From a virus, in IMG/VR virus record IMGVR_UViG_3300011258_001069, positions 1-33,601 of that record: a stretch of 33,601 nucleotides of DNA; one strand, written 5' to 3'. Shown here in pieces: positions 1 to 33,601 of the stretch; the stretch's first letter is position 1, and every line of letters begins with the position of its first letter. The notes beneath the pieces were generated by a model, which saw only the letters and a program-made list of their open reading frames with translations, did not search any database and was not told the DNA's origin. The translations under genes and the position numbers were made by a program.

Positions 1-318
1 GCTTTGCGATGCCTGCTGATAATGGCAGCTAGGCGGCGCGCGTATCGGCAGACCGTCGGTATCTATAGCGACTACTCGGCAGACCCACTCGACCTGTGGT
101 CGTTGGCCTGCTGTCGGCTGTGTGCTTCGGATCTTATTGGGGTGTGGGGTGCTGGGTGTTGCTGCGGTGTCGTTGGTTGCAGGCACAGTGGCCGCGATGC
201 TGTCAGCGCGCAGATCAATCTGTTCGGCAGACTGTTCAAACGCATCAAACGCAAAAGCGGGTTGGCCGACAACAAACAGCACCACCAGCACTAACAAGTG
301 CAGGGTTAATTTGTACAT
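1..318 (-). CDS. Partial gene: secreted protein of unknown function, cut by the left window edge
   Basis: An open frame on the minus strand starts at an ATG at 318 and runs off the window with no stop (106 codons seen). A good Shine-Dalgarno sequence (GAGGAC) lies seven bases upstream. Residues 1-23 form a classic signal peptide: a Lys near the start, a long Leu/Val core, then A-F-A before the mature part. A Thr/Pro-rich linker follows, so the product is probably exported to the periplasm or membrane. It is the first gene after the Q-like antiterminator and its terminator, where lambdoid phages keep lysis or late genes. I do not recognise the family. A lysis accessory or spanin-like role is only positional inference. 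The opposite-strand frames here look like shadows. Confidence 0.6.
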   Translation of the reverse strand, partial: MYKLTLHLLVLVVLFVVGQPAFAFDAFEQSAEQIDLRADSIAATVPATNDTAATPSTPHPNKIRSTQPTAGQRPQVEWVCRVVAIDTDGLPIRAPPSCHYQQASQS

Positions 319-337
319 TTTGGAGTCCTCAAGGCAT

Positions 338-362
338 AAAAAAACCCAGCGGGCGCCGGGTT
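338..362 (-). terminator. Rho-independent terminator between the Q-like gene and the first late gene
   Basis: Read on the minus strand, AACCC pairs with GGGTT around a GC-rich centre (GGCGCCCGCT) and is followed at once by a run of T. It lies 46 bases after the end of the Q-like gene and 20 bases before the next start codon. This matches the position of lambda tR', the terminator that Q overrides. Confidence 0.7.
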
Positions 363-384
363 GTGGTATCTCTCGGGCGAGGAT

Positions 385-411
385 GCCCTAGTGTGGGGTG
401 CATCCTGTCAA
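385..411 (-). promoter_or_regulatory. Candidate late promoter (pR'-like) at the end of the Q-like gene
   Basis: On the minus strand a perfect TTGACA (411-406) straddles the stop codon of the Q-like gene. A weak -10 candidate, TAGGGC (390-385), lies 15 bases further on. Transcription from here would meet the terminator at 338-362 within a few tens of bases, the arrangement expected of a Q-dependent late promoter. The -10 is poor and the spacer short, so this is tentative. Confidence 0.35.
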
Positions 412-1211
412 GCTTCGGGGTACGTGTCAAGCAGCTTCTCGATCATCGTGTTGAGTTCGGCCTGAGTGGTTTTTGGCGCAAGAATATGCAGGCCGCGCTC
501 GCCGGGGATGCTGTCGATGTATTCGCCAACAATTGGGAGCTGCTTTGCGGCGTCGACGGTGTCTTTCAATACCGGCGACAAACTGCCCTGCTTGCATTTG
601 GTTAGCACGCGGCGCAAGTGCGTCGTCAACGCAAATGAATCACGGCTTGATATCTTGCCGGCCACACGCCGCACGCCAATTTCCTCCCACCGATATAGCG
701 TCTTGAGCCGGCCAAGGTAGTAGCGCTCTGCTGGCCCGCGTCGATAGGTCTCATAAGGCAACCCACACGATCGCGCCCGCGCAGCGGCGGACAGCTGCTT
801 GTGGCCCGTGCCGTCGCAGGTGTCGCAGGACTCGACCCGGGCATCAACCAGGCAAGTGCCGCGCCCCTCACACACGCCGCATGCGCTGGTGCTCAAAAAT
901 TCCAGCATCGCTTGGCGGCTTACCGTGAAGTGGGCGACCTGGGCTTCCCAATCCTTGCCCATACACGCATCGTGCACCAGATCGTCCAGCAGCTTGGCGC
1001 GATCTCTCTCGCCGCCATCCGCATACCTGAGCAATAACACCCGCACCGCACCGTCTGGCAGCGCTTCGTAGTCGTCATTGCCACGCTTTAGCCCCGCCAG
1101 CGCGTGGCCTATTTCTGCGCGGGTGAAACGAGGAACGCCACCACCGCCCGCATCATCAAGTCCGCAAGTGCCAGCCGTGGCCAGTGCTAAGGATTCCGCT
1201 GCTGTCGACAT
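408..1211 (-). CDS. Q-like late antitermination protein with a four-cysteine zinc motif
   Basis: 267 residues. The middle holds two CxxCxGxG units (C111/C114 and C129/C132), the zinc-binding pattern seen in lambdoid Q antiterminators of the phage 21/82 type and also in DnaJ. A basic, helix-rich stretch (about 141-190) follows. It is the last gene of the cro operon, and a candidate promoter plus terminator follow directly, as expected for a protein that lets RNA polymerase read through into the late genes. The ATG at 1211 directly follows the TAA of the RRM gene, with GAGGG seven bases before it. The last 75 or so residues are not typical of any Q I recall. The Q assignment rests on the cysteine pattern plus position, not on clear end-to-end similarity. 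Confidence 0.6.
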   Translation of the reverse strand: MSTAAESLALATAGTCGLDDAGGGGVPRFTRAEIGHALAGLKRGNDDYEALPDGAVRVLLLRYADGGERDRAKLLDDLVHDACMGKDWEAQVAHFTVSRQAMLEFLSTSACGVCEGRGTCLVDARVESCDTCDGTGHKQLSAAARARSCGLPYETYRRGPAERYYLGRLKTLYRWEEIGVRRVAGKISSRDSFALTTHLRRVLTKCKQGSLSPVLKDTVDAAKQLPIVGEYIDSIPGERGLHILAPKTTQAELNTMIEKLLDTYPEA

Positions 1212-1481
1212 TTACTGCCCTCGCTTGTAGTCATTGCCTCGCGACCGAGCCTGATTTACCCGCAACCCCTGCCGGCCCCTAAACTCAGTGCCGTTTAGCG
1301 CCTGGATGGCTAAGCGGGCTTGATCGTCGTTCGGCATGGTGACGAAGCCGAAGCCCTTGTCGCGGCCGGTCGTCTTGTCCGTCACCAGGCGGCAACGCTC
1401 GACCGTGCCGTACTTCTCGAACGCTTCTGTAACTTCGTGGACCGTAGACCCAAACGGGTAATTAGCGACAAAAATATCCAT
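1212..1481 (-). CDS. RRM-family RNA-binding protein
   Basis: 89 residues forming essentially one RNA recognition motif. RNP2 (I-F-V-A-N-Y) is at residues 3-8 and RNP1 (K-G-F-G-F-V-T-M) at 42-49, both with the aromatic residues that stack on RNA bases. A basic Arg/Gly tail (R-S-R-G-N...K-R-G-Q) ends the protein, like the short Rbp proteins of bacteria. The ATG at 1481 is chosen because the DUF1364 gene ends at 1484, so the longer version would overlap it needlessly. The stop codon abuts the ATG of the Q-like gene, so the two are probably translationally coupled. An RRM protein is an unusual member of a phage nin-type region. Its RNA target is unknown; nut- or Q-related RNA, or host mRNA, are possibilities. 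Confidence 0.88.
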   Translation of the reverse strand: MDIFVANYPFGSTVHEVTEAFEKYGTVERCRLVTDKTTGRDKGFGFVTMPNDDQARLAIQALNGTEFRGRQGLRVNQARSRGNDYKRGQ

Positions 1482-1483
1482 AA

Positions 1484-1930
1484 TCAGGCGACGTGCGCCC
1501 TGCCCTCCTTCCAAAGTTGCAGCCAAACTTCATCCGTTACCGTGTGCGGATAAGCGACCGTGGTTTCTGAACTGAATGGGTACACGCGCGGCGCATTGAG
1601 TGCTGACCATTCCTCAACATCTAAAACCGGCAGCACCACCTCGCCGCTGCCGTATACCCACATAAACGTTAGATCGATGCCGTTGCGCCACAACGTGTGT
1701 GCGGCGGCCTTGTCTAAATTCTTACCGTTGTCGATCTCGTGGTGGCAGGTGTTACACCCTGCAGCGACGAAACAATCGTGCGCCTTCATCGATAAGCCTT
1801 TGCCGTGGATCAGCTGGTTGCTGTGGCATGGCACAGCCGGCATACCCTCGCACCCAATACCGCGCAGGAAGCATGGCAGCGTGTGCATCAGGTCGAGCAG
1901 CTTTCGATCTCGGTGGATGTTGCGCTTCAT
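1484..1930 (-). CDS. DUF1364-family phage protein with an HNH-like Cys/His core
   Basis: 148 residues. The first half carries a metal-binding Cys/His core: C20, C27, H36, H51-D52, then C59-x2-C62-H-H-E-x-D. This matches the DUF1364 family of lambdoid nin regions, which resembles HNH nucleases and the RecA-dependent nuclease Ref. It probably handles or cuts DNA during replication or recombination. The C-terminal 75 residues are extra compared with the short family members I recall. Its start overlaps the stop of the DUF1064 gene by four bases (ATGA), placing both in one operon. Nuclease activity is inferred from the motif only. Confidence 0.7.
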   Translation of the reverse strand: MKRNIHRDRKLLDLMHTLPCFLRGIGCEGMPAVPCHSNQLIHGKGLSMKAHDCFVAAGCNTCHHEIDNGKNLDKAAAHTLWRNGIDLTFMWVYGSGEVVLPVLDVEEWSALNAPRVYPFSSETTVAYPHTVTDEVWLQLWKEGRAHVA

Positions 1931-2349
1931 TTGCCGCCCACCAAGGTCACATTGATCCCGTGATATAGCTCAGCCGCCTTGCGGCGCAGTTTACTCGAGG
2001 TGTCGCTATGTTTGCGGCTGCCCTTGTAGTCCTCGATGACGTGCTCCCCTGTGTCGGTTATGTCGTATTCGAAGTCCGGCACGTAGGTGCAAAACAATTT
2101 GCCGTTAATGTGTATGCGGTATCGCGTTTGCAGCGCTAGGTTTGAAATCACCGCCGCGAGCTCCATTCGTTTGAGTTGCAAAAATCGCTTGTATTCGCCG
2201 GTGCTGGGGAAATAGTGAGGCTTATTGCCGCACACCACATGGTCGCCGCGCGGCACCGCATAATTGCAATTCATGCAGTAGTAGACTGATTTGCGCTGCA
2301 TGGCGCCGGCATGCCTTCCGGCCATGTTGTTCCGAGGGTGCCGCCACAC
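1927..2349 (-). CDS. DUF1064-family phage nuclease-like protein
   Basis: About 140 residues. The C-terminal 95 match the DUF1064 phage family: a Glu in S-T-G-E-Y-K (residue 52), then P-D-F-E-Y (91-95), then E-D-Y-K (106-109). This resembles a PD-(D/E)xK nuclease core, and the family is thought to act on DNA junctions or ends. An N-terminal C-x2-C plus a third Cys (25, 28, 40) may bind zinc. I favour the GTG at 2349, which shares its G with the upstream TAG stop (TAGTG) and has an AAGG-type ribosome site. ATGs at 2325 and 2301 are alternatives. A much longer in-frame extension exists but only overlaps the upstream gene. Confidence 0.7.
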   Translation of the reverse strand: MWRHPRNNMAGRHAGAMQRKSVYYCMNCNYAVPRGDHVVCGNKPHYFPSTGEYKRFLQLKRMELAAVISNLALQTRYRIHINGKLFCTYVPDFEYDITDTGEHVIEDYKGSRKHSDTSSKLRRKAAELYHGINVTLVGGK

Positions 2350-2711
2350 TATCCGCCACCTTCCCGAAACGCCCATACCGGCGACTCGTGGCCTTTGTTG
2401 GTTACAAGCGTTGATTTCCTGCGGCCTATTTTTGCCCAGCATTTGCCGCGAAATACTGCGCCCCATGCGTTGCTGCTCTCGGGCCTGATGCCACGGGACA
2501 ATGCGAATCGGCGCAGGTCGTCGATGTGAACTTCGCCATTCACCGCGCAAAAGCGGCGGGCCTGGCCGCGCATGAGTTCAACAAATTCTTTGTTGTTGGT
2601 TTCAACCAAGTGCAGCCCCTCTTCGCGCTTTTTCTTTGCGCGTACCGGATCGAAGTGAGCCCGAACCGCTTCCGGTGTTGGTGGGGTATCGAATAGCTGT
2701 AGCTGGCTCAA
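2349..2711 (-). CDS. Conserved phage protein of unknown function
   Basis: About 120 residues from a TTG at 2711 that overlaps the previous gene's TGA (TTGA) and has GAGGG upstream. The second half has a layout I recall from many phage early-region proteins: a helical region (F-V-E-L-M-R-x2-A), an I-D-D-L-R-R-F-A helix, then N-A-W-G-A-V-F, K-x-G-R and a final S-P-V-W-x-F strand. It looks like a small winged-helix or DNA-binding fold, but no function is established. It lies between a zinc mini-protein and the DUF1064 gene with overlapping ends, so it is part of the same operon. The ATG versions of the start would run deep into the upstream gene. Confidence 0.6.
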   Translation of the reverse strand: MSQLQLFDTPPTPEAVRAHFDPVRAKKKREEGLHLVETNNKEFVELMRGQARRFCAVNGEVHIDDLRRFALSRGIRPESSNAWGAVFRGKCWAKIGRRKSTLVTNKGHESPVWAFREGGG

Positions 2712-2866
2712 GCCCTGACGCCCTCGCCACGCTCTGATGGTGGCCACTTGATGTACCCGCCCATGCGCCGGCATTTCTGGCAGCGCTTGTGGCGGTCTTT
2801 GATGTTGATGGGCTGCCCACAGTCGGTGCAGGGCTTTTCCCAACCTGGTTCGCAATCACGCGGCAT
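2708..2866 (-). CDS. Zinc-ribbon mini-protein (52 residues)
   Basis: A 52-residue gene. It starts at an ATG at 2866 that overlaps the ParB-like gene's stop (TGATG) and ends in a TGA overlapping the next gene's TTG. It contains C13-x2-C16 and C29-x2-C32, spaced as in a treble-clef or zinc-ribbon fold, with basic residues between and after. It is probably a small nucleic-acid or protein-binding adaptor. The exact tiling with both neighbours is the main support that it is real. The frames covering this stretch in longer ORFs lack such features. Confidence 0.65.
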   Translation of the reverse strand: MPRDCEPGWEKPCTDCGQPINIKDRHKRCQKCRRMGGYIKWPPSERGEGVRA

Positions 2867-3735
2867 CAAATTACCTCAATCCAGCCATCCGACGGACGAA
2901 TCGCGATTGATGTTTTAGTGATGCGCTTCTTTTTAACCAGCGCTGCCCAGCCTTTGATGACCATTCGGGCCTTAACGTGTATAGGCCACCTCACCTGGCG
3001 CTGCATGTCGCGAAAAAACGCTTGCCTGAGCATGTATTCGATGTCGGTGGTTTTTAAATCTTCGCCGGTGTAAAACCGACGCATAAAAACCTCTGCCGCA
3101 CGACTGTGTTTTTTGTCGATCTGAAACCAAATCGCCGCCGTGCATGCCACCGAAAGCGGCCTGGCATCTTTACACCACGCCGCCAACGTTTCGCAGAACT
3201 TAAAAACCCCAGGGTTCGCCAGGGAGTAATTTAAAATCTCGGTGTTCGACACCCGCGTGTTAGGCATGAAGGTTTTGGACTCGAGTAAAATGCAATATCT
3301 GCAAGCGGTAGCCGCGTCCTTGGCTAGACCGGCCGTTATTTTTGGGTAATTCAACGCAATGACATCGGACCCGGTTCGCGGCTTGCCTGTATCAATTGTC
3401 TTGAACGCCTCCGCTGCGACGCCATAAATCACCAAAGCCTCAATCGCGATCCCCGCCTCAATACAGGCCATGAGCCTGTGCTGCCCGTCGAGCACGTCAT
3501 CGTCGTTGGCGATAATGATCGGCTGCCCGTTGAACACCCAATCGCCAGCGGCGATCTGCTTGGCTAGAAAATTTACGTGTGACTTGGAAACCGGGCGATT
3601 GTGGCGGTTGTGCTTCAACCATCCGCTTGCATCTTGCGGCGTTATTTTCATTTGCTCGACGACAACGTCGCCGCCGACTATTTCTGTCGGGTTTTTGAAT
3701 GGAATTATTTTTGCTTGAGATACTACTTTTGACAT
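2866..3735 (-). CDS. ParB-like nuclease-domain (ParB/Srx fold) phage protein
   Basis: 289 residues. Residues 20-110 look like the ParB N-terminal fold: a recognition helix-rich segment followed by V-L-D-G-Q-H-R-L-M-A (81-90), the D-G-Q-H-R box of the ParB/Srx family. The rest is helical with a Lys-rich stretch near 265-270. There is no ParB helix-turn-helix, so this is the phage ParB-like type, thought to act on DNA or nucleotides, rather than a partition protein. The ATG at 3735 has a strong AGGGG ribosome site, and the gene ends in overlap with the zinc mini-protein. Confidence 0.65.
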   Translation of the reverse strand: MSKVVSQAKIIPFKNPTEIVGGDVVVEQMKITPQDASGWLKHNRHNRPVSKSHVNFLAKQIAAGDWVFNGQPIIIANDDDVLDGQHRLMACIEAGIAIEALVIYGVAAEAFKTIDTGKPRTGSDVIALNYPKITAGLAKDAATACRYCILLESKTFMPNTRVSNTEILNYSLANPGVFKFCETLAAWCKDARPLSVACTAAIWFQIDKKHSRAAEVFMRRFYTGEDLKTTDIEYMLRQAFFRDMQRQVRWPIHVKARMVIKGWAALVKKKRITKTSIAIRPSDGWIEVI

Positions 3736-3899
3736 ATATCGCCCCTTAAATGATCAATCGCCGCACGCAGCTCGGCCTGGCCGTCGTCGCCATACCGCCG
3801 CCCCACGAGATACCAAACCAGATCGCGTTGGGTTTGGGTGGGTTGGTCGCGCCACAACCGGAGTCGTTCGCTGGGTTGTGATAGGTCATAGACCGGCAC
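3723..3899 (-). CDS. Small phage protein of unknown function
   Basis: 58 residues if translation starts at the GTG at 3899, just after the cupin gene's stop. A TTG at 3920, inside the cupin gene, is an alternative (65 residues). The product is charged, rich in Arg and Trp, with a V-W-Y-L-V-G-R-R-Y core, and has no motif I recognise. It overlaps the ParB-like start by 13 bases. Support is its position in a tightly packed operon and the lack of any other gene here. Confidence 0.45.
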   Translation of the reverse strand: MPVYDLSQPSERLRLWRDQPTQTQRDLVWYLVGRRYGDDGQAELRAAIDHLRGDICQK

Positions 3900-3900
3900 T

Positions 3901-4401
3901 TCATGCGCAACCCCTACCAATCTCGCCTGGGTTGTCTTTCGCTACGAAGTCCCGGTAATAGCGCCAACCTTGTGGGCAGTAAAAGCCCCACTTGCGCACC
4001 ACCGGGCCGGTGATGAATAAAGTAATTACTGGCGTATGCGGGCGGCTGCTGATGTCCAGCACTTCCAGCCGATGTGCCGTTTTTGCCCTGCGGAATATCA
4101 GGTCGCCCGGGCTTCTGATCCGGTTTTCTAACGAGCAGACTTCCGGCCACTGCTCCGGGTATCGGAACGATATTTCGTTGTAGTGGCCCTGCAGCATCAG
4201 CGTCATGGATGGCCAGGGGTGGTCGTGCAATGCGCGGTCGTCGTCGTCTTTGCTGATCCGGTGCAGGTAAAGGTTGAATAGCGGATTGCGTGGTATCAGC
4301 CACCAGCGTTCGAGATACGGATCATTCGGATCACCGACAACGAAGTCCGGGGCGCGCTTGGTGGGCACGCTTAACAGCCAGGCCTTGATCCGCTTTAGCA
4401 T
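3901..4401 (-). CDS. Cupin-fold phage protein
   Basis: 166 residues. The order of motifs matches a cupin-like phage family: L-H-D-H-P-W (58-63, the metal-binding His pair), Q-G-H-Y-N-E (71-76), P-G-D (98-100), H-R-L-E (110-113), T-L-F-I-T-G-P (127-133), then W-G-F-Y-C-P-x-G-W (138-146). H59, H61, E76 and H110 could bind one metal. Such proteins sit in phage early regions, but their substrate is unknown to me. The ATG at 4401 overlaps the end of the helicase-loader-like gene and has GGGGCGGC upstream. A ten-residue longer version is less likely. Confidence 0.65.
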   Translation of the reverse strand: MLKRIKAWLLSVPTKRAPDFVVGDPNDPYLERWWLIPRNPLFNLYLHRISKDDDDRALHDHPWPSMTLMLQGHYNEISFRYPEQWPEVCSLENRIRSPGDLIFRRAKTAHRLEVLDISSRPHTPVITLFITGPVVRKWGFYCPQGWRYYRDFVAKDNPGEIGRGCA

Positions 4402-4871
4402 TTGGATGCCGCCCCAAGTTTTGACTTGCACGCCGCGATCAACTCACTGCACCGCAGCTTTTGCTCGTCAGTGCTTTTCTGCGTCAAGTGACGTTCTGGC
4501 GGTACCAGCGGGATCACGTACATGCTCGCAAACGGGCGTGTTTCAACCGGTCGGCATAGCTGCTTAAACTGCGACAGGTTTGGCGGGAAATCCCTATGCC
4601 AACGGAGGCACGCCTCAAGACCTCTGGCGATCTCTTGCTCGCTGTAGCCGCGAAGTCCGCGCGCCCAAGTGCCGTCGTCAGCAACCCCGAACTGGCGCGT
4701 AAACGAATAGCCGAACATTTTCGCCAGGCGTTTCCATGCACGCGGAATTCGAGTGGCCTCGGTGCCGCCATCAGAACTGATCTCCGGCTTCAAGGTTGGA
4801 CTGCACTGGGTTCGCGGCCTCGACTCGATCTGCCTCTGTGCGTCCGCCACTGCTTCCTGAACGCTTTTCAT
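4395..4871 (-). CDS. Phage replication protein P-like (helicase loader candidate)
   Basis: 158 residues. Residues 40-110 show the layout of phage P-like replication proteins: R-x2-R-x-W-K-R-L-A-x-M-F-G, F-G-V-A-D-D, W-A-R-G-L-x-G-Y-S, and W-H-R-D-F-P-P-N-L-x-Q-F-x-Q-L-C. This last block is the hallmark of the W-P-P-x-L-x-E-F-x-x-L-C family. It probably brings the host DnaB helicase to the origin bound by the partner DUF1376 protein. There is no Walker motif, so it is P-like rather than DnaC-like. The ATG at 4871 has a very strong ribosome site (GAGGGGG, seven-base gap) and lies 101 bases inside the upstream gene. Confidence 0.6.
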   Translation of the reverse strand: MKSVQEAVADAQRQIESRPRTQCSPTLKPEISSDGGTEATRIPRAWKRLAKMFGYSFTRQFGVADDGTWARGLRGYSEQEIARGLEACLRWHRDFPPNLSQFKQLCRPVETRPFASMYVIPLVPPERHLTQKSTDEQKLRCSELIAACKSKLGAASKC

Positions 4872-5520
4872 CGTCTGCCCCCTCGCATGCGGCTTTCAGC
4901 CAGCTTTTCGGATTTATTTTGGTCGGGCCGTCGAGCAGTGCCTTGCACTTCGCCCCAACGATGTCATCGCCGTGGCGCTTTGCCAGGCCGGCCAGGAATT
5001 GCTGGGCGTGCATCTTCGACATTCGGTTCGCAACGCAGATCACCAGCAGGGTTTGTTCCCATAATTCGCTTGCAGCCAAAGATGCTGCTTTAGCAGTATC
5101 TTTAGGTGGTATGTGGTCATGCGATCCCATATGGGAGTCGCTGCTTTGTCCCTTTTGGGATCCCATGTGGGATGAGGTTTTGCCCCACCGTTTCGCGTTA
5201 CCCAACGCGCTCGCTTTTTTCTTATCTTTTTGAATCGCCGCAGCTTTTTCGAGTTCTTCGTCCATCCTTTTGAGGTGGATTAAGCCCTCCGCCTCCACGA
5301 AAAAAACTGAAAGTTTTTTCCATAATTTCCGCGTTTTTTGCAGCGAAATCCCGAGGTTTTTCTGCAGAAATCTTTCAAAGTTTTCTGCGTTGAACGGTCC
5401 GCCGTTGTCCCAGTACAGGTCCATGATCAGGTTGTATGCGCCGTGTTCCTCGAGCGTGAGTGAGCGGGTATCTCGGGCATAGTCCGCAGGGTGCTTGGCG
5501 TACCAGGTGCGCTTAGGCAC
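4771..5520 (-). CDS. DUF1376 (YdaU-family) replication initiation protein
   Basis: 249 residues. The N-terminal 100 are the DUF1376 domain: W-Y-A-K-H-P-A-D-Y-A-R-D-T, then L-E-E-H-G-A-Y-N-L-I-M-D-L-Y-W, typical of YdaU-like phage proteins that bind the replication origin. A Lys/Ala-rich linker (about 90-140) leads to a C-terminal helical region. The product probably replaces lambda O as origin-binding initiator, working with the P-like protein encoded next. The GTG at 5520 has AGGA upstream and overlaps the end of the 50-residue gene by eight bases. The origin itself is probably within this gene, but I see no clear iterons. Confidence 0.75.
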   Translation of the reverse strand: MPKRTWYAKHPADYARDTRSLTLEEHGAYNLIMDLYWDNGGPFNAENFERFLQKNLGISLQKTRKLWKKLSVFFVEAEGLIHLKRMDEELEKAAAIQKDKKKASALGNAKRWGKTSSHMGSQKGQSSDSHMGSHDHIPPKDTAKAASLAASELWEQTLLVICVANRMSKMHAQQFLAGLAKRHGDDIVGAKCKALLDGPTKINPKSWLKAACEGADDEKRSGSSGGRTEADRVEAANPVQSNLEAGDQF

Positions 5521-5665
5521 ACCGGCGTTCCTGATCTAAAAAGGTGGCGCGGGCTGCGGATTGATGCAGCGACACGAATGCGGGAGGTCTCGAACTGGCA
5601 ACGGTGTCGGGGAGCAACACCGTCCGTGCCTCGGTCCGCGCCATAGTTAATTCGGTGGCTACCAT
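5513..5665 (-). CDS. Possible 50-residue phage protein
   Basis: The frame from an ATG at 5665, whose G begins the preceding gene's last two codons, to a TAA at 5513 fills the gap between the membrane mini-protein and the DUF1376 gene exactly, overlapping both. There is no strong ribosome site, so expression would rely on coupling. The product is Arg/Ala-rich with no recognised domain. A longer version of this frame (up to 5806) only shadows the upstream gene. It could also be a non-coding spacer. Confidence 0.35.
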   Translation of the reverse strand: MVATELTMARTEARTVLLPDTVASSRPPAFVSLHQSAARATFLDQERRCA

Positions 5666-5796
5666 ATGTCGTCGTCTTTCATCCACGCGAAGCCGCAGAT
5701 CGCCGCGGTGACGAGGCAGGCCACGCCGATCACAACGGCGCCTATGCAGAGCAGCATCGTGCAAACAACACCGGTAAAAAAGGAAGGCCAGAACAT
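5659..5796 (-). CDS. Single-pass membrane mini-protein (45 residues)
   Basis: The ATG at 5796 overlaps the stop of the upstream gene (TGATG), and a G-rich ribosome site precedes it. Residues 9-37 are an unbroken hydrophobic span with several Cys and Gly, ending in a charged K-D-D-D-I-W tail. This is one transmembrane helix with an acidic cytoplasmic or periplasmic end. The role is unknown. Small membrane proteins in early phage operons often affect host membrane processes or superinfection, but nothing here shows that directly. Confidence 0.6.
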   Translation of the reverse strand: MFWPSFFTGVVCTMLLCIGAVVIGVACLVTAAICGFAWMKDDDIW

Positions 5797-5990
5797 CAGC
5801 TGACACCCCCCGGCGCAGTGCTCTCCCTGCGGCTGATTTCCAGCAATAGGCGACCTATCAGAGCGGCGATAAAGGCTTCTTTGTCGTTCGACGTGTGGTA
5901 CTGAGTTACCAGGCGATTCGCCGTATAGCTGTCGCGCGCTGCCAAAATCTCATCTATTCTTTGGCCCTGCATCAATAAGGGATTAGCCAT
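5796..5990 (-). CDS. Small phage protein with a start codon shared with the opposite gene
   Basis: 64 residues starting at an ATG at 5990, with GGAGGG five bases upstream. The product is helical and charged (Q-R-I-D-E-I-L...A-F-I-A-A-L-I-G-R-L-L-L-E-I-S-R-R). I do not recognise it. Its start codon interlocks with that of the DUF4145 gene on the other strand: the two ATGs share the palindrome CATG at 5988-5991. It remains in the leftward operon even though the upstream 650 bases carry the opposite gene, so cro-operon transcripts must cross that gene in antisense to reach it. Confidence 0.6.
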   Translation of the reverse strand: MANPLLMQGQRIDEILAARDSYTANRLVTQYHTSNDKEAFIAALIGRLLLEISRRESTAPGGVS

Positions 5991-6639
5991 GCCAACCCTC
6001 CAACGCACCTGCCCGCATTGCGGGGGTGAACGTCAAATATTTGGATTCGCTACGGAGTGGGCTCACCCCGTCACCGATAATTACGGTAGACCTATCTACG
6101 AAGCCATATTCCGCTGCCACCATTGCTCTGGGGCTTATGCGGTGACCGTAAGCGTCGCTAATTCCACTCATCGCCCGAGCCAAATTGACATGCCGCTCGA
6201 TAAAGATAGTGACACTCGGATCGTCAGCGAATATCCGCAAATAAAAGCGCTCGACGCTCCGAGCAACTGCCCTGATAACGTCGCTAGGATTTTTATCGAG
6301 GCTCAAGACAACGCTAGACGAAGCAACTGGGACTCGGCAGGGATGGGTGCACGCAGGACGCTGGAACTCGCCACCCGCAAACTGCGCGAGGGCGACAAGA
6401 AATTCGCCGATGAAACCTTGTGGAAGCGGATAGATATTCTGGCAAGCGACCACGACATTACGCCGGCGATGCGAGAATGGGCCGACGCAATTCGCCTTGA
6501 TGGAAATGAGGCGAACCACGACGACGACGCGTTTGATGAGAACAAAGCTAAAGCCTTGATCTCCTTCACGGAAACCTTTCTGCTCTACGCGTTCACCCTG
6601 CCCGCCATGGTCGAAGCCCGGAAACCTGAGCCGGAATAA
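5989..6639 (+). CDS. DUF4145 protein with N-terminal zinc ribbon, inserted against the operon
   Basis: 216 residues. The N-terminus has C-P-H-C (about 7-10) and C-H-H-C (about 42-45), a zinc ribbon. The C-terminal half is the helical DUF4145 domain (A-R-R-T-L-E-L-A-T-R-K-L, W-A-D-A-I-R-x-D-G-N-E-A-N-H-D). DUF4145 is known as an accessory domain in restriction-type proteins and as a stand-alone protein in phages and genomic islands. I infer a defence or exclusion cargo role, without proof. It is the only plus-strand gene within the leftward early operon. AAGGG lies upstream of its ATG. The promoter must be inside the neighbouring minus-strand gene. It ends two bases before the end of the CII-like gene (tail to tail). 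Confidence 0.75.
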   Translation: MPTLQRTCPHCGGERQIFGFATEWAHPVTDNYGRPIYEAIFRCHHCSGAYAVTVSVANSTHRPSQIDMPLDKDSDTRIVSEYPQIKALDAPSNCPDNVARIFIEAQDNARRSNWDSAGMGARRTLELATRKLREGDKKFADETLWKRIDILASDHDITPAMREWADAIRLDGNEANHDDDAFDENKAKALISFTETFLLYAFTLPAMVEARKPEPE

Positions 6640-6641
6640 GG

Positions 6642-7010
6642 TCATTCGGGCAACCTCGACATCTGCTCGGCCAGGGCCAGCACTTCGCCGCGCATGCTTT
6701 GCCATTTCTCACAGAGCGTTGCCTGCTTCTGTTCTTTGGTGATCGGCTTGATGTCGTAGTCGAGCGACTGGCCGAAGTATTCAGCCATGATGTGAATGCC
6801 CTTCTCCCGGGCCATCCGGCAGATAAAAAACAATTCATCAAGCGCGAGCTTTTCTTGACGTTCAGGATCGACGCAGTGAAGCAGTAAGCGCTGGGCATCC
6901 TTTAAGGGTTTGGAGGGCCACAGGCTGCCCGCTACCCGCTTCACGCCCAGCATTTCCAGCGTCGCTCGCAACGCTGCGTGCTCGTCGTCGTAGAACAGTT
7001 CACCCTGCAT
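6642..7010 (-). CDS. Phage regulator in the CII position
   Basis: 122 residues. It resembles a family I recall from beta- and gammaproteobacterial prophages: L-G-V-K-R-V-A-x2-L-W-P-x-K followed by D-A-Q-R-L-L-L-H-C-x-D-P-E-R-x-E-K-L and a helical C-terminus. Members sit right after cro, as here, and are often called CII-like regulators. If so, it would activate CI expression during lysogenic commitment. The ATG at 7010 has GGGGG upstream, inside a hairpin. A TTG at 7016 is a less likely start. A tandem ten-base repeat just upstream (7030-7049) looks like a CII-type target. Confidence 0.5.
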   Translation of the reverse strand: MQGELFYDDEHAALRATLEMLGVKRVAGSLWPSKPLKDAQRLLLHCVDPERQEKLALDELFFICRMAREKGIHIMAEYFGQSLDYDIKPITKEQKQATLCEKWQSMRGEVLALAEQMSRLPE

Positions 7011-7036
7011 TACCAACTACCCCCAATGATTGGTAA
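7010..7036 (-). promoter_or_regulatory. Hairpin over the ribosome site and start of the CII-like gene
   Basis: In the minus-strand transcript, TTACCAA (7036-7030) can pair with TTGGTAA (7016-7010). The loop holds the GGGGG ribosome site, and the 3' arm includes the A of the ATG. This could limit translation of the CII-like gene, or serve as a protein-binding palindrome in DNA. Confidence 0.45.
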
Positions 7037-7049
7037 GCGTTGGTAAACG
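7030..7049 (+). promoter_or_regulatory. Tandem ten-base repeat, candidate CII-type activator site (pRE-like)
   Basis: TTGGTAAGCG is followed directly by TTGGTAAACG: two copies with a ten-base period, one helical turn. Lambda CII binds TTGC-N6-TTGC with the same period at pRE, which also lies next to cII and drives cI antisense to cro. I see no convincing -10 box, so this rests on geometry and position. Confidence 0.4.
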
Positions 7050-7061
7050 CTCCTGTGGCCA

Positions 7062-7113
7062 AATAAAAAACCACCAAGCCAGCACCCTGATACGGGCGTC
7101 GCAGCTGGCTGGT
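7062..7113 (-). terminator. tR1-like rho-independent terminator between cro and the CII-like gene
   Basis: On the minus strand AGCCAGC's partner GCTGGCT (7104-7110 with 7077-7083) forms a seven-base stem. It is extended by three more pairs past one bulged base and followed by six T. The 20-base loop contains a nested CCC/GGG. It lies just after cro, as tR1 does in lambda, so passage into replication genes probably needs antitermination or leak-through. Confidence 0.75.
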
Positions 7114-7133
7114 GTAATGACCTACGGGGGTAG

Positions 7134-7352
7134 TCATGCGGCCTGCCCATAGAAGTAACGGATCAGGTCGTCGCGAGTGAGCGACCCCCCACTCGCTGCC
7201 GCCAAGCCGGCCAAAAGCTTAGGTCTCGGAATTTTGTTAGGCGGGTCGCAAATAAGGTGGCACCGGATGTAACTAACCGTTGTGCCAGCCTTTTTGGCAA
7301 AGTTTGTTTGTTGCCGCGGGTCCAGAGATCTGAAATAGGTTCGTAGGTCCAT
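7134..7352 (-). CDS. cro: Cro-like (YdaS-type) helix-turn-helix repressor
   Basis: 72 residues. The pattern F-A-K-K-A-G-T-T-V-S-Y-I-R (about 18-30) is a helix-turn-helix, followed by I-P-R-P-K-L-L-A-G-L-A, the usual second half of YdaS/Cro-type proteins. It is divergent from the CI-like gene across the TACC-N5-GGTA operators, so it is the Cro equivalent: the first gene of the lytic operon, repressing cI. The ATG at 7352 has only about a dozen bases between it and the nearest operator and no clear ribosome site, so the mRNA may be almost leaderless. A tR1-like terminator follows. Confidence 0.75.
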   Translation of the reverse strand: MDLRTYFRSLDPRQQTNFAKKAGTTVSYIRCHLICDPPNKIPRPKLLAGLAAASGGSLTRDDLIRYFYGQAA

Positions 7353-7364
7353 GATCGAAACCTA

Positions 7365-7377
7365 TACCATAAAGGTA
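7365..7377. promoter_or_regulatory. Repressor operator 1 in the cro-cI region
   Basis: TACCATAAAGGTA fits the palindrome TACC-N5-GGTA. It lies 13 bases before the cro start and overlaps the likely cro -10 region (TATAGG on the minus strand at 7366-7361, with TTGCAT at 7387-7382 as a possible -35). Confidence 0.7.
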
Positions 7378-7397
7378 AATCATGCAAGAAAAAATAT

Positions 7398-7410
7398 TAC
7401 CTTTTCGCAC
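7398..7410. promoter_or_regulatory. Degenerate operator 2 (half site)
   Basis: TACCTTTTCGCAC keeps the left TACC arm, but its right arm is GCAC instead of GGTA. Its centre is 33 bases from operator 1 and 16 from operator 3, making a three-site cluster like lambda OR. It would be the weakest site. Confidence 0.4.
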
Positions 7411-7413
7411 ATA

Positions 7414-7426
7414 TACCGTAATGGTA
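7414..7426. promoter_or_regulatory. Repressor operator 3 in the cro-cI region
   Basis: TACCGTAATGGTA is a full TACC-N5-GGTA palindrome. It lies 21 bases before the preferred cI start, where bound Cro or CI could control cI itself. Confidence 0.65.
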
Positions 7427-7447
7427 GCGATGGGTAGATTGATCCCC

Positions 7448-7870
7448 ATGACTTCTACAGAAATTAGGCGACTAAATGCACGTGCTTTGATCGAGGCAGA
7501 GTGCAATAAATCGCTCGCAGACTTCGCCCGCGAGATCGGCCGGTCCGATGCTCAAGTCAATCACCTTGTTGGGCCTAGCCCAATTAAGGGGATCGGCGAT
7601 GCGATGGCGCGCCACATTGAGAATAAATTCGGCAAGCCGCGCGGCTGGCTGGATAACGTCCATTCCCCAGCTTTAAGTGCCTCTGCGGAATGGGTCGCCA
7701 CAGTCTTTGACAGACTGGATCGAGTAAACCAGGAGAACTTCGTTAGCATGTTGCGTGGACCGGCTGAAAGAGTCGCCCCGGAACTGATGGATCAGGCGCC
7801 GACCTTCCACAACAAAAACGCTCTAACAACGAACGAGGAGCTCACGGATGACGAAGAAACAACGGTATGA
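7448..7870 (+). CDS. cI: CI-like phage repressor lacking a peptidase domain
   Basis: 140 residues from the ATG at 7448; in-frame ATGs at 7382, 7421 and 7430 would place the start inside the operators. Residues 1-65 are a helix-turn-helix domain: L-A-D-F-A-R-E-I-G-R-S-D-A-Q-V-N-H-L, then G-I-G-D-A-M-A-R-H-I-E, and K-P-R-G-W-L-D-N, the layout at the N-terminus of many phage repressors. The usual C-terminal LexA/S24 domain with its Ser-Lys pair is absent; a short acidic tail replaces it. RecA-driven self-cleavage is thus not expected. It overlaps the next gene by 23 bases. No good ribosome site is seen, as is common for leaderless cI mRNA. Confidence 0.7.
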   Translation: MTSTEIRRLNARALIEAECNKSLADFAREIGRSDAQVNHLVGPSPIKGIGDAMARHIENKFGKPRGWLDNVHSPALSASAEWVATVFDRLDRVNQENFVSMLRGPAERVAPELMDQAPTFHNKNALTTNEELTDDEETTV

Positions 7871-8123
7871 CGAATCGGTTGCTCAACTACTTGAATACTT
7901 ATCGCTGTCAGACGAAGCAATCCACATTGCCGAGGGCTGGTCCTTACTGGATGACCGGGCCAAGCGGCATGTAAAAATACTCATTGATGACCACATTTCG
8001 CGAGAAATACCGCAATTGAGACAGTATTACGCTAATGTGAGCATCAAAGATCAGGAGCGCTTCAACCGCGTAGTTGAGCGCGTGCAAGACCGCTATCGAG
8101 GAATACCACCGGAGGACGCATGA
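7848..8123 (+). CDS. Small protein co-expressed with the repressor
   Basis: 91 residues, starting inside the end of the CI-like gene. The product is helical and charged (D-D-R-A-K-R-H-V-K-I-L-I-D-D-H-I) with no recognised domain. Position and coupling suggest a partner of the repressor, such as an antirepressor, a stabiliser or the missing oligomerisation function. That is inference from context alone. Its stop overlaps the next start by four bases (ATGA). Confidence 0.55.
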   Translation: MTKKQRYDESVAQLLEYLSLSDEAIHIAEGWSLLDDRAKRHVKILIDDHISREIPQLRQYYANVSIKDQERFNRVVERVQDRYRGIPPEDA

Positions 8124-8386
8124 CAAACGACACCACCAAATGGAAAACCGCTTTCTTTGTCGCAGTATTTGCTGCGATGTTTTTCGCTGGGACCGCCTTC
8201 GGCGCGAAGGACAATCGTGAACGGGTGCCAACACACAAGAGTGTTTATAAGAACGGGTTCACAGTCCATACGCTCTCGAATGGAATTATTTGCGTAGTGT
8301 ACGAACGGGGCGGCACGGTTTCATCCGCGAAATCGGGGCTATCCTGCAATTTCGCTAATTACGATCACACTATACCCGAGATCTAA
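8120..8386 (+). CDS. Small exported or membrane-anchored protein, lysogenically expressed
   Basis: 88 residues. After a short basic start, residues 10-28 form a hydrophobic segment (A-F-F-V-A-V-F-A-A-M-F-F-A) ending in G-T-A-F-G-A. This is a signal peptide or single membrane anchor. The outer part has two Cys that may form a disulphide. It is the last gene of the cI transcript, with a terminator just after it, so it should be made in the lysogen. Superinfection exclusion is a reasonable guess for such a protein, not shown by sequence. Confidence 0.55.
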   Translation: MTNDTTKWKTAFFVAVFAAMFFAGTAFGAKDNRERVPTHKSVYKNGFTVHTLSNGIICVVYERGGTVSSAKSGLSCNFANYDHTIPEI

Positions 8387-8406
8387 AACTACCTACCGCC
8401 GATCCG

Positions 8407-8429
8407 AGCCCGCGCAATGCGGGCTTTTT
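8407..8429 (+). terminator. Rho-independent terminator after the cI operon
   Basis: AGCCCGC (8407-8413) and GCGGGCT (8419-8425) form a perfect seven-base stem with loop GCAAT, followed by TTTTG. It ends the cI transcript just before the next promoter. Confidence 0.85.
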
Positions 8430-8444
8430 GTTGCCTAAAAGATT

Positions 8445-8457
8445 TACCTTTTTGGTA
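8445..8457. promoter_or_regulatory. Repressor operator upstream of the plus-strand early promoter
   Basis: TACCTTTTTGGTA is a full TACC-N5-GGTA palindrome. It directly abuts the TTGACA -35 box at 8458. Confidence 0.75.
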
Positions 8458-8486
8458 TTGACACCATTACCTTTATGGTAAATACT
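8458..8486 (+). promoter_or_regulatory. Near-consensus early promoter of the plus-strand operon (pL-like)
   Basis: TTGACA (8458-8463), a 17-base spacer and AATACT (8481-8486) make a strong sigma-70 promoter. One operator abuts the -35 box and another fills most of the spacer, so bound repressor would block it. It should be the main early promoter for genes from 8527 onward. Confidence 0.8.
8468..8480. promoter_or_regulatory. Repressor operator inside the plus-strand early promoter
   Basis: TACCTTTATGGTA is a full palindrome that lies between the -35 and -10 boxes. Its centre is 23 bases from that of the other operator here. On the opposite strand it reads TACCATAAAGGTA, identical to operator 1 by cro. 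Confidence 0.75.
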
Positions 8487-8526
8487 CGCTCCATCAGCCA
8501 CTACTCGCTGGATGGAGATTGGAACA

Positions 8527-9111
8527 ATGCACTACCACGCCAAACTTTGGTTGCCGTCGGATCAAGACATTGAGCAGCAGGTTTCCGCAGCGCTAGAGCC
8601 GTACCGAGAAGCCTACAACGAAACGACTGAAGATCTGACAGGTTGGTGGGACTGGTTTCAAATTGGTGGGCGGTGGACCGGCACGCACATGCCGGACTAC
8701 AACCCCGAAACCGACCCCAAAAATATCGAAGCATGCGATTTTTGCCGCCAGACTGGGATGCGCGAATGGCCCGAAGATGGGCTTATGGTCAAGCGACCCT
8801 GCAACGGGTGTTCTTCAATAGACCCCGACAATCCGGGCGTGCCGAGCTACCCCTATGGGATTGGGAAAAGGCTGAAATGGCCCACGAAATGGGCCGCATT
8901 CCCACTTGACATTATTCCTGCGGACGCCGTCCAGGCTGACTTGTCGCCCTACACGTTTGTGAGCAAAGAGCACTCACTCTGCCTGCAGAAAAAAACCTGG
9001 AATGGGGAAGATTTCGTTGAAGGTGAGATCAAGGGCCGAACCGTAAAGCAGCTGCTTTCGGACTACAACATAGTGGGCGGATATCTGGTTACCGTCGACT
9101 ATCACTCATGA
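8527..9111 (+). CDS. Conserved phage protein with a four-cysteine zinc motif
   Basis: 194 residues; the ATG at 8527 has GGAGA upstream, while an ATG at 8512 overlaps that ribosome site. Key blocks are W-W-D-W-F-Q-I-G-G-R-W-T-G (40-52), then C70-x2-C73 and C92-x2-C95, then a mixed alpha/beta C-terminus. I recall similar F-x2-G-G-R-W-x-G proteins in phages of several hosts, all without a known role. As first gene of the repressed early operon it would be made at once after infection or induction. Confidence 0.6.
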   Translation: MHYHAKLWLPSDQDIEQQVSAALEPYREAYNETTEDLTGWWDWFQIGGRWTGTHMPDYNPETDPKNIEACDFCRQTGMREWPEDGLMVKRPCNGCSSIDPDNPGVPSYPYGIGKRLKWPTKWAAFPLDIIPADAVQADLSPYTFVSKEHSLCLQKKTWNGEDFVEGEIKGRTVKQLLSDYNIVGGYLVTVDYHS

Positions 9112-9323
9112 GGACGGATCCAGTGTCCGCGCTGAACCCCGCTTTTCGGCAACCTACCAGCGGCCATCGCGTCCATATGCGCGACCACAAACACCTTGCC
9201 TCGCGCCGCCGCTTAACCGCAGCCGGTCGGTTCTGGGTGCTCTACGGTGGATCGCTCTTCTTTGTGATGCTGTTCAGCCTGTCCGGTTATATCGATGCGT
9301 TCCTGCAGGCGGTGTTCCTGTAA
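9108..9323 (+). CDS. Small single-pass membrane protein
   Basis: 71 residues, start overlapping the upstream stop (ATGA). A basic N-terminal half is followed by a hydrophobic span at about residues 43-62 and a short C-terminal tail. The positive-inside rule puts the N-terminus in the cytoplasm. Function unknown. The stop overlaps the next start (TAATG). Confidence 0.55.
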   Translation: MRTDPVSALNPAFRQPTSGHRVHMRDHKHLASRRRLTAAGRFWVLYGGSLFFVMLFSLSGYIDAFLQAVFL

Positions 9324-9766
9324 TGCCGGCGTGGATGAATCAACCCTCCGGTCTGCGTCCGAAGCCTGAGCGCTGGAATGCCGTGTTAGGTATGCAGCAG
9401 CCAGTGGAACTGTACAAGCCCATGCGCTACCGCAAGCCGCGCGTTGTGACTGTTACAGGCGCCGACTTATTCGGGCCTAGCGTGCCATCCAATTACATCG
9501 GCCTGGTGTTCTCGGTGAGGTGGAAAGCATACCGACATCAGTTTCGGATCGTGACCGACTGCCCCGCGCGCGCGCAGCTTTGGGTAGGTGGGTGCACGGC
9601 ACCAGACCCAGACGGCTTTATTACCCATAACGGCAAGCCCGCGATTGGGCCTGGTACCGCGTCCTTGGATGGCAGCGGGATCATCGTTGGCTCCCTGCCT
9701 GACTGGCCCCTGGCTAACGTCAACATATTGCCGAGCGCCTCGATACCGCCAAAGGGGTTCGAATGA
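9323..9766 (+). CDS. Phage protein of unknown function
   Basis: 147 residues. The product is rich in Pro and Gly and predicted mostly beta, with V-V-T-V-T-G-A-D-L-F-G-P in the middle and no cysteine cluster. I do not recognise it. It is coupled to both neighbours by overlapping codons. The codon pattern and tiling support a real gene. Confidence 0.5.
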   Translation: MPAWMNQPSGLRPKPERWNAVLGMQQPVELYKPMRYRKPRVVTVTGADLFGPSVPSNYIGLVFSVRWKAYRHQFRIVTDCPARAQLWVGGCTAPDPDGFITHNGKPAIGPGTASLDGSGIIVGSLPDWPLANVNILPSASIPPKGFE

Positions 9767-10116
9767 TCCGAACAGAGCAGATGGCCGCCAAGCTATTTCT
9801 CCAGCTCGGTGACATTGACGCGTGCCACGCGATCACGTTGCGCGCCGCCTTTTTCGCTGGGGCTGCTGATCGGCGCGCGTTCGTTGTGTCGGTTGGGATC
9901 GAATTCACCGCCGCTACGCTGGGCTTTATCGCTGACGGCATGCACGAACCTGATGCGATGTTCTCGATCGGGTTTGACGACAAGCTTTTCGCTGTAGCGC
10001 TCGGCCTGAACCGGTTTCACATCAATAACTCAATCCTTGACGTTACACGCGGGCAGCACGGTCGTTTGCTCCAGGCCGTTGGGGAGTACATCAACAGACT
10101 GGAGATTGCAGCATGA
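9763..10116 (+). CDS. Phage protein of unknown function
   Basis: 117 residues, helical N-terminus (E-Q-M-A-A-K-L-F-L-Q-L-G-D) and a mixed C-terminal part. No recognised motif. Overlaps both neighbours by four bases (ATGA), so it is translated as part of the early operon. Confidence 0.5.
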   Translation: MIRTEQMAAKLFLQLGDIDACHAITLRAAFFAGAADRRAFVVSVGIEFTAATLGFIADGMHEPDAMFSIGFDDKLFAVALGLNRFHINNSILDVTRGQHGRLLQAVGEYINRLEIAA

Positions 10117-10319
10117 ACAAAATAACGATTTTGAAATATGTAAACCAGTTAACCGAACGTTACGAAGGGTCATTAATCACCGTGGCCTGTCGAGCTGATG
10201 GCGTGCACGTCGCAGCCGTCGATGACCACCTGGTCCCGGGCGAATACACGATGGTGGTTAGCGCGCGAGCAGCCGCACAACGCCACATCAACAAACACTT
10301 AGTCCGCCCGGCTGCGTAG
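10113..10319 (+). CDS. Small phage protein of unknown function
   Basis: 68 residues, charged, with a beta-rich centre (L-I-T-V-A-C-R-A-D-G-V-H-V-A-A-V-D-D) and a helical basic end. No recognised family. It ends 100 bases before the methyltransferase gene; that gap holds a structured leader. Confidence 0.5.
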   Translation: MNKITILKYVNQLTERYEGSLITVACRADGVHVAAVDDHLVPGEYTMVVSARAAAQRHINKHLVRPAA

Positions 10320-10340
10320 CCAGCGGATCACGAACACGCT

Positions 10341-10408
10341 GCCCGGTCATTCTTTTAACTGACTCTCCAGGATGGAGGTTTGCCTACCGACCGGGTGGGG
10401 CTTTTATT
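10341..10408 (+). other. Structured RNA leader before the methyltransferase gene
   Basis: CCCGGTC (10342-10348) can pair with GACCGGG (10389-10395), enclosing a second hairpin with CTCC/GGAG arms. A short T-rich stretch (GGGGCTTTTATT) follows, then the GAGGT ribosome site. It could be a weak terminator or attenuator, or a processed leader. This is the longest non-coding gap in the plus-strand operon. Confidence 0.4.
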
Positions 10409-10418
10409 GAGGTAACAC

Positions 10419-10940
10419 ATGCCTAGCGAGCAACAACGCAGCAAAACACCGCAAGTCGAACGGGACTGTTGGCGCACACCGCCTTGGTTGTTCCGGTTCC
10501 TCGCGGAGCGCTTTGGGCCTTTTGATATTGATCTGGCAGGCGACGAGCAAAACGCATTATGTCCGTGGTGGTTTGGTGGTTATGGCATGTACTTCGTTAG
10601 TTCGTTCGATATGGACTGGCTGCGCTTCCGTGATGGCTTTTGTAATTGCCCGTTTAGTGACCCGTTGCCGTGGGTTACGCGGGCCGCAGAACTGGCGCCA
10701 AAGGGCTTATCTACCACGATGGTTCTACCTACACACACCAACCAAACATGGGGTGGTTTGGCTGAATACGCGACGCATCGGATCGAGTTCATCGGGCGAG
10801 TTGCCTACTACACACCAGACGGCGTTGAAATGAAAAGCCCACGCGGCGGCACCCAGGTACTTCACTTTGAGCGCCACAACCTCGGCAACACGCGCACGGT
10901 GTGGGTTAAGACGCGAGATTTAAAGGCGCGATATTCGTGA
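10419..10940 (+). CDS. Phage N-6-adenine methyltransferase (Dam-like)
   Basis: 173 residues. The start matches phage N-6-adenine methyltransferases: D-C-W-R-T-P-P-W-L-F-R-F-L (16-28), F-G-P-F-D-I-D-L-A-G-D (32-42, the S-adenosylmethionine-binding side), and a motif IV block at 75-80. That block reads N-C-P-F-S where N/D-P-P-Y is usual. Motif IV flips and positions the target adenine, so the P-to-C and Y-to-F changes could weaken or retune activity. The likely role is protecting phage DNA from host restriction or changing transcription. Start chosen at an ATG with GAGGT upstream. Confident of the family, less so of activity. Confidence 0.75.
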   Translation: MPSEQQRSKTPQVERDCWRTPPWLFRFLAERFGPFDIDLAGDEQNALCPWWFGGYGMYFVSSFDMDWLRFRDGFCNCPFSDPLPWVTRAAELAPKGLSTTMVLPTHTNQTWGGLAEYATHRIEFIGRVAYYTPDGVEMKSPRGGTQVLHFERHNLGNTRTVWVKTRDLKARYS

Positions 10941-11013
10941 CTAACCCAACAAACGACGAACTGAACCGGCGCGCCATATGCCTAGCAGTTATCACTAGCG
11001 AGGGAGATAAGTA
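10937..11013 (+). CDS. Possible 25-residue remnant gene
   Basis: A GTG overlapping the methyltransferase stop (GTGA) opens a 25-codon frame ending in TAA, right at the next ATG (TAATG). The product has T-N-D-E-L-N-R-R-A-I, which recalls the first residues of a common phage family beginning D-x-E-L-N-R-R, but it stops soon after. It may be a degraded copy or a leader peptide. Confidence 0.3.
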
Positions 11014-11016
11014 ATG
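10977..11016 (+). repeat. Direct repeat copy 1: translation-initiation cassette
   Basis: Forty bases ending in the ATG of the first zinc mini-protein. They match 37 of 40 bases at 11195-11234. The unit contains CTAG arms around GTTAT, then GAGGGAGA as ribosome site, then TAATG. Confidence 0.8.
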
Positions 11017-11172
11017 GATAAGACAAATACTTATCGCGGGAAACGAAACCCACCTCGGGACCGATGCGAAAACTGCGGCAAGAAAGGTCTCGGCCCGCCC
11101 AAGCCATTTCCGAACGGTCAAGTGCTTAAGAACTGTCGTTATTGTCTGCACGTCCAAGAGGTGACGGGATGA
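11014..11172 (+). CDS. Zinc-ribbon mini-protein (52 residues)
   Basis: Strong GAGGGAGA ribosome site and an ATG at 11014. The product is basic, with C-E-N-C-G (about 20-24) and C-R-Y-C (about 42-45): a compact two-pair zinc ribbon. Lys/Arg-rich flanks suggest nucleic-acid binding. It is the first of a run of Cys-rich small proteins. Function unknown. Confidence 0.65.
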   Translation: MDKTNTYRGKRNPPRDRCENCGKKGLGPPKPFPNGQVLKNCRYCLHVQEVTG

Positions 11173-11194
11173 GTGCTGACCACCTAACAACGCT

Positions 11195-11234
11195 TATGCC
11201 TAGCGGTTATCGCTAGCGAGGGAGAGAAGTAATG
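11195..11234 (+). repeat. Direct repeat copy 2: translation-initiation cassette
   Basis: Forty bases ending in the ATG of the second zinc mini-protein. Here the palindromic part is complete (CTAGCGGTTATCGCTAG), giving a six-base stem with a five-base loop just before the ribosome site. Confidence 0.8.
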
Positions 11235-11423
11235 TTTGAAGATTTTTACAATCTGCCGCAGTTAAAGCGCGGCCTTTGCTGGTGCCGCACTTGTAGGCGT
11301 TCTGAGCGCTTCAAGCACGATCCATTGCGAAACGGCTGGCCTCGCTGCTGCGGACACACCATGACTATTGATTCACCCGTAGAACAGCTTGAATTACGCG
11401 AGGGTAAAGCCAATGGATATTGA
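11232..11423 (+). CDS. Zinc-ribbon mini-protein (63 residues)
   Basis: Preceded by the second copy of the repeated leader. Contains C-W-C-R-T-C (about 16-21) and C-C-G-H (about 39-42), so three to five Cys plus a His that could hold one zinc. N-terminus acidic, middle basic. Possibly a diverged duplicate of the upstream mini-protein together with its leader. Function unknown. Confidence 0.6.
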   Translation: MFEDFYNLPQLKRGLCWCRTCRRSERFKHDPLRNGWPRCCGHTMTIDSPVEQLELREGKANGY

Positions 11424-11640
11424 TCAAACGATAGCGTGGCTGGAGCGGCTGGCTGAGGACTCACCTTGGGTAAACCAGGCGCAGGAATTTCGAGAAGCCG
11501 CCCAACACCTACGGCGGCTGCGGGATGCTTTGGCGGGTATTGTCTCCGCATCCGACAAAAATGAGGGCATGGGCTACCGGCCGCTTAATCACGTTCTTTT
11601 GGCCACTGCCCGCGCAGCCCTTAACGAGGTGGCGGAATGA
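11413..11640 (+). CDS. Small helical phage protein
   Basis: 75 residues; the ATG at 11413 has GAGGG eight bases upstream and lies inside the previous gene's end. An earlier in-frame ATG at 11389 is deep in that gene. The product is a helical hairpin rich in Leu, Ala and Arg (A-W-L-E-R-L-A...A-A-Q-H-L-R-R-L-R-D-A-L-A), possibly a coiled coil. No known role. Confidence 0.55.
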   Translation: MDIDQTIAWLERLAEDSPWVNQAQEFREAAQHLRRLRDALAGIVSASDKNEGMGYRPLNHVLLATARAALNEVAE

Positions 11641-11942
11641 GTAGTAGTGACGAAGGATGGAATTGTCTGCGTTGCGGTGACTGCTACGTCGACGGGCACC
11701 ATGTGACCTATGAAGAAACGCACGTCAACTGCGGCGGCCGGTGCGAGCCTAACGAGACGGGCAAAACAAAACCCACCATCCCCGCCCCCGAAATCGCCGC
11801 ACTGGCGCGGGAGATAGATGCGAATCTAAAAGACATTAAGCACGAAAACGGCCTTACCGATTATCAAGATACGTGCGTCGATGAATCGCTAGAGAAAGTA
11901 GCCGCCCTCTTAAAGCTAGCCGAACCGGAGAACGAAGGATGA
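11637..11942 (+). CDS. Small Cys-rich acidic protein
   Basis: 101 residues. The N-terminus has C-L-R-C-G-D-C (about 10-16) and C-G-G-R-C (about 32-36), a probable zinc site. The rest is an acidic, helical tail (E-I-A-A-L-A-R-E-I-D...S-L-E-K-V-A-A-L-L-K). Both ends overlap neighbours by ATGA. Function unknown. Confidence 0.55.
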   Translation: MSSSDEGWNCLRCGDCYVDGHHVTYEETHVNCGGRCEPNETGKTKPTIPAPEIAALAREIDANLKDIKHENGLTDYQDTCVDESLEKVAALLKLAEPENEG

Positions 11943-12106
11943 AAGGACCGAACGACGATGAGGTTTGCCCTAACTGTTACGTGCTACTTGACGAAGGCTT
12001 CTGTGCGGATTGTGGTTACTTAAGCAACGACTGTTATTGCGAATGCGGGCTGTTATTGATTGATGGTCATTGCGAGGAATGCGACGACCCGGGGGACGAA
12101 GGATGA
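11939..12106 (+). CDS. Very Cys-rich mini-protein (55 residues, ten Cys)
   Basis: ATG at 11939 overlaps the upstream stop, with GAAGG just before it. Cys pairs lie at 10/13, 22/25, 32/34/36 and 45/48, enough for two zinc ions in a tandem zinc-ribbon fold, linked by acidic residues. About one residue in six is Cys. The product is acidic, which argues against DNA binding and for protein binding or metal sequestration. Function unknown. Confidence 0.65.
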   Translation: MKGPNDDEVCPNCYVLLDEGFCADCGYLSNDCYCECGLLLIDGHCEECDDPGDEG

Positions 12107-13002
12107 GCGAAGAAGCACTTAGTTGCGGTTATCTTGCGGCATTAACTGATCCCGAGGCCGCATGGCATGGGTTGCCAGAAACCGAACGTGAGGCAATCGC
12201 ATGGATAATCAACGACCGGGCTATGTTGGGAGCTGCGCACAGTGTCTGTAAGCAGCGCATAGCTGAGCTTGAGGCGCATTCTAGCGATGGGCCGTGGTAC
12301 GTAGGCGCTATGAACGATGCCTATTTCGTTGTAGATAAGCGTCCGTCCGGCGCGGACGAAGGCACGCGGGCTAACGTTATTTTTGCGTGTGGCTCAAGCA
12401 AGGAGACAGCCGAATTTATCGTGTCGCTTAAGGGGCGCGCCGAGACACTCGAATCCGAGCTTGCCACGGTAACGGCTGAGCGGGATAAGTTGCAGGCATT
12501 CAAAGATTACGTTCACCAGCGGCTTGATGATGCAGGTGTTGATGTAGATCCAGACTCGCCACATAAAGCGGCTGGCTGCCGAATCGGCGGGCGTTTGGAT
12601 GAAGTTTTTACGGACGCGGATAACCTGGTATTGAGGAATGAGTCTTTGCGATCCGAGCTTGCCGCGTTGCGTGAGCAGTATCGGTGGGTGCCGGTCGAAG
12701 ATGGACCGCCAGAAACAGATGACGTGCACGAAGTTTTGTTTGATGGTGGCGCGTTAACCGTTGCTGTTTATTGCGATGACCAATGGCGAGAGATTGCTTG
12801 GGGGTTTACGCCGGTCGAGCCATTAAAAAACGTTTCGCATTACAGACTACCACCCGCGCCTGATGCTGCGAACCTATGGCAGCCAGGTCCAGATAACCCG
12901 ACGCCGTATGTCCGCATAACCACAAGTCACGATCCAGAAACCGGCGAAGCCCTAACTTCTTTTGAGCGTGTCGCCCAACAGAACCAACACGATGACGATT
13001 AA
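12103..13002 (+). CDS. Phage protein with coiled coil and C-terminal DUF551-like domain
   Basis: 299 residues from the ATG at 12103 (GAAGG upstream, overlapping the previous stop). The middle holds a coiled-coil stretch (about 110-145). The C-terminus has Y-R-W-V-P-V-E-D-G-P-P-E, V-L-F-D-G-G, W-R-E-I-A-W-G-F-T-P and V-S-H-Y-R-L-P-P-A-P. This is the DUF551 pattern (W-I-P-V...L-P...V-T-H-W-M-P-L-P-x-P) common in phage early regions and without known function. The N-terminal 100 residues are unrecognised. Confidence 0.6.
   Translation: MSEEALSCGYLAALTDPEAAWHGLPETEREAIAWIINDRAMLGAAHSVCKQRIAELEAHSSDGPWYVGAMNDAYFVVDKRPSGADEGTRANVIFACGSSKETAEFIVSLKGRAETLESELATVTAERDKLQAFKDYVHQRLDDAGVDVDPDSPHKAAGCRIGGRLDEVFTDADNLVLRNESLRSELAALREQYRWVPVEDGPPETDDVHEVLFDGGALTVAVYCDDQWREIAWGFTPVEPLKNVSHYRLPPAPDAANLWQPGPDNPTPYVRITTSHDPETGEALTSFERVAQQNQHDDD
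12972..12996 (+). repeat. Direct repeat copy 1: start-codon leader without ribosome site
   Basis: Twenty-five bases across the ATG at 12992 (CCCAACAGAACCAACACG, then ATGAC), matching 24 of 25 at 13178-13202. There is no Shine-Dalgarno sequence, so translation probably depends on coupling to the upstream gene, which ends at 13002. Confidence 0.75.
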
Positions 13003-13201
13003 GCACGCTCAAGACCCAGGGCACCCCGAATACACGCTCTGCGGTGATGCATTCGACATAAACGTCGTGGACAAAGAGGTTGAGCCGCCCGTATTTGTGT
13101 CACCCGGCGAGATAGTGACCTGCTGCAAATGCCGTCGAACGATAACCGAGTGCAAACAATACAGCCGGGGATTTCGCCGCCCAACAGGACCAACACGATG
13201 A
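12992..13201 (+). CDS. Small Cys-containing phage protein
   Basis: 69 residues from the ATG at 12992, inside the end of the DUF551 gene. It has a lone Cys (residue 17) and a later C-C-K-C...C group near 44-54, a likely zinc site. I do not recognise it. An earlier in-frame start (12962) is less likely because the repeated leader points to 12992. Confidence 0.5.
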   Translation: MTIKHAQDPGHPEYTLCGDAFDINVVDKEVEPPVFVSPGEIVTCCKCRRTITECKQYSRGFRRPTGPTR

Positions 13202-13202
13202 C
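13178..13202 (+). repeat. Direct repeat copy 2: start-codon leader without ribosome site
   Basis: Second copy, ending across the ATG at 13198. Only one base differs. Because the two copies lie in different reading frames of their host genes, the conservation is at the DNA or RNA level. Confidence 0.75.
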
Positions 13203-13551
13203 CAATGACAAACCAGCGCCGGTTAAGCGGTATGGGCCGCTTAACTCCGGCCGTCTGCGGGCTTCCCAGCATGGGCGATACGTCCTCTACGAGGATTACC
13301 ACGAAGACAACAAGCGTGCGATTAGTTTTGCGGCGGACTTGGCCATTGAACTGGCTGGCGCGAAATCCGACTACGCAGCACTAGAGGCTAAGTATCAGCG
13401 GTTGGTGGGGGTGGTTGAGAAAGTGCCTCATGCTGTCGGGTGCGCGATTGTACTTGCATACGATGAATTTACCTTCGAAATATTGTCCGCCAGCTCGGAA
13501 GAATATTGCGACTGCTGGAAATCCGATGCGCTACGGGAGGCGGGCGAGTGA
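13198..13551 (+). CDS. Phage protein of unknown function
   Basis: 117 residues; the ATG at 13198 is set by the repeated leader. A longer in-frame form from 13129 would include the leader. Mixed fold with a helical centre (A-A-D-L-A-I-E-L-A-G-A-K-S-D-Y-A-A-L-E-A-K-Y) and a late C-D-C. No family recognised. Stop overlaps the next GTG (GTGA). Confidence 0.5.
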   Translation: MTNDKPAPVKRYGPLNSGRLRASQHGRYVLYEDYHEDNKRAISFAADLAIELAGAKSDYAALEAKYQRLVGVVEKVPHAVGCAIVLAYDEFTFEILSASSEEYCDCWKSDALREAGE

Positions 13552-13748
13552 AAGCCCATTTGCCCAAAGTCGGTACGAGGTGGCGGCAGAAAGCAAGGCC
13601 GGACCGCGTTGCTGTGATCACTTATTTTAAATCGATGCCGCACCACATTAACCGCGGGTACGTCCGGCATACAGCCTGGTGGGTCACATGTGGTGATATT
13701 GGCAAGTGCCTGGATACATTCCTTAAGTCTTACGAACGATGCTCCTAA
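13548..13748 (+). CDS. Small basic phage protein
   Basis: 66 residues from a GTG at 13548 overlapping the upstream stop. Basic N-terminus (K-V-G-T-R-W-R-Q-K-A-R), then a beta-rich middle with T-A-W-W-V-T. Function unknown. Its end overlaps the excisionase start by ten bases. Confidence 0.5.
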   Translation: MKAHLPKVGTRWRQKARPDRVAVITYFKSMPHHINRGYVRHTAWWVTCGDIGKCLDTFLKSYERCS

Positions 13749-13954
13749 AACCCCTAGAACGTTTCAGATCGGAGAACTTCGACGGCAGACCGCCAGCCGC
13801 TCGGACGATCAAGAAATGGCCCGCTGCCGTTAAGCAGGGTAACCGGTGGTTTGTAGATATGGATGTGCTTGAGCAGAACGACCGACTGACAGAACTGGCA
13901 GAAACACTGATCGAAAACCCAGAGGTAAGGCGCTTACTTGGGGGTGTACCCTAA
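13739..13954 (+). CDS. xis: Excisionase-like DNA-binding protein
   Basis: 71 residues. Residues 8-40 look like a winged-helix excisionase: F-D-G-R-P-P-A-A-R-T-I-K-K-W, then A-V-K-Q-G-N-R-W-F-V-D. A helical C-terminus follows. It directly precedes the integrase with start and stop overlapping (TAATG), as xis precedes int in many lambdoid phages. It should bind attachment-site DNA and steer Int toward excision. Confidence 0.75.
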   Translation: MLLKPLERFRSENFDGRPPAARTIKKWPAAVKQGNRWFVDMDVLEQNDRLTELAETLIENPEVRRLLGGVP

Positions 13955-15099
13955 TGGATATGGGGAGACCGAGAACACCGGCAAACGCTGAATTGCCGCC
14001 CAATTTGAGCGAAAGCGATGGCCGGTTTAGATACCGTAGCCCATTAGACAGTATTCGGCGCTGGGTTGGCTCAGACCGTGAGGCGGCAATAAGGTTAGCG
14101 AAGGACACCAATGCGGTTTATGCGGCCATTCAGGCGCAGCGTAAGCCCGGCATGGTAACCGTCGGCCAGGGTGTCGTGTTCTACCGCGAGAACGTCCTGC
14201 CCCATAAGCCTTGGGACACTGGCACCCGTAAAAACGAAGGATGGAAGCTGGACGCGATTGAGCGCGAGATCGGCGACCGGGCCATCGCTACCACTGACCG
14301 CGTGTTCCTTGGTGATTGGCTGGACTCCAAAGCCACCACATCAGACGCATACAACAAGTGGCGTGCGCGTCTGGTTGACCTGTGGGCTTACTTCATCGCC
14401 CGGAAGTGGTGCGACTACAACGAAGCGGACGCGGTGATGAAGCGCTCCACGTCGAAGAAACTAGCGCATAACCAGAAGGTCCGCCACCGGTTAGAACTCG
14501 AAGGCTTTTGGGCGATCCACGACCACGAGAGCGCGCCGCCCTTTCTCCGGGTCGCCATGCAGCTGTCGCTGGTGTTGCTGCAGGCACGCCACGAAGTCGT
14601 GAACCTTAAAAAATCAGATTTCCGCGATGGCCGCCTGTACGTTATTCGCGACAAGACCGCTGCGGACACCGAAATGGCATTCATCAGCATCGAGGTTGAT
14701 GCGCAGCTGGAGGCGATCTACAAACTTGCGTTCTCGGACGGTATCCCCTGCCCCTACCTTGTGCACTACCGCCCAGAGCGCGAGCGGCGCGAATGGCGCA
14801 ACGCTAAGCCACACGCGTTCGCTGTGACGCCTAAGTACCTCACTGACGCATTCAGGGACACCAGGAACGCTACAGGCCAGTGGTCGCACTTACAGCCACG
14901 CGAGCGGCCATCGTTCCATGAGATCCTGTCGCTGGGCATGCGGTTATATCGGAAGGCCGGGCAATCTCGGGATTACATTCGGGCGCTGCGTGGCCACGCT
15001 GACGAGAAAACGACGGATATCTATCTGCAGGGTGGCGTGGTGACTGATGATCGATACCAGCAGGTGACGGCTGGGCTTACTTTGGAGGGTTTGCGGTGA
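13954..15099 (+). CDS. int: Tyrosine-recombinase integrase
   Basis: 381 residues. The N-terminus (M-G-R-P-R-T-P-x-N-x2-L-P-P-N-L, from residue 3) matches the arm-binding start of lambda-type integrases. The catalytic domain shows R212 (Q-A-R-H-E-V), a beta-hairpin Lys in R-D-K-T-A, H322 in F-H-E-I-L-S-L-G, H348 in R-G-H-A-D-E-K-T-T, and Y357 as nucleophile. The second catalytic Arg of the H-x2-R box is Leu (L325; codon CTG, one base from CGG). The attP site lies 545 bases downstream and matches tRNA-Gly, so this enzyme targets that gene. ATGs at 13954 and 13960 are both possible. Confidence 0.9.
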   Translation: MDMGRPRTPANAELPPNLSESDGRFRYRSPLDSIRRWVGSDREAAIRLAKDTNAVYAAIQAQRKPGMVTVGQGVVFYRENVLPHKPWDTGTRKNEGWKLDAIEREIGDRAIATTDRVFLGDWLDSKATTSDAYNKWRARLVDLWAYFIARKWCDYNEADAVMKRSTSKKLAHNQKVRHRLELEGFWAIHDHESAPPFLRVAMQLSLVLLQARHEVVNLKKSDFRDGRLYVIRDKTAADTEMAFISIEVDAQLEAIYKLAFSDGIPCPYLVHYRPERERREWRNAKPHAFAVTPKYLTDAFRDTRNATGQWSHLQPRERPSFHEILSLGMRLYRKAGQSRDYIRALRGHADEKTTDIYLQGGVVTDDRYQQVTAGLTLEGLR

Positions 15100-15368
15100 A
15101 AATACTATCAGCCGATGGATCGATCACTTTGGCGTGTGACTTCTGCAACACGCAAGGCAGTGTTGGCGTTACGGCTGAGTTCACGCACCGACCGGACCCT
15201 GAAGTCGGGTTTAAGACATGGTTCCATATCTGTGCATCATGTTATGAAGATCGAGTCTTGCCCTGGCTGGTTGGCCAAGGTGTGCAGCCTGGTTTTATGT
15301 ACGTCGAAACGCAGCGAGAAGCTGGGGCTTTAAGGGTTATCGGGGCCAGCTCGGAGGTGGCGCGGTGA
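15096..15368 (+). CDS. Small zinc-binding-type protein after integrase
   Basis: 90 residues from a GTG at 15096 overlapping the integrase stop (GTGA). C-D-F-C (about 14-17) and C-A-S-C (about 47-50) make a probable zinc ribbon. No family recognised. Because it follows int it may be made together with it. Confidence 0.55.
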   Translation: MKILSADGSITLACDFCNTQGSVGVTAEFTHRPDPEVGFKTWFHICASCYEDRVLPWLVGQGVQPGFMYVETQREAGALRVIGASSEVAR

Positions 15369-15559
15369 GTTACGAGTTTATATTCTGGTTCCTGAGCGGA
15401 TACCAGCTATATTGCGCTGGGCTTTTGATAGTAATGGCAGTTGCGGGGGTAAACGTCGTTGACAGCGTCGCATTCCGTTATTTCGCCATCCACGGGGCCG
15501 GCGCATTAGGTGCGCTTTCGATCGGCCTGGCTGCCATTGATATCGTCATGCGGGCGTAG
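15365..15559 (+). CDS. Small membrane protein with two hydrophobic spans
   Basis: 64 residues from a GTG overlapping the previous stop. Residues 4-31 and 38-62 are hydrophobic, giving a two-pass hairpin with almost no soluble part. Function unknown; a superinfection or host membrane role is only a guess. It is the last gene of the plus-strand operon before the hairpin and attP. Confidence 0.5.
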   Translation: MSYEFIFWFLSGYQLYCAGLLIVMAVAGVNVVDSVAFRYFAIHGAGALGALSIGLAAIDIVMRA

Positions 15560-15560
15560 C

Positions 15561-15602
15561 TGGGCCATTGGGCCATTGAGTTTATGGCCCATATTTGGCC
15601 CA
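15561..15602 (+). terminator. Two-tier hairpin at the end of the integrase operon
   Basis: TGGGCCA (15561-15567) pairs with TGGCCCA (15596-15602), and inside it GGGCCAT (15570-15576) pairs with ATGGCCC (15584-15590). The loop is TGAGTTT. There is no T-run directly after it, but a weak CCC/GGG hairpin with TATTTTT lies at 15604-15621. It may be a bidirectional or leaky terminator, or a protein-binding site next to attP. Confidence 0.5.
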
Positions 15603-15644
15603 CCCCGAATAGGGTATTTTTAAACGCTTGATTTTATTGACGAA

Positions 15645-15690
15645 TGGAGCGGGAAACGAGATTCGAACTCGCGACCCCAACCTTGGCAAG
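15645..15690 (-). other. attP: attP core: 3' half of a tRNA-Gly(GCC) gene
   Basis: On the minus strand these 46 bases run from CTTGCCAAGG (anticodon loop TTGCCAA, anticodon GCC) through the T-arm (GAGTTCGAATCTC) and the acceptor 3' strand TTCCCGC to TCCA. This is the 3' half of bacterial tRNA-Gly(GCC) with an encoded CCA. The bases beyond the anticodon loop do not form the 5' half of a tRNA, so this is only the integration core. Phage genes lie on both sides, which makes it attP. The antisense reading gives the familiar spurious R-F-E-L-A-T-P-T-L-A peptide. Confidence 0.9.
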
Positions 15691-15775
15691 ATTATCCGCT
15701 GACCCGACTAAGTGCGCGCATTGTATAGGAAAGTGGATTTTTTGGAAGTGCTGCAACCTGACCGGAGATTGTCAT

Positions 15776-16255
15776 ATGAGTACATTATTAAAGTCGGCCG
15801 TGTTCAGCGAGGATCGAGCTTATCGCTACCAGCTAACCAGAACTTGGGACGAAACGAACGCGGATATTTGCGCCTTCATCGGACTAAATCCAAGCACCGC
15901 AGACGAGACTGAGGATGATCCAACGATTAGGCGGTGTATTGATTTTGCGCGCCAGTGGGGGCATGGCGGCCTAATAATGCTAAACCTATTCGCCTTTAGA
16001 GCGACTGACCCAAAAGTAATGAAGGCAGCCGCTGACCCGATTGGGCCGGAGAATATTTTTAAAATTTTAGAGGGCTGTGAGCGGTCAAGCAGGGTTGTTG
16101 CCGCGTGGGGCGTACATGGTAGCCATATGGGGATGGGGCGCCGGGTGGCGAAGTTAATGCAACCTCGCCTCGAGTGCCTTGGGACAACAAAGGCCGGACA
16201 CCCTCGCCACCCTCTCTATCTGAGGAAAGACACAAAGCCCGCGGCGTTTAACTAA
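15776..16255 (+). CDS. DUF1643-family protein
   Basis: 159 residues from an ATG at 15776 with GGAGA upstream. A longer frame reaching 15644 translates the antisense of the tRNA core and is not real. The DUF1643 pattern is clear: F-I-G-L-N-P-S-T-A-D, D-D-P-T-I-R-R-C-I-D-F-A, L-N-L-F-A-F-R-A-T-D-P, A-A-W-G-x2-G, and a final L-G-T-T-K-A-G-H-P-R-H-P-L-Y-L. The function of the family is not established. It lies between attP and the tail genes on the opposite strand, the usual place for cargo (moron) genes. Ends overlap the fibre gene by eight bases. Confidence 0.85.
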   Translation: MSTLLKSAVFSEDRAYRYQLTRTWDETNADICAFIGLNPSTADETEDDPTIRRCIDFARQWGHGGLIMLNLFAFRATDPKVMKAAADPIGPENIFKILEGCERSSRVVAAWGVHGSHMGMGRRVAKLMQPRLECLGTTKAGHPRHPLYLRKDTKPAAFN

Positions 16256-17435
16256 TCAACGACCCCAACGATCCACCGTCGAATGTTTCGGACCCACCTG
16301 GGTGGAACTGGATGCCGGTCAACGGCCCGGACAGCGCCTTAGACCCAGCAAACAAGTTGACGTTGTCATTAGGTTCGTCCGCAATTACCCCGGAATAACT
16401 CCATAGGTTTGTTGCTCGGTCCATCAAAACGAAGCGCACCTGCCCGCTGAATTCGTCAGTTGCCAGCTCGGTGTTGGCAATAAATATAGCTGAGCCCAAA
16501 GCATACGAATTAGTCGACACCCCAAGCCCCTGCCCCGCACCCTTGTAGCCTGTTGATTCCGGGCCGCCAGCGTCAACCATTCTGAAAAACGAAATCGCCG
16601 TGCCGGTTGATGACGCTTCGTCGAGACTGATCACTACCTCAGTGGCCCAGGCCGGAACTGGCAGCGTATAGGACGATAGCGTATCAAGCGCCACCAGCCC
16701 GCCCAACTTAGCGGGCGTAAATGACGGCGTGTCCTGCGACAGCTGGCCGTAACTTAGGGTCGCAAGCCCGCTGTCGAGCGCACCGCTGTTATCAACGACA
16801 ACGTTAACCGTCGTGTTCGGATCAGAGTACGAACTGCTGGTGATAGTGGCGTAGTCGGTGCCAGCTGTGTCCGTCGTGCGGATCCGGCGCCCGGCGTGCA
16901 ATATTGCGGTTTGATCGCCTGGCACCGTGAACTGGGTATCAGACACCCGCGTCGGTGTAAGTCCAGACCGGTGCCACTCGCTTGATACATCCTCGTCGCC
17001 ATAACTGCGATCGACCTCCACCAAAGACGTAGTGCCGCGGCGCTGGAAGCACACCCACTTATCCAGGGCGTCCAACACAAAGTCGGCGCCGTCGCGCATG
17101 AGCATTTCGCCGGTGCTGCCGTCTGCGTGCTTGAGTGTGACTACTCGCGACGCGTTTTCAGCGTGCAGCCATATAAGCGCGCCGTCTGGGATATTGGTTA
17201 ACGACACGGTGTCCAAATCATCCGCTGCGGCGCCTGATTCCGTATCGATCGTGAAGTTGCCGCCGTGATCGCGTGTAGCGGGCGTTACTGTGCCGCCCGA
17301 TATCGTTAGCTCTACACGCGGCCATCCACCAGGCAGAATCGAGACGACGTCCCGCTCCGCCTCGACCGCGACCTTCATTTCCGCAACCGTCCGGACGGCG
17401 TTTTGCATGTAGTTAGAGGCTGGTAAGTCTGGCAT
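16248..17435 (-). CDS. Tail fibre or receptor-binding protein candidate
   Basis: 395 residues, last gene of the late operon. The sequence is rich in Ser, Thr, Gly and Asp with short beta strands throughout and almost no charged helices, as in trimeric fibre or tip-attached proteins. The end has G-G-S-E-T-F-D-G-G-S-L-G-S-L. No enzymatic motif is seen. Position downstream of the J-like tail-tip gene supports a host-recognition role. Confident it is a tail-surface protein, not of the precise type. Confidence 0.6.
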   Translation of the reverse strand: MPDLPASNYMQNAVRTVAEMKVAVEAERDVVSILPGGWPRVELTISGGTVTPATRDHGGNFTIDTESGAAADDLDTVSLTNIPDGALIWLHAENASRVVTLKHADGSTGEMLMRDGADFVLDALDKWVCFQRRGTTSLVEVDRSYGDEDVSSEWHRSGLTPTRVSDTQFTVPGDQTAILHAGRRIRTTDTAGTDYATITSSSYSDPNTTVNVVVDNSGALDSGLATLSYGQLSQDTPSFTPAKLGGLVALDTLSSYTLPVPAWATEVVISLDEASSTGTAISFFRMVDAGGPESTGYKGAGQGLGVSTNSYALGSAIFIANTELATDEFSGQVRFVLMDRATNLWSYSGVIADEPNDNVNLFAGSKALSGPLTGIQFHPGGSETFDGGSLGSLIS

Positions 17436-17438
17436 TGC

Positions 17439-17732
17439 TTACTCCGTAAACTGGAATTCGTCGTCGCACCAAAAGCGCAAACGTGTTTGTAATTTTTGGG
17501 TTAAATCGAAATATTGCGGGTTCGTATCGATCTGCGACGCGACGAGCGCATCAACCTCCGATCGAGACCAGGCCGCAGGGCGGCGTTGGTCATCGCCCGC
17601 AGCTGGAGCGAATTCACAATCTTCGAAAGCAGTTTCGCCTCGCGTCTCAAGCGTTACGCGCACAATCCACCGGTGCACAAATCCAGAATCGCGATCGATA
17701 ACTGGTCGGTGGTGAGACAAATACCGATCCAC
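17439..17732 (-). CDS. Small late protein between tail tip and fibre
   Basis: 97 residues from a GTG at 17732, just after the J-like gene's stop. It has a helical centre (S-R-S-E-V-D-A-L-V-A-S-Q-I-D) and no known motif. It may be a fibre chaperone or a small tip subunit, judged from position only. Confidence 0.5.
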   Translation of the reverse strand: MDRYLSHHRPVIDRDSGFVHRWIVRVTLETRGETAFEDCEFAPAAGDDQRRPAAWSRSEVDALVASQIDTNPQYFDLTQKLQTRLRFWCDDEFQFTE

Positions 17733-17733
17733 G

Positions 17734-20700
17734 TCAGTACCCGATCACGGTGGCGTCGATGGTCTCAGCCACCCGCGCGCCGGTTGTGGCGTTTAATACT
17801 TCAATTGATGGTCCGCTTGTGGCGTTTTTGTCCAACTGGTCGACGACTCGCGGGCCGCCTGCGTTCTGAACGGTGTAGTTGACCGACTTGATCACGCGGT
17901 ACGTTTTGGTGATGGGCAGGCGAACAGTGTCGGTATCCGCGACGGCAAAGTCCTCGATCGCTTCGATAATGTCCGGCACATCAACCAGAACATCGAAGTT
18001 AGAAATCACCCCGCGCACGTTACTGGCGGCAGTGGTGATCCTGAACTCGAACGTTGTGTCGTCGCTGTTAAGCGGGCCAAGCAAGCCCGGCCAGGTGTTC
18101 CACTCGCTGACGGTTGACGCCGCCCAAAACAGATCGCCATCTGAGCCCCAAAAGGTTGATCCGTCTGAGCCCCAGAACGTCGGAGAATCGACCTCGCGGT
18201 AATCAACGGAAAAGTCACCCGCAACGGTGAGCGCCAATTTAATGGTGGCTCCGATGTGGTTGGCGACCGGGTCATATGTTGCGGTGTACGTTGCTGCCTT
18301 ATAGGTCACTGTCGGCCAGAACGTGTCGCCGTCCGAGCCCCAGAACAGGCTGGAATTCTCGCCCCAGAACATCGGGTCGCCGTCAACGTCGGCGTTCAAT
18401 TCGTTCGAGATCACCGACGCGTTGGTGATGGTGCCAGCGAACGATGGATCCTCGCTCTGCGTCAAGATCAGGTTACTTGTCAGCGGGTCGCCCAGGTTAA
18501 TGGTCACGATCGCCGGGTTTTCTGAAACGTTGCCGGCTACGTCCACCGCGACAACCAGGATCGTCTGGGTGCCATCCAGTGAACTGATATCGAATCGTGA
18601 TTCCGAGAGATTCCCAGAATGCAGATCGCGGGCCTGCTGCCAGTTCGTGTTCGACCCGTAGTTCGCCCGGACTCGAAACCCGGCGAAGTCCGACGACGGA
18701 TCCGGGTACGACCACGAGATAAAATCACCCTGCCGGAATATGTGGTCAATGTCTGGCGGCGGCTCCACCAAGCCGATCACGGTTTCGGTGTGGGTAACCC
18801 AGCTCGAGGTTGCGCCGGCCGGGCCGACTGCGCGCAGGCGAATATCGTAAATCTGGCCGGTTTCCACCGGCGTGATCGTGTAGCTCTGCGCACCGGGTTC
18901 GAGTGTCACTTGCTCGAACGGCAAGTCGGTTAGCAAGGTGCCGTCGACAAACTGGGCTACCAAGCGCCACTGCACCTGCAGCGCGGTTACCGGCACGGCG
19001 CCGGCGTTCGGGTTGACTGAAAACGCCAGCTCTATTTGCGGGAAAACCGCCCCGTTGTTGCTTACGTAGCCCGCCCCCTCGTCGCTCACCACCGACAATA
19101 GCGACGGCTTAGCTGGTGTAACGCGGCTGAGCTCTGGCGGTAACGTGATCACCGGGTCGTGTGGCGGGATCTCGCCGTCCGCCGCCGTATAGACACCTGG
19201 GGCGTAAGGGATCATCGTGATGGCGGCCGACAAGTCCGGGCGGGGCTCTATCGACCGGATCAGGCATTCGATTGACTCGCTGCCGGACTCGCCGAACGCC
19301 GCCAGCAGATCACCAACAGCCGGCGCTGCTTCACTCGACGCGATTGGCGTTTCAAAAGTAAGTGTGGATTGTTCGCCGTCCACCGTGGTTATGGGCAGCA
19401 GCAACGATGCACCAGACGACAACCGAAAGCGTGCCGAATAGCTTTTCCCGGACTCCATCGGCATGGGCGCGTCGACCGAAACACTGACTGTGTCGCTGCC
19501 GCTTGTGTTTACCGCGGTAACGCGTGCTGACCCAAGCCCGATCAGCGGCACATCATGGGTAAAGCGGACCAGGTCGCCCACTTCACAGCGGACGTGCTCG
19601 ACGTCGGTCTCGATCGAGAATAATTCCGCGCGCAGCTTGGCTGCTGCGATCTTCCAACGGCCGACCTTCCACGCTGTGGTCGCCTTCGTGGTGAATGGCA
19701 GATCAACAACCTCGAACTTGGTGGCGTTGGCTTCTGTGTACCCATCATCGTAGACAATGATCTCGTCGAACTGGTGCAACGTGGCTTCATTCGGGAAACG
19801 GACCTTGAGCGCGTGCGGGAAGTCGCCAAAGTACCGAACACCGGTAAAACCCCACGAGTTACGCGGCGAGAAATGCTGCGCGATTGTGGTCCTGGGCTTA
19901 TCGACCACCACGCTATATTTGTGGTTCGAGTAGGTCAGTATCGCGTTACCGGTGGCGGCTATTTCCTGCAGTAGATCACGAACTGGGACGGCATCCTCGA
20001 TCGCCGCGTCAAACGTCAGCCCCTCCGCATCGCAGTAGTTCGCCCACTCAAGCATGGTGTCGAGATCGACGCGATCAGTGCTTATTGCGCGCGCGTTTGC
20101 AGATCCAGTGGCGACGTCGACGAATGCCCATGCAGGATTTCGGGTTTTCTGCGTTGACCAGGTGGATCCGTTCCACACCGGCAACCGACGCTCGACCGTA
20201 AGGTTTAGCGTCTGAATAACACCGTTGAGCTCGTCGGATGCCTTGGCCCGCAACGCGATGATGGAAACACCGGTGCGGTTGATCGGATCTTCGTTGGTGA
20301 ATGATCGGATCGAGGTCCACCAGGAATCCTCGGTCGTTATGTAAGTCGCGCCATCACCAATATCAGACTGATCGTCGACCGTCACACGCTTGAGGCGCAC
20401 GTCGTACTGGTCGCGTGTAGGGAACACCACACGCAGATCCGATCGCACAGCAGATTTAAGCTGCCCGCGGATCGTGAACAAGCCGCCGCCGTCGATGACC
20501 ACCGCACCGCTGGATTTTTCTACCGGCGCTGCCAGCCACGTCGTGTTACCGACCTTGCGGTATTGCATCTGGAACTGAACGCCCATCGCGTGCTTCGCGT
20601 TGGAGGCGCTGATCCGCTGCAGGCCGTTCGGGAACGTGATATCGACGAATATTTCGTCGGTGCTCGGCTGTGTGCGGCGCTGGCTGTATCCGCCGGCCTT

Positions 20701-21462
20701 TTTGAGTTGAATGCTTAACGGTTCCTCGCGCACCTGCGACGGGAATGTCCGGGTGGTCGACCCGCCAGAACCGTCGCGGGTGACAACAATGAAATCGCTA
20801 AAGCCCGACGTCGGCGTTGTGCCAACCTTGATGTCGGACATATCGACCGGGCCTTCGCCACAGGTCAGCAGCATGCGCAAATACTGATCAGACGCGCTGC
20901 CTATGATCTCAGTGTAAGGCTGCGCGGCAAGCGGCGGGTGATAGTTCACCAGGCGGCCGTAAATGACTGGGATCGAACCGTAGGGGCGGGCCTGGTTCTG
21001 CGTGCCTTGAATGGATCGTTTCGCTTCTGGCGCCGGGCCGTCTGGCAGCCTGACCGGGCCGCGGTGGGTCGGCGCCAACGCCTGCGCACCCAGTGACGCG
21101 CCGACGGTGATCGCTGCCTTGAGCGCGAACGTTGCAATTTTGCTGAGCCCTAACGCTGGCACAAAGGCAGCTGCAGCCAACCCAGCGATCTGGACAAACA
21201 GCGATCCGAAACCATCGCCAGGCACGACACGCACAGCGACCTGGGTGCCGGCCTTGGCGCGAATGATCGGCCACAACGCCTTGGGAACGGCGCGATCATT
21301 AATAACGACGTGGGCGCGCTGCAGCGCACGCGGGTCGATTTCAGTGCGCTTGATGATCTCGACAAGTGTGTCGTCAATCGTGCGGCCAGCGTCCAGATCA
21401 AACGTCACCCGGTCCAGCCGCAACGCATGCGGCAATGCAACCACTTGGACGCTACCCGACAT
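17734..21462 (-). CDS. J: Tail-tip host-specificity protein (lambda J-like)
   Basis: 1242 residues. The N-terminal 130 carry an L-A-A-A-A-F-V-P-A-L-G-L-type hydrophobic helix pair, followed by the A-K-R-S-I-Q-G-T-Q-N-Q-A-R-P-Y-G-S-I-P-V-I-Y-G block of phage tail-tip proteins. A long beta-rich body follows with fibronectin-like segments (about 820-1010). Near the C-terminus, F-W-G-S-D-G-x-x-F-W units recur in two clusters (about 1032-1053 and 1096-1114). It should form the central tip and contact the receptor. It overlaps the NlpC/P60 gene by 11 bases, following the lambda L-K-I-J logic. Confidence 0.9.
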   Translation of the reverse strand: MSGSVQVVALPHALRLDRVTFDLDAGRTIDDTLVEIIKRTEIDPRALQRAHVVINDRAVPKALWPIIRAKAGTQVAVRVVPGDGFGSLFVQIAGLAAAAFVPALGLSKIATFALKAAITVGASLGAQALAPTHRGPVRLPDGPAPEAKRSIQGTQNQARPYGSIPVIYGRLVNYHPPLAAQPYTEIIGSASDQYLRMLLTCGEGPVDMSDIKVGTTPTSGFSDFIVVTRDGSGGSTTRTFPSQVREEPLSIQLKKAGGYSQRRTQPSTDEIFVDITFPNGLQRISASNAKHAMGVQFQMQYRKVGNTTWLAAPVEKSSGAVVIDGGGLFTIRGQLKSAVRSDLRVVFPTRDQYDVRLKRVTVDDQSDIGDGATYITTEDSWWTSIRSFTNEDPINRTGVSIIALRAKASDELNGVIQTLNLTVERRLPVWNGSTWSTQKTRNPAWAFVDVATGSANARAISTDRVDLDTMLEWANYCDAEGLTFDAAIEDAVPVRDLLQEIAATGNAILTYSNHKYSVVVDKPRTTIAQHFSPRNSWGFTGVRYFGDFPHALKVRFPNEATLHQFDEIIVYDDGYTEANATKFEVVDLPFTTKATTAWKVGRWKIAAAKLRAELFSIETDVEHVRCEVGDLVRFTHDVPLIGLGSARVTAVNTSGSDTVSVSVDAPMPMESGKSYSARFRLSSGASLLLPITTVDGEQSTLTFETPIASSEAAPAVGDLLAAFGESGSESIECLIRSIEPRPDLSAAITMIPYAPGVYTAADGEIPPHDPVITLPPELSRVTPAKPSLLSVVSDEGAGYVSNNGAVFPQIELAFSVNPNAGAVPVTALQVQWRLVAQFVDGTLLTDLPFEQVTLEPGAQSYTITPVETGQIYDIRLRAVGPAGATSSWVTHTETVIGLVEPPPDIDHIFRQGDFISWSYPDPSSDFAGFRVRANYGSNTNWQQARDLHSGNLSESRFDISSLDGTQTILVVAVDVAGNVSENPAIVTINLGDPLTSNLILTQSEDPSFAGTITNASVISNELNADVDGDPMFWGENSSLFWGSDGDTFWPTVTYKAATYTATYDPVANHIGATIKLALTVAGDFSVDYREVDSPTFWGSDGSTFWGSDGDLFWAASTVSEWNTWPGLLGPLNSDDTTFEFRITTAASNVRGVISNFDVLVDVPDIIEAIEDFAVADTDTVRLPITKTYRVIKSVNYTVQNAGGPRVVDQLDKNATSGPSIEVLNATTGARVAETIDATVIGY

Positions 21463-21853
21463 ATCGGAAATACCCCACGATCCGGTTACACCACTGCACG
21501 CTGCGGGTGCTTTCGATCGCAGATTCGCCTTCGCGCGTAATGTTCAGCATCCTCACGCTGTCGACCATTACGGCGATGTGCGATGCCTGGCCATTAATGC
21601 GTATAAGCACGAGATCGAGCGACTGCGGCCGGCTGACTTCTTTCCAGTCGCTGCGGTTCTCATCGATGATCCGCGCAAGCTCGGCGCGCTCTCGCCGGCA
21701 AATGTCGCCGTATTCGTTATATTCTGGGATCTGGATACCCGCTGCGCGATACACAAGCACCGCCAAGCCCCAGCAATCAACACCGTTAAGATCGCGACCA
21801 CGATCCACGAACGGGATCCCGACGTGGTCGCTGAACACCGCGGCGTTATTCAT
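21452..21853 (-). CDS. NlpC/P60-family tail assembly peptidase (lambda K-like)
   Basis: 133 residues from an ATG at 21853 inside the end of the DUF1833 gene. The NlpC/P60 core is present: D-C-W-G-L with C27 as nucleophile and S-H-I-A-V-M-V with H92 as base. Such proteins lie just before the tail tip and may open peptidoglycan during DNA entry or process the tip. The lambda K N-terminal JAB-type domain is missing, so only the C-terminal half is present, as in many smaller phages. Confidence 0.8.
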   Translation of the reverse strand: MNNAAVFSDHVGIPFVDRGRDLNGVDCWGLAVLVYRAAGIQIPEYNEYGDICRRERAELARIIDENRSDWKEVSRPQSLDLVLIRINGQASHIAVMVDSVRMLNITREGESAIESTRSVQWCNRIVGYFRYVG

Positions 21854-22334
21854 CGACACCAGCAAACAATGCAGGGAAGCCTTGCGGGGTAAAGCGGGCA
21901 GCAGGGAACGGTTCGGTTAGGAAATCTTCCTCAAACCCGATCGAGGCTTCGATCGTTTGCGCGTCGTAATCGGCTGACTTTAATTTGAAATCAAGCGGGC
22001 CGATCTCGACGGTGTCGGGAGCATCGTGGGATATGAGCTCAAGCGATATTGTGGGCGGCGTGGTGATGGTGCGGATCTCGTCCATCAGTTCGCGGCTGAC
22101 GTTCCCGATCACCAGGCGCACCGATGGCACCTCGTTTTCGATTGACGGCGGCAGGCTGATCGAGAACGGGAAAGCGGTGTAAGTGTTGGAGCGCGACACA
22201 ATGTCGGCACGGTCGTCGGTGAGGCGAATCGGGGTGGTTAGGTCGGCGTGCGTGATGGTCAGAAGGTGCAGGAATACTTTGTCGGTTGTTTCGGCGTGAA
22301 TGGCTTCCAGCCAGGCCGTAGACAGATCCCTCAC
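21846..22334 (-). CDS. DUF1833-family distal tail protein (lambda L-like position)
   Basis: 162 residues from a GTG at 22334. Pattern of the DUF1833 family: W-L-E-A-I-H-A-E, F-L-H-L-L-T-I-T-H, R-L-T-D-D, F-P-F-S-I-S-L-P, then a final F-P-A-L-F. These proteins lie between the tape-measure/minor tail genes and NlpC/P60 and are thought to build the distal tail adaptor. Starts and stops overlap both neighbours. Confidence 0.75.
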   Translation of the reverse strand: MRDLSTAWLEAIHAETTDKVFLHLLTITHADLTTPIRLTDDRADIVSRSNTYTAFPFSISLPPSIENEVPSVRLVIGNVSRELMDEIRTITTPPTISLELISHDAPDTVEIGPLDFKLKSADYDAQTIEASIGFEEDFLTEPFPAARFTPQGFPALFAGVDE

Positions 22335-22681
22335 TCAAGGCGCTCCAGTCTAAGGGCAGCCTTCCACTTACCCCCGCCCAGCGCTGTAAATTGCGGCGGC
22401 GCGTCAAACGTGTACTCCGCGACCGTACCGTCGTCGAAGTCGATCCAATCAAATGGCAGTGTTCCAGCGGTCAGCGTCGTTTTGTAGAACGTTTTTAGGG
22501 AGGCCCGTTGCGCAGAATTCAAAAACAAAGTCACTGAATACGCGACCAGATCGACGCTGAAACGGCGTCGACGCTTGGGTCGGCCTGCATCGACGCTTGA
22601 TTTGATGACGTTGCCCCCGCTGGCTTCGCTATACCCCTCGCGCAGCGGTGTTTGCGGCAGTTCCGTCGGCCAGACTGCCAT
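22331..22681 (-). CDS. Minor distal tail protein (lambda M-like position)
   Basis: 116 residues. W-P-x-x-L-P-Q at the start and R-x-R-x-R-R-F-S-V-D-L then F-L-N-S-A-Q-R-A-S-L-K-T-F-Y are typical of the small tail protein that follows the tape measure in many siphophages. It probably joins tape measure and tip. Its ATG overlaps the tape-measure stop by one base. Confidence 0.65.
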   Translation of the reverse strand: MAVWPTELPQTPLREGYSEASGGNVIKSSVDAGRPKRRRRFSVDLVAYSVTLFLNSAQRASLKTFYKTTLTAGTLPFDWIDFDDGTVAEYTFDAPPQFTALGGGKWKAALRLERLE

Positions 22682-24846
22682 TACCGACCAACCATTGCCG
22701 GACGCATGCCGGCGTTAACCAAGCGGCCAGAGTTGCGCAAGCTTCCTAAAGACGATTCGACCATGACATCGATGACACGCCGGCCGTTTTCGGTTCGTTC
22801 GTTCGCTGTCGCCTCGGTGTTTGGGGCGCTGTTGTTGACGTTGACCACAACGCCGCCACCGCTGCCGCCAGGCTCAATGCCCGTGCCTACTGCCACGACT
22901 TCTCCGCGCTTGGCAGTAAATGCGACTGGGTGCTCGGATCCAGAACCACCAACCTTGTACAACCCGCCCTTGGCATTGCCAAAGAGATTTAAGCCGCTGA
23001 ACGCGTCCGATAGAAAGTCGCCCAACGGCTCGGTGATAACTTTTCGCGCTAAAATCCTGACGATGTCTTGCCCGATCCCCTTGAGCACATCGGAAAATTT
23101 ATTTCCGTTCACAATTGCGTTCTCGAACGCGGATGAAAACGTGAGCCCGAGATCCTTGGCAACGTCGTTAGCGCCGCGAGCGTCCTCCTGCAACTGCTTG
23201 AGTCGTTCCTGGGCCTTGCCTACTGCACGCTCTAATGTTTCATCATCAAGGCCGAGCGTAGATAGGCGCTGCACTTCTTTCGCATATTGCTCAAGTGGTG
23301 TGCGCGTAGCGTCGATGACATTCTGGACATCGGCGATGCGTTTTTGTTGTTCTTCCGCGATCTCGTCGCCGCCATCGATGATTGACTGCACCATCGCTTC
23401 CTCGGCTTCCTCGCGACGTTTAACTGCGTCGATTTCTTCTGATAGGGCGATGATCCGCTGGCGTGTTGCTGCATCAGCGCCTGACAAACCGCCCTGCTCC
23501 AAATCGAACCGGGCTTTAGCCGCCGCTGATGTGTCATTTAGCAGCGCAAGCTGGCGTTCCAGTCCCTCGATGTATCGTTTTTCCGCTTTCTCGCGTTTTT
23601 CGCGGGCTTTGTCCGTGCCGACCAGATCCGGGATGTCAAAAGACTGTGCGGGCGCTGAGGCGCTAGTTTTCTTAAGATCCGCCTGGCGTTTTTTCTCTAA
23701 CTCTTTAGCGAACGCGCGAGCCTCCTCGAGTCGCCGCAGTTCGCCCTGCAGTTGACCGATCTGCTCACGGATCTCATTAAGAGAATCTAACCCCGTTGTT
23801 GCGACGCGTAACGGTAGGGGTTTGGATAACGCAGCCTTAAGTGACTCGATGTCAGATTCGACATCCGTGATCTGATCATCAAAACGATCGATTGTGTTCG
23901 CTGATCCGTTAAAAAATTCTGCCCAGAATTCGCCAGCACTTGATGTCGCGCTTGATAAAGTTGCAATTGAGTCAGTGGCTGTCGTGATGGCGCTAACAAC
24001 GCCGGTCGCGAAATTCTGCAGCCCCTGCCTAATAGCAGGATCGTTTAATGTTGCCCTGAATTGATCAATGCCGTCGATCAACTGCTTCGTATCGATTTCC
24101 GACAGCGCTAGCTGAACGTCATTGCGCAAGCGGGTAAACGCATCCGAGATCTTGACCGGCAGCTGGGTAAATTCTCGATCGATCGTTTCAGATTGAGACA
24201 GCAGAGCAGCAATGACCGCATCAGCGGTAAGCGCGCCTTCTTTACCGAGCTCCCGAAGTTTCCCGATATTGACGCCAAGCCCCTGCGCAACAGCCTGGGC
24301 CAGGCGTGGCAAGTTCTCCAGAATTGACCGAAGTTCGTCACCTTGCAAGCGGCCAGAGGCTAAGCCCTGAGCGAATTGGATGGCACCAGCGGCCGCCTCC
24401 TGGCTTGTCGCCCCGGATATCTGAATGGCTTTATTGGTCGCGATGGTGACCGCTTCCAGTGTTGCCTGCTCAAGATTCAACTCACGCGCAGAACGTGCAA
24501 CGCGAGCGTATAGATTCGCGGTCGCCCCAAACTCTGATCGCGTATCTTGAGCAATACGAAACACCGCAGCGGTGGTATTTTCCAGCTCCGCTTGCGACTT
24601 AGTGACCAGACGCAGCTGGCCTTCGTATCGCTTAAAATCGTCCGTCGCCTGAACAATACCGCGAGCGATGGCGGCGAACGACAACCCTGCCCCAATCTGA
24701 CCAAGCGAGCGTCGCGCCGCTTGTGCAGATCTCTGCATCTTCTTAACGTCACGGGAAACAACCTTAGACGCCCGCCCCATGTCTTTGCGCAAGCGAGCGA
24801 CATCCGCCCCGAGCTCAAGAACAACGGATCCGAGAGTGCCGGCCAT
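22681..24846 (-). CDS. Tail tape measure protein
   Basis: 721 residues. The N-terminal 250 match the tape-measure domain: coiled coil, then F-K-R-Y-E-G-Q-L-R-L-V-T-K-S, F-G-A-T-A-N-L-Y-A-R, G-A-I-Q-F-A-Q-G-L-A-S-G-R-L-Q-G-D-E-L-R-S-I-L-E-N-L-P-R-L. A long helical middle (250-560) and a lambda H-like end (F-S-S-A-F-E-N-A-I...L-S-D-A-F-S-G) follow. At about 0.15 nm per residue it implies a tail near 110 nm. It scaffolds tail-tube length and is ejected with DNA. Confidence 0.93.
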   Translation of the reverse strand: MAGTLGSVVLELGADVARLRKDMGRASKVVSRDVKKMQRSAQAARRSLGQIGAGLSFAAIARGIVQATDDFKRYEGQLRLVTKSQAELENTTAAVFRIAQDTRSEFGATANLYARVARSARELNLEQATLEAVTIATNKAIQISGATSQEAAAGAIQFAQGLASGRLQGDELRSILENLPRLAQAVAQGLGVNIGKLRELGKEGALTADAVIAALLSQSETIDREFTQLPVKISDAFTRLRNDVQLALSEIDTKQLIDGIDQFRATLNDPAIRQGLQNFATGVVSAITTATDSIATLSSATSSAGEFWAEFFNGSANTIDRFDDQITDVESDIESLKAALSKPLPLRVATTGLDSLNEIREQIGQLQGELRRLEEARAFAKELEKKRQADLKKTSASAPAQSFDIPDLVGTDKAREKREKAEKRYIEGLERQLALLNDTSAAAKARFDLEQGGLSGADAATRQRIIALSEEIDAVKRREEAEEAMVQSIIDGGDEIAEEQQKRIADVQNVIDATRTPLEQYAKEVQRLSTLGLDDETLERAVGKAQERLKQLQEDARGANDVAKDLGLTFSSAFENAIVNGNKFSDVLKGIGQDIVRILARKVITEPLGDFLSDAFSGLNLFGNAKGGLYKVGGSGSEHPVAFTAKRGEVVAVGTGIEPGGSGGGVVVNVNNSAPNTEATANERTENGRRVIDVMVESSLGSLRNSGRLVNAGMRPAMVGR

Positions 24847-24848
24847 AA

Positions 24849-25055
24849 CTACCCCGCGTTAAAAAACTGCTTTATTGATTCAGTGTCGCTCGGGCCTTGT
24901 TGGACCGAATCACCAGGTGCTGCCGTATCGATCGCCGTTGCGGCGCTCGTTTCATAGAAGTCTGCAGCGTGTTCGTTAAACTCCCTCGCGTCCATCGTCG
25001 CGGCGAGTTCTTTTACCGTGCGGCCCATCTGACGCGCCAAAGCGCGCACGAACAT
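24849..25055 (-). CDS. T part of the tail assembly chaperone (frameshift extension)
   Basis: 68 codons from an ATG at 25055; R-A-L-A-R-Q-M-G-R-T-V-K-E-L and M-D-A-R-E-F-N-E-H-A-A-D-F-Y match the T region of lambda-type GT proteins. It probably is not made alone but as the C-terminal extension of G after a -1 shift at 25076-25082. The -1 frame from that site runs with no stop into this one. G and GT hold the tape measure while the tube polymerises. Confidence 0.8.
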   Translation of the reverse strand: MFVRALARQMGRTVKELAATMDAREFNEHAADFYETSAATAIDTAAPGDSVQQGPSDTESIKQFFNAG

Positions 25056-25372
25056 TAAGTCGGGTCGCTCTCGTCGTTTTTTTCCAGATCCTCACCATCG
25101 ATCCCAATCATGCGTCGACACACTGCGTAAAGGCGAAAGATTTCCTCTCTGTACAAGCCCCCGTACCGATCCCATTCGTCAGCAGTCCCGACTGGATTAC
25201 CATTGGTATCGAATACGGTTGCGGCCAAAGCATCGCGAATAAATGAGCTGGTATCGTCTGAGGACGCGTTGCCTTGCAGTGTCATGTAGGCCGAAAGGGT
25301 CAAGCCACGGACGACCACTTCGCCCAGTTTTTCGACCTCGATCGTTTCCTCTGGAAGTTCGATATCGATCAT
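25055..25372 (-). CDS. Tail assembly chaperone (G-like)
   Basis: 105 residues. Beta-rich N-terminus (G-E-V-V-V-R-G-L-T-L-S-A-Y-M-T-L) and helical end (E-E-I-F-R-L-Y-A-V-C-R-R-M-I). Position between major tail and tape measure and the slippery heptamer near its end identify it as the G equivalent. About ten codons before the stop, a share of ribosomes should shift into the T frame to make the GT fusion (24849-25372). Confidence 0.8.
   Translation of the reverse strand: MIDIELPEETIEVEKLGEVVVRGLTLSAYMTLQGNASSDDTSSFIRDALAATVFDTNGNPVGTADEWDRYGGLYREEIFRLYAVCRRMIGIDGEDLEKNDESDPT
25076..25082 (-). other. Programmed -1 frameshift site (A AAA AAC)
   Basis: In the zero frame of G the codons read gaA AAA AAC, a textbook X-XXY-YYZ slippery heptamer. 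A -1 shift there opens the frame C-GAC... read as R-R-E-R-P-D-L, which passes straight into the T frame. This is the usual mechanism in siphophages. Confidence 0.88.
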
Positions 25373-26010
25373 GACGCGTAAACAGTCAGATCACCGGTTG
25401 ACGTGATGGTGATCGAGGTTTTGACGACGTCCTGAGCAGATCCAGTGGGGATTAATGCGGCGCTTACGTAGCCGTTAAACACCAAAATCTGGCCAGTCGT
25501 GAACGTGAACTGAAACGCACGCTGCGCAATCGCATCGCTGGCTGCCTTTAGCGCTATCAAACCGGCATCGGCGACGTCCCAAATCGACTCGAACGACAAA
25601 ACAAAGGGCGATGTCACAACCGGTGCCTGGCGTCGCACAAGATCGTGGATCGTCGTGATGTCAGCAAACTCTGGGTCTCCGCCCTGCGCAGAAATATCCA
25701 CCATCGTAGCCAGCGTGGTGCCAAACGTAATTTCTTGGGCCGTGCCGCTGGAAAATGTACCGAAAAGCGTCGTGTCGATGCCCTCCAATTCAAAATCGCC
25801 AGCGTTAACGTTGGCAAGGCGCGTGACTCGACCCTCAAGCTGATGCATACCCTGAACGCTCAGCAGCGCATAGGCGCCGTTCGCCATTCCGTGGCTTGCA
25901 GACGAAGCAACGCCCGGATTGGCTTTGGTGATCGCCGTGATTGTGTCGGCCACAGCCAGTGCGCTTTGCATGGCAACGGCGACGCCTGACCAGTAGTTAA
26001 TATTTCCCAT
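25369..26010 (-). CDS. Major tail protein
   Basis: 213 residues. Beta-rich with the usual elements of tail-tube proteins: T-A-I-T-K-A-N-P-G-V-A-S-S-A-S-H-G, then F-E-L-E-G-I-D-T-T, G-G-D-P-E-F-A-D-I-T-T-I-H-D, and a C-terminal strand pair (V-V-K-T-S-I-T-I-T-S-T-G-D). It precedes the chaperones and tape measure, as the tube subunit does. ATG at 26010; stop overlaps the G start by four bases. Confidence 0.85.
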   Translation of the reverse strand: MGNINYWSGVAVAMQSALAVADTITAITKANPGVASSASHGMANGAYALLSVQGMHQLEGRVTRLANVNAGDFELEGIDTTLFGTFSSGTAQEITFGTTLATMVDISAQGGDPEFADITTIHDLVRRQAPVVTSPFVLSFESIWDVADAGLIALKAASDAIAQRAFQFTFTTGQILVFNGYVSAALIPTGSAQDVVKTSITITSTGDLTVYAS

Positions 26011-26046
26011 GTGTTTTTCCTTTAGCTTTGCGCCGCGGTTGCGGGT

Positions 26047-26400
26047 TTAACAATGGTGCTCGACGGTTAATTCGATCACGCGGGTGTCGGTGTCGGGAAC
26101 CATTCCCGAAGCTCGACCGGTTGGTACAAAATTCGCTGCTTCCAGTGCCGCCTCACACGCATCTGCGATGGATTCCGCGGTCACCTTAACTTCGCCGAGC
26201 ACCTGCAACAGGAGCACGCTGCGCTCGCCTAATGTTGTGCCGTGTATCGACCTGATCTTGTCGGTGCCGGTCCGCTGATAGACGACGGCAGGCAGTGCAA
26301 CTTCCTGCGGAAGCGCATCCGGATAAATCTTGTCGTTGATCAAGGCGCCTACTGCCGCGGAATCACGCAGCGCCGCGAATAACTCTGTTTCAGCGCTCAT
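26047..26400 (-). CDS. DUF3168 tail completion protein
   Basis: 117 residues. I-Y-P-D-A-L-P-Q-E-V-A-L-P-A-V-V-Y-Q-R, then S-I-H-G and V-L-G-E-V-K-V-T-A-E-S-I-A-D-A match the DUF3168 family (HK97 gp10-neighbour, tail terminator). It probably caps the tail tube and joins it to the head. Start overlaps the gp10-like stop. Confidence 0.75.
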   Translation of the reverse strand: MSAETELFAALRDSAAVGALINDKIYPDALPQEVALPAVVYQRTGTDKIRSIHGTTLGERSVLLLQVLGEVKVTAESIADACEAALEAANFVPTGRASGMVPDTDTRVIELTVEHHC

Positions 26401-26969
26401 GCAGTTACCTTGAGCCTTTTAAGGCTTCGAACTAATGATTTTCGTTCTGCTTCAATGATCCTGGGAACGTTGTTCTCAAGCGCAGGAGTTAGGAATGGGC
26501 GGCCGGGGATCCACTTTCCCCGCAGCCTACGGATTGCGCGGCCGGCGCGGCCCCTGGCTTTACGACGCCCTACTGCGGTGTAACCGAGCTCTTGAAACCG
26601 CCAGTAAAAGGGATCTTCTCGGTTACGTTCTCGCTTGGTTAGTTTTCGGTAGCGGGATTTGCCGTTCTTGCCAATCACGCGGGTCTCCCCCAAAACCGCC
26701 TCTACGATGCCCCGCTTAACAAGTTTTCCATGCACGACGCCAATAACGCGGCGCGCTGCTAACCGTGTTTTGTATTTGCCTTTTCTTGACGCGATATTTC
26801 TTTTTGTGGCCCCTGTTTTCGATGGGGCGCGCGCCTGCGCCGCCTTAATGACCACTCTGGCGCCTGCCACCAGGGCGGTGTTAAGCGTGCGCCGCTGGAT
26901 TTTGTCTGGAAGTGTTTTTAGGTTTCGATCGAGTTCTCGAAGCCCTTTAACGGGTACTTTGTCGGTCAA
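26397..26969 (-). CDS. HK97 gp10-like head-tail/tail completion protein
   Basis: 190 residues from a TTG at 26969 that overlaps the previous stop (TTGA). V-K-G-L-R-E-L-D-R-N-L-K-T-L-P at the start, then A-R-V-V-I-K-A-A-Q-A-R-A-P-S-K-T-G and a basic body, as in the HK97 gp10-like family (minor tail or neck protein). The middle is unusually rich in Lys and Arg (the R-K-G-K-Y-K-T-R-L-A-A-R-R stretch), longer than the 130-160 residues I recall as usual. Confidence 0.75.
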   Translation of the reverse strand: MTDKVPVKGLRELDRNLKTLPDKIQRRTLNTALVAGARVVIKAAQARAPSKTGATKRNIASRKGKYKTRLAARRVIGVVHGKLVKRGIVEAVLGETRVIGKNGKSRYRKLTKRERNREDPFYWRFQELGYTAVGRRKARGRAGRAIRRLRGKWIPGRPFLTPALENNVPRIIEAERKSLVRSLKRLKVTA

Positions 26970-27292
26970 TCCCGCAGCCCTTCTGACAACATCAACTTAA
27001 GCCACCGCCCGCGCAGATCAACGTCGTCAACAAACGTAATGTTGTACACCTTGGCGCGGTGTACCAGGCGCATTTTTGTCGTTATACCTTCCATGTAACG
27101 CAGCTCAGCGATAGAGGTAACCTCTGACTGCACCTGTTCGGCTGCAAATAATTCCCGGCCGCGCAGATTGCGGATCCGCATCGGGACATCAGCAGCGAAT
27201 ACAGACCAGGTCTCGACCGCCTCACCGATGTTGTTCTGGGTTTCGGCTACCTGCTCGAATGTACCCCGCTGCCGCAGCTTGCCGGACTCCAT
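26966..27292 (-). CDS. Phage head closure / head-tail joining protein
   Basis: 108 residues from the ATG at 27292, which overlaps the upstream stop (TGATG); a TTG at 27295 is one codon earlier. G-K-L-R-Q-R-G-T-F-E, then W-S-V-F-A-A-D-V-P-M-R-I-R-N-L-R-G-R-E, and Y-N-I-T-F-V-D-D-V-D-x-R-G match the phage head-tail joining family (SPP1 gp16-like). It plugs the portal channel after packaging. Confidence 0.8.
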   Translation of the reverse strand: MESGKLRQRGTFEQVAETQNNIGEAVETWSVFAADVPMRIRNLRGRELFAAEQVQSEVTSIAELRYMEGITTKMRLVHRAKVYNITFVDDVDLRGRWLKLMLSEGLRD

Positions 27293-27855
27293 CAATACAC
27301 CCGATAAGGCGCGACCAATGATCGGTAACTCATTGGGGTTTCTTCGAGTCGCAATTCAGTGACCGGGCTGCCGTGCTCGTAAAAATGGTCTACCAGCATG
27401 GTGACCGCGTGACGCAACGGCCGCGGCACTGCCGACGCATTGGTGTAGCCGGCCTCGTAAGTGACAGTGACCGCGGCGAACGTCTTGTCGGTTACGGGGT
27501 ACGATTTACCCTCTGCCGGCATGATCCGCGGCGGTGTTGATGCCAGATCCACCACGTAGTTAGACGTCGCCCAGGTTTGAGTGACGCCAGAGCCATCAAT
27601 GTACTCAATGCTGGTTAAGGTGCGCACCGGTGAGCGCTTAAGTTCTAGAACCCAGGGCGGGAAACAGTCGTGCTTTTGCACGATCGTCTGAGGCATTAAC
27701 GCACGCCCCAGTATGTTCTCGGTGTGCGTTCGGGCGGATATGATCAAGCCTTCGATCTTCTGATCGTCAGCCATATGCGGCAGCCCCAGCCAGCCGCGTG
27801 CCTCGTCGACAGTAACCGGCTCAATGCTTGGGCCAGACGTGACCGTGATAGACAT
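27292..27855 (-). CDS. Head-tail connector (gp6-like, phiE125 gp8 family)
   Basis: 187 residues. E-P-V-T-V-D-E-A-R-G-W-L, I-S-A-R-T-H-T-E-N-I-L-G-R-A-L, V-T-Y-E-A-G-Y and P-R-P-L-R-H-A-V-T-M-L-V-D-H-F-Y-E-H match the gp6-like connector family. It forms the adaptor ring under the portal. ATG at 27855. Confidence 0.8.
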   Translation of the reverse strand: MSITVTSGPSIEPVTVDEARGWLGLPHMADDQKIEGLIISARTHTENILGRALMPQTIVQKHDCFPPWVLELKRSPVRTLTSIEYIDGSGVTQTWATSNYVVDLASTPPRIMPAEGKSYPVTDKTFAAVTVTYEAGYTNASAVPRPLRHAVTMLVDHFYEHGSPVTELRLEETPMSYRSLVAPYRVY

Positions 27856-27860
27856 TTAGA

Positions 27861-28085
27861 TTAATCCGCCGCCTTGCTGGTCTTTGTCTTTTTATTGCTT
27901 TTCGTGCCTGACGGTGCCGGTGGGGCGGGCGCTTCCTCTACCTCAACTACCTCAACACCTTGGCCGCCCTCAACAACGCTGGCACCAAACTCGGCCGGCA
28001 CGTCGTATTCCTCGTCCTCGGCAAAACTGCGCGACGTGAACCCATCCGGGCAGCCGTCGAAGTTCTCTGTTGCTTTGATCTTCAT
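27861..28085 (-). CDS. Small acidic late protein
   Basis: 74 residues: a folded N-terminal half (K-A-T-E-N-F-D-G-C-P-D-G, Y-D-V-P-A-E-F-G) and a disordered tail rich in Val, Glu, Pro and Lys. Similar small proteins lie between capsid and connector genes in other siphophages; role unknown. The start codon lies only two bases from the T-run of the terminator at 28087-28116, leaving no room for a clear ribosome site. Confidence 0.6.
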   Translation of the reverse strand: MKIKATENFDGCPDGFTSRSFAEDEEYDVPAEFGASVVEGGQGVEVVEVEEAPAPPAPSGTKSNKKTKTSKAAD

Positions 28086-28086
28086 T

Positions 28087-28116
28087 CAAAAAACCGGGCG
28101 AGTTACCCCGCCCGGT
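28087..28116 (-). terminator. Strong rho-independent terminator after the capsid block
   Basis: On the minus strand ACCGGGCG (28116-28109) and CGCCCGGT (28100-28093) form an eight-base GC-rich stem with loop GGGTAACT, followed by six T. It lies directly after the decoration-like gene and would cut much of the capsid transcript, lowering expression of connector and tail genes. Confidence 0.85.
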
Positions 28117-28143
28117 CCTGGTTGTTGGCCGATGTGCTACCGA

Positions 28144-28557
28144 TTAGGGGTTGGAGGCAGGCTGGTTAGACAGCTCGCCCTTAACCGGGATGATGGCGAT
28201 CGGCGCACTGCCGGTGTTGCTCGCTGGAGTTACAGTGCAGCGCGCATACCGCTTACTGCCGACATAACCGATTTTTCGAGCAGATGCGTCGTCGTCGAAC
28301 TGGAATCCGGCCAGCACTTCCGTGCCGACGAGATCCGTGTCGGCAACCGCCGCGGCGTCTGACAGGTTCGATGCGTCGCCTTCCTCTACCAACACCGTAA
28401 ATGTGGCGTTGGCGTCGGCCAAGGTGCCGGCACCGATCAAAAACGTCAGCGCATTGGCGCCCTGCATATCGACAACCGGAGACACCACTGCGGTGTCATC
28501 CGTAACTGTAACCACGCTGGCGCCCGCAAGGCCCATCGCGTTCATTGAATCGCGCAT
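28144..28557 (-). CDS. Head decoration-like protein
   Basis: 137 residues right after the major capsid gene, with a strong ribosome site (AAGAGGAAA). It is Ala/Val/Thr/Asp-rich and all beta (V-V-T-V-T-D-D-T-A-V-V-S-P-V-V-D, F-T-V-L-V-E-E-G, G-F-Q-F-D-D-D-A-S-A-R-K-I-G-Y-V-G-S-K-R-Y). This fits a capsid decoration or stabilising protein; no direct lambda D similarity is seen. Sequence alone does not prove it. Confidence 0.6.
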   Translation of the reverse strand: MRDSMNAMGLAGASVVTVTDDTAVVSPVVDMQGANALTFLIGAGTLADANATFTVLVEEGDASNLSDAAAVADTDLVGTEVLAGFQFDDDASARKIGYVGSKRYARCTVTPASNTGSAPIAIIPVKGELSNQPASNP

Positions 28558-28596
28558 AATGATTTCCTCTTAAGTGAATGGATTGTCTGCGAGCGC

Positions 28597-29910
28597 TTAA
28601 GCCGCGAACCGCATCAGCTTGATGGCTTCAAAGTTCACAACGTCGCCGCCTACACGCTTGGTTGTGTAGAACTTGACGTAAGGCTTAGCGGTGAAAGGAT
28701 CGCGCAGCACACGGATACCCACGCGGTCGACAATCTGATAACCCGCCCGGAAGTTGCCGAAGGCAAACGACAACGAGCCAGTCGCCAGCGCAGGCATGTC
28801 CTCAAACATCGCCACCGGATAGCCCAGCAGCTGGAACGGCTGCGCAGCCTGGAATGATTTCTCCCAGAGGTAGGTGCCGTCGCCGTCTTTCAGCTTGCGC
28901 GCAGCGGCCAGGCCGGCGCGGTTGGTTGCGAACACAGCGCCCGGCAGATAATCCGCCTTCATCTGGCCGATGATCGTGTGGAACACATCGCCGGGGTTGC
29001 TGCCGGCAAACGCGCCGTTTGCGCCGGTGTTGACCTGCTCGATGACGTTCCATGCCGACGCAGCGGGCGTGCCACTCGCGTAGGTCAAGAACCCGCGCGG
29101 CTTGGTGACGCCATCGCCGTTTACAAACGCAGTGTTCTCAATTCGTGAAAACTTCTGCGATACCTTCCCAGACAACCACGCCTCAACGTTCACCATTGAA
29201 TCGTCGAGCATTTTCTGTGTCGCACGCGGCTGCGCATACATTTCGTGCGCTTCGATCCGGTACTTACCGATCTCCGGAGTTGACGTTTCGTCGCGTGACT
29301 GGGTTTCACCCACCCAGCCGCCGCCGGCTTCGTCCAGGTCGTTCACGCCTTCCAGCGCATCGGTGCCGATCGTGGTGACATTGGCAAACTGACGCATGGG
29401 CGAAGTTTCATAGACCATCTGAACGATACCGCCGTTGGTGTCGGGTTCTATCCAGTAGCCGCCGTCCGGATCGGAACCAACAGACAACGCCGCCTGAACG
29501 GCCGCCTGCAGCGGGTCTTTGCCTTTGCGGAGGTAAGCGCCGAATGCTGGCGAGTACGCCATAAGCTCGTCGACCTCTGCCTGGCCCGCGGCGATGGGTT
29601 CACCACGCACAGCGGAGAAAAACTCCGACGCCTTGCGCGCAACCTTGTCGCCTTCGCCACCGGCGCCGCCAAAGTTCGGGCGGTCCATTGCAGCTTCGAG
29701 CTCTGTCACGCGCTTAGCGGTGGCTTTGTGATCTTCGATAGCCTGCGAAATATCGGTGATCTTGTTGTTGATTTTCTCGACCTCGCCTTCCAGCAGCGGG
29801 TCGGCGCGACCGCCTTTTTCGATGGCCGCCAGGCGTTCGTCATTTTTAGCCTTGAACGCATCAAATTCAGTGTTCAGGGTTTCCAGCAGTTTCTTGAGTT
29901 CTGGATCCAT
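28597..29910 (-). CDS. Major capsid protein (HK97 fold)
   Basis: 437 residues. Residues 1-80 are a coiled coil (E-L-K-K-L-L-E-T-L-N-T-E-F...I-T-D-I-S-Q-A-I-E-D), the delta domain that scaffolds the head and is normally removed by the protease encoded upstream. The HK97 body follows: G-G-Y-W-I-E-P-D, E-T-S-P-M-R-Q-F-A-N-V, W-V-G-E-T, E-A-H-E-M-Y-A-Q-P-R-A-T-Q-K-M-L-D-D-S, G-D-G-V-T-K-P-R-G-F-L, and L-L-G-Y-P-V-A. The cleavage site is probably near 85-130. Confidence 0.93.
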   Translation of the reverse strand: MDPELKKLLETLNTEFDAFKAKNDERLAAIEKGGRADPLLEGEVEKINNKITDISQAIEDHKATAKRVTELEAAMDRPNFGGAGGEGDKVARKASEFFSAVRGEPIAAGQAEVDELMAYSPAFGAYLRKGKDPLQAAVQAALSVGSDPDGGYWIEPDTNGGIVQMVYETSPMRQFANVTTIGTDALEGVNDLDEAGGGWVGETQSRDETSTPEIGKYRIEAHEMYAQPRATQKMLDDSMVNVEAWLSGKVSQKFSRIENTAFVNGDGVTKPRGFLTYASGTPAASAWNVIEQVNTGANGAFAGSNPGDVFHTIIGQMKADYLPGAVFATNRAGLAAARKLKDGDGTYLWEKSFQAAQPFQLLGYPVAMFEDMPALATGSLSFAFGNFRAGYQIVDRVGIRVLRDPFTAKPYVKFYTTKRVGGDVVNFEAIKLMRFAA

Positions 29911-29961
29911 TTCATAGTCTCCCGTCAGCCGGATGGCTGTACGAATAAGGTTTAAGTGGGA

Positions 29962-30777
29962 TCAGGCTGCGTACTTAGAGCGCAGCGCTGTTGCGATTTC
30001 GATTAACTCCGCTGTCGCAGCATCGCGCCGCGGGCGGTCGCCAGCATCGCGCCGGCTGAGTGCATGGAAGCCCGCGGAGATCGCCGCCGCTGACTGGGTT
30101 TTGGAATAGCCTGCATCACGCAGGCCGGCTTCTATCTGCCGCTTCAATGCAACAGGTACAGAATTAAATACCGCGAGGTCAAACAGCGCCTCAACCGGTG
30201 CCGCCTCGGTGGCAATGTCCGCGAATCCTTTCTCGACTGCGGATTCACCAGATAGCCACGTTTCGGCGTCCATCATTTCAGCAATGTCGCCCGCGTCGAT
30301 ACCGGTTCGGTTGGCATAAGTTCGGGCCAACGCGCCGTCGATTTCATTTAACACATCAGCCATCGCCGTCATGTCGTGACGATCCCCGATCGCCAACGTC
30401 CATGCGTTGTGGATCATGATGAAAGCGTTGTCGATCATTTCGATGGTGTCACCTGCCATCGCGATAATTGACGCAGCTGACGCAGCCAAGCCGGTGATCT
30501 TGACGTTAACCAGGGCCGGATGAGAGCGCAGATCGTTGTGTATGGTGATCCCATCGAACACATCACCACCTGGTGAGTTGATTTTTACGGTGATCTGAGG
30601 TGCGCTGATGTGGCTCAAAGCTTCACGAACCTGCAGCGCACTGACGCCCCAGGGGCTGATCTCGTCATAGATCACAATGTCCGCGTGATCGTCATCCTGC
30701 TGGGCAACAAACGACTGGTTGATGCGAGCGAAATAACGATCACGACCACGCCGCGCGCCTTTCGGTAGTTCGATCAT
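29962..30777 (-). CDS. ClpP-type head maturation protease
   Basis: 271 residues. The ClpP fold is clear: I-N-S-P-G-G-D-V-F-D-G (66-76), G-L-A-A-S-A-A-S with S100 as likely nucleophile, and M-I-H-N-A-W with H123. It cleaves the delta domain off the capsid protein during head maturation. The C-terminal 70 residues (R-R-D-A-G-D-R-P-R-R-D...) are a basic/acidic tail, perhaps capsid-binding. Start overlaps the portal stop by four bases. Confidence 0.9.
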   Translation of the reverse strand: MIELPKGARRGRDRYFARINQSFVAQQDDDHADIVIYDEISPWGVSALQVREALSHISAPQITVKINSPGGDVFDGITIHNDLRSHPALVNVKITGLAASAASIIAMAGDTIEMIDNAFIMIHNAWTLAIGDRHDMTAMADVLNEIDGALARTYANRTGIDAGDIAEMMDAETWLSGESAVEKGFADIATEAAPVEALFDLAVFNSVPVALKRQIEAGLRDAGYSKTQSAAAISAGFHALSRRDAGDRPRRDAATAELIEIATALRSKYAA

Positions 30778-31985
30778 GCTGGTGTAACTCCCTCGGGTGT
30801 TGGGCCGTGGATACTTTCGGCGCGGCGGTATTCGTCGCCGCCGTCGACCGGGTTTTCGTTTTCTTTCTCAAGCACATCATTCGGGCTGTAGTAACCATCA
30901 CGAATGCCAGCGGAGTAGTGAACGGTGCGGGATGCCAGATCGCCGCGCTCAAATGCGTTTACGTTGAATTCGGCAAACAGTTCAGGATCGTTGTCGAGCA
31001 ACTGGTCATTGATCGCGCTCTCCCACCGCTTAAGCCAGGGCAGCAAAGTAAACTTGACGAACTGGATCCCCATGTGCTCGACGTTGGAGAACGTCGCTTT
31101 TTCCAGATCGCCCAGCATGTGCGGTGGCACGCGGTACAAGCGAGCCACTTCTGCGATCTGAAACTTGCGGGTTTCCAGAAATTGGGCGTCAGTGTTGTTC
31201 ATCACCAACGGTGACCACTTCATACCACCATCCAGCACTGCGGTGCCGAGCGCGTTACTGCCCCCGTGTGCTTGTTTCCAGGTACTAATCAGGCGGTCGA
31301 TCTGGTCGTCGGTTAGGTTCTCGTCAGTCGACAACAGACCTGCAGGTCTGGCGCTGTTGCCAAATAACTGGCCGCCCCATCGCTCAGCTGATAACGCTAA
31401 GCCGATCGTGTCCCGACCGTCCAAGATCCGTGGGCGCCCTTCATAGCCATTAATCGACCGGTCCCGGATATGGAACACTCGATCGCGCGGGAACGTTGCG
31501 ATGGTGTCGTCCGGGCCTTTGATTTTATAGGTAACGCGCCAGCGTTCGTCCTGCTTTACCTCCACCCGCGATGGGTGGATTGGCAACAGCTCCATCAGTT
31601 CACCGCGCGGGGATCGAACCTTGATCGAATACGCATTGCCCCACAGCGCTAAATGCAGTGTTTTTTGCTCTCGATACTCGAATGGGTTCTGCCATGCATT
31701 GGGGCTGTCGTGCAGGACCGACCACACCGGGTGCTCTCGGGCTTTATCTTTGCCTCGCGGCGTCAACCGTCGATAGATATTCAATGGCAGCTGGCCGGCG
31801 CTTTCCGAAAGCAAGCCAACCGCAGCGCTAACCGCAGCGCATGCCATAGCGGTTGCCGGCGACACCGCCACGCCGCTGGTGGTAGACCACGCCCCATAGA
31901 CGTCGAGGAACGCCTGCAGCTCGTGCGACGTCGTAATCGGGGTGTCTGTGGTCTGGTTGCGGAACGCGCGTCCGATCAAGCTCAT
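30774..31985 (-). CDS. Portal protein (HK97 family)
   Basis: 403 residues, a normal length. Motifs: V-S-P-A-T-A-M-A-C-A-A-V-S-A-A-V-G-L-L, L-P-L-N-I-Y-R-R, H-P-V-W-S-V-L-H-D-S-P-N, L-H-L-A-L-W-G-N-A-Y, and A-R-L-Y-R-V-P-P-H-M-L-G-D (about 280-292), all typical of HK97-type portals. It forms the DNA channel at one capsid vertex. ATG at 31985 overlaps the membrane protein's stop. Confidence 0.93.
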   Translation of the reverse strand: MSLIGRAFRNQTTDTPITTSHELQAFLDVYGAWSTTSGVAVSPATAMACAAVSAAVGLLSESAGQLPLNIYRRLTPRGKDKAREHPVWSVLHDSPNAWQNPFEYREQKTLHLALWGNAYSIKVRSPRGELMELLPIHPSRVEVKQDERWRVTYKIKGPDDTIATFPRDRVFHIRDRSINGYEGRPRILDGRDTIGLALSAERWGGQLFGNSARPAGLLSTDENLTDDQIDRLISTWKQAHGGSNALGTAVLDGGMKWSPLVMNNTDAQFLETRKFQIAEVARLYRVPPHMLGDLEKATFSNVEHMGIQFVKFTLLPWLKRWESAINDQLLDNDPELFAEFNVNAFERGDLASRTVHYSAGIRDGYYSPNDVLEKENENPVDGGDEYRRAESIHGPTPEGVTPA

Positions 31986-32134
31986 GGTTTAGGCGCCCTC
32001 GCTATAAACACACCGGCGACCAGGATCAACGCACCGCCGACGATATAGCCCGCGGGCTGGTACACCAACCACGCCCCGTAGCTGATCAACCCGGTACCCG
32101 ACAAACATAGAACGTCCTCGATGCCCGGTTTCAT
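31982..32134 (-). CDS. Small membrane protein between terminase and portal
   Basis: 50 residues, ATG at 32134 overlapping the terminase stop (ATGA) and TGA overlapping the portal start. Two hydrophobic spans (residues 7-24 and 28-45) make a hairpin. Small two-pass proteins at this place are common in siphophages (DUF1056-like). The role is unknown. The exact overlaps on both sides are the main evidence. Confidence 0.65.
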   Translation of the reverse strand: MKPGIEDVLCLSGTGLISYGAWLVYQPAGYIVGGALILVAGVFIARAPKP

Positions 32135-33601
32135 ATAACAATTACGCCTCTCGTTGCGGTGTAGCCTTGAGGCTTGAGATACATTGAGCGCCCTAGCGCC
32201 ATAATCAGCGCCACAACGCCGTCAATTTTGGCGGCGTCGCGTTCCTTGTTCGGAAATATATTGTCTTTTTTGTCCTGCTTGGCAACGACGTTGCCGAACA
32301 TCCACTGCAGGACTGGATCCATTTCGAATACGATCCGCTTGCTTGTGATCAACGCTTCCAGTTCCTTCATGGGTTCACTGAAATTTTTAACGGTTGCGCC
32401 GTATTCGATCATCGGGAAACCGCTTTCCAGCATCCTGGTCGCGAATTGCGTGGCCTGGAACGGATCATAAGGAACGCTCGTCAGCTGGTAGTCGCTTTTG
32501 AGCTCGCTCAAGTCGTCCTCGATATACGAGTAATCGATAATGTTGCCTGGCGTGGCGGTTATCCACCCAGCGCTGTGCCATTCTTGGTACCGTTTGACGT
32601 TCGTTACATCGCGCGCATCAGCCGCACCCGTGATCAAGTCCTCGGGCAAGTAGTGCTTAACGAAGGCTGCGTAATTGCCTTCGTGCTCGAACAACAGCGC
32701 TAGACAGGCAACGTCTGTTTTAGACGCCAGATCAACCGCCGCGATACATTCCGCGCCGCGGTAATCCTCGATCTGTGATTTTTTGCGCCGGCATGCCTGA
32801 TACGCCAACATGTTCATCCATGCGGTTTTCGCGCCAACCCATTGGTTCAAGTGCTTTGTTCTGTAGGCGTTTTGTTTCTGCGCTGACCGTTTCGCCTGCG
32901 CCAGTTTCGCCAGCAAAAATTCGGGTTCGACACTGATCCCGTAATTCGGATTCGCTTTAATCAAAGCTTCGGGCGTATCCCAACGGTCGTCCTCGTCGAG
33001 ACCGAAGATCAACCCAAACACCGTGTCGTCCTCGACCGATCCTTTTAGGATGTCGATCACGTCGGCGCGTTTGGTATAGCACGGACCGCCCATGTCAGAT
33101 CCGGCGGTTGTGATGTACAACATTAACGGCTGCTCTCGAGCACCCATTCCGGTCTCGAACGTATCGACCTGGTCGGCCGTTTTGTGTTCGTGATACTCGT
33201 CGACAATAGCTGCCGATGGGCTGGAACCGTCGCCGGGATTTCCAATCACTGGCGCAAAGCGTGACCCGTTGGCCAGCACGTTCAACGTTTTTGCGTTGAC
33301 CTCTATACCAAATCGCTCGAGCAAGTCCGGTGAGCGCTCGCAGATCTGCTTCGCCGGCCTGAACACTTCCCACGCCTGGGCCTCAGTGCTCGCGCCGCAG
33401 TAAACCTCTGCGCCGAATTCGTTGTCGATGGTGAGGTGCCCAACCCCAAGCCCCGAAACAAAAAACGATTTCCCGTTCTTGCGCGGAACCTCGACGTAAG
33501 CTTCCCGGAACCTGCGGCGGTCGTTATCTACACGCTTCCACCCGTAGATATTGACTGTCGCGAATATCTGCCAGGGAGACAGTTTTAATTTTTGCTTTTT
33601 T
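32131..33601 (-). CDS. Terminase large subunit, N-terminus cut by the right window edge
   Basis: At least 490 codons; the frame continues off the window (33601). The Walker A region reads V-P-R-K-N-G-K-S, as in Terminase_1 enzymes, preceded by L-S-P-W-Q-I-F-A-T-V-N-I-Y-G-W. Walker B is in A-A-I-V-D-E-Y-H-E-H. Nuclease residues include C-I-A-A-V-D-L-A-S-K-T-D (RNase H-like Asp) and a late D near the end. It pumps and cuts DNA at the portal. A seeming start near 33366 is internal (a GTG). HK97/phiC31-like class; the packaging strategy cannot be told from this. Confidence 0.93.
   Translation of the reverse strand, partial: KKQKLKLSPWQIFATVNIYGWKRVDNDRRRFREAYVEVPRKNGKSFFVSGLGVGHLTIDNEFGAEVYCGASTEAQAWEVFRPAKQICERSPDLLERFGIEVNAKTLNVLANGSRFAPVIGNPGDGSSPSAAIVDEYHEHKTADQVDTFETGMGAREQPLMLYITTAGSDMGGPCYTKRADVIDILKGSVEDDTVFGLIFGLDEDDRWDTPEALIKANPNYGISVEPEFLLAKLAQAKRSAQKQNAYRTKHLNQWVGAKTAWMNMLAYQACRRKKSQIEDYRGAECIAAVDLASKTDVACLALLFEHEGNYAAFVKHYLPEDLITGAADARDVTNVKRYQEWHSAGWITATPGNIIDYSYIEDDLSELKSDYQLTSVPYDPFQATQFATRMLESGFPMIEYGATVKNFSEPMKELEALITSKRIVFEMDPVLQWMFGNVVAKQDKKDNIFPNKERDAAKIDGVVALIMALGRSMYLKPQGYTATRGVIVI

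Follow-up and report, generated by a model that had tools for sequence, protein, structure and literature searches.

A probable attP core copied from tRNA-Gly(GCC) in a lambda-like siphophage, near an integrase with leucine at its second catalytic arginine position

The window analysed here is the whole virus record IMGVR_UViG_3300011258_001069, 33,601 bp long and classed as linear, and it is the genome of a lambda-like temperate siphophage. An excisionase gene (71 aa, phrog_629; 13739-13954, plus strand) overlaps by one base the start of a gene encoding a lambda-type tyrosine integrase of 381 aa with an N-terminal arm-binding domain (13954-15099, plus strand). Two small genes with no assigned function, of 90 and 64 aa (15096-15559, plus strand), sit between the integrase gene and the arms of the attachment site, which is adjoined on its other side by a DUF1643 gene (15776-16255, plus strand; PF07799, E 1e-44). 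The late operon follows on the minus strand (16248-33600) and comprises tail fibre J, tape measure, major tail, connectors, capsid, protease, portal and the terminase large subunit, the last truncated at its 5' end by the right contig end. A preliminary description had placed the integrase on one side of the attachment core and tail genes on the other; this is borne out, although the intervening DUF1643 gene had gone unmentioned.

At the left contig end, genes on the minus strand lead out of the contig toward position 1, and the gene at 408-1211 is Q-like (antiterminator-like) in our reading, by its position and a cysteine motif and not by a family match. Next to it, between the Q-like and HNH genes, the phage encodes an RRM-type RNA-binding protein (1212-1526; PF00076, E 3.8e-19). 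The protein at 3901-4431 strongly matches a PHROG named cysteine dioxygenase (E 3.6e-53) and has no Pfam match, so the name may be wrong. A direct repeat of 40 bp, 93% identical, occupies 10977-11016 and 11195-11234, both copies ending at an ATG; it may serve as a duplicated operator or translation leader.

The attachment core itself, at 15645-15690 on the minus strand, is an exact copy of positions 31-76 of tRNA-Gly(GCC), from the anticodon loop through CCA. It reads CTTGCCAAGGTTGGGGTCGCGAGTTCGAATCTCGTTTCCCGCTCCA, while the full gene measures 76 nt, and beyond the core the tRNA identity extends to 48 of 49 positions. That these bases equal the 3' half of the tRNA had been proposed from the letters of the window, and a search against tRNA genes agrees, as full tRNA-Gly(GCC) genes with exactly the same letters were recognised by ARAGORN in four viral contigs (L002, L004, L007 and L010). 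Chance does not account for an exact 46-mer, since even a 96% match to it gave E = 3e-12 in a search of 2.3 Gb of phage DNA. The preliminary description was equally right that the 5' half of the tRNA is missing: it is absent from the whole window at up to 3 mismatches, and the 30 bases at its expected position match tRNA-Gly at only 5. ARAGORN found no tRNA gene in the window and Rfam no RNA family at the gathering score. The bases that follow the core (15691-15775), unlike a tRNA 5' half, form the other putative phage arm of attP. The locus thus combines a 3' tRNA part ending in CCA, an adjacent integrase in the orientation seen in relatives and phage DNA on the far side, as is usual for an attP of the tRNA type.

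The core lies 545 bp past the end of the integrase gene, with the tRNA 3' end facing the integrase as in most relatives; this gap exceeds that of most of them, because the two small genes intervene. The exact core also occurs in four other viral contigs (L003, L005, L008 and L009), where the right flanks are identical, the left flanks nearly so, and a tRNA 5' half is lacking; these probably show the attP of a second phage lineage with tRNA-Gly as its target.

To place this arrangement in its family, bacterial genomes were scanned with a profile built from the window integrase and four phage relatives. The search recovered at least 79 related integrase loci, and among the matches listed 70 of 79 have a tRNA gene, or a tRNA 3' half of about 45 nt, within about 1.3 kb downstream of the integrase gene. 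The tRNAs concerned are mostly Val(GAC), and also Pro, Ala and Thr, among the matches listed. In most loci the tRNA 3' end points toward the integrase gene, in some the opposite way; where only part of the tRNA is copied, the copy usually starts with the first bases of the anticodon loop. Within viral contigs the closest integrases are those of L105 (43% identity), L106 (42%) and L187 (44% over a partial length). The first and the last of these contigs have tRNA-like 3' ends that point the other way, while L106 carries a tRNA-Gly-like 3' half (TGGAGCGGGAAAAGGGGCTCGAACCCTCGACCTCAACCTTGGCAAG) 122 bp after its integrase gene, in the same orientation as in the window and with phage genes on both sides. 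A scan of the viral contigs with the integrase as a single protein found no relatives; those named here came from profile scans. The window integrase was not found in L003 and L005-L009, which share the same 46-mer, nor in the portal relatives L012-L015, by a search that had no internal positive control.

This family habit bears on whether the tRNA half could be a chance leftover, that is, a displaced fragment unrelated to integration. Prokaryotic genomes commonly carry tRNA fragments left by integration (PMC9897764), which is the point in favour of such an origin. Against it, the position, orientation and boundary of the fragment fit the attP pattern of the whole family, and arm-like repeats adjoin the core and recur in L106, so that we regard a chance leftover as extremely improbable. 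Together with the integrase family and the cases of Acinetobacter phage 4316 and L007 described below, these data strongly support the proposal that the 46 bases are an attP core derived from tRNA-Gly(GCC).

The repeats in question are TGGGCCA heptamers, present four times between the integrase gene and the core (15561-15602), twice in each direction. The whole window holds eight such heptamers, four of them here beside the core. L106 has the same layout with the heptamer TGGGACA, and in other relatives two or three repeats stand in tandem between the integrase gene and the core, for example CCCGAAA or TTTTGCAAAAG. The TGGGCCA copies are likely to be arm-type Int sites, of the P' arm. The same segment folds well as an RNA hairpin (z -3.5) and could possibly be the terminator of the integrase operon; both readings are kept, but relatives too have tandem repeats between the integrase gene and the core.

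The integrase raises a separate question. Taken within a family profile (alignment A1), the integrase aligns along its whole length with lambda Int (1z1b; E 1.5e-48, profile positions 2-370), covering the arm-binding, core-binding and catalytic domains. Five of the six catalytic residues are present (R212, K234, H322, H348 and Y357), and the second arginine, Arg II, is replaced by Leu325 (CTG, 14926-14928), leaving the set R, K, H, R, H, Y incomplete. The protein is still a homologue of the lambda-type Int, from which catalytic competence does not follow. Arg II is kept in 159 of the 160 readable relatives. Across the genome and phage set it is found in 79 of 81 readable sequences, all but the window and L071, and in the viral loci in 80 of 80. 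With leucine at this position the integrase may be unable to recombine, and present-day use of the attP is therefore unproven.

One consequence would be that the core is a relic: the integrase would have lost catalysis and the phage would now be obligately lytic or live as an extrachromosomal phage-plasmid. Beyond the rarity of Leu325 among relatives, a weak ParB-like match at 2866-3735 speaks for this, as does the presence of related integrases on records filed as plasmids. The protein concerned, however, matches a family of unknown function far better than it matches ParB, and ParA was not recognised among the proteins scanned. The integrase frame, the excisionase and the other catalytic residues are also intact and the core is undecayed, the L071 integrase has the same leucine beside a complete tRNA-Val, and the Leu325 codon may possibly be a single-base consensus error. 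Weighing these points, we consider a relic unlikely, although it deserves to be kept in mind. That the Leu325 enzyme still works, either alone or with a host or co-resident recombinase, beside an intact tRNA-Gly attP and excisionase, is given only a slender chance. If it did work, L071 would count as another such case, with the same change next to an intact tRNA-Val. The change from Arg to Leu also makes it possible to ask, on a small scale, whether integrases of this kind tolerate the loss of Arg II.

We also considered in which form the molecule was sequenced. When the contig ends are joined, the genes fall into the usual circular lambda-like order, with the break between the Q-like side and the terminase. 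The break is thus inside the phage map and not at the attachment site, where an integrated prophage would break, and this supports an excised or packaged molecule. Judging from the gene order, the sequenced molecule is accordingly the probable excised, circular or packaged (virion) form, with the core as part of its attP. The preliminary description had read the locus as belonging to a non-integrated genome; phage genes flank the core on either side and the break lies elsewhere, both in agreement with this, but the same letters would result if the assembler had joined the two attachment copies of an integrated prophage through the 46-bp repeat, or from tandem prophages. Repeats of this kind do flank integrated elements, as in L007. 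Nevertheless, host genes are recognised at neither contig end, both ends fall within the phage map, and assemblers usually run k-mers above 46, which argues against a join through the repeat; both origins are, in our view, quite improbable.

Taken together, we conclude with high confidence that 15645-15690 is the attP of a lambda-like temperate siphophage which would target tRNA-Gly(GCC), exchange strands at the anticodon loop and rebuild the tRNA, and which was sequenced in its excised form. On this model Int would occupy both the arm sites beside the core and, around the anticodon loop, its core sites. Strand exchange would take place within the 7-bp loop TTGCCAA (15683-15689, minus strand), which starts at tRNA position 32; we infer the crossover to be there because throughout the family it is at the anticodon loop that identity with host tRNAs sets in. 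The phage would insert into the host tRNA-Gly(GCC) gene, and its own 3' half would replace the displaced one on the integrase side, giving a complete tRNA-Gly there and preserving a working host tRNA.

For an environmental phage that otherwise lacks a host, the model supplies an integration site that is precise and can be tested. As a prediction, the earlier claim that the core gives this site exactly is fair; set against it are the leucine at Arg II and the lack of any integrated tRNA-Gly relative among the matches listed. Prophages bearing this integrase beside tRNA-Gly, which had been suggested as a check, were not encountered in cellular genomes among those matches, and neither was an integrated copy of the window phage. 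The further idea that the core narrows the host fares poorly. The exact 46-mer occurs in 78 of 369 species sampled evenly from the Gammaproteobacteria, the class of Marinobacter, with Marinobacter pelagius among the carriers, and it was also found in Oceanospirillum beijerinckii. Identification of the host from the core failed because too many gammaproteobacteria match it; as the sample consisted of Gammaproteobacteria, the core points at best to this class and not to a genus.

Several known systems can be compared with the window. Phages PS3 of Marinobacter, PotUPM1 of Pseudomonas, Ab105-2phi of Acinetobacter and P24 of Alteromonas likewise have a small gene followed by the integrase gene and, downstream of it, a lone tRNA 3' half of about 45 nt starting from the anticodon loop; arm-like repeated motifs are present in several of them. 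Their integrases are 32-34% identical to that of the window in the first three phages and 28% in P24. Unlike the window, they use tRNA-Val or tRNA-Pro and keep the second catalytic arginine. L106 (IMGVR_UViG_3300049016_000012) is like the window in integrase sequence, in the orientation of its tRNA-Gly-like 3' half and in the layout of its arm repeats, but it has the arginine, and its core differs at several bases, so that its host tRNA is probably a different one; the other window proteins gave no match in L106.

The same core sequence also occurs with other integrases. In the circular record of Acinetobacter phage 4316 a tyrosine integrase again neighbours the 46-nt tRNA-Gly(GCC) core, here at 97.8%, but this integrase is shorter and, relative to the core, is read from the other strand, and the gene set is different. 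In L007 an unrelated integrated element of 9.1 kb (449-9609) is flanked by 49-bp repeats, each with the exact 46-mer inside and one of which is part of a whole tRNA-Gly, so that the same 46-mer serves as attachment site with another integrase. Besides an integrase of its own, this element encodes a protease-capsid protein and a fragment that resembles a tape measure, all identified from their translations only, and on that basis it looks like a phage satellite.

In phages with tyrosine integrases, cores of 30-45 bp that include a tRNA 3' half, with the tRNA rebuilt, are typical (PMC10865867), and tRNA-Gly is a known phage integration target (PMC10865867; PMC7549136). Actinobacteriophages with a tRNA-Gly attB, such as BritBrat and Spooky with their 47-bp cores, also use the 3' half of a tRNA-Gly and rebuild the tRNA on integration (PMC10865867), but theirs is tRNA-Gly CCC/TCC and the setting is Actinobacteria. 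We rejected tRNA-dependent lysogeny, in which a core of about 10 bp is accompanied by a phage tRNA of the same isotype (PMC10865867), because the window has a 46-bp core and no tRNA gene. The attP arrangement is hence a textbook one, an ordinary addition to the known tRNA-targeting integrases with one odd integrase residue. It extends to Gly a single integrase family already spread over tRNAs for Val, Pro, Ala and Thr, with the same boundary kept at the anticodon loop.
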